Assembly: GCA_015490995.1 (NCBI GenBank) | Contig: WFWT01000084.1 | Location: 1 to 38,174, forward strand | Length of the DNA stretch: 38,174 nucleotides | Source of the DNA: Anaerolineae bacterium | Lineage (GTDB): Bacteria > Chloroflexota > Anaerolineae > JAADDB01 | Direction: 5' to 3' | Shown: positions 1 to 38,174 of the stretch, in pieces | Layout: every line of letters begins with the position of its first letter | Numbering within the stretch: position 1 is the first letter of the stretch | Notes under the pieces: generated by a model | Told to the model about the DNA's origin: nothing | The model's input: the letters and a program-made list of their open reading frames with translations, nothing else | The model's database searches: none | Program-made: the position numbers and the translations under genes

Positions 1-599
1 ACCCAGGATGGATCGCCTTCAAGACCGACCGGCGTGGTGTGGAAGAGGTGTGGGTTATGCGGCCGAATGGCTGTTGTGCCCGTCCGGTAGCGGACCCGGA
101 AAATTACGACACCATTCGCGCCAAACAGGCATACTCCCCGGACGGCAAATACCGCGTTTATCCCGAAGCCCCTCCTGGACAGACCGACATCGTCGACCTG
201 TACGTCTGGCGTTACGACGTGCCTCCCACCTGGAAACGGAAGTACCTACTGGTGGGCAACGGGTCCATCAATTACGATCCAGCCTGGTCTCCGGACGGCG
301 CCTGGATTGTGTTCGTATCCCAGGTCACCGGAAACGACGAAATCTGGAAGGTGAGCAGTGATTTCTTCAACCCGAAACCGCCTATCCAGCTCACCTTCAA
401 CACCTGGGAATGGGATAAAAGCCCTACTTGGTCACCGGACGGTCAGTACATCGCGTTCTGGTCCAACCGCGGAACCGGACGCAAACAAATATGGATAATG
501 GAAGCCGATGGCAGCAACCCTCGCAACATCAGTCGTAACAATTATAATGACTGGGACCCCGTGTGGCTATGGCCTGCTTACTTTGAGGATGGAGAATAA
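1..599 (+). CDS. TolB-like / PD40 beta-propeller protein, 5'-truncated
   Basis: The frame is open from the left edge (first codon at position 3) to TAA at 597-599, so only the C-terminal part (about 198 residues) is visible. The protein shows repeated propeller signatures: 'GWIAFKTDRRGVEEVWVM', 'PAWSPDGAWIVFVSQ' with 'NDEIW', and 'PTWSPDGQYIAFWSNR' with 'KQIWIMEADGSNPRNIS'. The S-P-D-G followed by a hydrophobic strand and an I-W-x-M strand is typical of TolB/WD40-like PD40 repeats. Such domains bind protein partners or glycans, often outside the membrane; the specific role cannot be told without the N-terminus. It sits 17 nt upstream of a TadA-type ATPase gene on the same strand and may belong to the same transcription unit, perhaps a pilus/secretion locus extending off the left edge. 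The GTG at 39 is an internal valine, not the start. Confidence 0.8.
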   Translation, partial: PGWIAFKTDRRGVEEVWVMRPNGCCARPVADPENYDTIRAKQAYSPDGKYRVYPEAPPGQTDIVDLYVWRYDVPPTWKRKYLLVGNGSINYDPAWSPDGAWIVFVSQVTGNDEIWKVSSDFFNPKPPIQLTFNTWEWDKSPTWSPDGQYIAFWSNRGTGRKQIWIMEADGSNPRNISRNNYNDWDPVWLWPAYFEDGE

Positions 600-616
600 G
601 GGAGGAGAAGCACATC

Positions 617-2014
617 ATGGGACTCTTCGACCGTAAGCGCAGCAAGTCAGCACCAACGGAATCCCCCCCTCCCACGATGCCGGTTCTGAGCCAGCCGGTA
701 AAAGAGGAACCGGCAGCCGAAACTCAGGAGTACACCTTCGAATTGCCCGCGTACTACGCCCACGTCCTGGAACAGGTCCAAGAGCGCCTGCTGGAGCAGC
801 GAGCAGACTTGCGTCTCGGAGAAGTGGACGTCGCCCAAAAGACCATTGCACCGTTACTGGACGAGGTGCTCGCGGCGGAGGGAATTCTTGTTTCCCGCCG
901 CGATAAAGAGCGCCTCCTCCGGATGTTGGCGGCGGACCTGGTGGGGTATGGGCCTATCCAGCCCCTGCTGGATGATCCAGACATCACAGAAGTGATGGTC
1001 AACGGCCCTTACGACATTTACATCGAAAAACGGGGAAAACTTTTGAAAGTGCCCATCCGCTTCCAGGACGAAGCGCACGTTATGCGCATCATTGAACGGA
1101 TCGTGGCTCCCCTCGGGCGTCGGGTGGACGAAAGTTCTCCCATGGCCGACGCGCGCCTTCCTGACGGTTCACGCGTGAACATAATCATCCCCCCCCTGGC
1201 CCTTAACGGCCCGTGCATCACCATCCGTAAGTTCTTCCGACGACGCCTTGACATGGACGACCTTATCCGGTTGGGTTCTGTAACCCGGGAATTCGCCATT
1301 TTCGCGGAGGCAGTCGTCAAGGCCCGGCTGAACATCATCGTTTCCGGTGGCACAGGTTCAGGAAAGACCACTCTCCTAAACATCCTCTCCGGTTTCATCC
1401 CCAACGACGAACGCATCGTCACCATCGAGGACGCAGCAGAACTTCAACTCCAACAGGAACACGTGGTCCGCTTGGAAGCGCGTCCTCCCAACATCGAAGG
1501 CAAAGGGGCTATCCGCATTCGCGACCTGGTGATTAACGCCCTGCGCATGCGGCCGGACCGCATTGTGGTAGGTGAGGTACGCGGTGGCGAAGCCCTGGAC
1601 ATGCTTCAGGCTATGAACACCGGTCATGATGGCTCTCTGACCACGCTCCACTCCAACGGGCCCCGAGATACGCTGGCCCGCTTGGAAACCATGGTCCTCA
1701 TGGCTGGCATGGACTTGCCCCTGCGCGCGATCCGACAGCAAATTGCCTCCGCGGTGGATCTGATCATCCACGTCTCCCGCCTTCGCGATGGGTCCCGCAA
1801 AGTGGTCGCAGTCAGTGAGGTAGTAGGTATGGAAGGGGACACCATCCTCTTACAGGACATCTTCCGCTTTGAGATTGAAGGTTTCCGGGAAGGAAAGGTC
1901 CTGGGCGAACTGCGTCCCACCGGTATTCGGCCACGGTTGGTGGAGCGTTTGGCCGAACACGACATTCACCTGCCCCCGGAAATCTTTGGCCTGCCGGTGA
2001 TAGGATCGCGATGA
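617..2014 (+). CDS. cpaF: CpaF/TadA-family secretion ATPase
   Basis: 465 residues, close to the usual CpaF/TadA length. An N-terminal variable, proline-rich stretch (about 1-40) is followed by the all-alpha and N2 domains and then the RecA-like ATPase core. Walker A is GGTGSGKTT at about residues 244-252. The Asp box/Walker B region is '[31 protein letters not shown]' in two halves (about 315-345), including the E-V-R-G-x-E and T-G-H-x-G-S motifs of type II/IV secretion ATPases. The family powers assembly of Tad/Flp pili or related type II secretion systems at the inner face of the membrane. ATG 617 has GGAGGAG about 8 nt upstream. The stop overlaps a 10-codon ATGA-coupled mini-frame (2011-2043) that I do not regard as a gene. 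No tadB/tadC genes follow here, so partner genes must lie left of the window or elsewhere. Confidence 0.93.
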
Positions 2015-2057
2015 AGGCGCACCCCGTGGTACCCGGTGAGTGATGGGGGCATCGGCC

Positions 2058-2429
2058 ATGCGCACTGTACGCGTTTACAACGTAACCCGTCGCCGCGATC
2101 TGGCCACCCAATGCCGGGTAGCGGAAACGTTTTGGAGCCGCCTGAAGGGGCTTATCGGTCGACGGACGCTCGCCCCCGGTGAAGGGCTGCTCATCCGACC
2201 TTCACGCGGGGTACACATGTGGTTTATGCGCTTCCCCATTGACGTCCTTTACGTGGACAGGGAAGGACACGTGGTGGACGTGGACGAACATTTGCGCCCT
2301 TGGCGTATCGGACGGCCCCGGCTGCGAGCTCACTTCGTGGTGGAATTGCCCGCCGGCACCGTAGCTGCCACCGGCACCCAACCGGGCGATCGCATTGTCA
2401 TCCACGAGGCAGGTCCCCAGAAGGAATGA
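2058..2429 (+). CDS. DUF192 family protein
   Basis: About 123 residues from ATG 2058. GGGGG at 2045-2049 is a plausible ribosome site; GTG 2040 and ATG 2043 are alternatives adding 5-6 residues. Core motifs of DUF192 are clear: 'RLKGLIGR' near the N-terminus, 'GLLIRP' followed by 'GVHMWFMRFPIDVLYVD', then 'DVDEHLRPWR' and a C-terminal 'VELPAGTV' strand with 'GDRI'. The family is a small beta-rich fold of unknown function. DUF192 genes are often found beside Tad/Flp pilus or septum-associated genes, which fits its place 43 nt after the CpaF-like ATPase. It ends six bases from the convergent glycosyltransferase gene, with no room for a separate terminator. Confidence 0.85.
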   Translation: MRTVRVYNVTRRRDLATQCRVAETFWSRLKGLIGRRTLAPGEGLLIRPSRGVHMWFMRFPIDVLYVDREGHVVDVDEHLRPWRIGRPRLRAHFVVELPAGTVAATGTQPGDRIVIHEAGPQKE

Positions 2430-2435
2430 AGCCCG

Positions 2436-4058
2436 CTATTCTACCGTCTCGGTAGGCCCACATATGGCCGCGTCTCGCCGATGGAGAAAGAAGATATACC
2501 CGCGCCGCGGTTTCGGGTAATCGGTGGGCACTACCACGGGCAACGGATAGAACACGTAAGCCTCCCGTACCGCCGGAGAACGCCATATCACCTGGGGCGG
2601 CATCCAGGAGCGAAGGGTGAACTCCGGTGTAGGATATACCCGTGTGTCCAGCTGGATCCATTCCGGTCGTTGGGACACCACATGCTCGATGTCCAACCGC
2701 GCGTGACCTGGATCCCACTCCCCTTTCCAGAGGATAGGAGGGGAGAAGGCAATGTGGGGCTCTGTTAAGCCCAGCATATCGATGACACGGTACTCATCGT
2801 TTAGATAAGCTGTCGCACCGATGGCGATGAGGGCCATCGTATCCCCGGGACACAAGCGTTCCCGCAGGGCCAGTCCCTGTGCGTACTGAGGTGCCTGCAT
2901 GGGCTCTACCAATCGCAGGGGACGCCATAAGCGATAAGGGTGTTGGGCCAAGTAACGCCAGGAAGGTGCTCCTACGGTGAGGAAAACCAGCCCGATCATT
3001 CCCCAACGCCACAGCATCCCCCGCGAGGGGCGCACTACCGTCATCCACCCTACCATGCCGAGCGTGCCCAGCACACCCAAGAACGGCCAAAGGGGCACCA
3101 GCAAACGCCAGTGAGGCATCCAATCCCCACCGGCCACGATCACTCGGCCTATCAACAACGCACTTACTGCGACCAGGTATCCGATGCTCCACCGCCGATA
3201 TATCCCCCATCCCACGGCGGTCCACACCAACAACACCACGACACCAGGCTGGCGCAGAAAATCCGCTACGTACTGCCACCCGGCCAGCCAAGTCGGCCAC
3301 CCCACCCCCAGCTTGGCGTAGTAGGTCATGGGCAAGGGCCATCCAAAGTACGCCCAACGGGCCACGTAGAAAGGCCCAAAAACAAGCCCAAATGCGCATA
3401 CCAAGCGCCCGGCGATGGTCACCACCTGAGACCACGACCTATGCCGTACCCATCGAGCGCCCAAGATCACGGCCAGCCAGGTCAGAGCAAAGAAGAGCGC
3501 GCCGTCCAATCGGGCCATGCCCAACATTCCATAAGCCCATCCCACCCATAACCACCCTTTGTCGTGCTCCCAGGCACGCAGGGTCAGAACCACTGCTCCC
3601 AACAGTACCAAGGTGAAGAGCACAATGTCCATGCCCGCGGCAGTCCAAAACGCCATGCCCGGCGCGGTTGCTACAATGAGTGGCGGTATCCATTGCCATC
3701 TTGGAAGGGCATAAGAGGGTAAAACATATCCGGCAAGGATGTAAGTGATACCCAGTACCCCGAGCCCCAACCCCAGGTTTACCAGGGTGGTCCACAACAG
3801 GGCCTCTACCTTTAACAGAAACCCCAACGCTAACAGGGCGGTGTATAACAAGCTGCTGACCCCCTCTACCGGCGGCTCACCCAGGTTCCACACCAGCCCA
3901 TAGCCCATCGCCCAGTGACGGGCGTACCGGAGGAAAATGAACGTATCATCCACCAGGGCCACCCCTGTGCCGTAGATACGGTACACGTGGAGGAGGTAAA
4001 GGGCCAAGACGGCCAGGGGAAACGTCCAACGAAGTTTCCTCAGCTCACGTGTTATCAT
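2436..4058 (-). CDS. GT-C superfamily membrane glycosyltransferase-like protein
   Basis: 540 residues with about ten hydrophobic segments and a soluble C-terminal domain (about 400-540). After the first membrane segment comes 'VDDTFIFLRYARHWAMGYG' and 'NLGEPPVEGVSSLLYTAL'. The D-D-x-F/Y-I-x-x-R-Y-A-R pattern in the first periplasmic loop, followed by E-G-x-S/T-x-x-L, is characteristic of GT-C polyprenyl-phosphate-sugar-dependent glycosyltransferases such as the AftB-like arabinofuranosyltransferase group. In that family the paired aspartates are the catalytic/metal site. The acceptor and sugar cannot be predicted. Start ATG 4058 has GAGG about 10 nt upstream. It is a single gene, convergent with DUF192 and divergent from yjbQ. 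Confidence 0.75.
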   Translation of the reverse strand: MITRELRKLRWTFPLAVLALYLLHVYRIYGTGVALVDDTFIFLRYARHWAMGYGLVWNLGEPPVEGVSSLLYTALLALGFLLKVEALLWTTLVNLGLGLGVLGITYILAGYVLPSYALPRWQWIPPLIVATAPGMAFWTAAGMDIVLFTLVLLGAVVLTLRAWEHDKGWLWVGWAYGMLGMARLDGALFFALTWLAVILGARWVRHRSWSQVVTIAGRLVCAFGLVFGPFYVARWAYFGWPLPMTYYAKLGVGWPTWLAGWQYVADFLRQPGVVVLLVWTAVGWGIYRRWSIGYLVAVSALLIGRVIVAGGDWMPHWRLLVPLWPFLGVLGTLGMVGWMTVVRPSRGMLWRWGMIGLVFLTVGAPSWRYLAQHPYRLWRPLRLVEPMQAPQYAQGLALRERLCPGDTMALIAIGATAYLNDEYRVIDMLGLTEPHIAFSPPILWKGEWDPGHARLDIEHVVSQRPEWIQLDTRVYPTPEFTLRSWMPPQVIWRSPAVREAYVFYPLPVVVPTDYPKPRRGYIFFLHRRDAAICGPTETVE

Positions 4059-4190
4059 CCGTCCGTTACCTCATGTCCCATCCACGATGAAGCAATGCTA
4101 ATGGCCGTTCACCTGCGCCCTGCAAGACTGCGCCATTTCCGGTGGCAATATAGGCCACACACGCGTAACAGTTTGGGCCAGGTCCCGCGT

Positions 4191-4219
4191 TTGCGTGAAA
4201 ATACACCGCGTCCTGTAAT
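4191..4219 (+). promoter_or_regulatory. Candidate promoter for yjbQ-VOC unit
   Basis: TTGCGT at 4191-4196, a 17-nt spacer, and TGTAAT at 4214-4219 (5 of 6 matches to TATAAT). It lies 58 nt before the yjbQ start in the divergent intergenic region. The -35 match is weak, so this is a candidate only. Confidence 0.4.
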
Positions 4220-4276
4220 TTCACTTCCTTCACAGACGAGGATTAAAAGCACCAGTTGATACGCAGGAGGAAGGCC

Positions 4277-4696
4277 ATGCCTGTATATACCGGCCGTATT
4301 CACCTGGCCACCCGTGGCCACAGCGACATGCACGACATCACCGCGCGCGTCCAGGACATTGTCACACGGTCGGGATTGCACTCCGGTGTGGTCACCGTCT
4401 TCTGCCCGAGTTCCACCAGCGGTGTAACCACCATAGAGTATGAATCCGGGGCCCTGGCCGACCTGAAACGGCTCTTCGATGAAATCGCCGCGGAGGACCG
4501 ACCTTATCAACATAACCTGCGCTGGGGCGACGGCAACGGCCACGCTCACGTCCGGGCTGCCCTGCTGGGACCCTCCCTCAGCATTCCCTTTGTGGAAGGC
4601 CGTCTCATGCTGGGCACCTGGCAACAAATCACCTTTATTGACTTTGACAATCGGCCTCGCCAGCGAGAAATTATCGTCCAAGTGGTGGGAGAGTGA
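4277..4696 (+). CDS. yjbQ: YjbQ / UPF0047 family protein
   Basis: 139 residues, the normal size of the compact YjbQ beta-fold. Diagnostic motifs are 'DITARVQDIV', 'GVVTVFCPSSTSGVTTIEYE' and 'HNLRWGDGNGHAHVRAALLG', the last holding the conserved H-x(n)-D-x-N-G-H-x-H cluster, plus 'GTWQQITFIDFDNRPR' at the end. Members were annotated as secondary thiamine-phosphate synthase from complementation work; the physiological role is uncertain. ATG 4277 is preferred because AGGAGGAAGG ends just upstream; an in-frame TTG at 4256 would place that ribosome site inside the gene. It is followed 4 nt later by the VOC-domain gene, so the two are probably cotranscribed. Confidence 0.9.
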   Translation: MPVYTGRIHLATRGHSDMHDITARVQDIVTRSGLHSGVVTVFCPSSTSGVTTIEYESGALADLKRLFDEIAAEDRPYQHNLRWGDGNGHAHVRAALLGPSLSIPFVEGRLMLGTWQQITFIDFDNRPRQREIIVQVVGE

Positions 4697-4700
4697 TCTT

Positions 4701-5405
4701 GTGCGCGTCACAGGGCTGATCCTTTGGGCGCAAGAGGTCCCCTCGGTGTTAACATGGTACGAACAAATACTGGGATTGCCCGTCAAGAATGGGGCGATCA
4801 TCCTGCCGGACGGCATTCGTTTTCTCTGGCAGGAGAACAGGCCGTCATGTCCTACACGTGGTCCCCACGGTGTGGTACCCGCCCTTGAGGTCGACGACAT
4901 CGCCCAAGCTAAGGCATGGCTGCGCGCGGTAGAGCGCCCCATTGTGTTTGAGGAAATCATTCCCGGCCTGGCACGTCTCACATTTTTAGATCCAGCAGGC
5001 ATTCCCATCGATTTGGTCCAGGTGCTAGAGGTCCAGCGCTGGCAACGGGGACAACAGATCCCATTGGGGACAGCACAGCACCCCCCGGTCATTTCCGGTC
5101 TGTTTGAGATTTCCGTGTACGTCGAGAACATCCGCAACGCCCTCGCGTTTTACCGGGATGTCCTGCACCTTGAAACGGGGCTCACGTACTTTGCCCACTA
5201 TCACCTGTTGTTCACTAACGTGCCCTTGGTCCTCCGCCCTACATGGCACCGGTGTCCCCAACAAGCGCCCCATACACCGGCCCTGCTAATCCAAGGTGTT
5301 TATCACTGTCCCGCCGAGTACCGTCTTTCTCCGCCCTTTGCCCCCACCCAGCTCGCGTGCTGGGACGGCGAACACACGTGGATTTTTTGGGAAGACGGAA
5401 CATGA
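4701..5405 (+). CDS. Tandem VOC (glyoxalase/dioxygenase-like) domain protein
   Basis: About 234 residues from GTG 4701, four bases after the yjbQ stop. Two vicinal-oxygen-chelate modules are visible. The first (about 1-110) reads 'LILWAQEVPSVLTWYEQILGLPV' and ends 'LTFLDPAGIPIDLVQV'. The second (about 130-234) reads 'ISVYVENIRNALAFYRDVLHLETG' and ends with a truncated-looking 'TWIFWEDGT'. The strand-helix-strand with F/W-Y-x-x-x-L-x-L is typical. The metal-ligand positions are not obviously the His/Glu set of glyoxalase I, so the substrate is unknown. The frame stays open well upstream (to 4479), but that part overlaps yjbQ and its composition is that of a shadow, so the GTG is taken as the start. 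Confidence 0.75.
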   Translation: MRVTGLILWAQEVPSVLTWYEQILGLPVKNGAIILPDGIRFLWQENRPSCPTRGPHGVVPALEVDDIAQAKAWLRAVERPIVFEEIIPGLARLTFLDPAGIPIDLVQVLEVQRWQRGQQIPLGTAQHPPVISGLFEISVYVENIRNALAFYRDVLHLETGLTYFAHYHLLFTNVPLVLRPTWHRCPQQAPHTPALLIQGVYHCPAEYRLSPPFAPTQLACWDGEHTWIFWEDGT

Positions 5406-5462
5406 ACAGCGTCTACCCACACCAGGCCCAAGGCAAAAGGCCCCCTTCTCTGAAGTGGGTGT

Positions 5463-6158
5463 TCAGGCAGGAGGAAAATCATGCCGCTTCACCGGGGGAC
5501 ATCGGTCGATGATGTTCCACGTTCCGTCCGCGCCATCCCAGTAGCCCAGGGGTTGAGGAGGGCCGTCGTATCCCAAACGAGCCCACATGCGGGGATGAGT
5601 GTACACCGCGGCCAGCACATCATCCCGCACTCTGTCGAAGAAGAACACGCCTGTTCCCAGGCCTACCAGTTGGGTCATCAACCTATCCCAGTAACGCCAG
5701 GCTCGGTCCAGCACGTTAACCGCGGGGCGTCGCAGCTGTCGACCGACTCGTTCAATCTCTTCCAACAGTGCTATCTGCTCTGCCACCGAAAGGGAAACGA
5801 ACGTCCGTCCTGGTCCAAACATGACAGCCGCCGCCTCATCCAGCCAACGGAGGCCACGACGGTACTGTGTCAATTGGTGAGCGTCCTGCATAAGCCAGTA
5901 CTCAATGCGGTCCGCCACTCCTAAGTCAGTCGCGCCGGGGCCCAGCTCATCCCGAGGCACGATGCGCTCGGCAAGCGCGACGAGGGTGGCGTACTCGTGT
6001 GTCGTCAGCACTCGGCTGGGCCGCCGACGCGGTGCCACCTGGACACTGTGCACCAGCCATCGACGCCAACCCAGCCGCCCCAGTGCCCCGGCCACCAGGG
6101 CGCCCAGCCCTACTCCCAGGGAACGCACCAAAAACTGCCGACGGGTTAACCCCCTCAC
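5463..6158 (-). CDS. Gluconate 2-dehydrogenase subunit 3-like protein with Tat signal
   Basis: 231 residues from GTG 6158, preceded by AGGAGGTGAACG. The N-terminus 'LTRRQFLVRSLGVG' followed by a hydrophobic stretch is a twin-arginine signal (R-R-x-F-L), so export in folded form is predicted. The mature part contains 'LTTHEYATLVALAERIVPRDE' and 'VADRIEYWLMQDAHQL', the hallmark of the gluconate 2-dehydrogenase subunit 3 family (PF13618), small partners of GMC-type or other membrane dehydrogenases. No large dehydrogenase subunit or cytochrome c subunit is next to it, so its partner must be elsewhere or lost. It is the last gene of a leftward run after the glycosyltransferase and epimerase genes, 10 nt after the epimerase stop. 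Confidence 0.75.
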   Translation of the reverse strand: MRGLTRRQFLVRSLGVGLGALVAGALGRLGWRRWLVHSVQVAPRRRPSRVLTTHEYATLVALAERIVPRDELGPGATDLGVADRIEYWLMQDAHQLTQYRRGLRWLDEAAAVMFGPGRTFVSLSVAEQIALLEEIERVGRQLRRPAVNVLDRAWRYWDRLMTQLVGLGTGVFFFDRVRDDVLAAVYTHPRMWARLGYDGPPQPLGYWDGADGTWNIIDRCPPVKRHDFPPA

Positions 6159-6168
6159 CGTTCACCTC

Positions 6169-7086
6169 CTAGCGGGAACGAAGTACATCCTCCAAGGCGC
6201 GTTCAACAGTAGGGAAACGGAACGTGTACCCCTCCGCCAACAGACGCCGCGGGACCGCTCGTTGCCCTTCCAACAACACATCCGCCATTTCACCGAAAAG
6301 GAGTCGCAAAGCCCCGCGCGGCACCCGCATCACCGCGGGCCTACCTACCGTCCGGGCAGCGACACGGATGAATTCCGCATTGCGTACCGGATGGGGCGCC
6401 GTCAGGTTATAGGGTCCGTGTGCTTCAGGCCGCTCCATCAAAAACCGAATAGCGCCTACCTCATCCGCAATGTGGATCCATGGAAACCACTGGCGGCCAC
6501 TGCCTAAAGGACCGGCCAGTCCGAGCATCAGGGGAAAACGCATGGACGCCAACGCTCCACCTTCCCGGGAAAGCACAATGCCCGTGCGGATAATGACTCG
6601 CCGCACGCCCAACTCCTCCACAGCTGCCGAAGAGGCTTCCCACTCTTGGGCCACCTGCCCCAGAAAGTCGTTGCCCGGCGGTGTCTCTTCGGTGACCTCC
6701 TCATCACCACAAGGACCGTAATACCCTACAGCCGAGGCCTGGACAAACACAGAGGGCCGCTGTTGGACCGAAGCCACCGCCTCGGCCAGAACCCGCCCCG
6801 CACTCACCCGGCTCTCCCGAATCCGACGTTTGCGCTCGGCGGTCCATCGACCGGCTGCAATGTTTTCACCCGCCAGATTCACAATAGCATCCGCCCATGC
6901 CACCCATGTCACCCACTCACCCTGCGTTCGGCCATCCCACTTCTCCAAACGCACAGAAGAGGGCAAACGCATACGGTGCCGTTCCGGAAAACGGCTCAAG
7001 ACCACGACCTCATGGTCATCCGCCACCAACGCCTCCGTCAAAGCCCGTCCGATCAACCCCGTTCCTCCCGCAATGAGTACTCGCAT
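6169..7086 (-). CDS. TIGR01777-type NAD(P)-dependent epimerase (YfcH-like)
   Basis: 305 residues from ATG 7086. The sequence AAGGAGGAAGGG lies directly upstream, while the longer frame to GTG 7104 would translate through that ribosome site. The extended-SDR Rossmann motif 'VLIAGGTGLIGRALTEAL' is at the N-terminus. 'DAIVNLAGENIAAGRWT' and 'SAVGYYGPCGDEEVTEETPPGNDFLGQVAQ' are highly diagnostic of the YfcH/SulA TIGR01777 family; the Y-x-x-x-K catalytic pair of classical SDRs is replaced as usual in this group. A C-terminal DUF1731-like helix ('VPRGALRLLFGEMADVLLEGQRAVP') is present. Function in this family is unsettled. It lies 30 nt after the GT39-like gene and 10 nt before the Tat protein gene. 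Confidence 0.9.
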   Translation of the reverse strand: MRVLIAGGTGLIGRALTEALVADDHEVVVLSRFPERHRMRLPSSVRLEKWDGRTQGEWVTWVAWADAIVNLAGENIAAGRWTAERKRRIRESRVSAGRVLAEAVASVQQRPSVFVQASAVGYYGPCGDEEVTEETPPGNDFLGQVAQEWEASSAAVEELGVRRVIIRTGIVLSREGGALASMRFPLMLGLAGPLGSGRQWFPWIHIADEVGAIRFLMERPEAHGPYNLTAPHPVRNAEFIRVAARTVGRPAVMRVPRGALRLLFGEMADVLLEGQRAVPRRLLAEGYTFRFPTVERALEDVLRSR

Positions 7087-7116
7087 CCCTTCCTCCTTCG
7101 CCACGTACCTGCCAAG

Positions 7117-8820
7117 TCACTCCTGCCGGGCGAACACGTAAATTGCGGGATGGTCAAAGATCCGAAACGACAACTCGGCAGCATCGTCCACAATACGTAT
7201 TCCCATAAACTCAGGATACACTTTGAACACCCGTATCAACCGAAATCCCAGTTCCCCGTTGCGCAGCCGGGTGTAAAACTCATGTTCCGCCGGGAATTGT
7301 TCCGGCAACGCGAGAAAACGTTCCATCCACGTGTTGCTAATGATAATATAATCCACCCCTTCCAGCGAAGCGTACAGGCGCTGCCTTACCTGTTCCGGAT
7401 CACGCGGAGGGGGGTTGAAAAAACGGGGATCGGTCTCGGGCACCCCGCCATAGTGGTCCAACACCACAATCCGGTACTGAGAAAGACCGTAGCGTGTGGC
7501 CAGCTGGTTAAACTTTAGGGTCGCATCTCGTTCGACCAACAACGTGCTCCCGGGCGGGATCGACGCTTGAAGCCATGTCAACGCCTGTAAGCGCACATCT
7601 GGCTGACGATAAATGTTCATGTACGCCAACGCGTAAAAGGTACTGGTCAGCAAGGTAATGCCTATCAGGGCTCTTGCCAACCACCGCCGCACTGAAGGGT
7701 GATCTTCCCAAGCGGCCAACCACCGCGCAGCGAGCAACGCCAGAAAGGGCATCAACGGCAACATGTACCGCACGAACTTCACATACCACGCGCCGGCTAT
7801 CAGGCCATAAGGCACCACCCACATGAGTACATAAACGTCCGCTACCGAGCCACGCAGCGCCTGGACCAGGGCATAACCTAAACCCAGCAAACCCACCCCT
7901 TCCAGAACCGGTCCCAGCCCCCAGAACAACACGTTGGTTATGTGATACACGTAAGGCAAGGTATTCATAAAGTGGATAGTGTAGAGGGGTCGATACACAC
8001 CGCGGACAACACGGGCTTGCGTGATCAGGGAATAGTTCGCGGCATCACGCCAGTAATTGGCCGCGTCCACCACCGGCCAGGGGTTGAGCAAGAAAAAAAT
8101 TCCCAAAGCCACACTGCCGGTCCAGAGCAGCCCGGTAGCCAACGCGCGTGGAGATCTCGGTTGCCAACATTGCCTTTCCACCCGTCCCCAGCGGATGAGG
8201 TGTGCTACGGCCAGCGGGATCACTACCAGAGCTGCAGACAGCTTGGTCGCCAACAAGCAGCCCATCGCGACTCCAGTGGCGACATAATCGCGACGCCTGC
8301 CATATCGGAGAATTCCGGCCCCCAACGCCAACGTCAGCGTTGTCCAGAAAGTTAGGGGCGTGTCGGTAGTGTAAAAATGACTCTCCCGAATCGGGGAGAC
8401 GGCCACTGCCAGAAAAGCCGCCGCCATTAGACCAACCTTCACACCCCACAGGCGGCGCCCAAGCCAGTACAACACGGGTACCGTTAACGTCCCCAGCGTG
8501 GCGGAGATTAGCCGGCCCACCAACATGATGGGCACCGTGTCAATGCCCAGAGGATGGCCCAGCAAACCTATCAGCGCGTTTCCCAACCGCCACGGAAGCC
8601 ATAACATGTAGAACACCAGCGGACCATACGCGGAAACTTGGGGATTCCAGGAACCGCTTTCAACCCAGGCCTGATGGAGTTGTACCGTCTTGACCAGGAT
8701 CAGGGATTCGTCACCGTGAAACGAATACGGATATCCCCACCAGAACCCATAAAACCGAAAGGCGGCAGCTACTAACGTAACAATTAGCACTGCCCAGATT
8801 TCTCGAGACCTCACCGTCAT
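7117..8820 (-). CDS. GT39-like (PMT/ArnT-type) membrane glycosyltransferase
   Basis: 567 residues with roughly ten membrane segments and a soluble C-terminal domain from about 430. The first extracytoplasmic loop has 'YPYSFHGDESLILVKTVQL': the G/H-D-E pair is the catalytic acidic motif of dolichyl/polyprenyl-phosphate-mannose-protein mannosyltransferase-like GT-C enzymes. 'SHFYTTDTPLTFWTTL' in the next loop is the second family hallmark. The acceptor (protein, lipid or envelope polymer) cannot be predicted. Start ATG 8820. It is the first gene of a leftward three-gene run with the TIGR01777 epimerase and the Tat-exported protein. It is divergent from the tmRNA gene, with 222 nt between them. 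Confidence 0.82.
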   Translation of the reverse strand: MTVRSREIWAVLIVTLVAAAFRFYGFWWGYPYSFHGDESLILVKTVQLHQAWVESGSWNPQVSAYGPLVFYMLWLPWRLGNALIGLLGHPLGIDTVPIMLVGRLISATLGTLTVPVLYWLGRRLWGVKVGLMAAAFLAVAVSPIRESHFYTTDTPLTFWTTLTLALGAGILRYGRRRDYVATGVAMGCLLATKLSAALVVIPLAVAHLIRWGRVERQCWQPRSPRALATGLLWTGSVALGIFFLLNPWPVVDAANYWRDAANYSLITQARVVRGVYRPLYTIHFMNTLPYVYHITNVLFWGLGPVLEGVGLLGLGYALVQALRGSVADVYVLMWVVPYGLIAGAWYVKFVRYMLPLMPFLALLAARWLAAWEDHPSVRRWLARALIGITLLTSTFYALAYMNIYRQPDVRLQALTWLQASIPPGSTLLVERDATLKFNQLATRYGLSQYRIVVLDHYGGVPETDPRFFNPPPRDPEQVRQRLYASLEGVDYIIISNTWMERFLALPEQFPAEHEFYTRLRNGELGFRLIRVFKVYPEFMGIRIVDDAAELSFRIFDHPAIYVFARQE

Positions 8821-9001
8821 GACCTGACCTTCAGTACGACCGTTCCTCCTGTTATGACCGGTTATGCTACCACCTTCACCTCTGAACCCACACGAGGAAA
8901 CTTCACCGTTGCTGCCATACTTGCCTAGAGCGAAAGCATGCTAGCACATCTCCCTTGCCCTGACAATTGGAGAACCACGTGCCAGAGGGCACCAAACCGA
9001 T

Positions 9002-9030
9002 TTGCCGGCCCGTGGCGTAGCGAATATAAT
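9002..9030 (+). promoter_or_regulatory. Promoter of the tmRNA gene
   Basis: TTGCCG at 9002-9007, a 17-nt spacer and a perfect TATAAT at 9025-9030. The mature tmRNA 5' end begins 13 nt after the -10 box, consistent with a short leader removed by RNase P. Confidence 0.75.
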
Positions 9031-9042
9031 GGAGATGAACGT

Positions 9043-9457
9043 GGGGATGACGAGGATTCGACGGGGGAGGCTGTCGCAGAGCTGCAGGCCGGGGAGCCTG
9101 TCCCCGTAACCAACAGGCAGCACAAATAAGTGCCAAGGCAAAGGCTGCTTTCGCCTTTGCTCGCCCCGCGGCACAGGTTGCTGTTGCCGCGTAAGGCGGG
9201 TAAAAGGCAATTGGCCCTCAGAACGTAGGGCCACGGCCTCCCGGGGGTTCCCCCATGGCTTCCGGGATGTGCCGTCAGAGACATGGGGTGCCGTCGAGCC
9301 GACGCCGCTAGGCTCGACGTAAGACCATAAGCGGCTTGGCCCGGATGGACCCTGCCGCTGGGGCGCCACCGGGCGAGAAAACACAAACAGCGGCTAAGCC
9401 TGTAGATGCTCTGCGGCGAATCCTCCGGACCCGGGTTCGACTCCCGGCATCTCCACC
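9043..9457 (+). ncRNA. ssrA: tmRNA (transfer-messenger RNA)
   Basis: One-piece tmRNA for rescue of stalled ribosomes. The 5' end GGGGATG (9043-9049) pairs with CATCTCC (9448-9454) to form the seven-pair tRNA-like acceptor stem with one G-U, followed by discriminator A. The CCA is not fully encoded (CCT), so the last A would be added. The 5' 'GGATTCGACGG' and the T-arm CCGGG-TTCGACT-CCCGG (9431-9447) are the universally conserved tmRNA ends. The messenger part starts with resume codon GCC at 9132, after TAAGT, and ends with TAA at 9192. It has its own promoter just upstream and a 13-bp hairpin terminator just downstream. Length of about 415 nt is slightly longer than typical bacterial tmRNA (350-400). 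Confidence 0.93.
9132..9194 (+). other. tmRNA proteolysis-tag reading frame
   Basis: Within ssrA, 20 codons from resume codon GCC to TAA encode a tag beginning AKAKAAFAFARP and ending QVAVAA. The Ala-rich start and the double-alanine end fit an ssrA degron. The last five residues VAVAA differ from the common A-L-A-A end. The resume codon is inferred from the preceding TAAGT context, so the tag's first residues could shift by a codon. Confidence 0.75.
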
Positions 9458-9465
9458 TGTGTGTA

Positions 9466-9498
9466 AAACCCCGAAGGGATACATCCCCTTCGGGGTTT
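9466..9498 (+). terminator. Hairpin terminator after tmRNA (probably bidirectional)
   Basis: AAACCCCGAAGGG (9466-9478) pairs perfectly over 13 bp with CCCTTCGGGGTTT (9486-9498) around a 7-nt loop. The stem ends in AAA/TTT on both strands. It can end the tmRNA transcript rightward and the proC transcript leftward, since proC stops at 9522. Confidence 0.85.
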
Positions 9499-9521
9499 GC
9501 ATTTATCCACCCGGGCTCAAC

Positions 9522-10361
9522 CTACGTTTGCTCCAGCTGCTGTTCGCTCAATTCACCCAGGTATTGGGATTTCTTAAAGGCTGCCCATACCGCCTTGGAG
9601 ATCACCGTACGAAAGCCCCCCTTCTCCAGCTGGTACAGGGCCTCCGCGGAAGTCCCCCCGGGAGACGTCACCCGGTTCCGCAAGACCGCAGGATGATCTC
9701 CCGTAGCTCGTGCCATGGCCAGCGCACCCTCAATGGTCTGCAATACCAGCTCCTCGGCCACATGACGGGAGAAGCCCAAATGCACTCCTGCATCTATCAA
9801 GGCCTCCATAAAAAGGAACACATACGTGGGGCCGGTCCCGGAAAGGGCGGTAGCCATGTCCAGATATACTTCATCTTCCACAAAGAGCTCCTTGCCCAAC
9901 GCGCTCAGAATCGTGCGGGCCTGCTCGCGACGCTTTGGATCCACAAGTTCCGTCGCGGTCCAAACCGTCATGCCTTTGCCCAATTGCGCCGGGGTATTGG
10001 GCATAGCACGCACGATGCGCCCCTGGCCTAAACCGTGCATAATGCTGCGGACACGTGCGCCGGCCACGATGGAGAGGACCAACACCCCGGGTTGCAAGTG
10101 ACCTCGGAGTTCGGGCAACACGCGCGGCAACACCTGGGGCTTCACCGAAAGTACGACAATGTGTGCTTGTTCCGCGGCTTCCGGGTTATGTACGGTCGTG
10201 CGGATGCCGTAACGGTCGGAGAGCTCTCGACCGCGCTCCGCCCGCGGACCACTCGCTATAATCTGACGCGGCTCCATGAGCTCCCGGTCCAACAACCCAC
10301 GAATCATCGCTTCCGCCATGTTGCCCGAACCAATAAAAGCCAGCGTCGTGTCCATCAACAT
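9522..10361 (-). CDS. proC: Pyrroline-5-carboxylate reductase
   Basis: 279 residues, the normal ProC length. It catalyses the last step of proline synthesis, NAD(P)H-dependent reduction of pyrroline-5-carboxylate. The N-terminal Rossmann motif is 'LAFIGSGNMAEAMIRGLL'. 'VVLSVKPQVLPRVL' and 'RAMPNTPAQLGKGMTV' follow, and the C-terminal dimerisation domain has 'ALSGTGPTYVFLFMEALIDAGV' and 'RVTSPGGTSAEALYQLEKGGFR', all standard for the family. ATG 10361 is chosen because GGGAGG sits 6 nt upstream; it overlaps the end region of yggS (stop at 10363), showing tight coupling. The yggS-proC pair is a classic bacterial neighbourhood. Confidence 0.96.
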   Translation of the reverse strand: MLMDTTLAFIGSGNMAEAMIRGLLDRELMEPRQIIASGPRAERGRELSDRYGIRTTVHNPEAAEQAHIVVLSVKPQVLPRVLPELRGHLQPGVLVLSIVAGARVRSIMHGLGQGRIVRAMPNTPAQLGKGMTVWTATELVDPKRREQARTILSALGKELFVEDEVYLDMATALSGTGPTYVFLFMEALIDAGVHLGFSRHVAEELVLQTIEGALAMARATGDHPAVLRNRVTSPGGTSAEALYQLEKGGFRTVISKAVWAAFKKSQYLGELSEQQLEQT

Positions 10362-10362
10362 C

Positions 10363-11145
10363 TCACGCCTCCCGCGGCCCAAAGATGGCGGTGCCTATAC
10401 GAACGATGGTTGCTCCCTCCTCGATGGCCACCTCAAAATCGTTACTCATCCCCATAGACAGGTGGGTCCAGGTCACCTCCGGGAAACGATCCCGCAAGGT
10501 ATCTCGCAACGCCCGTAAGCCGGCAAACACCGGCCGTACCAACTCTGGGTCAGGCACCAGCGGTGCCATGGTCATCAATCCTTCTATGCGAAGATGAGAC
10601 AGGGCCAGGAGCGCTTCTACAGCCGGGATGACCTCATCAGGCCGAAAACCGTACTTCGTCGCCTCGCCGGAAACGTTCACCTCCAGCAACACGGGCAGCA
10701 CACGGCCCTGTTCTTCCGCGAAACGGTTGAGCCGCCGCGCAATCTTTAACCGGTCTACCGAATGCACCAGCACGTACGGCACCACCGCGCGAGCTGCCTT
10801 ACGGCTTTGAATGTGGCCGATCATGTGCCATCGGGGTCGGTGCGCTGTAGTGTCACCGCAGGCAGCCAACAACGCTTCTACTTGAGGGATTTTGCGCTCC
10901 GCCTCTTCCACCCGATTTTCCCCGAAATCTTGCACTCCCATTCGCCAGGCAGCAATCACCGCTTCCGGTGGGTGCCCTTTGCTGACCGCGACCAGCAGCA
11001 CCTCGTCCGGTGAACGCTGCGCCCGAGATGCAGCCGCCGCGATCCGCTCCTGGACCTTGACCAGGCGATCACGTATGCGGGCTTCCCACCGACTAATCTG
11101 TGTCTCCACTACCTGAGAGGAAACCATACCTATACCCGCGGCCAT
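10363..11145 (-). CDS. yggS: YggS/PROSC-family PLP homeostasis protein
   Basis: About 260 residues from ATG 11145; ATG 11127 is a close alternative and neither has a strong ribosome site. The family binds pyridoxal phosphate and keeps B6 vitamers and amino-acid metabolism in balance; no enzyme activity is established. The PLP lysine lies in '[14 protein letters not shown]'. '[13 protein letters not shown]', '[13 protein letters not shown]', '[13 protein letters not shown]', '[15 protein letters not shown]', 'GLMTMAPL' and '[28 protein letters not shown]' are the canonical motif series. It is upstream of proC with a one-base gap. A terminator lies between hpf and yggS, so this pair probably has its own weak promoter within 11130-11200, which I could not identify with confidence. 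Confidence 0.94.
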
Positions 11146-11179
11146 TGTTACCGTTTGATCGGCGAGTGTTATCGCACAC

Positions 11180-11219
11180 AAAAGGCCTGTAGATGGTTCC
11201 CATGACCCACCCACAGGCC
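11180..11219 (-). terminator. Rho-independent terminator after hpf
   Basis: On the minus strand GGCCTGTGGGTGG, a 10-nt loop, and CCATCTACAGGCC form a 13-bp stem (two G-U pairs), followed directly by TTTTGTG. It lies 28 nt after the hpf stop codon and separates hpf from yggS-proC. Confidence 0.8.
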
Positions 11220-11247
11220 CCGGTCTATGCCTTTCACTCCCCTGTCA

Positions 11248-11826
11248 TTAAAGTTCGGGGATAATCAAGCCATACCCACCATCCCGGCGTCGATACAGCA
11301 CATTGATGCTGTCCGTGTTCACGTTGTAGAAGACGAAGAAATCGTGTCCCAGCAGCTCCATTTGCTCAATGGCCTCCCATTCATCCATGGGAACCATTTC
11401 GAACCGCTTAATGCGTTTGATCTGTGGGGGGAACTCCTCTTCCGCCTCTACGGCAGCCTCTAGGGCAGCCAGCGCGGCTTCTTCTGCTTGCACCCGCTGA
11501 CGCCCGCGCTGCCGTGGCCGATACTGTAACCAGTACTTACCCTTATACCGTTCAATTTGGCGCTCAATGGTGTCCATCACCGCGTCAAACGCGGCGTAAA
11601 TATCGGCATCTCGTTCTTCCGCGCGCAGGATACGACCGTTGCTGGCAAACAATGTAATCTGGGCCGTGTGCCGCTGTTGGGCGCTGCGAGTCGGCTCCAT
11701 TGCCAATTCAACTCGGGCTTCCACAATATTGGGCAAATAGCGGTTCAACCGCTGGACCTTCTTTTCCACATATTGTCGCAGCCGCTCGTTGAGCTCTAGT
11801 TCCCGGGTCTTAATAGTGACGTTCAT
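11248..11826 (-). CDS. hpf: Ribosome hibernation-promoting factor, long form
   Basis: 192 residues. The N-terminal HPF/YfiA domain starts 'VTIKTRELELNERLRQYVEKKVQRLNRYLP' and ends 'IYAAFDAVMDTIERQIERYKGKYWLQ'. An acidic/charged linker follows. The C-terminal long-HPF domain reads 'IKRIKRFEMVPMDEWEAIEQMELLGHDFFVFYN' and 'INVLYRRRDGGYGLI', which mediates homodimerisation and 100S ribosome formation in bacteria with long HPF. ATG 11826 has AAGGAGG eight bases upstream. A consensus-quality promoter and a strong terminator flank the gene, so it is a monocistronic unit, as expected for a stress-regulated protein. Confidence 0.95.
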   Translation of the reverse strand: MNVTIKTRELELNERLRQYVEKKVQRLNRYLPNIVEARVELAMEPTRSAQQRHTAQITLFASNGRILRAEERDADIYAAFDAVMDTIERQIERYKGKYWLQYRPRQRGRQRVQAEEAALAALEAAVEAEEEFPPQIKRIKRFEMVPMDEWEAIEQMELLGHDFFVFYNVNTDSINVLYRRRDGGYGLIIPEL

Positions 11827-11907
11827 GGTCCCCCTCCTTCAGTGTGACTTCCGGCCTCAGGTGGCGATCCGGCCGGTCCTTCCGATAAGTCATACCTGTC
11901 CATTTGC

Positions 11908-11936
11908 ATTGTACGGTGAAGCCTCAGATGTGTCAA
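11908..11936 (-). promoter_or_regulatory. Promoter of hpf
   Basis: On the minus strand a perfect TTGACA (11931-11936), a 17-nt spacer and TACAAT (11908-11913, 5 of 6). The predicted start site leaves a leader of about 75 nt before hpf. This is the best sigma-70-type promoter in the window. Confidence 0.8.
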
Positions 11937-11982
11937 CGCCTTTGTGCGTGTCCCGTGGCACCCCGGGAACGTGGAATACATC

Positions 11983-14118
11983 TTATTCCCCTTTTGTCCA
12001 TTCTCCCTCTGTTGAGGGCCTTTTGGCCACCGCGCGGGCGTCCACCGCGTAAAGGTGTTTCCCATCCGGAGTCACAATGATCGGGTTCAAATCCAACTCT
12101 TGCAGCTCACGCCAATCCACCGCCAGCCAGGAGAGATGCACCAGCGCCTGCACCAGGGCTGTTTCCGCCCGGCTCGCGTCGCGCACGCGACGGCGCAACA
12201 GCGTCGGCACCCGAGTGCGGTACAACAAAGCCTGTGCCCGCTCGTCAGTCAGGGGAGCCAACGCAAACGCGATATCCCGCACTACCTCGACCAGGACGCC
12301 CCCTGTGCCACACATGACTAAAGGACCGAACTGAGGATCGCGCACTATCCCCAAGATCACTTCTATCCCGACAGGCACCATGGCCTGCACTTCTAACCCC
12401 TGCCACTTCCCGTCAGGCACGTGCTTTTGGAAATCTTCCCACATTTGTTGGGCCGCGCTCATCACCGCCTCGGGTTCGTCCAAGCCCAGCACTACACCCC
12501 CCACTGCAGTCTTGTGTAACGCGTCAGGCGAGAGCAGTTTCAGGGCCACGGGAAACCCAACGTCTTGAGCACGCGCGGCAGCTTCCTCAGGCGTGGTCGC
12601 CCGTACAGCGCGCGGGAGGGGAATACGATATCGTTCGAGAACGGACCTAAGGTCCCAATCGGTAAGTACATGGGCTGAGGGAAAGACCGGTGCGGCCGGG
12701 AGTTCGGTCGGTCGTTGTGGTCGCATCGAGGCACGTCGGACGACTTCCCGTCGCATGTTTAGGTGCGCCAGCACCCGAGCCGCGTCTTCAGGGAAAGTCA
12801 CCGCAGGCAATCCTTTTGAGTTGCTCTCCCGCAGGGCATCCAGAGTGCTTTCCGCACCCGGCAAGGCCAGCACCAGAGGTTTGGGGGTTGTGTCCCGGGC
12901 GGCCAAGAGGGCATGTACTACCTCTCGCGGCGATACAGTGGCCTGGGGCACGTGGATCACCAACGCGGCGTCTACGTGTGGGTCGTTCAGGACGGCACAC
13001 AACGCGCGGGTGTACTCTTCCGGACCTGCCGCCCCCAACATGTCCACCACCGGATAGACTTGAGCGGCTGGCGGTAACAGCTGACGGAGAGCACTCTGGG
13101 TCTCCTCTTGAAGGGGAGCTAGTACAAGGTCAGCATCGGCCAGGGCGTCACCGGCCACCGCAGCCGGCCCACCGGCATTTGTTACCACGGTGACGTGATG
13201 TTTGTCCGGCAAAGATAGGGTTGCCAACCCATATGCGGCCTCGACCAATTCCTGGACCGACGTACACCAGTGGACCCCGGCGTCTTGACAGGCCGCGCGG
13301 TACGCTTCCAGCGTGCCGGCCAGGGCACCGGTGTGAGAACGGGCTGCTTCTTGACCGGCCTGCGTTCGGCCACCCTTTAAGAGGAGCACGGGCTTTTCGC
13401 GCGCGACCCTCGCGGCCACTTCGTAGAAACGCCTCCCATCACGAATTTCTTCCACGTAAAGACAGATGACGCGTGTGGTAGGATCCTCGGCCAGAAGTTC
13501 TAGGAAGTCGCTCTCGGTGAGATCGGCCGCGTTGCCGATGCTGTACAGTCGCGAAAAGCCGATCCCTCGCGGGCGGGTCCAGTCCACCACACCACCACAC
13601 AGCGCCCCCGATTGGGAAATAAACCCCACTGGACCGGAAAGGGGCATGGCACGGATGAAGGTGGTGTTCAGGGGCAGTGTGGTATCGATCACGCCGATGC
13701 CATTAGGTCCCATGACCCGCATGCCGTACTCGTGGGCGAGAGTAACGATCTTACGTTGAAGACACTCCCCCTCCTCTCCCAGTTCACGAAAACCGCCGGA
13801 AAGCACAATAACGCCCTGCACGCCCCGCTCCCCACACGCGGCTACTGCTGCGGGCACCTGCGGGGCCGGGATAAGGATCAACGCCAGGTCCACAGGATCG
13901 GGCACTGCCCGCACGTCTGGATACGCAGGGCGCCCTAAGACGGCCGAACGACGCGGGTTGATGGGGTAAACCGGGCCGGGGAACCCCCATTCGGGATGAA
14001 GCAGGTTGGCCATCACGCCGTAGCCCAGCTTGCGCGGGTCCTCCGTCGCACCGATGACAGCGATCCCTTGGGGATGAAGGAAGGGGCGCAATACGTCGCG
14101 CACGGCTTCATTGCCCAT
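11983..14118 (-). CDS. ADP-forming acetyl/acyl-CoA synthetase, fused alpha-beta subunits
   Basis: 711 residues, matching the fused alpha-beta type. It converts acyl-CoA, ADP and phosphate to the free acid, CoA and ATP, or the reverse. The N-terminal CoA-binding domain has 'GIAVIGATEDPRKLGYGVMANLL'. The succinyl-CoA-synthetase-like domain has 'VMGPNGIGVIDT', 'GPVGFISQSGALCGGVVDW' and 'SIGNAADL', and 'ARSHTGALAGT' contains the phosphohistidine (about residue 260). The C-terminal ATP-grasp domain starts around 485 with 'LERYRIPLPRAV' and 'GFPVALKLLSPDALHKTAVGGVVLGL', with the second conserved His. No GNAT domain is attached, so it is an enzyme rather than a Pat-type acetyltransferase. ATG 14118 has GGGAGGGAG upstream. 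It suggests substrate-level ATP formation from acyl-CoA. Confidence 0.92.
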   Translation of the reverse strand: MGNEAVRDVLRPFLHPQGIAVIGATEDPRKLGYGVMANLLHPEWGFPGPVYPINPRRSAVLGRPAYPDVRAVPDPVDLALILIPAPQVPAAVAACGERGVQGVIVLSGGFRELGEEGECLQRKIVTLAHEYGMRVMGPNGIGVIDTTLPLNTTFIRAMPLSGPVGFISQSGALCGGVVDWTRPRGIGFSRLYSIGNAADLTESDFLELLAEDPTTRVICLYVEEIRDGRRFYEVAARVAREKPVLLLKGGRTQAGQEAARSHTGALAGTLEAYRAACQDAGVHWCTSVQELVEAAYGLATLSLPDKHHVTVVTNAGGPAAVAGDALADADLVLAPLQEETQSALRQLLPPAAQVYPVVDMLGAAGPEEYTRALCAVLNDPHVDAALVIHVPQATVSPREVVHALLAARDTTPKPLVLALPGAESTLDALRESNSKGLPAVTFPEDAARVLAHLNMRREVVRRASMRPQRPTELPAAPVFPSAHVLTDWDLRSVLERYRIPLPRAVRATTPEEAAARAQDVGFPVALKLLSPDALHKTAVGGVVLGLDEPEAVMSAAQQMWEDFQKHVPDGKWQGLEVQAMVPVGIEVILGIVRDPQFGPLVMCGTGGVLVEVVRDIAFALAPLTDERAQALLYRTRVPTLLRRRVRDASRAETALVQALVHLSWLAVDWRELQELDLNPIIVTPDGKHLYAVDARAVAKRPSTEGEWTKGE

Positions 14119-14159
14119 CGTGCTCCCTCCCGTGCTTCTAGGTTTACAACAACCTGTGC

Positions 14160-14188
14160 ATTACACGAACACCACGGCAACACAGCAA
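14160..14188 (-). promoter_or_regulatory. Candidate promoter of the acyl-CoA synthetase gene
   Basis: On the minus strand TTGCTG (14183-14188), a 17-nt spacer and TGTAAT (14160-14165, 5 of 6). It lies in the 95-nt gap after the methyltransferase gene, about 40 nt before the synthetase start. The -35 box is weak. Confidence 0.4.
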
Positions 14189-14213
14189 GAGGCCACCGGT
14201 ACATTCCGCAATA

Positions 14214-15233
14214 TCAGGCCCCTTCGCCGTCCACGTCCGAGGGCCTGCGCCGTAACACGAGGATATCCCGACGCTTAATAACCCGGTCTACCGGGTGAAC
14301 GAACTGATTCCACGGCGGATCGTCCAAAGGCTCCACCTCGCCCAAACCCTCCAGCAAATGGATGAGCTCTTCTCGCGAAAGGGTGCGCTGGTCCCACACC
14401 AGAAGTAAGGTTGCTCCTTTGCGCAAGGCGCGCAACCAGGCATGTAACCCTCGGGTCAAGATGTCGATCACCAACCCCCGGTGTTGGACGCCGTAAGGGA
14501 AGTCAGTCACCAAAATGTGGGCCTTGGGGCTGGCCAGCAGCTCAAAGGTGTAGCCGGTATCCCCCCTCGCCACTACACACGTCAAAGGGGGCTCGGCCGC
14601 TTTAATGTGAAATGTCCATCGCTGTCCGATACCTCGCAATCGGGAGCGTTCCACCTCGTGCTTGACCCGGCAAGTGCGCAAGAAGTGCTTGATGTAAGCA
14701 ACCGTTGTGTCCACGGTACGGACGTCATTATCCACACCGAAGGCGTCCCACCCGCGAATTAAGGCACCGAAAAGGGTCGTCCCGCCACCGCATAGGGGGT
14801 CGATCACCCGCAACCGGACGGCAGGGTCCGCGCTCCAAGGGGACGCGAACCAGGCCAGGTTCAACATGAGCTCGGTAAGGAGTTCGTTAGTTTTGCCCTT
14901 ATAACGGCGGGTTTCCAACATTGTTCGGGGCAACACATAATTGCGCTCCAAGGGCAACGGTTCCAGCCAGGGCATCCCGCGACGCTCATGGCGCCGAAAC
15001 ACGCCCACGGTCAAGGCAAATCGTCGCAACAGGGCCAGGTCATTTTCCGTGAGATCTCGGTCCAACACGAGGTGCAGTCCCTCGAGGCCACCGATGGTCT
15101 CGTACGCCCACGTCTGTATGTGAGGCCCCAACGGGCTGGCCAGCCATTCATAAGGTGCCAGCTGACGCACCCATTCGCTGTACAACGTGGCTCGTTGGGG
15201 GGCAATTAGCGCAAACAAACGTTCTTCAGCCAT
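14214..15233 (-). CDS. SAM-dependent methyltransferase of the Trm11/DNA-methylase-like type
   Basis: 339 residues. The C-terminal half is a class I methyltransferase: motif I is 'RVIDPLCGGGTTLFGALIRGWDAFGVDND' (in two pieces, D-P-x-C-G-G-G-T), as in Trm11/THUMP and adenine/cytosine-N4 methylases. 'LETRRYKGKTNELLTELML' just before it resembles the family's pre-motif-I segment. The catalytic motif IV position reads 'VTDFPYGVQHRG', so D-F-P-Y stands where D/N-P-P-Y is usual. The N-terminal 130 residues match no domain I recognise and show no THUMP signature. The substrate (tRNA, rRNA or DNA) is undetermined. No restriction endonuclease is nearby, which argues mildly for RNA modification. Start ATG 15233 with AGGGAT close upstream. 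Confidence 0.7.
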   Translation of the reverse strand: MAEERLFALIAPQRATLYSEWVRQLAPYEWLASPLGPHIQTWAYETIGGLEGLHLVLDRDLTENDLALLRRFALTVGVFRRHERRGMPWLEPLPLERNYVLPRTMLETRRYKGKTNELLTELMLNLAWFASPWSADPAVRLRVIDPLCGGGTTLFGALIRGWDAFGVDNDVRTVDTTVAYIKHFLRTCRVKHEVERSRLRGIGQRWTFHIKAAEPPLTCVVARGDTGYTFELLASPKAHILVTDFPYGVQHRGLVIDILTRGLHAWLRALRKGATLLLVWDQRTLSREELIHLLEGLGEVEPLDDPPWNQFVHPVDRVIKRRDILVLRRRPSDVDGEGA

Positions 15234-15450
15234 ATCCCTATTTGTCCTGGACGGGTTAAAATATCGATGATGCGTTGCCGGCCAGAGGCGTTAGGTAGTC
15301 TACTGGGGGTGTAACAGACGAGCAAACAAAAGGTGTGATCTGGACACCCGACAACGGAAAATGAGAGGAGGATCCCGAGCATTCTATACTCTTTTGAATG
15401 GCTTATCCGTGCATGGTACCCGATCCCCCTAGATGGCAAGGAGGTCCGAA

Positions 15451-16635
15451 ATGCTGGGCATCCCGGAACACGAATATCAACGGCGGTGGCGCACGCTGCA
15501 CCGCTACCTGCGCGAGCAAGGATGGGAAGGTATTGTCCTCTTTGATCCCGCGTACATCCTTTACTACAGTGGATTTGCCTTTATCCCCACCGAACGCCCC
15601 ATCGCCTGGATCATGAACGCAGCCGAGGAGCGAGTGCTGTTCGTCCCCCTGCTGGAAGAAGCCCACGCACAACAGCAAGGAAAGGTAGACGCGGTGTTCA
15701 CCTACACGGAATATCCGGACCGTCCTCATCCCATGGAACGCTTGGCGAGCTTACTGGAGCGACTGGGCATTCGTCGCTCTCTGGCCGCGGACGAGGACGG
15801 CTATCCGGCCGTTCTTGGGTACGAGGGCCCCGCTCTCAGCGCGCTTATGAAAGCGGAGGTGTACCCGGTCCGCGCGTTTGTTGAGCGGCAAATGCAGGTA
15901 AAGAGCGAGGTAGAGTTGCGTCACATTCGGGAGAGTGTGCGATGGGCCCACCTGGCGCATACCCTCCTGCAACGGTACACCCGAGTGGGAGCGACGGAGA
16001 CCGAAGTCTCCTTGCGCGCGAGCGCGGAGGCCACTTTGGCCATGCTGGACGCCATTGGTCCCGTGTACCGGGCCAACAGTCCCTTTGGCACAGGAGCCCA
16101 TGCGGGCTATCGAGGACAGATCGGGCGTCAGGCGGCACTCCCTCACGCCTTGGCCGGTCACCTCACCTTCCAACCGGGGGATGTGTTGGTCACAGGGGCC
16201 ACAGCGCCGGTATGGGGGTATCACGCCGAGTTAGAACGCACGATGGTTATCGCGCCGGTAGCGGACAAGCAGCGCCACTATTTCACCCACATGATCGCCC
16301 TTCAGGACCTAGCCATCTCCTTGCTGCGACCGGGCATCCGCTGCTCCGAAGTGGACCGGAAGGTCCGCGCGTACTACGAGGAGCACGGACTAACCCCCTT
16401 CTGGCGACATCACACAGGTCACGCCATCGGATTACGGTACCATGAAGGACCTTTCCTGGACATAGGGGACGATACTGTCATCCAACCTGGCATGGTGTTC
16501 ACGGTCGAGCCTGGTATCTACGTCCCCGACATCGGAGGATTCCGACATTCAGACACGGTTGTAATTACCGAGGAGGGCTGTGAGGTGCTGACGTACTACC
16601 CGCGTGACTTAGAACGCCTGACCATCGCCGGTTAA
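15451..16635 (+). CDS. M24 (pita-bread) family protein, creatinase/aminopeptidase-P-like with altered metal site
   Basis: 394 residues from ATG 15451, with AAGGAGG eight bases upstream; ATG 15433 would put that site inside the gene. The N-terminal creatinase domain (about 1-145) is followed by the C-terminal catalytic pita-bread fold. Conserved pieces are 'TGHAIGLRYHE' (catalytic His) and 'VFTVEPGIYVPDIGG' (Glu). Three of the five metal-ligand positions differ from true aminopeptidases: the first Asp region reads 'VLVTGATAPVWGY', the second Asp is replaced in 'YHAELERT', and the last Glu is replaced in 'FRHSDTVVI'. The L-E-R-T arrangement recalls creatinase, which works without metal. It may therefore be a metal-independent amidinohydrolase-type or other C-N hydrolase rather than a proline peptidase. 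It stands alone, convergent with the sulfur operon (4-nt gap). Confidence 0.85.
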   Translation: MLGIPEHEYQRRWRTLHRYLREQGWEGIVLFDPAYILYYSGFAFIPTERPIAWIMNAAEERVLFVPLLEEAHAQQQGKVDAVFTYTEYPDRPHPMERLASLLERLGIRRSLAADEDGYPAVLGYEGPALSALMKAEVYPVRAFVERQMQVKSEVELRHIRESVRWAHLAHTLLQRYTRVGATETEVSLRASAEATLAMLDAIGPVYRANSPFGTGAHAGYRGQIGRQAALPHALAGHLTFQPGDVLVTGATAPVWGYHAELERTMVIAPVADKQRHYFTHMIALQDLAISLLRPGIRCSEVDRKVRAYYEEHGLTPFWRHHTGHAIGLRYHEGPFLDIGDDTVIQPGMVFTVEPGIYVPDIGGFRHSDTVVITEEGCEVLTYYPRDLERLTIAG

Positions 16636-16639
16636 GGGG

Positions 16640-17047
16640 CTATCTACTTACCCAAATGCTGAACAACAGCTCAAAAAGCACCACAAGGGCCACCAGGACA
16701 TCCGGCCAAGCGCGTGACCGGAGGAAGAGGCCCAACGCCAGGATAACGCGCACCGTGGGCAAGAGGGCCAACAAAACAATGCCCACGCTCATCGCCCAGA
16801 ATCCCCAGTCCTCCTGGACCGGCCGGAAGAGCCGCGAGGGCGCCAGCGCGGCTTGGCCGGTAGGGTTTAACGCAGGGTGGGTAAGTACGGTGATGATAAA
16901 GCCGGTTAGCATTAACAACACGGTCACGACGGACACTGCTGTGGACACCCGGCGCATCGTCTGTTCAAGGACCTGGCTGATATCCGCGCGTTTCTGGCCG
17001 GGGGTGGCAGCACGGGTGCTTTGGGCGGTAGGTCCAACGTGGGTCAT
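16640..17047 (-). CDS. DUF1634 membrane protein
   Basis: 135 residues with three predicted membrane segments ('VSVVTVLLMLTGFIITVLT', 'WGFWAMSVGIVLLALLP', 'DVLVALVVLFELLFSIWV'), separated by 'FRPVQEDWG'. The architecture 'TMRRVSTAVSVVTV' then 'LLALLPTVRVILALGLFLRSR' is that of DUF1634, a family usually encoded next to TauE/SafE exporters, as here (14-nt gap). It probably assists or modulates the exporter, an inference from linkage only. It is the last gene of the leftward sulfur operon, and no hairpin terminator is visible in the 4-nt gap before the convergent M24 gene. Confidence 0.8.
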   Translation of the reverse strand: MTHVGPTAQSTRAATPGQKRADISQVLEQTMRRVSTAVSVVTVLLMLTGFIITVLTHPALNPTGQAALAPSRLFRPVQEDWGFWAMSVGIVLLALLPTVRVILALGLFLRSRAWPDVLVALVVLFELLFSIWVSR

Positions 17048-17061
17048 GCCCTTTGCCTCGC

Positions 17062-17835
17062 TTATCTTAAGTTAGTGATTAGCATCTGAAGGCCGATAAC
17101 CGTCAACAGCCCCACAAGGGCCAGGCGAAGCCAGCTCACCCGCAGGTGAGGCATCAAGCGAACACCTATCATGGCCCCGGTGAAGATACCCAGAGCCGTG
17201 GGAATGACAATTTCCGGATACACATCTCCCCGGCCGTAATAAACAAAAACGCTCGCTGCCGCGGTGATGCCCGACATAAAGTTGCTGGTAGCGGTAGCTA
17301 TCCCAAGGGGTACCCCCATAATGGAGTACATAATGGGCACTTTGATAAAGCCCCCACCGACTCCCAGCAGCCCCGACGCGAGACCGGCAAAAAAACACAG
17401 GCCCATGCCCAAAGGCCAGTTCTGAATTTGATAACGACGGGCAAAGAGGGCCTCCGCATCTATACGCGTGTGCCGCCGGGCACGGTAGAGGGTGTACCCG
17501 GCGGTGATGAGAACGGCCACTCCAAAAATAATGCCCAATCCCCGAGGTGCGATAGAACCGGCGATCAATCCCCCGGTTATCGCCCCGGCGGTTGCGGTCA
17601 TCTCCAGCCGAAGGGCTAACGGGATATTGGCTCCTCGACCGGGGGGCATCATGGCGGCCACGCCGGCAGAGGTTGCAATCACGCCCACCAGGCTGGTGCC
17701 CACCGCGACGCGAATCGGGAGGTGAAACAGAATGGTGAGGAGAGGCACAAGGAAAATGCCCCCTCCTATTCCCAGCAGTGCACCCACAATTCCGGTGAGC
17801 ACCCCCAGGAAGAACAGCGCGATTATGAACGTCAC
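17062..17835 (-). CDS. TauE/SafE (TSUP) family exporter
   Basis: 257 residues with seven to eight membrane segments and the internal duplication of the family: 'GALLGIGGGIFLVPLL' in the first half and 'GLLGVGGGFIKVPIMY' in the second. TSUP proteins move sulfite, sulfoacetate, sulfolactate, thiosulfate or related anions across the cytoplasmic membrane. Directly downstream of a Soe-like sulfite dehydrogenase in a sulfur-oxidation operon, export of sulfite (or sulfate) is the likely role. GTG 17835 is the start, with GGAGAAGG upstream. The gene is 48 nt after the molybdopterin subunit gene and 14 nt before DUF1634. Confidence 0.88.
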   Translation of the reverse strand: MTFIIALFFLGVLTGIVGALLGIGGGIFLVPLLTILFHLPIRVAVGTSLVGVIATSAGVAAMMPPGRGANIPLALRLEMTATAGAITGGLIAGSIAPRGLGIIFGVAVLITAGYTLYRARRHTRIDAEALFARRYQIQNWPLGMGLCFFAGLASGLLGVGGGFIKVPIMYSIMGVPLGIATATSNFMSGITAAASVFVYYGRGDVYPEIVIPTALGIFTGAMIGVRLMPHLRVSWLRLALVGLLTVIGLQMLITNLR

Positions 17836-17883
17836 CGTGGTACCTTCTCCAAGCAGTGGGTTATGGGGAACATGCCCCGCATC

Positions 17884-20800
17884 TTACGAACTCCCCTCGC
17901 GCGATGGTAATTTATAAGCTTCTTTGGTCGGCTTTAGTGGCCGTTTGAGCCAGTAAGGCCGCCGCGTACCATCCGGGCTGTACCGGGAAGCTGGACGGGT
18001 CATGGCGAGCCATTGGCGGTACACGGCCATAGACTTGCGCGTGTCCACGAAAACGTCACCCGGACGATCATCCGGCTCCGCCTTGCGCACACTGAGGGCT
18101 TTCTGGTGCCAGCAATGCGCGCCACTGATGGGATCTGGATGAACCGCGTGGGTCAGGTTCTGGTGGGCTCCCACGTGACGCCACCATACCCGCTCGGTAT
18201 CCGGGTCACCACTCACGTAAGGTTGTACCTCCTCCACCACCCGCAGGCGATACTGTCCATCCCCCAACTCTTCTAGCCGCACGAGGGCGGAGGCAAAACG
18301 GTTCACACCATCCTCCTTGTGCAAACGCCAACGCCCAAAGTGATGACTCACTGCGATGATACCGGGTTTGATGCTCTCCGTCACCCACACGTAATCCACA
18401 AAGTATCCTATTTCCGTCTCTACCCGAACCAGGTCACCGGTACGTACGCCTATGCGAGCCGCGTCTTCAGGGTGTATCCATACCGGGTTTTTGTGCCCCA
18501 GCTCGAAGAGCCATTTCGCGTTGGCACTGCGGGTGTGAATGTGCTGCGGCAGCCGGAACGTGGGGAGGAGGAGCATTTCACCCTTTTCCCGGTCGATGTT
18601 TTCCGGGTGAACGTGGCTCTTCAATGGCCAGGGGATCACGTATTCCCGTTCCTTCCACCCCCAATCATACAAGGTAGCACTGAAAAATTCCAACTTGCGA
18701 CTGGGTGTGGTGAACCCCACTTTAGGCTCCCCATCAACCAAGATGCCAATAACGTTCCCTTCCGGATCCCGAATGCGCTGACGGTCATCCACAGTATACC
18801 CTTCGGGGAGAGGCTCATCGGCGGAGAGATTTTCAAGGCCGCTCGGCGGTCGTTCATGACCCAAGTAATTATCCCGTTTCACCTCGAACGCGCCGTACTT
18901 GCGCATGTACTCGATAGGTGTGAGCCCTTCTTTGGCTGCAGCTTCGGGCAAGCCTGGCACGCTGTTTTCAAAGATCCACCGGTAATACTCTTCCACCGTG
19001 ATGATCTCGCCGGGCCGGTATGGGCTTTCGAAATACTGACGAATGCCCAGGCGACCATCCGGGTCAATGCGTGCCGACAGTTCGATCCAGAACTCATTCT
19101 CTTCCCAGACCTCTCCCGGGTTCGCCTCATAGGTGTAACGCACTTTCTTGCCGGCCCGTTCCATGGCTACACGCCGCACCGGTTGCCGAAAGGCAATCCA
19201 CTGGCCCGCGTGGGTTTCTTGGCTCATAAGATCGTGGCGTTCTCCCGCGTGCCCCATGGGCAGCACATAATCCGCAAACCACGCCGTTTCGTTCCAGGTT
19301 GGGGTCAGGGCAACGTGGCATTTGATCTTTTCTTCGTCCAGCAACACTTTCAACCACATAAACCCATCAGGGTTAATCCAGAGGGGATTGTACACCCGCG
19401 TGAAGTAGACATCGATGGTACCCCGACCCTCTGCCAGGAAGTGCGGCAGGAGGAAGCTCATTTCATAGTGGGCAAAGGGCCATTCATCAGGTAGGTGCAA
19501 TTCGTTCCACACCTGCACAGGTGGCGGGACTTTAAAAGGTTTGGGGACGAACTTGGCCCAGTTGTGAAGCAGTGTTCCCCCACGCTTACCCACACTACCG
19601 GTAAGCACGTTGAGGAAGAACAGAGCACGCGCGGCCTGCCATCCACCCAAGTTCCCCATGGTCGCGCTGCGCCACGTGTGGGTGGCAAGACGTCCATCAC
19701 ATTCCGCAATGTACGCTGCGGCCTTCTCCAACCGATCCAGAGGCACATCCGCTTCGCGCGCAGCCCGTTCCAGGGTAAACTCCCGGTACAACGCTTTTAA
19801 CACCCGGTCAAACAAGGGAAAGTGCTCCGCCGTTAAGGTCGGTGGCAAGGCCGCAATCTCGGCTAAGAGGGCCGGATCGTCGACGCTGAGCTTCCCCTCA
19901 CGAATGGCCCACAGGGTCTCCTCCCAGTTAACCCAACGCCGCACGAAGGTCTTATCGTACAAGTCGTTCTGGATAAGGTAGTTCGCCAAGGCAAGGAGTA
20001 CCGTAGTCTCACTGCCGGGCCAGGTGGGCAGCCAGATGTCGGCCATGCTGGCCGTGTTGCTGAGCCGAGGATCGAGGACAATTAATCGGGCGCCTTCCAT
20101 CTTGCCCTCGATGATACGCTGGGCATGAGGGTTAAAGTAATGGCCCGATTCAAGGTGCGCCGACATCAACAGGATAACCCGAGCATGGGCGTGGTCCGGA
20201 CTGGGCCGATCGGCCCCGCTCCAAAGAGCATAACCGGTGCGTGCCGCGGCAGAGCAGATGTTCGTATGACTGTTGTGGCCGTCCACTCCCCACGCCTGCA
20301 ACACCCGGTTGGTGTATCCATCCTCGCCCGGTCGCCCAACGTGGTAAACCACCCCATCCTTGCGACGGGCCAGGCTTTCACGAATTTTGGCTGCGATTTC
20401 GTCCAGAGCTTGCTCCCAACTAATGCGTTGCCACTTCCCTTCCCCACGCTTACCGACCCGCTTTAGGGGGTACAAGATACGTTCGGGATCGTAAATTTGG
20501 TTGAGCGTGGCCGGACCTTTAGCGCAGTTTCGCCCTCGGCTCCCGGGATGGACCGGATTGCCCTCAAACTTGCGAATCTCAAACGTTTCCTTATCCACGT
20601 AAGCCAGCAGACCACAGGCACTCTCACAGTTGAAGCATACCGTAGGCACCAGGGTATAGCGGTGGGCTACCCGTCGAGGCCAAAGTTTACCATCCCATTC
20701 CACCCAATCGTCCCAGTATTCAGGTGGAGGGTATTGACTCATGCGTCCATCGGGATGGACGACTGTTGTCATGCGAACAGGTTCTCTGTCGGTCCGGTGA

Positions 20801-20898
20801 AACCGGTCCGACAAACTGTACTCCATCTCCACCGCGGCGCTGCCAGGGCGCAACATCTCACGTAGCCAATCGGTTAATCGACGTGTCTTGGGCGTCAT
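17884..20898 (-). CDS. soeA: Cytoplasmic molybdopterin oxidoreductase large subunit, SoeA-like
   Basis: 1004 residues, DMSO-reductase superfamily. An N-terminal [4Fe-4S] motif has Cys88, Cys91, Cys95 and Cys125 (CFNCESAC ... NCAKG). 'SHTNICSAAARTGY' supplies a likely Mo-ligand cysteine near residue 215, placing it in the Psr/Phs/Ttr/Soe branch. The C-terminal molydopterin-dinucleotide-binding domain is visible ('LLLPTFRLPQHIHTRSANAKWL', 'IHPEDAARIGVRTGDLVRVETEIG'). There is no Tat signal: the N-terminus is soluble and charged, so the enzyme faces the cytoplasm. That favours SoeA (sulfite + menaquinone/quinone -> sulfate) over periplasmic polysulfide or thiosulfate reductases. The fused Fe-S/NrfD gene precedes it by 76 nt. 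ATG 20898 has GAGGAGACGCAGGG upstream. Assignment to sulfite is by operon context. Confidence 0.82.
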   Translation of the reverse strand: MTPKTRRLTDWLREMLRPGSAAVEMEYSLSDRFHRTDREPVRMTTVVHPDGRMSQYPPPEYWDDWVEWDGKLWPRRVAHRYTLVPTVCFNCESACGLLAYVDKETFEIRKFEGNPVHPGSRGRNCAKGPATLNQIYDPERILYPLKRVGKRGEGKWQRISWEQALDEIAAKIRESLARRKDGVVYHVGRPGEDGYTNRVLQAWGVDGHNSHTNICSAAARTGYALWSGADRPSPDHAHARVILLMSAHLESGHYFNPHAQRIIEGKMEGARLIVLDPRLSNTASMADIWLPTWPGSETTVLLALANYLIQNDLYDKTFVRRWVNWEETLWAIREGKLSVDDPALLAEIAALPPTLTAEHFPLFDRVLKALYREFTLERAAREADVPLDRLEKAAAYIAECDGRLATHTWRSATMGNLGGWQAARALFFLNVLTGSVGKRGGTLLHNWAKFVPKPFKVPPPVQVWNELHLPDEWPFAHYEMSFLLPHFLAEGRGTIDVYFTRVYNPLWINPDGFMWLKVLLDEEKIKCHVALTPTWNETAWFADYVLPMGHAGERHDLMSQETHAGQWIAFRQPVRRVAMERAGKKVRYTYEANPGEVWEENEFWIELSARIDPDGRLGIRQYFESPYRPGEIITVEEYYRWIFENSVPGLPEAAAKEGLTPIEYMRKYGAFEVKRDNYLGHERPPSGLENLSADEPLPEGYTVDDRQRIRDPEGNVIGILVDGEPKVGFTTPSRKLEFFSATLYDWGWKEREYVIPWPLKSHVHPENIDREKGEMLLLPTFRLPQHIHTRSANAKWLFELGHKNPVWIHPEDAARIGVRTGDLVRVETEIGYFVDYVWVTESIKPGIIAVSHHFGRWRLHKEDGVNRFASALVRLEELGDGQYRLRVVEEVQPYVSGDPDTERVWWRHVGAHQNLTHAVHPDPISGAHCWHQKALSVRKAEPDDRPGDVFVDTRKSMAVYRQWLAMTRPASRYSPDGTRRPYWLKRPLKPTKEAYKLPSREGSS

Positions 20899-20974
20899 CC
20901 CTGCGTCTCCTCGTGTGCACTACCTTATTCGATTCCCAGGTTCAGCTTACCGTGCCAATGACGTTCTGCTCGAT

Positions 20975-22645
20975 TTACGAATTCGGTATGCGCTGGGGAG
21001 CCATCACGAACGCGTACTCAAAGAGGTATAACCCCCCCAGGGCGGCAATGCCGGCCAAGACCAGCAACAGCGGGTGTCCCAACATCAGGAACGCCAAAGG
21101 CAGAAGGTGGCCAAGGACAATGGCCCCGCCCCAGAAGTGGTGTTTAAACGCCCCGTGGCGGATGTCATGCGCGGCCTGTGCGGCCACCTCTGTGGCGTGA
21201 GGCATGGCCACTTCGCCCAGGAAAATGATGAGCAAGTCCACCACCAGAGCAACACCAAAGGTCCAGCGGGCAAGGGTAGTGACCTCAGCTCCCCAATCGA
21301 TGACCGGAGCTAACACCAGATAAGCTGCACTGCCGGCCAGGAAAGCCTGCACGATCAGGTGAACCGGAAGCACGTTGTTTTGCCACAGGTCTCGGCCTTC
21401 TGCTTGTCCGAACAGAAAAGCGGTATACACGGCCGCGCCCAGAGCAAGGAGCCCACCGATGACCACCGCAGGGGTTCGCACACTCGCGGCCCATGTGTCC
21501 GGCAACCAGCCTAGGAAGGCTCCGGTTTCCAGCACCCACCACAGACCAATGACCGCGCTAAAACCGAGCAGCAGAAACGCGCCTCGCGCGAGCCAGCTGT
21601 GCCACTGTGGCCGCAAGACAATGTACAGAAAACGCTCAGGCCGTTCCAGGTCCACAATCAGGAAAACCGTAGTGAGACCGATGAAAAGCAACGTAAGTAT
21701 CCCAACCGCCACTGCCGTCAGGGAAGAAAAGGGAAATAACCCCAACCCTAACCCCAGGGCAAAGAGCATAAACGCGCCCGAGCTAATGCCCTTGGTCACC
21801 AGGTAAGCAGGTACCGGCCAATGCCAGGGGATGGCGTGGGTGACGTTGTAGGCCACCTGAACCATGTTCTCGGCCATACGGCCCCGCCCCACGTAAATCG
21901 GTCCCGGGGTCGGATGCCCCTGTGTGTCGGGGGGACGGATAGGAGTGCCCGCGAAGGCCGTTGTGGAGAGGGTCTCACGCGCCAGCTCGCCGTTTCCGGC
22001 GTTTTGGGGAGGCGGAGCCGCGGACATGTCTTCCGAGGACGGCACATCGGCAAACGCCCACGTAGGCGGTGGGGCAGACATCACCGTGGGGTGCAGGGCA
22101 GCATCGTTCCCCTCAATGTAAAAGAGCTTGGGCGCGGTGCCCTGTTCCGGCTTGCGCACCACCACCTGGGTTGTGGCCAAGATACGACTGACCTCACTGT
22201 TGGGGTCGTCCAGGTCACCGGCGATGATGGCGTGTTCCGGACACACAATAACGCAGGCCGGCTCTAAGCCCATGTCCACTCGATGCGCACAGAAGTGACA
22301 CTTGGCAGCCGTGTGCGTCTCCGGGTCGATGTAAATTGCGTCGTAGGGACACGCTTGCATACAGGCCTTGCACCCGATGCAAATGGCCGGGTCAAACTCC
22401 ACAATGCCATCCGTTCGCTGGTACATCGCCGTTACAGGACAGATGCGCACACAAGGGGGATTGGCACAGTGATTACACCGGGTGACTTGAAAATACCGCC
22501 GCACGTGAGGATAGCGTCCCACCTCAACGTATTTGACCCACGTGCGAAATACGCCTAAGGGTACCTGATTCTCGCTTTTACAAGCCGTGGTGCACGCGTG
22601 GCACCCGATACACTTGCGATTATCAATGATGAACGCGTAGTTCAT
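20975..22645 (-). CDS. Fused four-cluster ferredoxin subunit and NrfD-like membrane subunit (SoeB-SoeC-like)
   Basis: 556 residues. The N-terminal 190 residues carry 16 cysteines in four groups (12/15/18/22, 57/60/65/69, 89/92/95/99, 116/119/131/135), i.e. four [4Fe-4S] clusters as in DmsB/PsrB/SoeB. A proline-rich linker (about 190-255) leads to an NrfD/PsrC-like domain with about eight membrane segments, beginning 'WHWPVPAYLVTKGISSGAFM', typical of quinone-binding NrfD proteins. In known SoeABC these are separate SoeB and SoeC chains; here one chain would wire the molybdenum subunit directly to the quinone pool. The Fe-S domain has no signal peptide, so it is cytoplasmic. ATG 22645 has GAGGAGG upstream. 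No frameshift or stop separates the halves. Confidence 0.88.
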   Translation of the reverse strand: MNYAFIIDNRKCIGCHACTTACKSENQVPLGVFRTWVKYVEVGRYPHVRRYFQVTRCNHCANPPCVRICPVTAMYQRTDGIVEFDPAICIGCKACMQACPYDAIYIDPETHTAAKCHFCAHRVDMGLEPACVIVCPEHAIIAGDLDDPNSEVSRILATTQVVVRKPEQGTAPKLFYIEGNDAALHPTVMSAPPPTWAFADVPSSEDMSAAPPPQNAGNGELARETLSTTAFAGTPIRPPDTQGHPTPGPIYVGRGRMAENMVQVAYNVTHAIPWHWPVPAYLVTKGISSGAFMLFALGLGLGLFPFSSLTAVAVGILTLLFIGLTTVFLIVDLERPERFLYIVLRPQWHSWLARGAFLLLGFSAVIGLWWVLETGAFLGWLPDTWAASVRTPAVVIGGLLALGAAVYTAFLFGQAEGRDLWQNNVLPVHLIVQAFLAGSAAYLVLAPVIDWGAEVTTLARWTFGVALVVDLLIIFLGEVAMPHATEVAAQAAHDIRHGAFKHHFWGGAIVLGHLLPLAFLMLGHPLLLVLAGIAALGGLYLFEYAFVMAPQRIPNS

Positions 22646-22701
22646 CCTGCTATATCCTCCTCACCACGTCGCTGTAGGCAGTTCATTCACATTCACAGCA
22701 G

Positions 22702-23781
22702 TTACTGGCTGTGAGACGAAGTAGCCATCACGATAGCCGTGACAAAGTCTTCCGCGGTCACCCCAGGCGACTGCACATTCATGCTCCGGTACACATCTCT
22801 TAAACGGGTGAGCAACGCTTCTTGAGTAGCCCGTAAACCGCGCACCGCTTGTTCCATAGCTGCTACCGCGAACGCGGGCAGAACCGTGAAATCGCCCGAG
22901 ATGCTGATGTCATCAATGTGTCCCTCCCGCAGACGGGCGACAACACGTATCAAGCCACCGGGTACTTTGTGAGCCGCTTCTACCACGTACACATCCTCGT
23001 GTATTTTGACGACTGGGGGCCGTAGGCGTCCCTTTTGGAAAAGCCACTCCTCCGAGGTAAACCGGTCGTCCAACTCACGCGCCATCGCCTCCTCGGCTTC
23101 CGTCCATTCCCCGGGCACCACCCGTACCCCCAAGGCTTCCTCGCAATGCCGGATGTAAAGAGCTTTGACTTCCTCCCGGTCAGGAACGTATCCTAGCTGT
23201 TCCTCCATGGTGGTCATGTACTGCTCTAGACTCTGATAAATCTTATCCCGCATCTTCTCGGAAGGAACTTTCAGCACTTGCGCCATCGTGCGCTTATCAA
23301 AGGTGAACATCAGACTTCCCACGACAACTTCCGCCATCCCAATCTGGGCAGCCCCGGTGCCACCGATCTTTTTCCCTCGGACATGAATGTCGTTAATGGG
23401 ACGATGGTACGCGTCAATACCTAAGGCACGATACGTTGCCACCAAGGGGCGGATGTACAGGGCAAAACGCTCTTCCAAAGAAGCCGGTAGCCGGTCCCGG
23501 TGGAAGATCCACTGCGTGAACACTTGACCGTTGTCCAAGTACACCGCGCCTCCCCCGACTTCCCGACGATACACGGGCAGGTTATGCTCGCGACAGTATG
23601 CGAGATCCACCTCTCGCTCCAGGTCTTGGTGGTAACCGATACACACATAAGGCGCGCTGGGGGAAACTAGAAGAATGGTATCCGGCGTGTCCGGTGTCAT
23701 AGCGTACGCCACCGCGTGAAACACCGTCTGGGATCGCAATGGGGAAACCTCGCCCAGGTCCAGCAACCGTACGGTCTTCAT
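22702..23781 (-). CDS. lplA: Lipoate-protein ligase A-like protein
   Basis: 359 residues. The catalytic domain contains 'YRREVGGGAVYLDNGQVFTQW', the R-R-x-x-G-G-G-x-V-Y motif (about 72-81), and 'VRGKKIGGTGAAQIG' with the lipoyl-AMP lysine near 138. An additional C-terminal domain (about 250-359) begins around 'LFQKGRLRPPVVKIHEDVYVV', like the accessory domain of bipartite LplA enzymes, and ends with a helical segment. The enzyme attaches lipoate or octanoate to carrier proteins. Immediately downstream of two genes for GcvH-like lipoyl carrier proteins in an sHdr operon, it is probably the dedicated ligase for these. No LipS1/LipS2 radical-SAM sulfur insertase is present in this window. ATG 23781 has GGGAGGCGGGC upstream. 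Confidence 0.88.
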   Translation of the reverse strand: MKTVRLLDLGEVSPLRSQTVFHAVAYAMTPDTPDTILLVSPSAPYVCIGYHQDLEREVDLAYCREHNLPVYRREVGGGAVYLDNGQVFTQWIFHRDRLPASLEERFALYIRPLVATYRALGIDAYHRPINDIHVRGKKIGGTGAAQIGMAEVVVGSLMFTFDKRTMAQVLKVPSEKMRDKIYQSLEQYMTTMEEQLGYVPDREEVKALYIRHCEEALGVRVVPGEWTEAEEAMARELDDRFTSEEWLFQKGRLRPPVVKIHEDVYVVEAAHKVPGGLIRVVARLREGHIDDISISGDFTVLPAFAVAAMEQAVRGLRATQEALLTRLRDVYRSMNVQSPGVTAEDFVTAIVMATSSHSQ

Positions 23782-23824
23782 TTGCCCGCCTCCCTGTCCG
23801 GAGTGTGCTCCCTACACAAGCACG

Positions 23825-24274
23825 TCATTCCACGCACCGAAAACAACGGATATTGTTGGCCTCAATGCGAGCCATGTACCGCTGCACCGCCTCCTCACCC
23901 GTCACCAAGTGATCCCGTTCACTTTCCAGCTGTAGGGGACGAACCCGCACCAACCATCCCTCCCCGTAGGGATCTTTGTTGGCTAACAGGATGTCACGGG
24001 TGAAAGCGGCCTCGTTGGTTTCCACAATCTCGCAGGTAAAGGGCGCGGGGAAGGGTCCGACCCACTTACCACTTTCAATAGTCGCCAGTGCTCGGCCCTG
24101 ACGAACCACCTTCCCCGGCCGTTTGAAGCGGACGGCCACCAGTTTGCCACACCGCGTCTGGGCCGGATCGGTCATCCCCAGCACCGCGGTGCCGTCCTCC
24201 TCGAACCGAATCCAGACATCTCGCTCTACGTCATAGTACAGGTGCTCTGGGATATCACAACCGTAGTAAATCAT
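23825..24274 (-). CDS. lbpA: Lipoate-binding GcvH-like protein (LbpA type), copy 1
   Basis: 149 residues with the GcvH beta-barrel pattern. The lipoyl lysine is Lys70 in 'TIESGKWVGPFPAP'. The barrel ends with 'ANKDPYGEGWLVRVRP', the conserved D-P-Y-G-x-G-W. Real glycine-cleavage H proteins have E-S-V-K-A; the ESGKWVG context and the absence of gcvPT genes favour a sulfur-oxidation LbpA. It also has Cys6 in 'YYGCDIPEHLYY' and a C-terminal 'CFRC' pair (144, 147), not part of GcvH. The lipoyl arm would carry sulfur intermediates for the sHdr complex. It is next to the second copy (54-nt gap) and 43 nt before lplA. Confidence 0.9.
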   Translation of the reverse strand: MIYYGCDIPEHLYYDVERDVWIRFEEDGTAVLGMTDPAQTRCGKLVAVRFKRPGKVVRQGRALATIESGKWVGPFPAPFTCEIVETNEAAFTRDILLANKDPYGEGWLVRVRPLQLESERDHLVTGEEAVQRYMARIEANNIRCFRCVE

Positions 24275-24328
24275 GGCACCGCCTGTTCTCCATCGGTGTG
24301 GAGGCCCGTCCTTCCTCGCACCCCGGGT

Positions 24329-24769
24329 TCATTCTTCACATCCGATGCCTTCCTGGGACAGGAATTGCGCATATCGTTCGACCCCTTCCGGGCCGGTGAC
24401 CATTTGTGCTTTCTCGGCCTCCCAGTTGTCCGGTCGAATGCGGGCAAACCAGCCTTTACCGTAAGGGTCATCATTAATCAACTTGGGGTTGGCCACCGCC
24501 TCCTCGTTGACGGCCACAATTTCACCGGTGACGGGTGACGTCACCGGCCCCACCCACTTACCGCTTTCCAACGTCCCCAAACTGCGTCCCCGCTTAACTT
24601 TCTTACCTACACCTTTGGGCATCGCGTTGATAATACCCCTCGCCATGTTCTGTGCCACGTCTGTGATGCCCACCGTAACAGTACCATCCTCCTCCGGCCG
24701 GGCCCACACGTGTTTCTCCGGCCAGTAATACAGGTTCTCCGGGATGTTGCACCCTCGAATGTGTGCCAT
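24329..24769 (-). CDS. lbpA: Lipoate-binding GcvH-like protein (LbpA type), copy 2
   Basis: 146 residues. Lys71 in 'TLESGKWVGPVTSPV' is the predicted lipoylation site, and 'INDDPYGKGWFARIRP' closes the barrel. Like the adjacent copy it has an N-terminal cysteine, Cys7 in 'IRGCNIPENLYYWPEKHVWAR', and a C-terminal cysteine (Cys144, 'GIGCEE'). The sequence is clearly diverged from copy 1, so the pair is not a recent duplication. ATG 24769 is preceded by AGGAGGTCATA, one of the best ribosome sites in the operon, hinting at high expression. Role as for other LbpA proteins: sulfur-carrier substrate protein of sHdr. Confidence 0.9.
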   Translation of the reverse strand: MAHIRGCNIPENLYYWPEKHVWARPEEDGTVTVGITDVAQNMARGIINAMPKGVGKKVKRGRSLGTLESGKWVGPVTSPVTGEIVAVNEEAVANPKLINDDPYGKGWFARIRPDNWEAEKAQMVTGPEGVERYAQFLSQEGIGCEE

Positions 24770-24834
24770 TATGACCTCCTGGAATCGTGCAGTGGGTGAG
24801 TGTGTTCGGTGATACCCATTACGCCCACCGGGTC

Positions 24835-25155
24835 TCAGGCACCGGTAGGACGACCCCCTCCGTGACCTATACCGTGTTCTCCCTGCAAGTGGTACAGGAG
24901 CAGATCAAACACCACCATGTAAATTTGCTCTTTGAACTCTTCAAGAAAGGCGGGGTTATCGCGGGCGCGTGGGATGATCTGGTCATGGCTGGCACCACAA
25001 ATGGGGCACGTCACCACACAATAGGTATAACCGAACTTCTCATTGACCCGCCAACCCAACTGATCTCCGTGTTCTTGGACCAGGTGCCTGTGAACGTCCA
25101 TACGTGTTCCGGTAAAGTCACAGTATGGACAAGGAAACTGCCCTGTGGCCGTCAC
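24835..25155 (-). CDS. Small double zinc-finger-like protein, unknown function
   Basis: 106 residues from GTG 25155, whose codon overlaps the stop of the preceding gene (GTGA). Two treble-clef or C2H2-like units are visible: 'PCPYCDFTGTRMDVHRHLVQEHGD' region with C-x2-C and His-rich helix near residues 9-30, and 'TCPICGASHD' (about 50-58) followed much later by 'HLQGEHGIGH'. The C-terminal helical segment 'FKEQIYMVVFDLLLYHLQGEH' separates them. No close family is recognised. It could bind zinc or iron and act as a small adaptor or regulator. Translational coupling to the preceding unknown gene and location between the membrane Fe-S protein and LbpA genes suggest a role tied to the sHdr system. 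Confidence 0.7.
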   Translation of the reverse strand: MTATGQFPCPYCDFTGTRMDVHRHLVQEHGDQLGWRVNEKFGYTYCVVTCPICGASHDQIIPRARDNPAFLEEFKEQIYMVVFDLLLYHLQGEHGIGHGGGRPTGA

Positions 25156-25688
25156 GTTGTCTTCCCCTCAGCCTCAGCACACCAATGATGTAACCTCTGG
25201 GCAGTGCCTTGGGCAACGGCTTCGATCCAGGTCACAATCCCTTCACCCAGAGGTGTAATGCGCACATCATCACTTTCCAGTTCCTGTACCGCTAACCCAG
25301 CCTGCATTAAGGTGTTCACCCGATCGTGGGTAGGCACCCGATACGCGTCGATTTCCGCCATCAGGGCACGCAGGGCAACGGTGTTTTCCTGCTTTAGGCG
25401 CCGCAACAACCGGAAGTTGACCGGATCACTGGCCACCTGCAAGGCCCTCAGGGTCATGTGCAGCGCCATATCCGCGAGCTCATCTTCACGCTCCACCAGT
25501 GTCTCAAACCAACCGTTGAAATCTTGTACCGTCTCCAGCCGATCATGTCGGTACAAGGCCAGTACCAAGGATTTGATCCGGGTGAAAAGGCCTTCCACAA
25601 TGGCCGTGTTATGCTCCTCGTGAAATGTCATCGTCGTGTTTGTGGGTTTTCTCACTTGATGTGTCGTCCACTCCATCACTGCGACCAT
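25152..25688 (-). CDS. Hypothetical helical protein in the sulfur operon
   Basis: Up to 178 residues; ATG 25688, ATG 25676 and a downstream ATG (residue 20, 'MTFHEEHNTAIVEG') are possible starts and none has a clear ribosome site. The protein is mostly helical and charged, soluble, without cysteine clusters (one Cys near the C-terminus). The last third, 'HDRVNTLMQAGLAVQELESDDVRITPLGEGIVTWIEAVA', here cited in parts, 'LMQAGLAVQELE' and 'RITPLGEGIVTW', looks like the recognition-helix and wing of a winged-helix domain, so a DNA-binding or protein-interaction role is possible. I do not recognise the family. It begins 9 nt after the stop of the membrane Fe-S protein gene and is coupled to the zinc-finger gene by a 4-nt overlap. 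Confidence 0.75.
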   Translation of the reverse strand: MVAVMEWTTHQVRKPTNTTMTFHEEHNTAIVEGLFTRIKSLVLALYRHDRLETVQDFNGWFETLVEREDELADMALHMTLRALQVASDPVNFRLLRRLKQENTVALRALMAEIDAYRVPTHDRVNTLMQAGLAVQELESDDVRITPLGEGIVTWIEAVAQGTAQRLHHWCAEAEGKTT

Positions 25689-25696
25689 CGTGTCCG

Positions 25697-27760
25697 TTAT
25701 CCCGCGGGCGAACGGGCCACGTCGGCAGCCTGGGGAGTGGACGCCGAAGCACCCTCCCCGTTTAGCCCTACCGCGCGGGCAACCAACTGAGCGATATCGA
25801 TAACCTCAATGCGGCCTTCGTAGCCGGCCGTTTTCACCGCGTCACTGTACATGGCCATATCCTTGGGACACGCCACCACAAAGTAGCGAAGGTCATCCCC
25901 GAGGCCTGCCGCCTCCTTAATGCGCTGCTCGCTAGGCCGCTCGCCTGTCGCCGTGTCCATCCAGATACGTCCCCCGCCCGCCCCACAACAGAACGTGTTC
26001 ACACCGTGACGGGGCATCTCCCGAAAATCGATCCCTAAGGCACGCAGAATGCGGCGAGGGGCCTCCGTAACCCGGTTATATCGTCCCAAGTAGCACGGAT
26101 CGTGATACGTCGCCACCACGTCGTGCAACTTATCGTTCAGCGGCAATCGTCCTGATTCGATCAAGTCGGCCAACACCTCGGTATAGTGATATACCGGGAC
26201 ATCCAGACCATACGCTTTGTACTCGTTCTTCAGAGCGTTGTACGTATGAGGGTCAGTGGTGACGATAGCCTTAAATTGAGCCTTGGAGAATTCCTTCATG
26301 TTGTGCTCAACCAGCATCTCGAACAGACCTTCTTCCCCTACTCGACGCACATCATTGCCGGAATTGCGCTCACCTTCGTAGAGTAGCCCAAAGTCTAAGC
26401 CGGCCATGTGAAAGAGCCGAGCCACAGTCTTGGTGTTCTCCTGCATTCGGGGATCATAGGAAGCAAAATCGCCCACAAACCAGAGGTATTCCACCGGCTC
26501 TTTACGGGCGTCCTTGATCTTGAAATCCAGTTCCTTTGTCCAGCGTGCGCGACGCCGTGCAGGCTTGTTAAAGGAATTCCCCTGACGCGCCAGGCTCTCC
26601 AGCGCTTCCTGGAGGTTAGGATCCATTTCATCCCCGGAGAAGACCAGGTGACGACGAATATCAATGATGTCCAACATGGGACGGTTGCCTGTTGGGCAGA
26701 TGTCTACACATGCGGCACAGGTAGTACACGCCCAGACCGCTTCCTTGGAAATGGCCATGTGCAACAAGGGAGGAGGCTCCATAGTGCCTGCGGCGAAATC
26801 GGCCAAGTGTTCGTTCAGAAAATACCGCTTGTTAATTTCCAGCGCGGCCGGACTTAAGGGTTGAGCCGTGTTATGGGCCGGGCAAACGTCCTGACACCGG
26901 AGACACATAATACAAGCGTAGGCATCCATTAACTGGTACCAACGCAACTCCTGTAGCCGTGCCGCCCCTTCGCCACCGTTAGTAGGAGGCTCTAACTGCC
27001 CCAACGGACGCTCAGGATCACGGAGGATCCAATTCAAGGGGGCCACTATCAGGTGAATGTGTTTGGAGTAGGGGAAATAGGGCAAAAACAGGAGGATCAG
27101 CCCTAGAGCAAGCCACCAGGTGACATGTTCTCCAACGGTAAGAGCCTGTTCGCTAACCCCCATTAAGGCGAAGGAAACCACACTGGCGGTAGGTTGCCAC
27201 CAGTCGGGCTGGCCCGAAGCGGCGATCCGGATGGCCTGTCCGAACCAACGGGAACCTACGTGGAGCAAAATAAAGGTACCCACAATGAGAGAATCGCGCG
27301 GGATGCCGCCGGGCACATGGGGGTTTAAGAGAACGGTGTCGTTAAAGCGGAAGGGCTTCAGGCCAAACCTCCGGATAAGAAGCGCAGCCATGCCGATAAG
27401 CGCGGCCACACTGAGAAGATCGGCTATAAGGTTGTACACGCCCCAGATGCCGCCCCGGTGTAAGGTGCTGAACCCGACGAAACCTTCCGCCAGGTCGAAG
27501 ATGTTCACCAAGGTGTAAAAGGTGAACGCGAAGAAGACAAAGGCATGAAAGAGGCTCACAACGGGGCGCGCCTTCAGTATGGGCTTCTGCAAAAGGATCT
27601 CAACGGTGACGGGGATTACACGGCGGAGAAACAGGTGAAGAGGAATCTCCCCTTCACCTCGGGTAATTGCTCGGTAGATGCGGTAGAACCCTCGCGCCGC
27701 GATGCTGCCACACACTACAACCAGCAACACGAAGGCAATGCGTTCAGGCAGTGTGAGCAT
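25697..27760 (-). CDS. Membrane Fe-S oxidoreductase, ETF:quinone oxidoreductase-like (NarI/HdrD fusion)
   Basis: 687 residues. The N-terminal 240 residues form five to six membrane segments of the NarI/DsrM-like haem b type, with histidines in 'FHAFVFFAF', 'LLHVGSRWFG' and 'YSKHIHLIV'. Two ferredoxin motifs follow: Cys283/286/289/293 and Cys345/348/351/355. The C-terminal part is HdrD-like (CCG domains, from about 420). The second CCG unit is intact (Cys556, Cys591-592, Cys631, 'FCCGAGGG'). The first has lost its cysteines: Asp431 in 'FVGDFASYDPR' and Ser467 in 'GERNSGNDVRR'. Proteins of this layout accept electrons from EtfAB and reduce menaquinone. It follows etfA by 36 nt, supporting that role as the exit to the membrane. 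Confidence 0.87.
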   Translation of the reverse strand: MLTLPERIAFVLLVVVCGSIAARGFYRIYRAITRGEGEIPLHLFLRRVIPVTVEILLQKPILKARPVVSLFHAFVFFAFTFYTLVNIFDLAEGFVGFSTLHRGGIWGVYNLIADLLSVAALIGMAALLIRRFGLKPFRFNDTVLLNPHVPGGIPRDSLIVGTFILLHVGSRWFGQAIRIAASGQPDWWQPTASVVSFALMGVSEQALTVGEHVTWWLALGLILLFLPYFPYSKHIHLIVAPLNWILRDPERPLGQLEPPTNGGEGAARLQELRWYQLMDAYACIMCLRCQDVCPAHNTAQPLSPAALEINKRYFLNEHLADFAAGTMEPPPLLHMAISKEAVWACTTCAACVDICPTGNRPMLDIIDIRRHLVFSGDEMDPNLQEALESLARQGNSFNKPARRRARWTKELDFKIKDARKEPVEYLWFVGDFASYDPRMQENTKTVARLFHMAGLDFGLLYEGERNSGNDVRRVGEEGLFEMLVEHNMKEFSKAQFKAIVTTDPHTYNALKNEYKAYGLDVPVYHYTEVLADLIESGRLPLNDKLHDVVATYHDPCYLGRYNRVTEAPRRILRALGIDFREMPRHGVNTFCCGAGGGRIWMDTATGERPSEQRIKEAAGLGDDLRYFVVACPKDMAMYSDAVKTAGYEGRIEVIDIAQLVARAVGLNGEGASASTPQAADVARSPAG

Positions 27761-27796
27761 GATTCTCCCCCGTTGACCTTCAAGTTACCGGTGTGA

Positions 27797-28759
27797 TCAC
27801 TTCTCCAAGGTTTCCAGCAAGGCATCCACGATGTCGAACAGATCGGCTACGACACCGTAATGTGCCACGTCAAAAATAGGCGCGTTGGGGTCGGTGTTGA
27901 CGGCAATGATGAGCTCGGCATCTTTCATGCCCTCCACGTGTTCGGGCGCGCCACTGATGCCCAGTGCGAGGTAGAGTTTAGGCTTCACCTTCTGGCCCGA
28001 CTTGCCCACCTGCCGAGTGCGCGGTAACCAACCGGCATCCACCACCGGCCGGGAAGCGGCCACCACTCCTCCCAACGCCTGGGCCAGTTCCTCCGCCACT
28101 TCAATGTTGTCCTCGCTTTGGATGCCCCGGCCTACCGCGACGATAACATCCGCCTTGGTGATGTCCACATCCCCTGTTTCAGGCTCATTCAGCTGCAGGA
28201 AACGGGTATGTAAGCCGTTGAGGGTGCTGGGAGTCACCTGCTCCACACTGGGGCTATTACCCGCCCGCCCGTCATCGGCCGGAAACGCGCCCGCGAGAAC
28301 CGTCACCATGGCCGGCCCGTCATCCAGCCGACATTCAGCCATTACCTTACCGCCATAGATCTGGCTGGTGGTGACAATCGCGCCGTTTTCCGCGCGCAGG
28401 GCATTACAATATGCCACCAGAGGCCAGTCCAGCCGCGCTGCCAAGTACGGTGCCAGGTCCATCCCTATAGCTGTGTTTTGGAAGATGGCCAACCGGGGGC
28501 GGTGTTCCTGCAACAGAGGTTCCAGTGCTTTGACATACCCCTCCGGGCTGTAATGGGCCAAGGAGGGGTGGTCCACCACCAGCACTTTATCGGCAGCAGC
28601 CATTTGGGCAGCCAGTTCGCTCACTTCATGGCCGAGAACGACACCTACCACCTGACCGCCCGTCGCGTCGGCCAGGTTTCGTGCAGCTCCCAGGGCTTCA
28701 AATGTCGTCTCGGTGAGAACACCTTGCAAATGTTCGGCGATCACAAAATACGTGCTCAT
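27797..28759 (-). CDS. etfA: Electron transfer flavoprotein alpha subunit
   Basis: 320 residues. The N-terminal alpha/beta domain (about 1-190) precedes the FAD-binding domain with 'VGRGIQSEDNIEVAEELAQ', 'ASRPVVDAGWLPRTRQVGKSG', 'PKLYLALGISGAPEHVEGM' and 'VNTDPNAPIFDVAHYGVVAD', the canonical EtfA signatures. One variation is S-G-A-P-E-H in place of the usual S-G-A-I-Q-H near the flavin. EtfAB normally shuttles electrons from dehydrogenases to a quinone reductase. Here it lies between an HdrB3-type protein and a membrane Fe-S protein in an sHdr operon, so it likely takes electrons from sulfur oxidation. ATG 28759 has GGAGACCC upstream. A hairpin occupies the gap to etfB. Confidence 0.96.
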   Translation of the reverse strand: MSTYFVIAEHLQGVLTETTFEALGAARNLADATGGQVVGVVLGHEVSELAAQMAAADKVLVVDHPSLAHYSPEGYVKALEPLLQEHRPRLAIFQNTAIGMDLAPYLAARLDWPLVAYCNALRAENGAIVTTSQIYGGKVMAECRLDDGPAMVTVLAGAFPADDGRAGNSPSVEQVTPSTLNGLHTRFLQLNEPETGDVDITKADVIVAVGRGIQSEDNIEVAEELAQALGGVVAASRPVVDAGWLPRTRQVGKSGQKVKPKLYLALGISGAPEHVEGMKDAELIIAVNTDPNAPIFDVAHYGVVADLFDIVDALLETLEK

Positions 28760-28805
28760 GGCAGGGTCTCCAATCGGTTCAAGATAGGTGATTTGGAGAT
28801 CGGGA

Positions 28806-28840
28806 ATGGAGGGCCATCACTTCGTCATCGTGCCCTCCAT
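28806..28840 (-). repeat. Perfect 9-bp inverted repeat between etfB and etfA
   Basis: ATGGAGGGC (28806-28814) and GCCCTCCAT (28832-28840) form a hairpin with a 17-nt loop in the 103-nt gap between the two ETF genes. No U-run follows in the direction of transcription, so it is more likely an RNA-processing or stabilising stem than a terminator. Confidence 0.7.
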
Positions 28841-28862
28841 CTTCCACATACACTCAATACAC

Positions 28863-29639
28863 TCACGTAATGAGCCCACGTTCGCGAAGGATATCCACGA
28901 TCTTCTCGGCAATAGTGGCCTCATCCCCTTCCAAGATCTCCGCGCGGCCGCTAACTTCCGGAATGAACATGCGTCGGAGAGGGGCCACCGGAGCCTCAGG
29001 CAGGTCCTCTACTTCGATCTCTTCAATGGTAGCCTCCTTCATAGCCTGTCGGACTCGGCTGACCGGCGCGTAACGTGGGGCCTGCCGTGCGGCCTGAATG
29101 CCCAACACGGCCGGTAGGTCCACTTCCAAGTCGGCGGTGATACCTCCCCAGAACTCCTTTTGCACCTTAACCACGCCGTTGACCCGTGCCACGCTGGTCA
29201 CCACGCCCACGTGAGGCACATTCAAGAGCGCGGCCAGCATAGGGGCTACCTGACCGTCGAGGTCATCCGCTGCTTGAACGCCGGTGAACACGAGATCGTA
29301 TGTCATTTGTTGCAGGGCACCGGCCAAGAGACGCGCCATGACCGGGATGGGAAGGCGTTCCCCCTCCTCGAAATCCCCCACGATCTTGATGGCCCGGTCC
29401 GCCCCCTTGGCCAGGGCCGTGTAGAGGGCCTGGTCCAGCTCACCGGTTGTGTCCACTCCGATCACCGTCACCGTGGCGCCCGTCTCCTCTTTCAGGAGGA
29501 GGGCTTCTTCCAGGGCGTGATCGTCAAACTCGTTCAGCACAAAGCTCAACACGTCTGGATCCAGGCCTGTTCCCTCATCGTTGATCTCTAACTCCTCAAC
29601 GAGATCAGGCACCTGTTTGAGCGCTACTACAATGTCCAT
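28863..29639 (-). CDS. etfB: Electron transfer flavoprotein beta subunit
   Basis: 258 residues from ATG 29639 ('MDIVVALKQVPDLVEELEIN', the standard EtfB start), with GGGGGA about 9 nt upstream; a longer frame to 29693 adds an implausible 18-residue leader. Core motifs: 'FVLNEFDDHALEEALLLKEE', 'VTVIGVDTTGELDQALYTALAKGADRAI' in parts, 'LVFTGVQAADDLDGQVAPMLA', and 'DLPAVLGIQAARQAPRYAP', with the AMP/nucleotide-binding pocket at the TGxQAxDxDxGQVxPxLA loop. The C-terminal arm 'EIEVEDLPEAP' fits the docking region. It pairs with etfA 103 nt downstream. Confidence 0.96.
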   Translation of the reverse strand: MDIVVALKQVPDLVEELEINDEGTGLDPDVLSFVLNEFDDHALEEALLLKEETGATVTVIGVDTTGELDQALYTALAKGADRAIKIVGDFEEGERLPIPVMARLLAGALQQMTYDLVFTGVQAADDLDGQVAPMLAALLNVPHVGVVTSVARVNGVVKVQKEFWGGITADLEVDLPAVLGIQAARQAPRYAPVSRVRQAMKEATIEEIEVEDLPEAPVAPLRRMFIPEVSGRAEILEGDEATIAEKIVDILRERGLIT

Positions 29640-29689
29640 GGTACACATTCCCCCATCAGTTGGTTTGTGATGCGTTGGGGCGGTGTCCC

Positions 29690-30973
29690 TCACACGCCCA
29701 TTGCTTCCGCGATAAGCTCGGCAATGTCCTTCACTTCCAGTTTGCCCTCGTTACCCGTGGACTTGACCGCGTCCTCGAAGCGGGAAACCTCGTACGGACA
29801 CACAACGACCAGTGTGTCCGCGCCGGTGGCAATGGCTTCCAGCACCCGCTGCTCGGAAAGACGGCGTCGCTGATAATTGACTACATAGCCATCAAGCCAC
29901 ATGCCCCCACCCCCACCGCCACAGCAATAGCCGTTCTCCCGACACCGCCACATCTCCACAAATTCCACCCCCGGCAAAGCTTGGATGAGCTGCCGAGGGG
30001 CTTCGTATTCCCCATTATGGCGCCCGAGATAACAGGGGTCATGGAAGGTCACCTTCCGGTTGAGGGGTTGGGTCATCAGTTCCCGGAGGCGGTCCAGGTG
30101 TTGAACCAACAGTTGGGTGTAATGCCACACCTCGTACTCCCCTCCGTACTTGGGATAATATTTGCGGAACGCGTTCAAGGCGTGCGGGTCAGTGACCACC
30201 ATGCGCTCAAACTCATACTTGCTCAGGGTAGCAATGTTCTGCTCTGCCAGCATCTCGAACAGCCCCTTCTCCCCGGCCAGACGCTGAGAATCCCCCGCAC
30301 ACTTCTCTTCCCGTCCCAGGATGCCAAAATCAATGGCCAGTGCGTTGAAGATTTTGGCCAGAGCAATGCTGGCATCAATCCCTCGGGGATGATAGGATGG
30401 ATAACACTCTACCCACCAGAGCCATTCCACGGGCCGTTTTTCCTTGTACAACAAGGGCACCGGCACTCCTGCCTTCTTCACCCACGCATCCCGCTTGCGT
30501 GGGGGTTGGCCCAGCGGATTACCATACCGAAAAGTGTTCTCCAACGCCTCTTGCAGTTCCGCAGGTACATTGTTTCCGCTGAGAAGGGCCTGCTCTCGCA
30601 AGGCGGGCATGATCTGGACCATGTCGACCAACTTGGGGCACACGCGGAGGCAGTTGGCACAGGTAGTACACAGCCACAAATCCGGGCCTTGCGTCCAGTC
30701 GATCCCGGTTTGCGATTTGCGATACAGTTTGCGAGGCCCATAGTCCCCCACCACATCTACGGGACACACGGGCACACACTTGGCGCACTGGTAGCACCAA
30801 GCAAAGGATTCGGCGCCCTCTATGCTGGCAATCTGGTCGATGAGGTCAGGGGTATACTCCCAGATCACCCGCTGCTCAAACATGCGGTTCCAGGGACCGG
30901 AGATGTCCATCCCCTCCACAACCGCGGTTTCCTTTTCCCAAATGGCCTGTACCTTGTCCAGTCCGGCATCCAT
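29690..30973 (-). CDS. Soluble HdrD/HdrB3-type Fe-S oxidoreductase
   Basis: 427 residues. Two ferredoxin motifs (Cys60/63/66/70 'CYQCAKCVPVCP' and Cys102/105/108/112 'CTTCANCLRVCP') are followed by a pair of CCG-like units: Cys190 in 'VECYPSYHPR' and Cys225 in 'GREEKCAGDSQR' (first), Cys314 'DPCYLGRHN' and Cys350-351 'GYCCGGGGGGMW' (second). This is the HdrC-HdrB fusion organisation of HdrD-like proteins without a membrane domain. In the sHdr variant known as type II, as I recall it, an HdrB3/HdrD-like protein and EtfAB replace the second HdrC-HdrB pair, which matches the position directly before etfB. It probably relays electrons from sHdrABC to EtfAB. ATG 30973 has GAGGAG upstream. Confidence 0.88.
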   Translation of the reverse strand: MDAGLDKVQAIWEKETAVVEGMDISGPWNRMFEQRVIWEYTPDLIDQIASIEGAESFAWCYQCAKCVPVCPVDVVGDYGPRKLYRKSQTGIDWTQGPDLWLCTTCANCLRVCPKLVDMVQIMPALREQALLSGNNVPAELQEALENTFRYGNPLGQPPRKRDAWVKKAGVPVPLLYKEKRPVEWLWWVECYPSYHPRGIDASIALAKIFNALAIDFGILGREEKCAGDSQRLAGEKGLFEMLAEQNIATLSKYEFERMVVTDPHALNAFRKYYPKYGGEYEVWHYTQLLVQHLDRLRELMTQPLNRKVTFHDPCYLGRHNGEYEAPRQLIQALPGVEFVEMWRCRENGYCCGGGGGGMWLDGYVVNYQRRRLSEQRVLEAIATGADTLVVVCPYEVSRFEDAVKSTGNEGKLEVKDIAELIAEAMGV

Positions 30974-31079
30974 CGGTCAACTCCTCACTTGGTTCGGTAT
31001 GTCGGTGCGCACATCGGAATCGGATATGGCGGATGAAATCGTGTCAAGTTCCCTCGCGCAGTCAAGCAATGGGCTGTTC

Positions 31080-31883
31080 TCACGCCCCGTTGCCCTCGGT
31101 CGGCTGAATGCCAAGTAACCGGCGGGCCAATTTAGGCAACGGGGGCAACAGCCGGTGAAACTCTCGGCTTAGCCGCCAGCTGGTGATGCCGTAGAGGTAC
31201 ACACAGTACGCGCAGGCCAGAAAAGCATCTGCAGCAAAAACCCGACGCTGCGGATGTGCCATCAAATCCTGGGTCAGCAGGCCGGTTCCCTCCGCAAAAC
31301 GCAGGCTCATGGCCGTCACCGACCCCACGTTAACATAACCCTGGGCCACATCATCGGCCAGCAAGTTGCGAACGCTACCGGCCAGCAAAGGTAGGATGCC
31401 GGTATGATGTTTGACATCCCACAGCCAGCGAGTCCACAACCAGTGGTCTTCCGGATAAAGGTAATGGAGCAGACCGGTGGCCAGCTCTAAGCTTAATCGA
31501 GGATCTGGGGCCTGAAACGCGGTGACAAAATCGGCAACGCGCCGGGCCGGAGGCGCTGCACCGAAGAGGAGGTGCCGTACCGCATCCTTCGGATCCTGTT
31601 CCCGTAACAACGTCCCTAACGTCTGGCGATGACGACGTGCCGCCGTTACCCGAGCAGCCACCCAGTCCCAAGCCTCCGGCCCGAGCGCGCTTATTTGCCC
31701 CGGTGTCCCTAACCGTTCCACAAAGGCTCGATGTTGAGCCACCAGATCGTCCGCGATAGCGATCAGGTCCTCCGCCGCGATCTGATCTAACCCTTCGGTC
31801 AGCGTCTCCTGAAGCTCCGGGTCGTCCGGACCGGTAAGCGGTTTGATAATGTGACTTTTCCATCCCGGTGGGACGGTGTTCAT
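31080..31883 (-). CDS. Hypothetical protein between hdrA and the HdrD-like gene
   Basis: 267 residues, soluble and alpha-helical, with a Trp/His-rich centre ('LLHYLYPEDHWLWTRWLWDVKHHTG') and a hydrophobic region near the C-terminus ('FAADAFLACAYCVYLYGI'). There is no Cys cluster, Rossmann motif or signal peptide, and I do not recognise a family. Other sHdr loci carry a 'hyp' gene of unknown function in a comparable place, but homology to it cannot be judged by eye. Start ATG 31883 with AGGCAGGACG upstream; it follows hdrA by 14 nt, so it is cotranscribed. The Trp-rich motif is unusual and could mark a cofactor or partner-binding surface. Confidence 0.8.
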   Translation of the reverse strand: MNTVPPGWKSHIIKPLTGPDDPELQETLTEGLDQIAAEDLIAIADDLVAQHRAFVERLGTPGQISALGPEAWDWVAARVTAARRHRQTLGTLLREQDPKDAVRHLLFGAAPPARRVADFVTAFQAPDPRLSLELATGLLHYLYPEDHWLWTRWLWDVKHHTGILPLLAGSVRNLLADDVAQGYVNVGSVTAMSLRFAEGTGLLTQDLMAHPQRRVFAADAFLACAYCVYLYGITSWRLSREFHRLLPPLPKLARRLLGIQPTEGNGA

Positions 31884-31897
31884 CGTCCTGCCTCTCT

Positions 31898-32965
31898 TTA
31901 TGCTGCTTTCGCCAACTGTAGACGGCGCACCGTGGCTACCGCACGTGCAGCCGCCAGCCCCGCGGTGGCAAAGGTGTCGTCCAAATCCGCGGGTCCGGAC
32001 GCGGCCCCCGCGACGAAAATGCCCGGCCGCGATGTGGCTACCGGGTCTACGCCCGTGGGGCCTCCTGCTTCAATGTATCCGTATTTGTTCTGTCGAATAT
32101 CCAGGATTTTGGCGATCTTGCGCGTCCCTTCGCTGGGCTCCATGCCTACCGAGAGCACCACCAAGTCCACCGTCACTTCCATTGGACGGCCCATGGTGGT
32201 GTCCTCCCCGCGGATCAGAAGCCGATCCCCTTTGGGCAGGATCTCGCTCACGATGCCTTTCACGTAATTGACCTTATACTCTTCCTGGGCGGGCCAATAA
32301 ATCTCGTTCTCCCAGTAACCGTACATGCGCATGTCGATGTAAAAAATGAAGACCCGCGAATCAGGTAACTGCTGCTTGACCTCGATAGCCTGTTTGCTGG
32401 CAATACCGCAACAGACCTTAGAACAGAATTCGTTGCCGATTTGGCGGTCTCGTGAGCCGACACACTGGATAAAAGCCACGCGCTCCGGTGGCTGACCGTT
32501 GGAGGGGCGTACCACCTGGTGTGCTTTGAGCATACCTTCCAGGTCGGCGATGGTGATCACGTCGGGGAAGGTGTAATAGTTGTACATCTGAGTTTCCCGG
32601 CCCGGGTCGAAGTGCTGGAAACCGGTGGCCACGATAATAGAGCCCACGGTCACCTCTTCTGCCGAAGCGCCGTTACGGATCTTGACCCGGAAGTTGCCCG
32701 GTTCTCCCTCACAACCCACCACCTCGCTGCTGGTCATCACCGTCACATTAGAATGTGTGGTCACCGCCTCCACCAGCTCACGAATCATATCCTCCGCCTC
32801 ACGGAAGTGGTGGGTCAACTTGGCGTAATGCTCTTCCTCCGGGCGGCCCCCCAGTCGGTCTCGCCGCTCCACCAAGAGGACGGGATATCCCAGGTCGGCG
32901 ACGGAGCGGGCAGCTTCCATGCCCGCAGGTCCCCCTCCAATGACCAGAACCGTTTCACTCGCCAT
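31898..32965 (-). CDS. hdrA: HdrA-like FAD protein of the sHdr complex
   Basis: 355 residues from ATG 32965, with GGAGGGAACG upstream. The frame runs open to 33043 only because it reads through the adjacent repeat. FAD-binding 'TVLVIGGGPAGMEAARSV' and 'LVERRDRLGG' open the protein. 'IQCVGSRD ... FCSKVCC' (Cys168, Cys181, Cys185, Cys186) binds the HdrA-type [4Fe-4S] cluster, and 'VFIFYIDMRMYG' follows as in all HdrA. 'PGIFVAGAASGPADLDDTFATAG' closes the flavin domain. It is about half the size of methanogen HdrA and lacks the inserted ferredoxin domains, as typical for sulfur-oxidiser sHdrA, which holds FAD but does not bifurcate in the same way. Confidence 0.93.
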   Translation of the reverse strand: MASETVLVIGGGPAGMEAARSVADLGYPVLLVERRDRLGGRPEEEHYAKLTHHFREAEDMIRELVEAVTTHSNVTVMTSSEVVGCEGEPGNFRVKIRNGASAEEVTVGSIIVATGFQHFDPGRETQMYNYYTFPDVITIADLEGMLKAHQVVRPSNGQPPERVAFIQCVGSRDRQIGNEFCSKVCCGIASKQAIEVKQQLPDSRVFIFYIDMRMYGYWENEIYWPAQEEYKVNYVKGIVSEILPKGDRLLIRGEDTTMGRPMEVTVDLVVLSVGMEPSEGTRKIAKILDIRQNKYGYIEAGGPTGVDPVATSRPGIFVAGAASGPADLDDTFATAGLAAARAVATVRRLQLAKAA

Positions 32966-32989
32966 CGTTCCCTCCTGAGGGTGTGAATT

Positions 32990-33066
32990 CGTGACACGTG
33001 ACACGCAACACGTCACACGCACGCAACACGCATTCCATGTCACGCGTCACGTGTCACGCCTTACGC
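32990..33066. repeat. CGTGACAC-type tandem/inverted short repeat between hdrB and hdrA
   Basis: A 77-nt stretch built from variants of heptamer/octamers such as GTGACAC, CACGTGAC, CGCAACAC, GTCACGC and CCTTACG. GTGACACGTGAC (32991-33002) and GTCACGTGTCAC (33046-33057) are a perfect 12-bp inverted repeat, so a large hairpin can form. The stretch fills nearly all the 102 nt between the hdrB stop and the hdrA ribosome site and has no coding role. Confidence 0.8.
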
Positions 33067-33067
33067 C

Positions 33068-34288
33068 TTACGCCGCAACTGCGATGGGTTCGTCCGCGTC
33101 TTCCCAGGTGAGGCCGGGTTTCTCCCCGCGGCGGATAGCTTCCAAGTCCTCCTGGAATTCCTCCCAGTACTTCTCCCAATCAATGCCTAACTTCTCGAGC
33201 AGCGGACGCCAGTCGGTGGAATGCCAGTGCAACTGCAACACCCGGAAGGGGTGCGCTCCCATGGCCAGCGCGGCCACCTGGGCGTCCGACAGGACCGGCA
33301 CCCCAACCTTGCGGTTGTGGGCTTTAGCTGCAAACTGACTCTTGTCCAGCGTCGTCACACACCCGGTGTCATGGGTCACGACCATGTCCGGGTTAACCTC
33401 GGTTTTCATGACCTCTATCTTTCGCAGCACCGCGAAGGAACGGGTGAAATCTCGCTGCACTAAAATGTGCCGGAAGCCGAAACCACAACAATCGAACCAG
33501 GTGGAGTAGTCCGCCACGTTGATGCCCAGCGCTTCCAGCAAGCCGGTGACCGTAGCCGTTCGTTGGGCACCGTAAATCTCAGGGTCATAGATGGCATCCT
33601 CGGCCACGATCTTGTAATAGTGGCATGCCGGGTGGACGCAGGCGGTAAGGTGGCTCATGTCTACCACCTGTCGTTCGGCAATGCGGTGGCGCATCACGTG
33701 CACCCACTCGCTGTAGTGCACGATCTCCTCAGGCACCACCAAGGGCTTACCCAGCTTGTCCATAAGGCGCCGCGCCTCATCCCGCAGTTCCTTATGATGG
33801 ATGAGCTGCTCCCGCACCTCCTTGTAGTGGCCGTAACTGGTGCCACAATGAATGAGGGGGTAATAGCCCAGCTCATACGCAGCCGCGAAGTTCCGACACA
33901 TCACCGCGATTTGTGCCACCGCGTTGGAGGTGGCCGAAGCGTAATAGTTCCACCCTGTGCAGGAGGTCTGATCGGTGGGGTCCACGTAATCCAACTCAAA
34001 CTGGCGATGCAGCCAGAAAATAGAAGCCGAATATCCTGGAATGTGGCCACACTGCCCACACGACTTGTGATGCCACGTGTGTTCGATGGGGATCTTCTTC
34101 TTCCGGCCGAACTTCGTCATCACCTCAACGTAAGGCTCAGGCACTCGGTGGACGATGATCTCCCCTTTGGCCTCCAGCTCAAAGAGTTCTTCACGCAGGT
34201 CGTGCGTGGGGGCTTCCGTGGGGTCGCGCAGGACAGGACGCGACTTGCGTTCCATAATTTCATCCAGCGGAACAAATGCTGTCGCCAT
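33068..34288 (-). CDS. hdrB: HdrB-like subunit of the sHdr complex
   Basis: 406 residues, two CCG-type cysteine-rich halves. First half: Cys77/Cys80 ('SCGQCGH'), Cys110 ('SCTGWNYY'), Cys131 and Cys148 ('HCGTSYG'). Second half: Cys217/Cys222 ('ACVHPACHYYK'), Cys267-268 ('FDCCGFGFRH') and Cys310 ('DTGC'). In methanogen HdrB such motifs hold noncubane [4Fe-4S] clusters where the disulfide is cleaved; in sulfur oxidisers the homologue is the presumed site for sulfur-substrate chemistry. The first half is degenerate relative to HdrB (SCTG for CCG), whereas the second is intact. The start ATG overlaps the hdrC stop (TAATG), giving translational coupling. The C-terminus ends 'DEPIAVAA' at the edge of the repeat region. 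Confidence 0.92.
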   Translation of the reverse strand: MATAFVPLDEIMERKSRPVLRDPTEAPTHDLREELFELEAKGEIIVHRVPEPYVEVMTKFGRKKKIPIEHTWHHKSCGQCGHIPGYSASIFWLHRQFELDYVDPTDQTSCTGWNYYASATSNAVAQIAVMCRNFAAAYELGYYPLIHCGTSYGHYKEVREQLIHHKELRDEARRLMDKLGKPLVVPEEIVHYSEWVHVMRHRIAERQVVDMSHLTACVHPACHYYKIVAEDAIYDPEIYGAQRTATVTGLLEALGINVADYSTWFDCCGFGFRHILVQRDFTRSFAVLRKIEVMKTEVNPDMVVTHDTGCVTTLDKSQFAAKAHNRKVGVPVLSDAQVAALAMGAHPFRVLQLHWHSTDWRPLLEKLGIDWEKYWEEFQEDLEAIRRGEKPGLTWEDADEPIAVAA

Positions 34289-34980
34289 TATGCCACCTCC
34301 TCCAGTGCTTCTTCCATCACATCCAACAACAACTCATACAACCCTTCGTCCACTTCCTGGATGATGTCGATGTTGTTGGTCTCAAACCAGATAGTGTAGA
34401 GCTCCAACAGCGTCTTTTCATCCGTGCGCCAAGCAGCATCGGTGACCCCTCGCAGGGTATCCACCGGGATCGCGCGACGCCACACATCCATGTTCTCGCT
34501 AAACTCCCGCACCCAAGGCCCCCAATCGGGGAAGAAATCGGGTTGGAGCATGTCCGGCGAGACCTGGTTGCCCTTAAGCATGACCTTGTAGATGACTCGG
34601 CTGTACCCCTGGAGGACATCGCGGGCCTCCTTGAGGCCGTTGCGCACCGCGACCTCACGAATCAGGGTGACCAGACCGCCGGGGTTGTTCTGGCGCGGGC
34701 ACCGCACGCAGGAAAAACATTGCGCACAGTTCCAGATGTCTTCCACCAAGATTTCGTAAAACCGATCTACGTCCTCACGGGCCATCGCCTGCGCAATAAC
34801 CCGCGGACTGAAATCGTAAAAGCGGGCCGAAGGACAGGCCGACACACAAATCCCGCACTCATAACACCCGTAGAGGAAGTCCTCATACCGCGGGTCGTTT
34901 TTCACCTCGAGGAACAGGCGAAGCTTTTCCTCATACGGTACATCCGCATACTTGTCCGGCTTGGTCGAGACCCAATCCAT
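34288..34980 (-). CDS. hdrC: HdrC-like ferredoxin subunit of the sHdr complex
   Basis: 230 residues. Two [4Fe-4S] motifs: Cys39/42/45/49 ('CYECGICVSACP') and Cys85/88/91/94 ('CAQCFSCVRCP'). The second has C-x2-C-x2-C-x2-C, one residue shorter at the last spacing than the usual x3. A helical C-terminal region (about 110-230) ends in an acidic helix 'LLLDVMEEALEEVA'. HdrC passes electrons between HdrB and HdrA. It overlaps hdrB by one base and follows the thioredoxin-like gene by 14 nt. ATG 34980 has GGAGGCGG upstream. Confidence 0.92.
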   Translation of the reverse strand: MDWVSTKPDKYADVPYEEKLRLFLEVKNDPRYEDFLYGCYECGICVSACPSARFYDFSPRVIAQAMAREDVDRFYEILVEDIWNCAQCFSCVRCPRQNNPGGLVTLIREVAVRNGLKEARDVLQGYSRVIYKVMLKGNQVSPDMLQPDFFPDWGPWVREFSENMDVWRRAIPVDTLRGVTDAAWRTDEKTLLELYTIWFETNNIDIIQEVDEGLYELLLDVMEEALEEVA

Positions 34981-34994
34981 ACACCGCCTCCATA

Positions 34995-35267
34995 TCAGCG
35001 TGTGCTGTGGGTTTTATGGCGTTCCCGTTCTATCGCTTTCACCAGGGCATCCCGCTCCGGCACGCCCACAAAGCGAATATCGCCCACAATGATGGTAGGG
35101 ACGGACAAGATCCCCTCTGCCTTGGCCGCCGCCCGCCCTTGAGGGCTGCCTAAGCTGATCACTCGGACCGCCACATCCGGGTAAGCGGCGGCTGCCGCTT
35201 CCGCCAGCCGGATGGCTGCCGGACATGTTTTACAGACGGGGTGCGTGAAGACACGAATGTACAGCAT
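34995..35267 (-). CDS. Small thioredoxin/glutaredoxin-fold protein
   Basis: 90 residues. The N-terminal strand 'MLYIRVFTHPVCKTCPAA' has a C-K-T-C redox motif (Cys12, Cys15). 'GILSVPTIIVGDIRFVGVP' contains the cis-proline (V-P-T) and the following strand, with 'ERDALVKAIER' as last helix, the pattern of the compact thioredoxin_3/NrdH-like group. It likely reduces or shuttles thiols/persulfides for the neighbouring sulfur-relay and lipoyl proteins; this is inferred from position (14 nt before hdrC, 36 nt after lbpA). GGAG overlaps just upstream of ATG 35267. Confidence 0.85.
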   Translation of the reverse strand: MLYIRVFTHPVCKTCPAAIRLAEAAAAAYPDVAVRVISLGSPQGRAAAKAEGILSVPTIIVGDIRFVGVPERDALVKAIERERHKTHSTR

Positions 35268-35303
35268 CTCCGCTCATCCGGTGGGTGCGTGGTGTGCGCC
35301 AGC

Positions 35304-35780
35304 TCACTCCGGCACTTCGTACCCTTCGCAGTGCACACAATCCTCTAATCCCTTTTCGGCCATCAAAGCTTCATATGCACGAATGGCCTCCTCACCTGTC
35401 ACCAAATCCTGCAAATCCCGTTCCAGGTTCTCGGGCCGGAAACGCACCAACCAGCCCCGGCGATAAGGACTCCGGTTCACCCATCCTGCATCCTCGGCTA
35501 CCAGCGGGTTAGTCGCGACCAAAGTGCCGGCGACAGGTGTGCGCAAGGCCCCAAGCCATTTCGAACTCTCCACCACCGCTACCACTTTGCCCCGAGCATA
35601 AAAGGCGCCCACGGGGCGAAAGGTCACGTGCAATATTCCCCCCGCCGTTGTCTGCGCCACATCTGTGTACCCGAGCGTCACATCCCCGTTCGGCTCAACA
35701 CGGGCCCAGATGTGATCCTCCACTTTGTAGTAAAGGTGCAAGGGCAGGACACAGTTGCGAACCAGAACAAACGCTGCCAT
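35304..35780 (-). CDS. lbpA: Lipoate-binding GcvH-like protein (LbpA type), copy 3
   Basis: 158 residues, the most diverged of the three copies. Predicted lipoyl lysine Lys74 in 'VVESSKWLGALRTPVAG'. The barrel is completed by 'RSPYRRGWLVRFRPEN', with R-S-P-Y-R-R-G-W in place of D-P-Y-G-x-G-W. It has Cys10 in 'VRNCVLPLHLYYKVEDHIWAR' and a C-terminal 'CVHC' (148, 151), the same added cysteines as the other copies. It is located with the sulfur-transfer genes rather than beside lplA, so it may meet a different partner. ATG 35780 has ATCGGGGG close upstream. Confidence 0.88.
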   Translation of the reverse strand: MAAFVLVRNCVLPLHLYYKVEDHIWARVEPNGDVTLGYTDVAQTTAGGILHVTFRPVGAFYARGKVVAVVESSKWLGALRTPVAGTLVATNPLVAEDAGWVNRSPYRRGWLVRFRPENLERDLQDLVTGEEAIRAYEALMAEKGLEDCVHCEGYEVPE

Positions 35781-35792
35781 ACCCCCGATACC

Positions 35793-36179
35793 TTAAAAGG
35801 CAATGACGGCATCTGCTTCCAGGGCCAGGAAGTTGAACGCGGCCCCACCGATCATCTTCACACCGTCAATCAAGTCATCCATTGTCAGGCCATGTAAGTC
35901 CAGCGAGGGTTGGCAGACCAAAAACTCCACCCCTACGTCCATAGCCTGGCGGATGAAGTGGGCCAGGGGGGCGCCCCCACCCCCCGCCTTGGGCACAATG
36001 ATGTTCTCAGCCACCCCTTTCTTGAGCAGTGTAGCCCCGTTCATCGTGAAATAAATGGAAACTTCTACGTCCATTGCTGCAGCAGCCGCGGCCAGGAAAA
36101 AGGGTGTTGCCAGCCGCCGCTTATCATCATCTACCCCGTTAGTCTGCACGTACACGATCTTCTTGCCTTCAACGTCCAC
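35793..36179 (-). CDS. dsrE: DsrE-family sulfurtransferase-like protein
   Basis: About 128 residues from GTG 36179, which has GGAGGGGGCC at the right distance; the frame reaches GTG 36194 but those codons lie within the ribosome site. The DsrE/F fold is seen in 'KKIVYVQTNGVDDDKRR', 'AMDVEVSIYFTMNGATLLKKG' and 'GVEFLVCQPSLDLHGLT' with Cys89 as the predicted persulfide site. It likely hands sulfane sulfur between TusA and the sHdr/LbpA proteins. It lies 12 nt before lbpA copy 3 and 33 nt after the DsrE2-like gene. Confidence 0.88.
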   Translation of the reverse strand: MDVEGKKIVYVQTNGVDDDKRRLATPFFLAAAAAAMDVEVSIYFTMNGATLLKKGVAENIIVPKAGGGGAPLAHFIRQAMDVGVEFLVCQPSLDLHGLTMDDLIDGVKMIGGAAFNFLALEADAVIAF

Positions 36180-36212
36180 GGCCCCCTCCACCACGTCGAG
36201 ATAAAGTCTTTT

Positions 36213-36725
36213 TTAAATAAACAAGCTCACATCAGCATCCGCTGCGAACTGGAGAAACGTCGCCGCGCCGCCCACCTCCACCTCTGGGATAAAATCCTCC
36301 TTGGTAAAGCCAAACACGTCCATCGTCATCTGACAGCCGATCAGCTTCACTCCCAGGTCAATGCACATCTGACGTAGCTCCTCGATGCTGGGCACATTCT
36401 TGTTCTTGAAGGTCATCTTCATGAGAGTGGTGGCCATTGCCTGAAAGCCAGGAAGCGCCTGCAACGCGACCGGAATAGGCCAGTTGATCTCCTGAAACCC
36501 GTTGGGGCCAAAGGGCATTTTCATCGGCATGGCCGGATTGCCCAGAGGGGAGACGGCCGGGTTGTAGTCCGGTCTCAGCAGGAGCAGGCCGTAAAAGGTG
36601 AAGAACACTTGGACTTCCCACCCCAAGGCAGCTGCCGTGCTCGCCAGAATGAAGGGAGGATAGGCCCAATCCAACGTGCCCTTGCTGGCAATCAACGCCA
36701 ACCGCCGCCGCCGTTCCTCCGCCAT
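36213..36725 (-). CDS. DsrE2-like protein
   Basis: 170 residues. 'LALIASKGTLDWAYPPFILASTAAALGWEVQVF' (in parts) and 'FFTFYGLLLLRPD' are typical of the DsrE2 (DsrE/DsrF/DrsH-like) family. 'IDLGVKLIGCQMTMDVFGF' carries the conserved C-x-M-T-M-D with Cys131; Cys121 lies ten residues earlier. No transmembrane hairpin is evident apart from a Pro/Met-rich hydrophobic loop (about 57-95) typical of this family. DsrE2 proteins pass sulfane sulfur with TusA, whose gene is immediately upstream (12-nt gap). ATG 36725 has AAGGAGGGGCACC upstream. Confidence 0.9.
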   Translation of the reverse strand: MAEERRRRLALIASKGTLDWAYPPFILASTAAALGWEVQVFFTFYGLLLLRPDYNPAVSPLGNPAMPMKMPFGPNGFQEINWPIPVALQALPGFQAMATTLMKMTFKNKNVPSIEELRQMCIDLGVKLIGCQMTMDVFGFTKEDFIPEVEVGGAATFLQFAADADVSLFI

Positions 36726-36737
36726 GGTGCCCCTCCT

Positions 36738-36977
36738 TTACCTGGTGCGCCGGATGTAGAACACGAACTTTCCGTTTTCCTGCTCACTGGCCAGCAGCTC
36801 GTGGCCCGTTTGCTTGGCCCAGGCCTCCATGTCGGCAGGGGCGCCCGGATCGGTGGCTATCATCTTGAGCACCTGACCCACCGCGATCTCCTGAATGGCC
36901 TTGGAGGTCTTAATCACCGGCATGGGGCACAGGAGACCGCTGCAATCCAACACCTTGTCTGCCTGCATTGCGGACAT
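36738..36977 (-). CDS. tusA: TusA-family sulfur carrier
   Basis: 79 residues. 'LDCSGLLCPMPVIKTSKAI' has the TusA signature C-P-x-P with the persulfide Cys17; Cys12 is an additional nearby cysteine. 'MIATDPGAPADMEAWAKQTGHELL' and the last strand 'GKFVFYIRR' complete the fold. ATG 36977 is chosen because AGGAGG lies 8 nt upstream; GTG 36986 is too close to it. It is the first gene of the leftward operon, following a candidate promoter by about 50 nt, and should accept sulfur from rhodanese-like or other donors. Confidence 0.93.
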   Translation of the reverse strand: MSAMQADKVLDCSGLLCPMPVIKTSKAIQEIAVGQVLKMIATDPGAPADMEAWAKQTGHELLASEQENGKFVFYIRRTR

Positions 36978-37031
36978 GGCGGACACCTCCTACAGGGGTT
37001 CGAGGCTACTACTGGGTGGCTGGATACTTCT

Positions 37032-37061
37032 ATCTTAAGAAAGGTCGCGCCCCCCTGTCAT
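37032..37061 (-). promoter_or_regulatory. Candidate promoter of the tusA-sHdr operon
   Basis: On the minus strand ATGACA (37056-37061, 5 of 6 to TTGACA), an 18-nt G-rich spacer and TAAGAT (37032-37037, 4 of 6). The predicted leader is about 45-50 nt before tusA ATG 36977. The weak -10 and overlap with a palindrome suggest regulated rather than constitutive expression. Confidence 0.55.
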
Positions 37062-37077
37062 CCTCCCTAGGGGGGAT
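37060..37077. promoter_or_regulatory. 18-bp palindrome, candidate operator of the sulfur operon
   Basis: ATCCTCCCTAGGGGGGAT is palindromic except for one T/G pair. Its tusA-proximal end overlaps two bases of the proposed -35 box, a usual place for a repressor or activator dimer. The binding protein is not encoded in the visible sequence. Confidence 0.55.
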
Positions 37078-37202
37078 ACCATCCCCTCCTCGCGCGGGAT
37101 TTTTTGTCCATTCGATCACGTGAAAGGCAATGAGGACACCGGCAGAACCGTTCACAGAGCATCCGCCTTAACCGGGACGGCGTTATTGGGGGAATTTAGG
37201 AC

Positions 37203-37232
37203 TTGGCAGGTTTGAGTTTTCGATTGTATTAT
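37203..37232 (+). promoter_or_regulatory. Promoter of the rightward sensor gene
   Basis: TTGGCA at 37203-37208 (5 of 6), an 18-nt spacer and TATTAT at 37227-37232 (5 of 6). The predicted start of transcription near 37240 leaves a leader of about 90-140 nt, depending on the translation start. Confidence 0.6.
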
Positions 37233-37332
37233 GTCTTTACCCTGTCGCCCTCATGAGATGCCCAACCCTGGACAGCGTGACTCGCTGCACCACGTGAAGC
37301 ACGCGCCGTCAGTTGGATTCCGGTGTTGGTCC

Positions 37333-38174
37333 ATGGCCGGGAAAAAGGGAAAGGATGGGAGCACTGTGGGCTCCAAAATGCGGGCAACGCACCGTTACCG
37401 TCAAACTTTCGGAGAAGGCACATATCAGCAACGCTTTTTCGCGTTTCTGGTGCTGTATCGTTGGGTGAGCCTGAGCGTCCCGTTATGGTCTATCCTCCTT
37501 AAACCGACCGTCACCGACAAGCTCACCTGGGCCATCCTTGGACTGGCCATCCTGCACACAGGCATTATCACTTTGTGGCACAGGTGGCTAAACCGGTGGG
37601 TGACCCGGTACCCTTACCTGCTAGGGGTAGACGTTCTGCTCTCCGTAGCCTTCATCGGCCTCAGCGGAGGCATTGCCAGCCCTTATTACCTGTACGCGTT
37701 GAGCCCGGTACTTGCAGGCGCGTTCTTCTTCCGGTATCGAGGTGCGTTGCTCAGCGCGGCTCTGTTCACCACAGCGTATTTGGCCACAGTGTTCGCGCAC
37801 CCGCTTGGCCTGACAGAAGGCACAACGGCCCAGATGCTGTTCATGCAGCTGGCAGGTATCTGGCTCCTGCCCGCGCTCATTGCCTATCCCGCCACGTTGT
37901 TGCAACGCTTACAAGAAGCCCATGCCGCTTTACAACGCGCTCAAGAGGACCTCGCCCAGCGCCACGCGGAACTCCAGGCGGCTCACCAGCAATTAACCAT
38001 CATCCATGATTTGACCCTCTCCCTTCAAGCTGCGCCGGACGTGGAAACGGTCCAGCAGCGGGTCCTGGAGGCCATCACCCAAGATCTACAGTTTCCACGT
38101 GCAGCCATTGGCCTGATCAACCCCATCACCCAACGCCTGGAACGGTGGCGCGCATCCCCCACCGAGGCGTTCCC
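37333..38174 (+). CDS. Membrane sensor protein, probably histidine kinase, 3'-truncated
   Basis: The frame is open to the right edge (281 codons visible). Five to six membrane segments ('FFAFLVLYRWVSLSVPLW', 'LTWAILGLAILHTGIITLW', 'LLGVDVLLSVAFIGLSGG', 'YLYALSPVLAGAFFF', 'ALLSAALFTTAYLATVF', 'LFMQLAGIWLLPALIAYP') are followed by a coiled coil ('LQRLQEAHAALQRAQEDLAQ') and the start of a GAF-like domain ('LQAAPDVETVQQRVLEAIT', 'RAAIGLINP'). This arrangement is common in NarL/LiaS-type sensor kinases; the kinase core would lie beyond the window. The start is uncertain: ATG 37333, ATG 37378, GTG 37294 and ATG 37258 are in frame and none has a good ribosome site. Divergent from the sulfur operon, it could be its regulator, though this is only positional. 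Confidence 0.78.
   Translation, partial: MAGKKGKDGSTVGSKMRATHRYRQTFGEGTYQQRFFAFLVLYRWVSLSVPLWSILLKPTVTDKLTWAILGLAILHTGIITLWHRWLNRWVTRYPYLLGVDVLLSVAFIGLSGGIASPYYLYALSPVLAGAFFFRYRGALLSAALFTTAYLATVFAHPLGLTEGTTAQMLFMQLAGIWLLPALIAYPATLLQRLQEAHAALQRAQEDLAQRHAELQAAHQQLTIIHDLTLSLQAAPDVETVQQRVLEAITQDLQFPRAAIGLINPITQRLERWRASPTEAF

Follow-up and report, generated by a model that had tools for sequence, protein, structure and literature searches.

Two small genes inside the type II sHdr operon of an Anaerolineae bacterium, here called ORFA and ORFB, belong to families whose tie to sHdr loci is near absolute. Both lie in the window, the whole 38,174-nt stretch of DNA that was analysed. We favour, tentatively and at a confidence somewhat short of probable, the reading that the two genes encode an accessory module confined to type II sHdr, in which a winged helix would bind protein and assemble or modulate the Emo/LbpA stage.

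ORFA (25152..25688, minus strand) encodes a 178-aa protein with a predicted ArsR-type winged helix and long N- and C-terminal helices, and its homologues lie between Emo and LbpA2. ORFB (24835..25155, minus strand) encodes a protein of 106 aa that has two C-x2-C...H-x4-H zinc-type sites and an invariant H22. The two lengths and the 4-nt overlap were as the preliminary description had given them: the ORFA stop codon TGA and the ORFB start codon GTG share the GTGA at 25152..25155 on the minus strand, which suggests translational coupling. ORFA starts 8 nt past the Emo stop, and the GTG inside the overlap is the sole start codon for ORFB before an upstream stop. The same overlap is usable in nine two-gene loci (the window, KSB1 locus L048, four f102 loci, L045, L158 and L159). 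Because homologues are found in the same operon in two phyla and these nine loci can use the overlap, ORFA and ORFB are, as judged from sequence, real genes and not chance ORFs. ORFA may start at Met20 (25631), since homologues begin there and residues 1-20 were poorly modelled.

ORFA and ORFB lie within a type II sHdr-EtfAB operon that is complete. Type II has been defined by shdrC1, B1, A, H and B3 together with etfAB in one syntenic cluster (PMC11582611), and all of these genes are present as a single cluster in the window. The operon lies on the minus strand and opens with a TusA-like ORF of 82 aa (36738..36986; CSGLLCPMPVIKT), named from its sequence and not from a family scan. It is followed by a DsrE3A-like sulfurtransferase (36213..36725; Pfam DrsE_2), a DsrE-family sulfurtransferase (35793..36194; family scan), the GcvH-like lipoate-binding protein LbpA1 (35304..35780; Pfam GCV_H) and a small thioredoxin-like ORF of 90 aa with a CxxC motif (34995..35267), which was also outside the family scan. 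Next come sHdrC1 (34288..34980), which shares 94% identity with its syntenic counterpart in L015; sHdrB1 (33068..34288) and sHdrA (31898..33043), both from the family scan; the conserved hypothetical sHdrH (31080..31883), which is syntenic and without a Pfam or NCBIfam family; and sHdrB3 (29690..30973), of the fused C2-B2 type with CCG domains and 4Fe-4S (Pfam CCG and Fer4_8) and an HdrC-like region.

The second half of the operon begins with EtfB (28863..29693) and EtfA (27797..28759), identified as ORFs with syntenic homologues; we take their family names from the preliminary description and general knowledge. Emo (25697..27760; Pfam CCG and Fer4_8), a membrane CCG-domain iron-sulfur protein, is presumably the Etf:quinone oxidoreductase. 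After Emo come ORFA and ORFB, then LbpA2 (24329..24769; Pfam GCV_H), LbpA3 (23825..24274; an LbpA2-like ORF in conserved synteny) and a lipoate-protein ligase (22702..23781; family scan). The placement of the two genes between a membrane electron-transfer gene and lipoyl-carrier genes, as first described, was thus upheld. An FeS-NrfD protein and then a molybdopterin enzyme lie 3' of the ligase. This region (17884-22645), with its FeS-NrfD fusion, is often kept with sHdr in relatives, and the closest models to the molybdopterin enzyme are tetrathionate or thiosulfate reductases, far under their cut-offs. Promoter and terminator scans gave counts near the shuffled expectation.

A GTDB-wide contig scan with two ORFB peptide patterns returned 35 ORFB loci, 33 in Chloroflexota and two in KSB1; ORFBs that had diverged further, in other Chloroflexota classes, escaped these patterns and were recovered by profile search. 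All 35 were sHdr-EtfAB-Emo loci, and ORFB lay between Emo and LbpA2 in those of Chloroflexota. Among 396 genomes of the window's class, sHdr-type Emo, told from a paralogue by score, was present in 26. ORFA and/or ORFB occurred in 24 of these 26 sHdr loci, and no strong match to either was found in the 370 class genomes without sHdr-type Emo (Fisher 2e-36, uncorrected for relatedness; as the sampled genomes are phylogenetically linked, this value is descriptive only). Profile searching across the phylum brought in 10 further genomes belonging to other Chloroflexota classes, all with the match in an sHdr locus and nine with both genes. The usual order was Emo-ORFA-ORFB-LbpA2, and the slot between Emo and LbpA2 was fixed across Chloroflexota. 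KSB1 genomes with the pair have a complete type II operon, in which the two genes lie together ~5 kb downstream of Emo, adjoining an NrfD gene and past the lipoylation genes. No ORFB was found in PLSDB plasmids, where sHdrB1 matches came from Acidithiobacillus only.

Every strong match lay inside an sHdr locus, in line with the proposal that homologues accompany sHdr-EtfAB loci; for Firmicutes and Actinobacteria, which also have type II loci, the survey consisted of the GTDB-wide scan with the two ORFB patterns. The preliminary description had named two outcomes that would speak against it, homologues mainly outside sHdr loci and assignment to a known unrelated family. Neither occurred: there was no strong homologue outside, and family and fold searches gave no such assignment. 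Weak ORFA matches in G181 and G386 were rejected as ordinary HTH proteins, as they covered the generic winged-helix region only and lay outside sHdr loci. A second Emo paralogue, with ~45% identity, was present in ~215 of the 396 class genomes (G000:C105:6699-8711, locus L120); the four contexts inspected were not sHdr loci and lacked ORFA and ORFB.

The two genes were not a strict pair. Six of the 26 class loci had ORFA and ORFB, nine had ORFA only, nine ORFB only and two neither, and a whole family keeps ORFB without ORFA. Solo occurrence of ORFA or ORFB weakens the suggestion that tight coupling reflects a complex, as far as one obligate two-protein complex is concerned. On one tree of Emo plus EtfA, with KSB1 as the root, two-gene loci were spread over deep branches and single-gene states formed later groups. 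This pattern points, provisionally given the rooting and the single tree, to a pair that was ancestral, with ORFB lost repeatedly and ORFA lost ahead of the family-f27 radiation.

On the same tree the window and L015 grouped with f102 (L150-L153), from another Chloroflexota class, with support 1.0. This grouping suggests horizontal transfer of the operon, ORFA and ORFB included. Six family-f27-type loci carry an ORF of 178-216 aa between Emo and ORFB; we considered these ORFs as candidates for a divergent ORFA and rejected them because they look like a transposase. The 178-aa ORF of this kind (MYPRIRMEGSVYYITT...HLHLLIYP) reads as Y1/REP-associated and showed 84-98% mutual identity among its sites (L020 1296, L024 9349, L025 4087, L026 9259, L036 9437 and L039 1020). 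The intergenic DNA of relatives was full of short, degenerate repeats (ATGCGTGATGCGTGATACG and CAATATCCAACACCC are examples) at L010 1480-2060, L011 10890-11000 and L012 470-570.

Neither window protein matched a Pfam or NCBIfam model over its cut-off, and both remain uncharacterised, as the preliminary description had stated. ORFA fell under the ArsR cut-off (Pfam HTH_5), so that its score does not place it in that family. L071 was the only ORFA homologue checked with a score above the ArsR cut-off of Pfam; a KSB1 homologue exceeded that of HxlR. MarR/ArsR-type Pfam models matched about half of the 17 members of the ORFA profile, mostly under cut-off. Compared with the PDB, this profile matched the ArsR proteins CmtR (E 2e-4), HlyU and NolR, as well as Csa3. 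An AlphaFold2 model from the family alignment (pLDDT 86; monomers only were run for ORFA and ORFB) had a long N-terminal helix, a winged helix of ArsR type at about residues 89-146 and a long C-terminal helix. The predicted model therefore has the winged helix and putative flanking dimerisation helices of the ArsR fold, and the earlier guess of a winged helix in a helical 178-residue protein held. Foldseek against the PDB placed BigR first, with CadC, NolR and HlyU among the best; these matches had probability 1.00 and target-normalised TM of ~0.7, yet E-values >0.001. Modelling and profile comparison together indicate that ORFA is a distant ArsR-type winged-helix protein.

The main rival to a protein-binding module is a transcriptional sensor pair, in which the cysteine-less, ArsR-type ORFA would bind DNA, ORFB would be a zinc-thiolate sensor of sulfane sulfur or redox state, and the pair would tune sHdr transcription. 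We consider it rather unlikely. In its favour are the ArsR fold, for which BigR was the top-ranked structural hit, and the one member over the ArsR cut-off. sHdrR and SoxR, known sHdr regulators, are also ArsR proteins, which counts against the protein-binding reading, and many ArsR regulators of sHdr organisms are without the two cysteines and may work differently (PMC12423496). A further point in its favour is the related 19-gene sHdr-Etf-LbpA cluster of Thermomicrobium roseum, unnamed hypothetical proteins included, which was reported to be induced 45-fold on average in stationary phase and to show the greatest expression change of any gene cluster in that organism's starvation response (PMC6776052). 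That cluster may contain the ORFA/ORFB pair.

Charge and position told against the sensor pair. The ORFA wing was acidic in 26 of 26 homologues, with a net charge of -1 to -3, and whole ORFA proteins carried -2 to -14. The wings of 17 ArsR proteins confirmed by Pfam and taken from the window's own class (mis-extracted rows L193 and L195 left out) ranged from -1 to +4, with a mean of +1.5 (Mann-Whitney 5e-8, 26 vs 17, a small control set), and their recognition surface was mostly positive. By predicted charge, an indirect indicator of DNA binding, ORFA does not have the basic wing of an ArsR DNA-binding surface. ORFA also has no conserved cysteine, most homologues having none at all, and the family lacks the two conserved cysteines of sHdrR and SoxR, which sense sulfane sulfur. 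The mid-operon slot, fixed in all Chloroflexota loci seen, is unusual for regulators, and the family with ORFB but without ORFA is hard to fit to a sensor pair. R37 and R47, on the N-terminal helix and away from the DNA-reading part, are among the best-conserved residues of ORFA. The recognition helix retains conserved polar residues (R117, and often ER at 122-123); these, with the L071 and KSB1 scores, weigh against the loss of DNA binding that the favoured reading assumes. Of the three functions first proposed for the pair, operon regulation is less likely, given the acidic wing and missing cysteines, and assembly and a structural or modulatory role are both retained.

ORFB matched zf-Di19 best in Pfam, the window protein scoring 20.2 bits against a cut-off of 27.5. 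The first unit was zf-Di19-like in all 35 aligned members, and only two KSB1 proteins among those checked passed the cut-off. Across 47 homologues, C9, H22, H24, H29, C50 and C53 were 100% conserved, C12 and H89 98% and H94 96%; R18 was also invariant. The C2H2 ligand pattern is thus present twice (C9, C12, H24, H29 and C50, C53, H89, H94), each position at ≥96%. The two zinc-finger-like units first described in the 106-residue protein have ligands fixed across the family, and we regard the CxxC...HxxxxH repeats as putative zinc sites. The AlphaFold2 model had a pLDDT of 87.5, and neither PDB structures nor viral models matched it significantly in fold searches. Two genes may be decaying ORFBs: one at L047 9998-10303, with a frameshift that alters the C-terminus, and one at L011 10977-11252, with one first-site cysteine gone (CPYG).

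In Chloroflexota, ORFB immediately precedes LbpA2, LbpA3 and the ligase, a position that raises another explanation, maturation of the lipoyl carriers, in which ORFB, with ORFA if present, would recruit the ligase to LbpA2/LbpA3 or deliver metal or sulfur. sHdr LbpA proteins do require dedicated lipoylation machinery (PMC10332631), but the KSB1 pair lies ~5 kb off, beside an NrfD gene and past the lipoylation genes, and two loci with LbpA2, LbpA3 and ligase have neither gene; we judge this role improbable. That ORFA and ORFB are passengers kept through operon inheritance, with no functional tie to sulfur oxidation, would fit the loss of either gene but is scarcely credible when one slot is retained across several classes and a second phylum, the genes are absent elsewhere and the zinc-type ligands are near-invariant.

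The protein-binding accessory module is favoured because ORFA is without sensor cysteines and both its wing and the whole protein are acidic. ORFA would have descended from the ArsR winged-helix fold, with DNA binding probably lost, and most likely forms dimers via the long helices at its termini. Its winged helix would bind protein, jointly with a zinc-stabilised ORFB where both are present. Position suggests as the target either the electron exit at Emo/EtfAB or the lipoyl carriers LbpA2/LbpA3 with their ligase, where the module could aid assembly or modulate turnover, much as DsrD activates DsrAB allosterically. Since two sHdr loci lack both genes, the module would not belong to the catalytic core; that either gene has been lost independently, and both in those two loci, likewise speaks against catalysis as its role. 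We infer protein binding, its target and a helper function on these grounds. A bolder version, which we find doubtful, would make ORFA and ORFB subunits or allosteric controllers of sHdr-Etf-Emo, a protein-binding ArsR fold and a new zinc domain gating electrons from lipoyl-bound sulfur to the membrane.

To our knowledge, type II sHdr has been little studied. We found no description of ORFA or ORFB in searchable papers, and no type II accessory proteins assigned in the literature beyond the sulfur-carrier and lipoylation genes. ORFA and ORFB are likely, though not proven, to be new to the literature, because subscription papers and supplementary tables were outside the search. A near-universal, locus-restricted module offers two concrete gene targets and a clean marker for this pathway variant in Chloroflexota genomes, and it may show how a repressor fold has been put to new use within a sulfur system that conserves energy.

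Compared with known systems, the window cluster has ORFA and ORFB, which the published type II definition does not include (PMC11582611). ORFA has its fold in common with ArsR/SmtB repressors (BigR, HlyU, NolR, CadC and CmtR) and its association with sulfur oxidation in common with sHdrR and SoxR of Hyphomicrobium. It differs from all of these in having no conserved cysteine, an acidic wing, longer terminal helices and a fixed mid-operon position, with the window protein below Pfam cut-offs. ORFB has the CxxC and HLxxxH spacing of C2H2-type and zf-Di19 fingers; unlike them, it has two sites within ~95 residues, a second site whose Cys and His pairs are ~35 residues apart, an overall acidic charge and no PDB fold match. 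DsrD is a winged-helix protein. It is also small and non-catalytic, is encoded in a sulfur operon and acts as an allosteric activator of DsrAB (PMC10591310). ORFA and ORFB resemble it in being small, apparently non-catalytic, and encoded in and restricted to a sulfur-redox operon, whereas ORFA is larger than DsrD, resembles ArsR and is usually accompanied by a zinc protein. The likeness is one of logic and not of homology.
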